A stretch of 21,035 nucleotides of DNA from Byssothecium circinans (taxonomy: Eukaryota > Ascomycota > Dothideomycetes > Pleosporales > Massarinaceae), in NCBI GenBank assembly GCA_010015675.1, contig ML977005.1, forward strand, positions 243,240 through 264,274, in the 5' to 3' direction. The number at the start of each line of letters is the position of its first letter. The stretch's first letter is position 1. Shown here in pieces: positions 1-21,035 of this stretch. The notes below the pieces were generated by a model. It saw nothing but the letters and a program-made list of their open reading frames with translations. It did not search any database and was not told where the DNA came from. The translations under genes and the position numbers were made by a program.

Positions 1-227
1 ACTAATAAAGCTAGTATTAGACTAGCTATTATTAGTTAGTTAGTTCTAGAGCTTTCTATTTAATTTCAAATTAATTTAGATTTTAAATCAAGGATCGTAG
101 ATTATTAGGTAATAGATCTTGATCTATGCTAGATCTTAGATTATTAGATAATAGATCTCAATCTATAGTATAGAAAATACTCAGGGCTAGTATAGGATAT
201 ACTTAGGACTAAATATATATAAATAAG
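1..227. other. AT-rich flank left of the outer retrotransposon
   Basis: No gene or recognisable element is seen in this stretch. It is AT-rich with many CTAG and TAG words, as expected for RIP-mutated DNA. It holds the short tandem duplication listed separately and ends at the target site of the outer gypsy element. Confidence 0.6.
99..166. repeat. Imperfect tandem duplication, period 39 bp
   Basis: A word beginning AGATTATTAGGTAATAGATC at 99 recurs 39 bp later at 138 as AGATTATTAGATAATAGATC. The copies differ mainly by G/A and T/C changes. The second copy is recognisable for about 29 bp. No function is inferred. Confidence 0.6.
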
Positions 228-232
228 TGCTA
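228..232. repeat. Target-site duplication TGCTA, left copy
   Basis: TGCTA sits directly before the 5' TG of the outer element's left LTR. The same five bases follow its right LTR at 14416-14420. Five-bp duplications are usual for Ty3/gypsy integrases. Confidence 0.9.
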
Positions 233-692
233 TGTTACAAGATAATGTATAAGCGCAGCCATGGAGGAATGATACGCTTAGGGAGAGTATCAAATAGTAG
301 GGCGCAGGACAGGGTTAAGGCATTAGTCACGTAAACGTAATCCTACCAAGACTAAAGGATCCTATGGATCCTAGGATTATAGAGAGATCCTAGGATTAAA
401 AGGAGTAGGGGCTCTAGGTAGGATCAAGGACTTAGCGAAGGAATAGAGTAAGTAGTATAAAGACTAGATAGATTTCCTTTATCTTTCTAATTCTAGTTCT
501 TTATAGTTAACTCTCTATAGTTTATCTCTTACCTAGATTAATACTTAGTTATTCTATAGTTAGTTATAGAATTAGTTACTTTCGCACGTTTACCTTTTAA
601 ACTACTAAAGTATACTACCTAACGTATATACCCTATACTAATTAACCTCCCCTAACATGGACTAGGCTTAGCAAGTATACCCCTTAGTAATA
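233..692 (+). repeat. 5' LTR of outer element (460 bp)
   Basis: It starts TGTTACAAG and matches 13956-14415 over its full length. Its last two bases are TA where the partner has the expected CA, a C-to-T change at the very terminus. The second half is almost identical between the two LTRs, while the first half carries most of the transitions. It contains repeated GATCCTAGGAT words near 355-400. Confidence 0.93.
456..462 (+). promoter_or_regulatory. Possible TATA box in the outer 5' LTR
   Basis: TATAAAG lies about midway in the LTR and is preserved in the partner LTR at 14179-14185, although neighbouring bases changed. Placement suits a U3 promoter, but in AT-rich DNA such words arise easily and no start site can be seen. 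Confidence 0.3.
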
Positions 693-722
693 CTTTAACT
701 ACCTATAGGTTTAAGAACCTAA

Positions 723-1690
723 ATGTACGTAATAGTAGCTCCTGCTACCCTACGTGCTACTAGTAGTAGTATTAGAACACCTGCTTTAAGTCTAGCATTA
801 GTAATAGCTAACTAAGCTAACTAGTTACAGTAATAGGCTAAATAGATTAATAGATTAATGCAAGTAATTACTTAACTCTAGGCTAAGGATACTATACCCC
901 ATAGAAAGATTATAGCGCTAGAGAAGTATAATAGAGGATGAGATAGCTTAAAGCTATTCCTTACTAACATAGATTTATACTATCAATTTAATGCCCTAAT
1001 AGAGGATTTAGATAAAATCCTTATGGCTAGCATGCACCTAAAGGATAAAGCAGCCACGTAGATACAACCCTTTATAGATGACTATCTTACAAACAAGATA
1101 AGGCATTATAAGGATGACACGAAGACCATTTTCAAAAGCTAGATAGCGTTCAAGGATAAGATTTAGAAGGTATTTAGAGAACTTAATAAAGAGACCTAGG
1201 CAGAGTAGAAGATATCTTAGATCTAGCAGGAAAGATTAGTTACTAGATATGTGATAGAGTTTAAGTAGCTATAATTAAAGATTAATTAGGATGACGCGCT
1301 ATTGCACACAGCCTTCTACAATAGATTAAAGGAAATAGTTAAGGATAGTATAATCTACTATAACAAGCTAGAAGACTTATAAGACATAATTAACCTAGCT
1401 ACCTAAATTAATAATAGGCTCTACAAACGAGTAATGTAGAAAAAGCAAAAGAATATAATAGTTATTCTTAACTCTAGAAAATATAGGAAGCTAAAGACAC
1501 CACAATATAACTAAGACGGCAATATAGTAATAACAGATAAAGTCTAATAAAAAAAGCAATTTAATAAGGGTAAGAGAAGATAGCTAGACGGCTTAACCTA
1601 TGAATAACGCTAGGAATGCTTCAAGAAGAAGGCATGTCTCTAATGCAGTAAAGTAGGACACTTCCATAGAAATTACCTAAAGAACCAAGG
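723..1690 (+). pseudogene. gag: Gag of outer gypsy element, degraded
   Basis: Gag forms the capsid and nucleocapsid of the element's virus-like particle. The ATG at 723 is 31 bp after the LTR and opens a frame held, through many TAG/TAA codons, to the zinc knuckle. An N-terminal stretch (about 800-880) is rich in presumed Gln and Leu and may be a coiled coil. The capsid part contains SLKLFLTNIDLYYQFN-like sequence near 945-995, typical of Ty3/gypsy Gag. The nucleocapsid CCHC knuckle lies at 1635-1676 (CxxC...GHFHRNY); its last Cys reads Tyr (TAC, reachable from TGC by one G-to-A change). Right after the knuckle the coding signal moves to the -1 frame (next entry). Function is clear from family resemblance; the copy cannot make full-length protein. 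Confidence 0.82.
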
Positions 1691-3064
1691 CTAGGAGCGG
1701 TCAAGATTAGGATAATCAAGTTCAAGGTAACGGGACCTAAGGAGGAAGAGTTAGAGAAGCTACGCTGGTAACTTACTCCCTACCTACTTTTAGAACTAGA
1801 TTAGACAAGATCCCCTAATAACAACGTTAGCAAAACGGACCTTAATACGCTCTTTAGAAGATTCCAAGGATTACTAAGCCTAAGCTAAGGTCTAGCTAAG
1901 AATAAGGTACTAGACTAGGTAATTCAATAATAGCTAAATGCTAGAATATACTAGAGATACGCTAGCACTACGCATGAAGGACTAACTTGCGCCGTACCCA
2001 TATTAGTATATAGAGAGGAAGCTAGCAAAGTAGTAGTAGAGGCTATGCAGATCTAAGGTTTACATGCTATAGGGAAATACATTAGGGTAGAGGTACCTAA
2101 AAAGAATCTTTACTAAGAAGTTAATTAGTACTAGTGTTAGAAGGACCTATGCCTCTACTATAAGCAAGTAAAGAATAAGGTTAGATAATAACTTAGATAG
2201 ATATTACATATCATAGTCCTAGATAAAGACTATCTAGTAGTAGCATGCTACACCTATTACTTTAGCAAATAGTAATAGCAGCACGAACGTATTAGCTAGC
2301 ACAAGTGCTATAATGAGTATTGCTAGATGCATTAGCTAAGCAAACATGTCGTAGGATATTAGCTAGTAGGACCTATAGATAGGAAGATACTAGAATACAA
2401 TATTAAAGACTACCATTATTAACACCCCCTAAGATACCCTGTAAGCTAAGAGCACGAAGAAATAGACTAGGCATAGTGCGAGATGATTCTTAACTGCATG
2501 TTCTATACGCTCTGCAAAGAAGAAGCTGCGTAGGATAAGAGAGGTTAGGACTACGACCTACTTATAGCAAAAGAATGCCTAGATAAGGACTGTAGATGCT
2601 ATGCACTCCCCGCCCTTCCCCATGAATCTAGGAAGGACGCTCGATAGAGGAAGCAAGGCGATTCTAAATAACATTAGTAGAAAATGCTAGATGATTAGTA
2701 TTAGGAAAGGATAGCCTAAGGTAATAAGCTAGTGAATATAACCTAATTCCCTATAAGGCTAGAATCCTTAACACCCAACGACGCCATAGAAAAGGAAAGT
2801 CATAATAACTCGCCCTACGAATAGTGCTTTAATGACTTATATCAAGCACATCTCTTAGAAAAACTTAGGAAGGGTTTCCTAAGGGAGGAAGACGAACGAC
2901 TAAAAGAACACGCTCGTCTGCCTTAGACAGCGTGCTGCATAGACGGCTGTCAAATTCACCTACCTAAGGAAGAAGTGGTAGGAAGGTCCTTAGAAGAACC
3001 CTAAGGGTCAAAAAACTAGAATGCTACTAAAGATAAGGTCATGCTAGTAAGAGTATTTCTATGA
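1691..3064 (+). pseudogene. Gag C-terminal or linker region with four C-x4-C-x2-H modules
   Basis: This is a frame of about 457 codons lying -1 relative to Gag and +1 relative to Pol, crossed by TAG/TAA codons but with extended protein-like sequence. Four modules with spacing C-x4-C-x2-H appear at 2135-2161, 2306-2332, 2576-2602 and 2933-2959: CQKDLCLYY, CYNEYCQMH, CLDKDCRCY and CCIDGCQIH. In the first and third the final His reads Tyr (TAT), one C-to-T step from CAT. The inner element has two related modules at the same relative place. A charged Leu/Glu-rich stretch (about 2840-2910) precedes the fourth. I do not recognise a named domain. Zinc binding and a nucleic-acid or assembly role are inference from the Cys/His spacing. 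The frame ends at TGA 3062-3064, which might itself be a mutated CGA. Confidence 0.6.
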
Positions 3065-6000
3065 TAACCCTATATAACGTACGACACCTAGACCTACTAG
3101 TTTATTAATTAAAGGTAGAAGTGCGCGTATACAGACGCAGGCTTATAGCACTAGTAAATAGTAGAGCTACATAGATAATTATCTCCCTATAAGTAGTTAA
3201 GAAATATAATATACCCTATTAAAATAAGGAATGTTTAATATGAGTAGTATTAGCTAATAATAGACTAATATCTTATAGTAATAGATTCTTAAGGTTAGAA
3301 ACCTAAGAAGTGTTATTCCATATACTTAGGATTAAAGACATAACATCCTTTAACATTATAGATCTTAGTAGAGAAAACATGTTAATTAGTTATAATTAGC
3401 TTATGAAGCACAATCCTACTATTAATTAGTAGAAAGGCATAATGTTTAGCCAAGAACTAGCGCGCAAGGTTGCTAGAACACGTTACGGAAGATTAAGCCT
3501 GGCAATCTAAAGCTTACCTAGTTAGACTAAATGGATTAGCAAGATATCACCTTATAAGGTTAAGAAGATCTATAAGAAGGACTCTTTATAAATAGGAGTT
3601 ATCTAGATACAGAGAGTTACGCCTATAAAAGATGAACCCTAACTAATGATACTACTAGAATATAAGGAATTTTAAGACCTATTTAAAGAAATAGAAGAAA
3701 CTATAATACTAGATCACTAGGATTAGGATTACAAGATTTACCTAGAAGAAGGCGTAAAGCTGCGCTTAAGACTAATATATCTACTTACTCTAGACTAGTA
3801 GTTAGAACTGTAGGAGTACATTAAAAAGAACTTAAAGTAAGGATACATAAAAAAGAGTGCTAGCCTAATGGCTTTACTAATTCTCTTTATCCTAAAGAAG
3901 AATAGAAAGCTGCAACTTTATGTAGATTATAGATAGCTAAACTACGTTATGAGAAAGAACTATTACCCTCTTCCTCTAATCTAAGAACTTATAGACTACC
4001 TCTAAGGAGTTAAGTAGATTATGAAATTTAATATATAAAATAAATTCTATTAAATATAGATAGCTAAAGGCTTTAAATAGCTGACTACCTTTAAAACTTA
4101 GTATAAACTGTACGAGTATACGGTTATGCCCTTTAGATTAATGAACGCGCCTGTAACGTTTTAGGCACTTATTAATAGAGCACTTTATGAATATCTAGAC
4201 GTTTTTATGACTGCGTACCTAGATAATATACTAGTGTATACCTCTAGAACGCTTAAGGATTACATTAAACACGTTAAGAAGGTGCTTAGGAAGCTTAGAG
4301 AGTATTAATTACCTTTATAGCTAGAAAAATGCGATTTCCACGTTACGGAGATAGATTACTTAGGATTTATTATCTTATAAGATAGCATTGCTATAGACCT
4401 AAAAAAAGTCAAGACTATAAGAGAATAGCTAAAACCTAAAATAGTTAAGGATGTATAATCTTTCTTAGGATTTGCTAACTTCTACTAGAAGTTTATTTAG
4501 GGATACTTAAAAACTACAGCGCCTCTTACAGAAATTACTAAGAAAGAGAAGGGATTCCAATAGAGATAAGAATAGTAGGAGGCTTTTAAAAAGCTAAAAA
4601 AACTGTTCTTATTAGCCCCTATGTTACAGATACACGACTTAGAATAGCTACTGCGAGTAGAGACGGATGCATCAGATTACGCCCTAGGAGCGATTCTCTC
4701 GCAGTAAGGCAATAATAAAAAATAGAGACTAGTATTCTACTACTTATGGAAGTTCTTAAGAGCGGAACTTAACTATAATGTTTACGACAAGGAACTACTA
4801 GCGATAGTAGATGCCTTTAAACAATAGCAAGCCTAGCTAGTAGGCGCTAAATACTAAGTAAAAGTGTATTTAGATTACTAGAACCTAATAAGTTTTATAA
4901 TAACTAAGAAACTTAACTAACAATAGGTTAGATAGGTAAAGATAATAGTAGACTATAACTTCAAGGTACACTATCACCTAGGATTGCTAAATAGAGTGGT
5001 GGACGCTCTTAGCTAAAGATCTAACCTTTAGGAAACAGACAGACCTATTACGCATAACGCGGTCCTATAAAAGAATAGAAATGGTAGTCTAAGCTATAAC
5101 TAACCATGACTATTCAAAGGAACTCTAGTTAAACGATTAGCTAAGGTAACTAAGGTTACATAATTATAGGACAAGAAGCTTAACGAGCTTACCTAGGAGC
5201 CTAATAGACGTTAAAAAATCTAGGGAGATAAAGCATGAACGCTTATCTAAAGGCTACATAAGTCTAAAGAATATAGATACCCTAGGATTAATAAGATAGT
5301 TCAACGGATCTTAAACGAATACTTGATCCCTAATATACGAAAAATAGTTTAGAACGTGGTAGGTGACTATTTAGCCTATTCTAAGAATAAGCCTAAGAGA
5401 TATAAGCCCTATAGATTACTCTAATCACTAGAACTACCCGCACGCCTATAGATTAGCGTTATGATAGACTTCATTATAAAGCTCCTAAAATTGTTAGAAC
5501 CTAGATTAGCACGGCTATGCAACTTAATATTAGTAATCGTTGACTAATTAACTAAAGCATTAATATTCATACTAATAGAAGAAATAGTTATAGCTAAAAA
5601 GATAGCTTACGAAGTAACTAAGGCACTTATTAGTTAACATGGTATACTAGAATAGTTTATTACTAATCATAGAATATTATTCACCTCTAAGTATTAGAGC
5701 ACGTTCCTTGCAAAGCTAAGAGTTAATAAGAAACTTTTGACTAGCTTTCATCCATAGATAGATAGGTAGATGGAACGGATGAACTAGACACTAGAACAGT
5801 ATCTAAGAATGTACGCTAATAAACTATAGAATAACTAGGTTAAACTTCTACTAACAGCATAATTAGCCTATAACAGCACGAGATCCTTGATAATAGGATA
5901 CTCGCCGCACTACCTAAACTACGGATATAAGCTAATCGCTTATTAAAATCCTAAGGATGTTAAGAGTCTTTTAGCTAGAGCTAATGACAAGGCACGGCTC

Positions 6001-6576
6001 CTCCGCAAATTACACGACGAATTAAGCAAACGAATTACTTAACGGAACCTTATAATAGCTAGATTAGTAAATAAGAAAAGGCTTAAGGGACTAACTCTTA
6101 AAGAGAGGGATAAAGTTTTCCTATCATGAAAAAATTTGAAAACTAAATAGCCATGCGATAAACTAGATAACCTCTAAATAGGACCCTTTTAAATCCTAGA
6201 GGCTAAAGGACCTATTACATTCAAACTAAAGCTTCCTAAAGGCATGCGTATACACTCTATCTTTTATAAATCCCTCCTTAAACTAGTACTACTAGACGCC
6301 AAAATTAAGACACGAATTAAGCTTAAGGATAAAGATTATGAGGTCAAAGAAATTAAGGACCTACAGAAATTTAAGTATTAGTAGAAGTACTTAGTTAAGT
6401 AGAAGGATTAACTAGATAGCTAGAATACCTAGGAACTAATACAGAATCTTATAGACTATAGGATACTAGTAAAGGACTACTACTAGCGGCATTTAAAGGT
6501 AGTAACCCTGTATTCGCTAGGAAAGTAGAAAAGTCAAAGAATAAAGAAGGATTAAAAGAGGTTAAAGAAGGATTAG
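3065..6576 (+). pseudogene. pol: Pol polyprotein of outer gypsy element: PR-RT-RNaseH-IN-chromodomain, degraded
   Basis: One frame carries all enzymes needed for reverse transcription and integration. Protease: the active-site triad expected as DSG reads N-S-R at 3157-3165, followed by NIPY-type sequence. RT: YLDN at 4216-4227 where family members have YLDD. RNase H: TDASDYALGAILSQ from 4663. Integrase: first Asp kept (IDF, 5467); the second Asp reads Asn at 5665; the Glu is kept at 5773, with DD35E spacing. The zinc-domain Cys pair reads Tyr. A chromodomain follows at about 6337-6450 (YEVKEIKD ... YLVK, with Trp positions now TAG), which in chromoviruses directs insertion to marked chromatin. 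The start is uncertain because no ATG is obvious before the protease. The C-terminus is also uncertain: in-frame TAA/TAG at 6553, 6574 and 6595 may be real or mutated stops. Confidence 0.88.
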
Positions 6577-7054
6577 CCTGCAACTAGCCTAGGTTAGTTA
6601 ACGATGGTTTAGATAGCGGTAGTTTAGATAAAATAGTAGACTCTATACTTTTTAAGATCTTTACCTCTTAAATAGCGTCCATTGCGTTTAAAATATAGTA
6701 ATCCTAGTTTGCAAAAGAATGCTTATAGGCTTCTAACTTAGCTAGCTCTACGCAGAGCTAGGTAGATTTAGCCTAAAGCCACGCAGCCTCTACCTTAAAA
6801 CAAAGAAGCGTAATTTACTTTTCTTTCTTCTTTATTTACACTTTCTCCTACTCCTCTTTAGGAACAAACAGACTGCACTTAGCGTGAACCTAAATACAGG
6901 CGGTGCACTAACCTATAGCCGCATTAATAAAATAATAAAGCTTACGCTTCTAGTAACACTTGCAACCTAGCGCCATCTCTAGCCCTTAAGAACGAATTTG
7001 GTTGGTGTGATTACGACGGCGAATAGTTGACAATTTAGATAGAACCTTAGGCAT
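6449..7054 (-). pseudogene. Antisense accessory ORF of outer element, Zn2Cys6-like cysteine motif, degraded
   Basis: Read opposite to gag-pol, an ATG at 7054 opens a frame of about 201 codons with TAG/TAA at several presumed Gln codons. It aligns without gaps to the antisense product of the inner element (7618-8190) over residues 1-59, with identical residues at 5, 9, 13, 18, 20, 22, 24, 31, 37, 39, 50, 53 and 56. Cysteines stand at 31, 50, 53 and 60; positions 34 and 41, Cys in the inner copy, are Tyr here (TAC and TAT, each one G-to-A step from Cys). The restored spacing C-x2-C-x6-C-x8-C-x2-C-x6-C fits the Gal4-type binuclear zinc cluster. A Lys/Glu/Leu-rich helical stretch follows. Its 3' end runs into the chromodomain coding region. 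The end at TAA 6451-6449 is a best guess. No function is known to me. Confidence 0.62.
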
Positions 7055-7122
7055 AGTTAGGGAAAGGTTAGCGAAACCCTAGAAGAGACTATAACATAAC
7101 AAGCAACTAGGGACACGTACAA

Positions 7123-7127
7123 CTTAT
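7123..7127. repeat. Target-site duplication CTTAT, left copy (inner element)
   Basis: CTTAT precedes the TGTTA terminus at 7128 and recurs at 13873-13877 directly after the TAACA terminus, marking where the inner element entered the outer one. Confidence 0.92.
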
Positions 7128-7587
7128 TGTTAAGGTCCAGGGGGGCTTGTTACCGGAGATGGCTCAAAGAGCTTTTAGGTGACAAGGGTGCTTGAGGTTC
7201 TAGAGCTCGGTTGGTTCTCTGGAAGGGATATCAATTCGCGACACACAGTGGTACTCTAACAGTACGTGGTAATGTTCGTCTAAAGGGCGTATACTTGGTG
7301 AACTTAGGTGAGCTTATAATCATGGAGTATAAGATACTAAATAGATTGTAATCCTAAGTGAAAGGTTGAACATGACTCCTACAATATAGAGATCAAGTCT
7401 ATCTATATACTAGTTACGTCCCTTCATCCCATCCGTCCCACTCGTCCTAGTCCCTTATAGGACTTCTGGGATTCCTAGGACGCTAGGATGGTTACGTGAC
7501 TTGCTTACTACTCATGACTATCTGTCTAGTTAGGGCGTGCAGCCGGTTATTATATAAGTGTAGCGACCCTACTTCTAGATTATAACA
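7128..7587 (-). repeat. 3' LTR of inner element (460 bp)
   Basis: It matches 13413-13872 end to end, with transitions only among the differences I compared. In + orientation it lies 30 bp upstream of the antisense ORF start at 7618, so if it has bidirectional promoter activity it would be the natural promoter of that ORF (inference). Confidence 0.93.
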
Positions 7588-7602
7588 CTATCCCCCCTCT
7601 TA
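7588..7602 (-). promoter_or_regulatory. Polypurine tract of inner element
   Basis: Directly inside the 3' LTR the - strand reads TAAGAGGGGGGATAG, a purine run abutting the LTR. This is the usual plus-strand DNA primer in LTR elements. The outer element has a comparable run AGAGAGGGATAA at its 3' LTR. Confidence 0.75.
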
Positions 7603-7617
7603 GAGCTTAATGTCCTT

Positions 7618-8190
7618 ATAAGTTAACAACTACCCTCTTATTCTATTCGTTACCGCCATCAACTTGCCAACCATATTAACAGTCACGGTTCCTTCGCCAT
7701 AGTCGCTTGTTCTTATTGCGCTAACCGCCAGCTCCCTTGCAAACTGTCGTCCTTGCACAAGCGTTGCAATAGCTGTACTCGTGTTGGGCGCAGCTCATGT
7801 GAACCTGCGGGTTTACCTTTGCTAGATTTCTCGAAAATTAATAAGGAGATGGGTCGTCTTAAGGCGTTAGAGGAAGAAGAGGAAGCTCGCTTACGTGTGG
7901 AAGAGGATGTTGCCAAGGCCGCTCTACAGCGCGCTCGTCTGGTAAGGGAGAAGCTTTTAAGGCTTCGTAAATAAAAGAAACTACTTTATTAGAAGGAGCA
8001 GGAAATGTTTAATAAAGGAATGTCATCTATAGAGGAGTTAGAGGCGTTAGAAGCGTAGGAGGCTCTACTTTAGGATATCACTTCAGTGAATCCGGAGGCC
8101 GCGCTTGGTGCCGCTACTGTTAATTGGTCGCCTTTTTAGAATATTGATGCTAGTGCTTTAGGAGATACTCGCAACCTATAAGGTGTGTAA
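7618..8190 (+). pseudogene. Antisense accessory ORF of inner element, Zn2Cys6-like motif plus coiled-coil-like region
   Basis: Read opposite to gag-pol, this frame of about 190 codons keeps one frame, broken only by TAA/TAG codons (for example 7972-7974, 7987-7989, 8056-8058, 8074-8076). The start is inferred: ATA at 7618 stands where the outer copy has ATG, and ATG-to-ATA is a RIP-type change. Six cysteines at residues 31, 34, 41, 50, 53 and 61 give C-x2-C-x6-C-x8-C-x2-C-x7-C, within the Zn2Cys6 consensus. Residues about 70-140 are Glu/Arg/Leu-rich (LEEEEEARLRVEEDVAKAAL) and predicted helical. A conserved-looking MFNKGMSSIEELEALEA follows. The 3' end overlaps the end of the chromodomain coding region. 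Transcription factor, nucleic-acid binding protein or silencing suppressor are all open; none is demonstrated. Confidence 0.68.
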
Positions 8191-11100
8191 TTAGTTCCTA
8201 TGTGTTTTCATTCTCTAGGTAACCTTTCTATTTAATTAGGTATTCTCTTCTGCCTTTCCAATCTCTCTGGTCCGTGATCTTTTCAACTTTAAATTCATTT
8301 TCTTCCTTGACTTCATAATAGAATGTTTTCTGTAATGGCGTCTTAGGGTTTGCTAGTTCCAATCTAGATACGTGGAACACTGGGTGTATCTTAGCTTCTT
8401 TAGGTAGCTAGAGTTAGTAGTTAACGGGGCTCATCCTAGCTTATATTAAAAATAGTCTAACTTTGACGTTATCTAGTCCCTTACTTAGTTGTTTTGTGCG
8501 AAGATTTTTCATGAGTAGGTATACTCTATCCCCCCTTTCTAGCTGAGGTGCCATTTTTCGTTTTGTGTTTGCGTATGAAATGCTTCTGCGTTATGCCGTT
8601 TTAAGGCTAACCCATAACCGTTGGTGTACGTTCTTTAAGTCCTCTATTATTATTAAAGCTACTACTGCCTTTCCTCCTAGTAGTGTGCGTTTAAAGAGAT
8701 TTAGGTGTTTCCTGTAGTTTGCGTAGAATAGTGTCTGTCCTATAGATTCTGATATTTTATTATTATACGCCAATTAAGCCATAGGTAAAAGGGAAACCTA
8801 ATTATTCTACTAGGTATTACTATAGATTCATAGATATGTCTTTATTATACGATTCATTCTTTTAGTCTGTCCATCCGTCTGCGGATGATATGCTGTAGAT
8901 AGCTTGCGTTTTGTTCTAATTGCAGCCATTAGCGTTTTCCAGTAATTTGATGTGAAGAGCTTATCTCTGTCACTAATAATTGACTTTAGCATGCCATGGT
9001 ATCTAATGAGTTGATCCAGGATCACGTGTCTAAGTTGTTCCGCGTTATAGTCGTTTCTAAATGGTATCATTTCTACGTATTTCGTGAACCTGTTAACAAT
9101 TACTAAGATAGCGTTATAGGTTATTCTAGTCGTAAGGTCCTTTAACACTAGTAGGCCTGTTACGAAGTCCATAGAGATGTCTTCCTATGGTGTTTTTAGT
9201 AACTTAATAGGTTGCATTTCTCTGTAGGATGCGTGCGTGCTGTATTTATTTTTCTGACAGTTCGCGCATTCACTAATAAAGCGTGTAACCTTTTTTTTCA
9301 TACCTTTAAACTCATAATTCCTCTGAATTAGTTCAATAGTCCTTCGAATGCTAGGGTGTCCGTGTACAGGGTCGTCATGATATTGTCGTATGATTTCTTC
9401 CTATAGTTCCTCTAGTACTTCGTTATTGATTCACAGGATGCCGTTTAGTTATTAGGTCGGTCCTAAGGTCCCGTCCTTGTTGGCTCATAGTATTAGTGCT
9501 TCAATGGTTTCCTTTGTTCCTACGATATCACTTCGTCGGCTGAGGGCATCAGCTCGTCCGTTATCCTTGCCTAGTGTGTACATAATCTTGAATTTGTACT
9601 ATCTAAGTAACTCAGACCATCTAACTTATCTTCTGTTGAGTTGTTTAGTCATCGTAAAGTAGAGTAGGTTCTTATGGTTAGTAAAGATGGTGAGTTCAGA
9701 GCAGCTTTCTACGTATACCCTCTAGTGCTTCAATGAATCCATAATAGCTATTAGTTCCTTATCATGTACGTCGTAACGTTCTTCTAGTCCTAAGAACTTT
9801 CTTAAGTAGTAGGTGATAGGGTGCCATTAGCCATTTCTCATCTAACTAGCTGCTGCTCTAAGTGCGAGATTAGATGCGTCCGTTTTAATCCTTATTAGTT
9901 CTCCACTCCTAAATGCCACTAGTACTAGTAGGCTTATACATCTTTCTTTTAGGGTTTTGAATGCTTTCTCCTATGCTTCTAACTATCTAAAGAGTACGTC
10001 CTTCCTAGTAAGTCTTACTAGGGGTAAGGTTATCAAGGCGTATTCTTTGATAAACCTTCTATTGAAGTTGCAGAATCCAAGGAATTCCTGCACTCCTTTA
10101 ACTATTGTTAGTATCGGCTAGTCTTGTACCACTTGTATTTTCTTTGGGCTTATCTTGACCCCTATGGTGTTGACTACGAATCCTAGGAAGTTGAGTTCTT
10201 CCTTGTAGAATTCACACTTTTCCGGCTTAAGACGCAGATCTGCGGCATCTAAGCACGAAAGTACTTGCTTAACATGTCCCACATGCTCTTCAACGTTTTC
10301 TGAATAGATAAGTATGTTATCTAAGTATGCGATCACAAAGATGTCCAGGTGTGTCCGCAATACGTTGTTAATTAATGCTTGGAAAGTCGCCGGGGCGTTA
10401 GTAAGACCAAAGGGCATCACGGTGTATTTGTAGTGTCCATATCATGTCCTAAATGCTGTCTTCTATTCGTCGCCTTCCTTCATACGGATAAGATGGTATC
10501 CATCTCGTAGGTTAAGGGCCGTGAATATCTTCGCACGCACTAGTCAATCCTGTAGTTCTCTAATGTTAGGTAGCGGATAATAATTCTTAACTATGATTTC
10601 GTTTAGTTTCCAGTAGTCCACACATGGTCGTAGTGATCCGTCCTTCTTTAGGGCGAAGAGGACTAGGTATCCTGCTGGTAATTTTGACTCTTATATATAG
10701 CCTTTTGCTAGGCTCTTGTTGATGTAGTCCTGTAGAGCCTTTAGCTCTTTTTCTAATAGTTAATAGATTAGTCTAAAAGTCGGTTGCTTTCCTTCCTATA
10801 GCGTGATTTCGCAGTCCTAGGGTTAATGCTTAGGTAGCGCCGTGGCGCCTACGTCTTCCTAAAAAAGGTGCTCCTATTCTCTGTATTCTTCAGGGATCTC
10901 TAGAGGTGCCTTCTTCTCCTTTACTCTCACTTGTTGATCTATTGACTGGGCAGCATCTATGGAGTCAACCGTTCTCACTAAACGCGTCTTTATTAAAGTA
11001 ATGTTGTTAATTGCCTTCTCATCTACCATTGAACGCTGTCGGTGCGTAGGCTTTAAAGTGCGCTAGTAGGCGTAGTTTGCTAACGATATCATATTGTTCT

Positions 11101-11548
11101 TCTAGTTGATTACTAGGTTATACTTCTTTAGCTAAGGGATTCCTAATATAACGTCGTGAGTGGCCATCTTAAAACAGTCTAGGGTGATCTATTCGCTGTA
11201 GTAGTGGATTTTCATAAGCGCTAAGGTAATCTTGTGTCAAATTTTAGGTTGCTCTGGCATGACTTGTCCATTTGCTACGTGTAGTGGGTAGGGATCCTTC
11301 TTTAGTAGTGGTCTTAGTCCCGCTAAGAGCGCCATTACTATTAAGATGTAATTTGCTTGTAATCCTAAGTCTACTAATGCCTTCATCTTTCTGCCACTAA
11401 GATAGATTAGGATCTTGATTAGACGTTCACCTGCTGCTCCCAGGGTATACAGCCCTTTAGCAGTGTCAGGTGAGGATCTAAAAAAGATGCTCTAAATCCA
11501 TTCTTTTCTTTTTCTTCGGCGTGCCTTTTGCACCTGGTATGTAGACAT
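8150..11548 (-). pseudogene. pol: Pol polyprotein of inner gypsy element: PR-RT-RNaseH-IN-chromodomain
   Basis: A single frame runs from ATG 11548 (MSTYQVQKARRRKRKEW) to a candidate TAG at 8152-8150, about 1130 codons, interrupted by TAG/TAA and one or more TGA. Protease: D-L-G at 11371-11363 where DSG is expected (TCA to TTA). RT: FGLTNAPATFQ at about 10410, then YLDN at 10327-10316 where YLDD is expected. RNase H: TDAS near 9880. Integrase: His/Cys zinc domain at about 9395-9255 with both HxxxxxH-type His and CxxC kept; catalytic Asp at 9169 and 8971; the Glu of DD35E reads Lys at 8863 (TDGQTK). Chromodomain: FKVEKITDQRDW at about 8293-8258, then YLIK and ENENT motifs with Trp codons turned to TAG. 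The enzyme set is recognisable but inactivated. Confidence 0.9.
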
Positions 11549-11562
11549 GTCTGCTACTTGCT

Positions 11563-13392
11563 CTAAGTGTAGATGTTATTGATGATCATGTTTATCTTCA
11601 TTAGTTCCGCGGGATCTTCTTTCCCTAGGAACCATGGTCGTGCCCGTTTATCGTATAAGTGTGTTAGGCATTTGTCGTCGTAGTAGTTGTACCATTTGAA
11701 CTTGTAATCCTTCTTAATGGTTGGGAAGTAGTTTGCTTTCACCTTCGCATTATAGTAGGTGAGATAACCGTCATTATTGCACCAGGTGAAGCTAAGCTTT
11801 CCGTGATTTCCATTTTGATAGTCCATATTATACCGCAATTCTTTGGTCGTTTCTTCCTGCTGTGCTGCTTATTAGATGCTTCCTTCTGCGAGCTCTTGGT
11901 CCACCTAGTTAGCTTGCCTTTTATAGGCTTTCTCCTACTGGTGCCTTAGCTTTTGTTGCTTCCTAGGTCTAGGGTTTGGATCTTCGTATAGGTACTTGTC
12001 GTTGAGTCCTGCGCTAGGCTTCTAGTATTAGTTGTTGTATCCCAAGCGTCCTTAATCCATTAGTTCGTCACCATCTAATGTGACCTCGCTGTTGTACTAC
12101 ATTAGGTCTTTATCCGTCCATCGTGGATGGTTTCCCTGCGCGATTTCAGTATGTTGTAATTCGGAGTCATAGGGGTCTTGGTTTTCCTTCCTAAAGTACT
12201 CTTCCTTTCCGCTGATGATTTGAAGAGCCCTATCAGCCCATGATGGTCCTTCATTGTCCTTAGCTCGTTCGCTGAGCAAGTAGTCCTGAAGTTGTTGTTC
12301 TCTCGCGTTAAGGGGTTGGTCAGGGTCGTTGAGGAAGTCCTAGACTTCGTCGTCCGTGGTGTCAACTTCCTTGTTGTGCCATATCTGATTGGCGGCTTGG
12401 CTGACTCTTTTTCTTACAGATAGTTCCCGTAGCCTTTGTCTGATAGCATTTCCTCTTTCTTCGCCTGAATCAATTACTTCCCAATCGTCGTCTTCTTCGA
12501 CGTTGGGGGGGCAACCCAAGGCATAGGATGCCGTGATCATATTTAACTGTCGTTGGACTGTATGCTTAGCTCTTCCTGGCTTCGCACGATAGTTTCTAGC
12601 GATGTGGCCTGTTTTTCCGCACGAGTAGCACGTCCTGGCTTCTTTTTCGTAGCGGTGGCCCTTCCCTTTCCCTTTTTCGACGTTGTCGAGCTGCATTGGC
12701 TGCAGCCCGTAGGGATCCGAGTATTGCTTCCGTGGCTTCATAGCGGGGAAGTACCTAGGTCTAGTGTAGGTACTCTTAGCCTTGCCCGCGCTAAGTCCAC
12801 TTCGCTTGTCGTGTAGCTTGGATGTCAACTCGTATAGTTGCCCGTTAATTCTGATGGATTCCTGGTATAGTTCCTCCAAGGTGGTGATGGATGCTCCTAA
12901 TCGCATAAGCTCCATTTTAATGGTATCCTTAAGGCCTTGTCTATACATTATCATGAGTGCCTTGTCTTCCCAGCCTGTCTAAATTGCGTAGTGTTGAAAC
13001 TCCGCGGCATATTCAGCAGCTGAGCGTTGTTGTTTGAGGCGCTGCACCTTCCTCCCTGCGACGGATTCCTCGTTCAAGACTCCGAAGACCTATCAGAGAC
13101 GGGTCTTGAATTAAGTATAGTCTTTAAAGAGTATCGTGACTTCATCGTCATTATTATCGTCGTCTAGGTATTTAGTGAGGTAAGGGTTAATCCATCATTT
13201 AGCGTCGCCACGCATATAGGTCGTGATAAAGGAGGCTTTATTGACATCGTCAATGGTGCTAGCTGCAAACTTAAAGTACAAGTTAATTTGTAGGAGCTAT
13301 CCTTTAAGTTTAGCGCGATCTCCATGGTAGAGATCCGGTTTAGCAACCTTACTGGCGTTGCCATAGGATTGGGTATCGTGTGTCTTAGACAT
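11563..13392 (-). pseudogene. gag: Gag of inner gypsy element with CCHC knuckle and two C-x4-C-x2-H modules
   Basis: The ATG at 13392 (MSKTHDTQSYGNASK) is 21 bp inside the 5' LTR. The frame is kept to TAG 11565-11563, about 609 codons, with RIP-type stops mainly in the first 150 codons. The capsid region (about 13330-12830) has the usual retrotransposon Gag layout. The zinc knuckle CYSCGKTGHIARNYR lies at 12630-12586; the fourth ligand is Tyr instead of Cys. Downstream are an acidic stretch and a Gln/Glu-rich region. Two modules then follow: CNNDGYLTY at 11781-11755 and YYDDKCLTH at 11685-11659, each C-x4-C-x2-H if RIP-type Cys/His-to-Tyr changes are allowed. Pol begins 15 bp beyond the stop in the -1 frame. 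Confidence 0.88.
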
Positions 13393-13412
13393 CCTTCTAA
13401 GGGTGTTCAAAA

Positions 13413-13872
13413 TGTTAAGGTCCAGGGGGGCTTGTTACTGGAGATGGCTTGAAGAGCTTTTAGGTGACAAGGGTGCTTAAGGTTCTAGAGCTCAGTTGGT
13501 TCTCTGGAAGGGATATCAATTCGCGACACATGGTGGTACTCTGACAGTACGTAGTAATGTTCGTCTGAAGGGCGTACATTTAGTAAACTTAGGTGAGCTT
13601 ACAATTATAGAGTATGAGATACTAAATAGATTGTAATCCTAAGTGAAAGGTTAAACATGACTCCTATAATGTAGAGATTAAGTCCATCTATATACTAGTT
13701 GCGTCCCTTCGTCCTATCCGTCCTACTCGTCCTAGTCCCTTATAGGACTTCTGGGATTCCTAGGACGCTAGGATGGTTACGTGACTTACTTACTACTCAT
13801 GACTATCTGTCTGGTCGGGGCGTGCAGCTAGTTATTACATAAGTATGGCGACCCCACTTCTGGATCGTAACA
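13413..13872 (-). repeat. 5' LTR of inner element (460 bp)
   Basis: Ends are TGTTA/TAACA. Transcription of the inner element would start here and run leftward. The sequence just inside (- strand TTTTGAACACCC) does not begin with the TGG expected of a tRNA-type primer binding site. Confidence 0.93.
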
Positions 13873-13877
13873 CTTAT
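13873..13877. repeat. Target-site duplication CTTAT, right copy (inner element)
   Basis: Five bases identical to 7123-7127, directly following the inner element's TAACA end. Outer-element sequence resumes here. Confidence 0.92.
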
Positions 13878-13955
13878 ATACTAGCTATAAGAAGAAGTAG
13901 CATAGCAGACACACCTCTTAGGATATTAGGATGATAACCTTAAAGAGAGGGATAA
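13878..13955 (+). other. 3' untranslated tail of outer element with polypurine tract
   Basis: This is the remainder of the outer element's interior after the nested insertion. It carries no frame of note. The purine run AGAGAGGGATAA at 13944-13955 abuts the 3' LTR and is the likely plus-strand primer. Before the insertion this stretch lay about 75 bp upstream of the antisense ORF start at 7054. Confidence 0.7.
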
Positions 13956-14415
13956 TGTTACAAGATAATATATAAGCGCAGCTATAGAGGAATGATACGC
14001 TTAAGGAGAGTATCAAATAGTAGAGCGCAGGATAGGGTTAAGGTATTAGTTACATAAACATGATCCCACTAAGACTAAAGGATCCTATAGATCCTAGGAT
14101 TATAGAGAGATCCTAGGATTAGAAGGAGTAGGGGCTCTAGGTAAGATCAAAGTCTTAGCAAAGGAACAGAGTAAGTGGTATAAAGACTAGATAGATTTCC
14201 TTTATCTTTCTAATTCTAGTTCTTTATAGTTAACTCTCTATAGTTTATCTCTTACCTAGATTAATACTTAGTTATTCTATAGTTAGTTATAGAATTAGTT
14301 ACTTTCACACGTTTACCTTTTAAACTACTAAAGCATACTACCTAACATATATACCTTACACTAATTGACCTCCTCTAACACGGACTAGGCTTAGCAAGTA
14401 TACCCCTTAGTAACA
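13956..14415 (+). repeat. 3' LTR of outer element (460 bp)
   Basis: TGTTACAAG to GTAACA, the same length as 233-692. It keeps the terminal CA that the left copy lost. It has many A/T states where the left copy has G/C early in the LTR and few later. Confidence 0.93.
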
Positions 14416-14420
14416 TGCTA
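14416..14420. repeat. Target-site duplication TGCTA, right copy (outer element)
   Basis: Identical to 228-232 and directly follows the CA end of the right LTR. Confidence 0.9.
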
Positions 14421-14788
14421 TAGGCCTACTTAAAATCAATTATTTTAGCTATTACTTTCTACCTACTACCTACTATACTACTAGCCTCTTCTACTGCTAG
14501 TAGCTTTATATAAGAGCTATCTTTATATAGCTTTTATATTTATATATTTAAATAACTTCTATTATTATTTAAATATCTTTCAAACCTCCCTTGCTTTCTT
14601 ATAGGTTATGAGCCTAGGATTAGCTACTAGGACTATTTCTTGATAGTTTTAATAGCTATATAGCTTGGCTAGGTTAGTATAACCTATCTAAAAGAGACTT
14701 AACTAGGCAAGCTCTGCAGACTAGGCCTAGAGTAATCTAGTAACCTAGGGACTAAGCTTATTTACCTATCCTTACTTAAACCCTATAA

Positions 14789-14838
14789 CTATTATTATAT
14801 TAATATAAAACTATTGTTTTATATTAATATAGTAATAG
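14789..14838. repeat. Long hairpin: 23-bp arms, 4-nt loop
   Basis: Arms 14789-14811 and 14816-14838 are complementary with one mismatch (ATTATA against TATAGT at the outer part). The sequence is almost pure A/T. It could be a relic of a small inverted-repeat element or a chance product of AT-rich drift. Confidence 0.65.
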
Positions 14839-15185
14839 GAACCCTTCTATAGTGCATAGAAGAGGACCCACCTATTAGGAGTTAGCTATTAGCTAGTAGC
14901 TTTCAAATTCTAGGTGCATACCTTAGGGTAAAAGGCAAGAGGTAAGCTTAGAACTATTTGCATCTAAGTCTTAGCTATCTTATTACTTACTAAGTAAAAA
15001 CTATAAGGATATTAGTCATTAAGAACTATTAGTTAAGACTGTTAGTACCTTAATAACTACTTATAGCTAGTTCTTAGAATAATTTGGAAGTTATTCTAAG
15101 TACTTAGTAAGAATAGGATTGAAGAAATAAGTCTTTATAACTTAGTTACTATAAAGGTATTACTAGTTATTAGTTATATTATATA

Positions 15186-15218
15186 AGGCTAGAGTTATAC
15201 TAGATATAACAGTAACCT
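15186..15218 (+). repeat. 33-bp direct repeat, left copy, with internal hairpin
   Basis: The word containing GAGTTATACTAGATATAACA recurs at 17159-17191 in the same orientation with two differences in 33 bp. The core GTTATA...TATAAC is a near-palindrome. The copies bracket the Fot1-like element but at unequal distances (16 and 81 bp), so they are not its target duplication. Confidence 0.75.
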
Positions 15219-15234
15219 TTTATAATATATTCTA

Positions 15235-15259
15235 ACGTATTCTACTATCAAACCGCCCA
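15235..15259 (+). repeat. Left terminal inverted repeat of Fot1-like element
   Basis: ACGTATTCTACTATCAAAC and following bases; pairs with 17053-17077 with a few transition mismatches. Confidence 0.85.
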
Positions 15260-15315
15260 CACTATTAAACTGCTCACAATTCTTTAGCAACACTAACTCC
15301 ATCTTCAACGCGAAA

Positions 15316-17031
15316 ATGCCTTAATAACAAAGGTCTGAATAACTGTAACACGAAGGTAGACTACAGCTTACCCTTAACGCATATAATAGAGGCCAATTTG
15401 AAAGCTATTAAGGCGCTGCTGCAGCCTTTAACGTTAAGCCTCGTGTCCTCACTAAACACGCTAGAGGAATACCTTTTTAACTAGAAATAGTACTAAACCG
15501 TTCAAAACTGTCCCTAACTAAGCAGGAGACACTTATCTGATACATCCTTAACTTTGATTCGCGAGGATTCGCGCCTACGTTAGGCGAAGTATCAGATATA
15601 GCGAATAAACTATTGCACGAGTAGGGTGGTAAGAACGTAGGTATTAACTAGGTAGCATGGTTCATAAACTATTCAGAATAGTTATGAATAGTTTAGAACT
15701 ATTTAAAGGACTATTAGAGGGTAAAACAGGAAGATCCTAAGGTAGTTAGCGCATAGTTTAAGCTTATACAGGATACTAAAGCAAAGTACGGCGTACATGA
15801 TAATGATATACATAACTTTGATAAAACTAGCTTTTAGATGGGTGTTATTAGCTCTATGAAAGTGGTTACTAGCTTAGAGAAGTAAGCAAGGCCTACAATA
15901 GTTTAGCTAGGTGATAAAGAGTAGGTAATGGATATCTAGAGTATATATTTAAATAGTATATTCACCCCACTATTTATTATATATAAAGGACGCGTCTATA
16001 TCTTTTTATGGTACTAGGAAGCTAATATACTACGTAATTAGAAGCTCTTAGTCTTAGAGAATAGATAGACGACTAATAAGCTTAGTCTCATGTAGTTGAA
16101 GCACTTTAACGCGTATATAAAGGTGAGAATTATTAGCGTCTATTAGTTGCTAATTTTAGATGGCCATAAAAGCCACCTAAATCAAGATTTTAAGGATTAT
16201 TATTAAGATAATAAGATCCTTATACTCTGTATACCACTGCACTCGTCACACATCCTCTAGCCGCTTGATGTAGTATTATTCTCGCCGCTTAAGCGCAAGT
16301 ACTCTAAGATTATTTAGGGCTTAGCGTAATAGCGCGTCTTTTATATTAATAAGGAAGCGTTCCTACTAGCCTTTAAAGACGCGTTTTTAAGCATATTTAT
16401 GGTTTAGAACTGTTAAAAGGCCTTTAAGGCAATAGGGCTAGTTCCTTTAAACGCGCAGGTAGTACTTAATTACCTTAATATACGTATACGCACCCTACTA
16501 GGACCCCCACTACTAGAGACGCCATAGCTATTAAGGACTCTAAGTAATACACGCAAATTTAGCTCTTAGTTAAAGTTTATACGTGATTCTATTACTTGAT
16601 TACTACGGATGGCGCAGGGTAGGCTTTCGCAGCTCATTAAAGGTACTAAGTTAGTGCTGCATAGTACTGCGCTTATAAAGTTGCGCATTAAAGACCTTGA
16701 AAAGCAACTTAAGATGATAACTAAGCGTAAAACACGTAAACGCAAGTATATTTAGAAGGGTAGTACTATAGAGTATAGTCCTATAGTAGACTAGAATAGT
16801 TCTAAACTATTAGGAATGGTTTAGAACTATAAAAGGGCGAGGGTAGAGGGTGAGGGTAAGGTGCGATAACCACGACAACTAGGTGTTCGGCGCTGAGGCA
16901 ACTATAGTAAGACTAGGTATAACGCGAGAACTTATTAAGCTAATAAAGAGGGTTCTTCTAAGTTAGAGGCTAGTACTTAGTATATATTTTTAGATAGTAA
17001 TGTGGACGATAATGATGATGTAGTTAAGTAA
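15316..17031 (+). pseudogene. Fot1/pogo-family transposase, full frame with many stops
   Basis: This enzyme cuts and reinserts the transposon. ATG 15316 to TAA 17029-17031 is 571 codons plus the stop without a frameshift, interrupted by TAG/TAA at presumed Gln/Trp codons and a TGA near 15538. Domains: an N-terminal psq-type HTH (residues about 17-55, LTLNAYNRGQFESY...), a CENP-B-type HTH (about 75-125), and the DDE catalytic core. Core motifs: NFDKTSF with Asp 169, LDGHKSH with Asp 282, and HSSH..PLDV with Asp 318, giving D-x35-D at the second interval as I recall for Fot1 rather than pogo. The C-terminus is basic (KTRKRKY at about residue 475). All three Asp survive, so inactivation is by stops alone. 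Length suits the family (about 540-570 residues). Confidence 0.86.
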
Positions 17032-17052
17032 GTTAGTGTTACCAAGGAATCA

Positions 17053-17077
17053 TGAGCAGTTTGATGGTAGAATACGT
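17053..17077 (-). repeat. Right terminal inverted repeat of Fot1-like element
   Basis: On the - strand it reads ACGTATTCTACCATCAAAC, matching the left end except for C/T changes; TA follows at 17078. Confidence 0.85.
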
Positions 17078-17158
17078 TAATATCTTTAATACTTTATATT
17101 ATTCTAAGTTCTTATTACTTTCTGATTTTTATAAAGATATTTATATCTATATAAGTAT

Positions 17159-17191
17159 AGGCCAGAGTTATACAAGATATAACAGTAACCT
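17159..17191 (+). repeat. 33-bp direct repeat, right copy
   Basis: Matches 15186-15218 at 31 of 33 positions; see that entry. The TA-rich run that follows at about 17195-17220 differs from the sequence after the left copy. Confidence 0.75.
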
Positions 17192-17566
17192 AGTATTTAT
17201 ATATATATATATATCTTATATAGAAATCTCTTAATAGATTCATTAGAGTAGGAGTAATCTCTATAAAATCTATCTAAGACTCTTATAAGGCTAAGGAGTA
17301 AACTATATACAAACTATCTTCTAGATCTTTTAAGATTTAGCTATAAAGGGAAGACGTTTAGTATTTTAGTTACCTTACTTATAGTATCTAATAAGCGTTA
17401 GCAGGATACTATTTAAAGCTATATAGCTATAGCATCTATAAGTCTATAGCTATAATAAGCTAGCCTATCAGTATTAAAAGGTTCAATCCCTTTTTCTACT
17501 TATTGGATTAAGGTAATTGTTAATACTATCTAGCTGTGAATACCTTCCTGAAAAAGCTATTTAATT

Positions 17567-17598
17567 AGTTATATAAGCTTACTATAAGCTATATAACT
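17567..17598. repeat. Inverted repeat, arms of 14-15 bp
   Basis: AGTTATATAAGCTTA at 17567-17581 faces TAAGCTATATAACT at 17585-17598, complementary with one unpaired base. It is one of several hairpins in this AT-rich block. Confidence 0.55.
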
Positions 17599-17777
17599 AG
17601 TTCGTTCTTTTTCATTTATATATATCCTACTAGGATATAATAAAGGAAGAAGCCTAGATATATAACAATACTATTATATCCTTATTTATTTAAGTGCTTT
17701 TTAATACTTCATGAGTATAATTTTGGGCTAAGAAAACCTGCCCTAGTTATAAGAAGTAATTTGGCTGTATTGCCTTG

Positions 17778-17831
17778 CTTTTAACTACTATTTAAAGTTA
17801 AAAGTTTTATAGGCTTAATATATATAAGCCT
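17778..17831. repeat. Two adjacent hairpins
   Basis: CTTTTAACT (17778-17786) pairs perfectly with AGTTAAAAG (17796-17804). Seven bases later AGGCTTA (17811-17817) pairs with TAAGCCT (17825-17831). No downstream or upstream gene uses them as terminators as far as I can see. Confidence 0.5.
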
Positions 17832-18084
17832 TATATTATTATTCTAACATAAATTATTGAAGACTATTATTCCAATAATTGTTGATGCCAATATAAGAAA
17901 GTGTTGAAGATTTTTATTCCAACTTAAAAGACTTAAGTTGATGATTAAATACTGAGTTATATCTCGTATTTTAGCTAAAGTTGTTTTATTATATATTATA
18001 CTAGTTACAAAGTATATAAAAAATTGTTAAAAAACAAAACAATTATAAAAACAACATTAAAAGCACATATAAGAGTCTCTTTTT

Positions 18085-18151
18085 ATAAGTAATAGGCCTT
18101 ATAGTAGGTGTCGAAGTCATCTATACTATATTATTTAAGGCTATTACTTAT
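18085..18151. repeat. Inverted repeat, 15-16 bp arms, 36-nt spacer
   Basis: ATAAGTAATAGGCCTT at 18085-18100 is complementary to AAGGCTATTACTTAT at 18137-18151 apart from one extra base. The spacer is less AT-rich than its surroundings (GGTGTCGAAGTCAT), which may mean it was a real sequence element such as part of an LTR or small transposon. Confidence 0.55.
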
Positions 18152-18248
18152 TTACTTCTAGATTATTATTTTTATAGCTATCTAGCAATCTATCTATATA
18201 TATATAAATAATAGTATATATATATAAATCATATATATCTAACTATAT

Positions 18249-18599
18249 ATGTTACTAAGTAACAACTCTACTAGTTACATTAGTGTAGATAGTATTAGTA
18301 CTTTTTAAAAAGCTATAGAAAAGAACAATACTAAAGCTCCTAAAGATAAAAAAGATATAGAGCAAATTATTAAAGAATTTGCCTATAGGGAGTGGAAAGA
18401 CAGATTTGCACTATTTATAGAGGAATATTACTTTTCAGGGCAATATTCACTATTAGCAGATAAAGGCGTTCCTGCTTTAGACATCTATATTACTATTACC
18501 TTTAAAAACAAAATAGAACTTATCCAAGCAATTAAAGATATACCTACAGAGAATATTATTAATTACTTAGATAAGCTATTTTTAGGTAATTAGGACTAA
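18249..18599 (+). pseudogene. Unrecognised, nearly intact 116-codon frame upstream of copia gag-pol
   Basis: ATG 18249 (MLLSNNSTSYISVDSISTF) opens a frame with a single early stop, TAA at 18306-18308 (possible former CAA), and then runs open for 94 codons to TAG 18591-18593; TAA 18597-18599 follows two codons later. The product is mixed charged and aromatic, with KDKKDIEQIIKEFAYREWK near residue 31 and IELIQAIKDIPTENIINYL near residue 90, so it reads like real protein rather than random A/T translation. It has no signal peptide, Cys cluster or motif I recognise. It lies 223 bp before the copia ATG, in a different frame. It could be an accessory or LTR-encoded ORF of the copia element, or a fragment of another repeat. 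Confidence 0.45.
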
Positions 18600-18822
18600 G
18601 CTTTGTTGTAGTCTGCTTTTATAGCATATAAAAAATCTACAAAAATATATAAAATAGGCCATTTTATATATTAGCTTTTCTGCTATTTGTCTATTTATCT
18701 ATTGTATAAATAAGACTGTCTATTTATTTATTATATAAATAAGACTATATATATATATATATAAATATATATATTATTATAGTATATCTATTACTATTAT
18801 ATCTATAAATACTACTATAAAA
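18600..18822. other. AT-rich leader before copia gag-pol
   Basis: No frame is visible. It holds the 29-bp tandem repeat at 18688-18745 and TA-rich runs. The copia LTR end and primer binding site should lie here or further left, but I cannot identify them. Confidence 0.45.
18688..18745 (+). repeat. 29-bp tandem duplication, two copies
   Basis: TGTCTATTTATCTATTGTAT... at 18688-18716 is followed directly by a second copy at 18717-18745 ending AAATAAGAC. The two differ at two sites, one C/T and one G/A. Confidence 0.8.
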
Positions 18823-21035
18823 ATGGAAGGTCTCTTTAAAGTCCCTAAATTAAAGGGCTCTGTCAATTATGACATATGGGCTGTAAGGATGCAGGCAATC
18901 CTTATGAAAGAGAACTGTTTTGATACTATTAGTATACCACCTAATAGTATTAATAATATAGTTTATACAGACCCACTCTTATTAGCTAATATAAAAGAAG
19001 AAGCTAATAAAGCTTTATCTATAATTAAGCTATCCTTAGAAGATTCTCCTTTAGTATTAACTAAAGATAATAATAGCCCTTATTCAATTTAGAATAATTT
19101 AAAAGCGCTATATGAATCAAAAGGATTTAGTAGTAATTTTATTATTAGTAAAGCACTAATTAATACTACTTTATCAAATTCTAAGAATAATATAGAGACC
19201 TATCTAACTGATATAAACCGCTTAGTAACAGAGCTTAATTCTAAAGGAATAGAATTACCTAAGCAATTTATTGCTGCTCTATTACTAAATAATCTAGATC
19301 ATAAGGATTATAATTATTTAATAACTATAATTACTAATGATTTAAGGTCATCTAAAGATGAACCTAACCTAGAAAAGATTTATAATCAACTGTTAGATAA
19401 ATCTAGAAGGATTAGATCTATTAAGAATCCTAGAACTATATTACCTAGTAATTATATTTCTACTAGAGATAGTAATAATAGCAAGACTAAAGTAGATGCA
19501 CAAGGTAATACTATTATGTCCCTAAATAATAGCACTACTAGTAGAAGACTAGGAAATAGATCTAATAATTTTAAAGGCAATACTAGTAAAAGTACTAGCA
19601 ATTTTCTTGTTTATAGCTATTGCAAAAAGAAAGAACATATTGCTACTACTTGTTTTATTAAAAATAATAAGGCTGGAAATACTAGTCGTAATAAGAATAG
19701 AGTTAATACTACTATAGTAGAAGAAGCTTTAACAACCTTTATTGCTAAAGACTATCCTTCTAATACTATAATAGAACCTAATTCTTCTAAAATAACAGTT
19801 AATAATACTTTAATTAATAAAAGTATTAACTAGATTTTAGATAGCGGAGCCTCTAGTCATATATGCTCTATTAAAGGACTATTTAATACTTTAAAACCTA
19901 TTAGTAATACCTCTATTAAATAGGGTAATACTAATAGCTATATAACTGCTACAGGAATAGGAGATATATCTCTTATTTTTGCTAGTACAAATAAAGCAGT
20001 TAAGCTTAATAAAGTATTATATGTACCTGAATTAGGTGTTAATTTACTATCTTATTATAATATATTAGATATAGGATATACCATTAAATCTAATATACAT
20101 TCCTGCCTAATAAGGAATAAAAAGATTCTAGCTACAGGTAGTTATTATAATAAACTAGTAGTTTTTACTACTAGATTAAACTATAATAATAGCATTTATA
20201 GTAACTTTTATCTTAATAATATACAAGAAAATGTTATTTTAAATACTAAAACTATAGATACTATTACTATACATAAAAGGCTAGGACATATAGGTGAAAA
20301 TGCTTTAGCAAAATTACCTACTAGTTGTCTAGACTTTAATAGTAATATAGACATTAAGAAAGCTAAATATAATCTTAATAACTGTATTACTTGTATAGAA
20401 GCTGAGTTTACTAAAAAAGCTTCTAAAGATAGTATTACTACAGTAGTTAATAACTACAGGGATTTAATATATATAGATATAGGTGGTCCTATAACACCTA
20501 GGTCTTATAAAGGCTATAAATACTATATAACCTTTCTAGACTATAAGACAAAATATCTATATTTAACCCTATTAAAAACTAGAGAGGATTTATTAAATCC
20601 TATTAAATCTTTTTATAGCCTTATAGAAACTTAAGATAGTATTAAAATTAAAGCTCTTTAAGGGGATAATGAATTTGATACTACTAGTATAACTAGTTTT
20701 ATTAAATCTAAAGGTGCTATTATAAGATTTACTTCACCTTATAACCCTGAACAAAAAGATGGTGCAGAAAGAATTAATAGGACTTTATTTAATAAAGTAA
20801 GAGCTTTATTAAGAGAAAGTTAATTGTCTAATGAATATTAGGCTGAAGCTATTATTATAGCTGTCTATTTATATAATAGAACACCTAATAGCTCTATTAA
20901 TTTTATGACACCTTATGAAGCTAAACTTAATACTAAACCTAATATTAATAATATTAGGATATTTGGCTCTTTAACATATAAAAAAGAACCAAAAGAGTTT
21001 CTAAAGAAGCTAGACCTAAGGGCTAAACCTTATTA
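18823..21035 (+). pseudogene. gag-pol: Ty1/copia Gag-Pol (gag, protease, GAG-pre-integrase, integrase), 5' part, cut by window edge
   Basis: One frame from ATG 18823 (MEGLFKVPKLKGSVNYDIWAV) runs off the right edge, about 737 codons, with no frameshift. Seven in-frame stops, all TAG/TAA: 19090, 19831, 19921, 20632, 20659, 20821, 20839. Gag resembles copia-type Gag (NYDIWAVRMQA, later KALYESKGF). The zinc knuckle near 19612-19653 is YSYCKKKEHIATTC, with the first Cys now Tyr. Protease active site LDSGASSHIC at 19837. GAG-pre-integrase HKRLGH at 20272 and CITC at 20383. Integrase catalytic residues: Asp 20476 (YIDIGGPI), Asp 20665 (GDNEF), Glu 20767 (GAERINR). The usual DNGGEF is shortened to DNEF, so the second interval is 33 rather than 35 residues. 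The order protease-integrase before RT identifies Ty1/copia. RT and RNase H must lie beyond the window. Confidence 0.9.

Follow-up and report, generated by a model that had tools for sequence, protein, structure and literature searches.

Are the long reading frames opposite gag-pol in two nested fungal retrotransposons the remains of genes, and if so, what might their products do for the elements that carry them? The question arises in a 21,035-nucleotide stretch of Byssothecium circinans contig ML977005.1 (the window), where one Ty3/gypsy element is split by another. The earlier note, made from the letters of this stretch, had taken the pair of frames for an accessory antisense gene of fungal chromoviruses with Gal4-type cysteine spacing. 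The features of the window are as follows.

233..14415, plus strand: outer Ty3/gypsy element, split by the inner element; LTR pair 233-692 and 13956-14415; 5-bp target duplication TGCTA, edges and duplication read in sequence
7128..13872, minus strand: inner Ty3/gypsy element (chromovirus); 3′ LTR 7128-7587, 5′ LTR 13413-13872; target duplication CTTAT, junctions read in sequence
8123..8299, minus strand: inner chromodomain at the 3′ end of pol (PF00385, 31.4 bits against a cut-off of 25.1)
7618..8181, plus strand: decayed inner antisense gene of 187 codons and a terminal stop, with 6 stops inside the frame
7708..7800, plus strand: inner six-cysteine motif, residues 31-61, C-x2-C-x6-C-x8-C-x2-C-x7-C
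6449..7054, minus strand: decayed outer antisense gene of 201 codons and a terminal stop, with 12 stops inside the frame
6875..6964, minus strand: outer six-cysteine motif, residues 31-60; two of the six Cys are Tyr in the window copy
7123..7127, minus strand: what is left here of the TATA box of the outer antisense gene; sister copies have TATATAAG at -76; remainder at 13873-13880
7547..7560, plus strand: inner TATA-like stretch TTATTATATAAGTG, within the LTR, about 70 bp upstream of the inner antisense start
7588..7605, minus strand: inner polypurine tract, plus-strand reading CTATCCCCCCTCTTAGAG, adjoining the 3′ LTR
7417..7482, plus strand: inner U3 repeats, CGTCCCA (the type I motif) with degenerate forms of it; the other LTR has its own copy at about 13702-13767

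Two decayed antisense frames

The inner pol pieces scored above the Pfam cut-offs for RVT_1, zf-CCHC and Chromo and below it for rve. A chromodomain at the integrase C-terminus, the mark of a chromovirus, was thereby found in the inner piece, while the outer piece, read with its five stops as X, reached 17.0 bits, below the cut-off of 25.1. The far end of the inner chromodomain overlaps the stop of the antisense gene, and the tails of several homologues are an antisense reading of the chromodomain end. A polypurine tract lies at the LTR edge in the other inner copies inspected as well.

The frame coordinates in the earlier note were correct, as was its reading of the starts: the outer frame begins with ATG and the inner one with ATA, where the less mutated sister copies L012 and L004 read ATG. 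The gapless likeness of the two products also held, with 13 identities in the first 60 residues; 2,000 shuffles of the inner peptide gave a mean of 3.7 identities and reached 13 in none (0/2000). Cys 31, 50 and 53 are common to both products, as had been noticed (inner Cys at 31, 34, 41, 50, 53 and 61; outer Cys at 31, 33, 50, 53 and 60), and the supposed Cys-to-Tyr changes at outer positions 34 and 41 were borne out, Tyr standing at 34, 40 and 41 in the window's outer copy. Outer Cys 33 does not belong to the motif: in L049, a less mutated copy, residue 33 is Arg and residue 34 is Cys. In every aligned host-genome copy (29 outer-type and 22 inner-type), all six motif positions are either Cys or Tyr and nothing else. 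The statement that the stops are RIP-type stood, by comparison with sister copies, for 6/6 inner and 11 of the 12 outer stops; the twelfth outer stop is found in every copy compared. No stop-free outer-type frame was seen among the outer copies compared, which all have one stop in common.

Upstream of the outer frame, 28 of 30 copies have TATATAA at a distance of 74-76 bases from the antisense ATG, and a TATA at -76/-74 is also present in 6/6 divergent outer copies. The window's outer copy is without it, the inner element being inserted within the TATA box. Before the inner antisense start, TATTA(C/T)ATAAGT was found in all 22 copies inspected.

Selection, homologues and the zinc cluster

A frame of this kind could be a shadow of sense coding or open by chance. 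In the least mutated outer pair, L049 and L060, the antisense frame gave pS 0.39, pN 0.10 and dN/dS 0.19, and transversion columns found in at least two of 29 outer copies were distributed 7/2/16 by codon position. The corresponding counts of 1/3/3 in the inner family (22 copies) and 0/2/1 in type III (7 copies) are too few to decide, and diverged pairs gave dN/dS values of 0.35-0.64 or undefined. Two observations speak for a shadow or chance frame: one sense frame of L012 has 3 stops only, and one sense register shows an equally low dN/dS, the latter because its third positions are common with the antisense frame. That register, however, contains 9 stops in L049, 7 in L060 and 10 in L012, whereas in 19/22 inner and 29/30 outer copies no frame has fewer stops than the antisense one, and stop-free homologues occur across genomes with E-values down to 3e-65. 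On homologues, stop counts, codon-position transversions and dN/dS, we rejected this explanation as extremely improbable. Both frames are confirmed as decayed copies of real genes. The proposal of an accessory antisense gene has held up, since stop-free relatives exist and the purifying selection found in the antisense frame is not accounted for by the sense strand.

The relatives of the inner frame comprised 41 predicted proteins (12 in another search) and those of the outer frame 54, both sets from metagenomes and Pleosporales; L012, in the same genome, also has an open frame. Among viral contigs, 114 stretches fit a pattern and 0 were confirmed as relatives. The six Cys in Gal4-type spacing are invariant in 29/29 rows of the inner-family alignment and at least 90% conserved across the 54 outer-family rows, and in both families a long predicted helix follows the motif. 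The inner and outer family profiles match with an E-value of 1.4e-11 and their zinc parts alone with 1.7e-7; the helical parts alone gave no match between the two profiles. Judged by these profiles, the two families are homologous through the six-Cys Gal4-type motif.

The zinc-cluster assignment suggested previously was upheld in the outer family by the L049 frame, which scored 23.2 bits for Pfam Zn_clus (PF00172) against a cut-off of 21. The outer copies L040 and L060 scored below that cut-off (17.7 and 13.8), and 12 of the 54 outer-family homologues gave E ≤0.01. In the inner family, L012 had no Zn_clus match and the best E-value among 6 of the 29 homologues was 0.0044, not significant; nor did the Pfam scan give a Zn_clus match for any frame of type B, C, D or III. 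All Foldseek matches up to E 10 (4/4 and 19/19) were zinc-cluster proteins, the best at E 0.39 and none significant. Among solved structures searched by sequence, the best zinc-cluster match of the inner profile was RSC30 (E 0.72), and the outer profile returned nothing up to E 1. For the inner family, the case for a zinc cluster is built on how the cysteines are spaced, on the match between the family profiles and on the non-significant matches of the predicted fold.

U3 and the antisense gene vary together

The main point, missed in the earlier note, is that U3 and the antisense gene turn over jointly. Within each family, pol and R-U5 are nearly identical between copies, transitions apart, and the U3 promoter region and the putative DNA-binding part of the antisense gene vary jointly between copy types. 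In the outer family, the exchanged stretch stops inside the antisense gene, so that the zinc cluster is replaced and the C-terminal tail is kept; types B and C have the PPT-proximal part of U3 in common. The outer comparison rested on 19 copies (7 of type A, 5 of type B, and 7 of types C and D together), and a second one on 7 of the 22 type I copies and 7/7 type III copies. Left out were L071, in which no start was found, and, from the U3 motif counts, one locus whose U3 was available in part. We discarded a matrix-correlation test that set antisense types against U3: its fixed windows had slipped with indels, and it gave high correlation also where none was due.

Most types carry their own short motif iterated in U3, in type-specific counts and immediately upstream of the sense TATA; in the less mutated copies L012 and L004 it is CGTCCCA. 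The motifs were picked from the very sequences in which they were then counted. 7-mers repeated at least four times were found in 5 of 9 U3 windows and in none of the 83 control windows. At k=7, L012 (p 0.75) and L027 (p 0.22) showed no significant enrichment of motifs, and it was also absent from the more mutated copies examined. CGG/CCG half-sites, inverted or everted, within 13 bp were found in none of three LTRs (L012, L004 and L049).

A candidate regulator of its own LTR

We consider it probable that the antisense zinc-cluster protein is a dimeric regulator of its own U3, swapped together with its motif. The gene, which lies between chromodomain and 3′ LTR in both elements, would be transcribed from its own TATA promoter beside the polypurine tract. 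Its product of about 190-200 residues would consist of a Gal4-type, presumably zinc-binding cluster, a long helix of coiled-coil character and a conserved tail of aromatic/acidic type. Most likely as a dimer, it would bind the short motif that is repeated in its own element's U3 and thereby control sense (gag-pol) transcription. The aromatic/acidic tail tips the balance slightly towards activation and away from repression. That the putative DNA-binding part is replaced along with the U3 motif suggests a specificity cassette, made up of regulator and site, which can be exchanged as a unit; we infer that the elements encode a regulator which moves in company with the sites it binds. Lambdoid phages have immunity regions; more tentatively, regulator and iterated U3 operator may make up an exchangeable specificity region that follows the same logic. 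If so, a specificity unit swapped into a conserved gag-pol and R-U5 backbone would yield new regulatory types without cross-talk. Such swapping would explain the U3 diversification of fungal gypsy elements, which would then amount to a regulator-operator arms race or to self/non-self control among sister elements.

Two other readings take the same observations differently. U3 might simply turn over fast by template switching, with the adjoining antisense part hitchhiking and the protein serving a function unrelated to U3, such as nuclear import or targeting. U3 and the antisense gene are adjacent, so a single exchange would span both, and in the available excerpts on crapaud (PMC10787394) and Tnt1 (PMC1838419), diverse U3 regions accompany a common internal region with no antisense gene reported. 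We nevertheless regard this as unlikely: the outer exchange ends inside the antisense gene at the expense of the zinc cluster, iterated type-specific U3 motifs would not be expected, and a zinc cluster suggests DNA binding. Quite unlikely, in our judgement, is a sequence-specific anti-silencing factor analogous to VANC that would bind the U3 repeats and strip repressive chromatin marks. The non-coding targets of VANC in Arabidopsis VANDAL elements are described, in the portions of the literature available, as tandem repeats that diverge fast between related elements (PMC10398659, PMC5735166), and the U3 motifs seen here are iterated and type-specific; moreover, since the host uses RIP, silencing is a real pressure. 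Against it, the motifs stand where a promoter factor would be expected, and the architecture is like that of Gal4-type transcription factors. The earlier note had offered a DNA-binding regulator or a silencing antagonist; of the two, we think a promoter regulator the likelier.

A self-directed promoter regulator would have partial counterparts in known systems. Gal4-type Zn2Cys6 factors (PF00172) have the same six-Cys spacing and a helix after it, and the predicted fold points towards them in matches short of significance, whereas the proteins here are small, element-borne and antisense, and most types score below the Pfam cut-off. HBZ of HTLV-1 is a bZIP protein. Like the candidate regulators here, it is encoded in antisense at the 3′ end of an element that replicates by reverse transcription, but the proteins here have a predicted zinc cluster, with no bZIP domain in Pfam scans, and the predicted outer-family promoter is beside the LTR rather than within it. 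Boty-like retrotransposons of Botrytis cinerea reportedly carry an antisense gene, brtn (Zhao et al. 2011). As partly available descriptions in citing papers have it, brtn likewise lies between pol and 3′ LTR of an ascomycete chromodomain gypsy element; these descriptions, compared in place of the sequence, say nothing of a zinc cluster, of a link to U3 or of exchange as a cassette.

What defines brtn and the plant aORF-3R (Grande gene23, RIRE2, Retand) is a conserved ORF on the strand opposite gag-pol, placed between pol and the 3′ LTR as it is here. For the plant genes the accessible excerpts suspect a nuclear or DNA-binding role; they give Transposase_28 and no zinc cluster for the Retand ORFs and mention no coupling to U3 motifs (PMC7264820, PMC11963269). 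Crapaud of Podospora anserina is also a fungal chromodomain gypsy element whose subfamilies vary in U3 upstream of the TATA box and mostly have the internal region in common, but its account, as far as available, describes two ORFs, mentions no antisense gene and leaves the cause of U3 diversity open (PMC10787394). VANC, compared by partial descriptions, is an element-encoded protein whose repeated target motif varies between related elements, but it belongs to a plant DNA transposon and is, as far as known, unrelated to the proteins here. Each half was thus known before, separately: antisense genes from brtn, U3 diversity from crapaud. Full-text searches of openly licensed papers turned up no description of gypsy elements with an antisense gene for a zinc-cluster protein.

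Plants, retroviruses and Botrytis all have examples of antisense genes close to the 3′ LTR, mostly with no function assigned, and U3 hypervariability is known from fungi and plants, with no cause given. If each protein is matched to its own U3 motif, these two puzzles merge into one: LTR retrotransposons would carry sequence-specific regulators of their own transcription and would diversify through joint swaps of regulator and operator.

Antisense frames in the nested elements

Both Ty3/gypsy elements carry an antisense frame opposite gag-pol, between the chromodomain and the 3′ LTR.

Nested elements and their antisense frames
233-14415, + strand: outer element; LTRs 233-692 and 13956-14415; target duplication TGCTA
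7054-6449, - strand: outer antisense frame
7128-13872, - strand: inner element; LTRs 7128-7587 and 13413-13872; target duplication CTTAT
7618-8181, + strand: inner antisense frame

Among the inner pol pieces, RVT_1, zf-CCHC and Chromo scored above their Pfam cut-offs and rve below; the chromodomain piece from the outer element (stops read as X) reached 17.0 bits, below its cut-off of 25.1. Nearby, 18739-20634 contains far less mutated open frames with the appearance of a copia-like polyprotein, including gag and integrase-like text (a label by reading only). The decayed stretch 15260-17050 may be a DNA-transposon gene and has similar 49-bp direct repeats on either side (15175-15223 and 17148-17196).

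The gap-free likeness of the two peptides described in the earlier note was borne out, with 13 identities in 60 residues, a value equalled by none of 2000 shuffles, and Cys indeed occupies positions 31, 50 and 53 in both frames. Its reading of the outer Tyr at 34 and 41 as G-to-A products of Cys also held, because the six motif positions were exclusively Cys or Tyr in the sister copies (29 outer-type, 22 inner-type). The proposed spacing C-x2-C-x6-C-x8-C-x2-C-x6/7-C was found in 29 of 29 inner-family alignment rows, two of which gain or lose a single residue between Cys. The attribution of stops to RIP stood for all six inner stops and 11 of 12 outer stops; the twelfth, at outer residue 129 (position by eye), was common to every outer-type copy compared. 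The homologue P0042 has Gln nearby; this stop is a RIP hot spot or else a truncation inherited from the ancestor.

The suggestion of an accessory gene was strengthened by searches with the translated frames, which returned predicted protein homologues for both. The inner frame (stops as X) matched 12 predicted proteins (E 3.1e-65 to 2.1e-35), and a profile built from these gave 41 proteins among the best 7993 candidates scored. Searching with the frame of L049, a sister of the window's outer copy that has few mutations, gave 54; these sets include fragments. Named sources were Pyrenophora, Bipolaris, Exserohilum, Ophiobolus, Setomelanomma and Sporormia, and taxonomy look-ups placed Sporormia, Setomelanomma and Bipolaris (3/3) in Pleosporales. 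Several UniRef homologues from the outer-family search were already named Zn(2)-C6 fungal-type domain protein. In other species as well, the gene apparently sits antisense to a chromodomain: a tail matching the antisense reading of the window's chromodomain end was seen by eye in 14 of the 27 displayed outer-homologue rows and in the homologue P0011. P0077, an antisense zinc-cluster protein from Pyrenophora tritici-repentis, bears the name 'Chromo domain containing protein' with no chromodomain evident in its sequence; the annotation was probably misled by the adjoining pol. Within the 48.4-Mb host genome, the inner-type frame of copy L012 runs without interruption; every outer-type frame seen among genome copies had at least one stop, L049 and L060 having 3 each. 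Judged from sequence, the antisense frames are genes.

Selection, promoter and protein architecture

By hand count, the antisense frame had the fewest stops of the six frames, or tied, in 19/22 inner and 29/30 outer copies. The purifying selection expected in less mutated relatives was observed: dN/dS was 0.19 for L049 vs L060 (pS 0.39, pN 0.10) and 0.19-0.31 over seven outer-type copy pairs. One sense register gave similar dN/dS because it shares third positions with the antisense frame; its stops number 9 (L049), 7 (L060) and 10 (L012). RIP produces transitions only, never transversions. In columns where at least 2 of 29 outer copies differ, transversions fell 7/2/16 on codon positions 1/2/3 (chi-square 12.1, 2 d.f., by hand); in inner and type III copies they were too few to judge codon position.

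Of 30 outer copies, 28 have a TATATAA at position -76 relative to the antisense ATG. It sits outside the LTR, with the polypurine tract on one side and the gene on the other. All of the more divergent copies L060-L065 (6/6) carry a TATA box at either -76 or -74; conserved CCTCC and TAAC(C/T)ATG come after it. The inner element's insertion split the outer box exactly there (7123-7127 and 13873-13880), and the window's outer copy is therefore without an antisense promoter. The inner family has a weaker TATTA(C/T)ATAAGT within the LTR, about 70 bp 5′ of the antisense start (22/22 copies).

Profiles of the two families were homologous (hhalign E 1.4e-11), as was the zinc part alone (E 1.7e-7); comparison of the helical part alone gave no match. 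Against Pfam Zn_clus, L049 passed with 23.2 bits (cut-off 21) and 12 of 54 outer homologues reached E up to 0.01; the inner family and types B, C, D and III did not reach the cut-off. AlphaFold models (mean pLDDT 82.6 and 70.9) predicted a short helix after each of the two C-x2-C pairs, then a long helix (72-133), with low-confidence tails. All Foldseek matches up to E 10 were zinc-cluster proteins (4/4 and 19/19), none individually significant; in a second look at the inner model, two unrelated helical chains outranked them. Each family has a conserved tail, GWLQA...FDFSxFLA (outer) or VDWSxFW (inner), that looks like a candidate activation surface.

U3 motifs and probable exchange of the cassette

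Copies of the inner family (types I and III) and outer family (A-D) differ in antisense gene and U3. Iterated U3 motifs, differing by type, sit upstream of the sense TATA.

U3 motifs by type
Type I: GTCCCA/CGTCCC, four times (L012 and L004)
Type A: TGATCCCG/CGGGATCA
Type B: TGATCTCT
Type C: CTGAGCA (one copy)
Type D: CTACGTC, 9-bp steps
Type III: CTAATTAC

Copy number was unmatched by 200 dinucleotide shuffles for 7-mers in L049, L066, L067, L068 and L080 and for 6-mers in L012 and L004; L069 and L027 were borderline, and enrichment was not significant in the more mutated L003, L002, L040 and L026. With 180-bp windows and 100 shuffles, p 0.02 was reached by 6/9 U3 windows vs 0/83 control windows from the same copies, windows not being independent; the others were L069 (0.04), L027 (0.22) and L012 (0.75). 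Exact motifs were nearly confined to their own type (off-diagonal means ≤0.14 per copy), counts that are partly circular because the motifs were chosen from the same sequences. When one RIP-type change was allowed, motif C scored 2.43 in type III and 1.29 in D. Next to the variable motifs, the U3 of several types (e.g. in L004, L027, L049, L066 and L068) has an E-box-like palindrome, TCACGTGA; it is exact by eye in 9 of 13 readable U3 sequences and is a possible constant host-factor site.

Copies L023-L029 are 78-82% identical to the inner family in amino acids at the pol 3′ end and 84-87% identical in DNA across some 300 bp of LTR, and only 25% identical in the antisense protein. We compared types by purine/pyrimidine mismatches only, which RIP does not cause. 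Between types I and III (7 + 7 copies), differences were 0.00-0.03 in R-U5 and 0.00-0.02 in pol past +720; in the stretch spanning U3 and most of the antisense gene they were 0.17-0.44. Among types A, B and C/D (19 copies), they were 0.00-0.05 in R-U5 (bins -560 to -400), 0.00 at the LTR/polypurine-tract edge, 0.15-0.62 in the antisense gene's first 400 bases and 0.02-0.06 in its C-terminal tail. U3 differed by 0.16-0.41 for type A vs B or C/D; B and C/D were alike in polypurine-tract-proximal U3 (0.05-0.06) and divergent closer to the sense TATA (0.19-0.42). An exchange between old lineages accounts for these patterns better than rapid change in situ, because synonymous sites of the antisense gene have diverged like its remainder (L060/L061, pS 0.62) and pol has not. 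By hand count, 54 of 150 scored genome matches to the outer frame had only 32-42% identity, and further types are therefore common.

Possible role and known systems

Most likely, the antisense TATA would drive an mRNA whose product, a zinc-cluster protein acting as a dimer, would bind the iterated motif in its own element's U3 and thereby set sense transcription. In LTR elements, reverse transcription makes both U3 copies from the one at the 3′ end, so replacement of the 3′ end would bring gene and site jointly. Alternatively, the antisense gene might simply hitch-hike with a fast-changing U3. Two further alternatives concern what the protein would do: it might repress sense transcription, or, by analogy, act as an anti-silencing factor like VANC.

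Full-text searches of openly licensed papers found no zinc-cluster antisense gene, no homology of such a gene across gypsy families and no joint exchange of antisense gene and U3. Antisense genes at the same place were previously known: brtn in Boty, as related in papers citing it, and aORF-3R in plants (PMC7264820, PMC11963269). The anti-silencing role of VANC, as described in PMC10398659 and PMC5735166, is the model for that alternative reading of the antisense protein. Diverse U3 regions with a common interior were likewise already known for crapaud (PMC10787394) and Tnt1 (PMC1838419).
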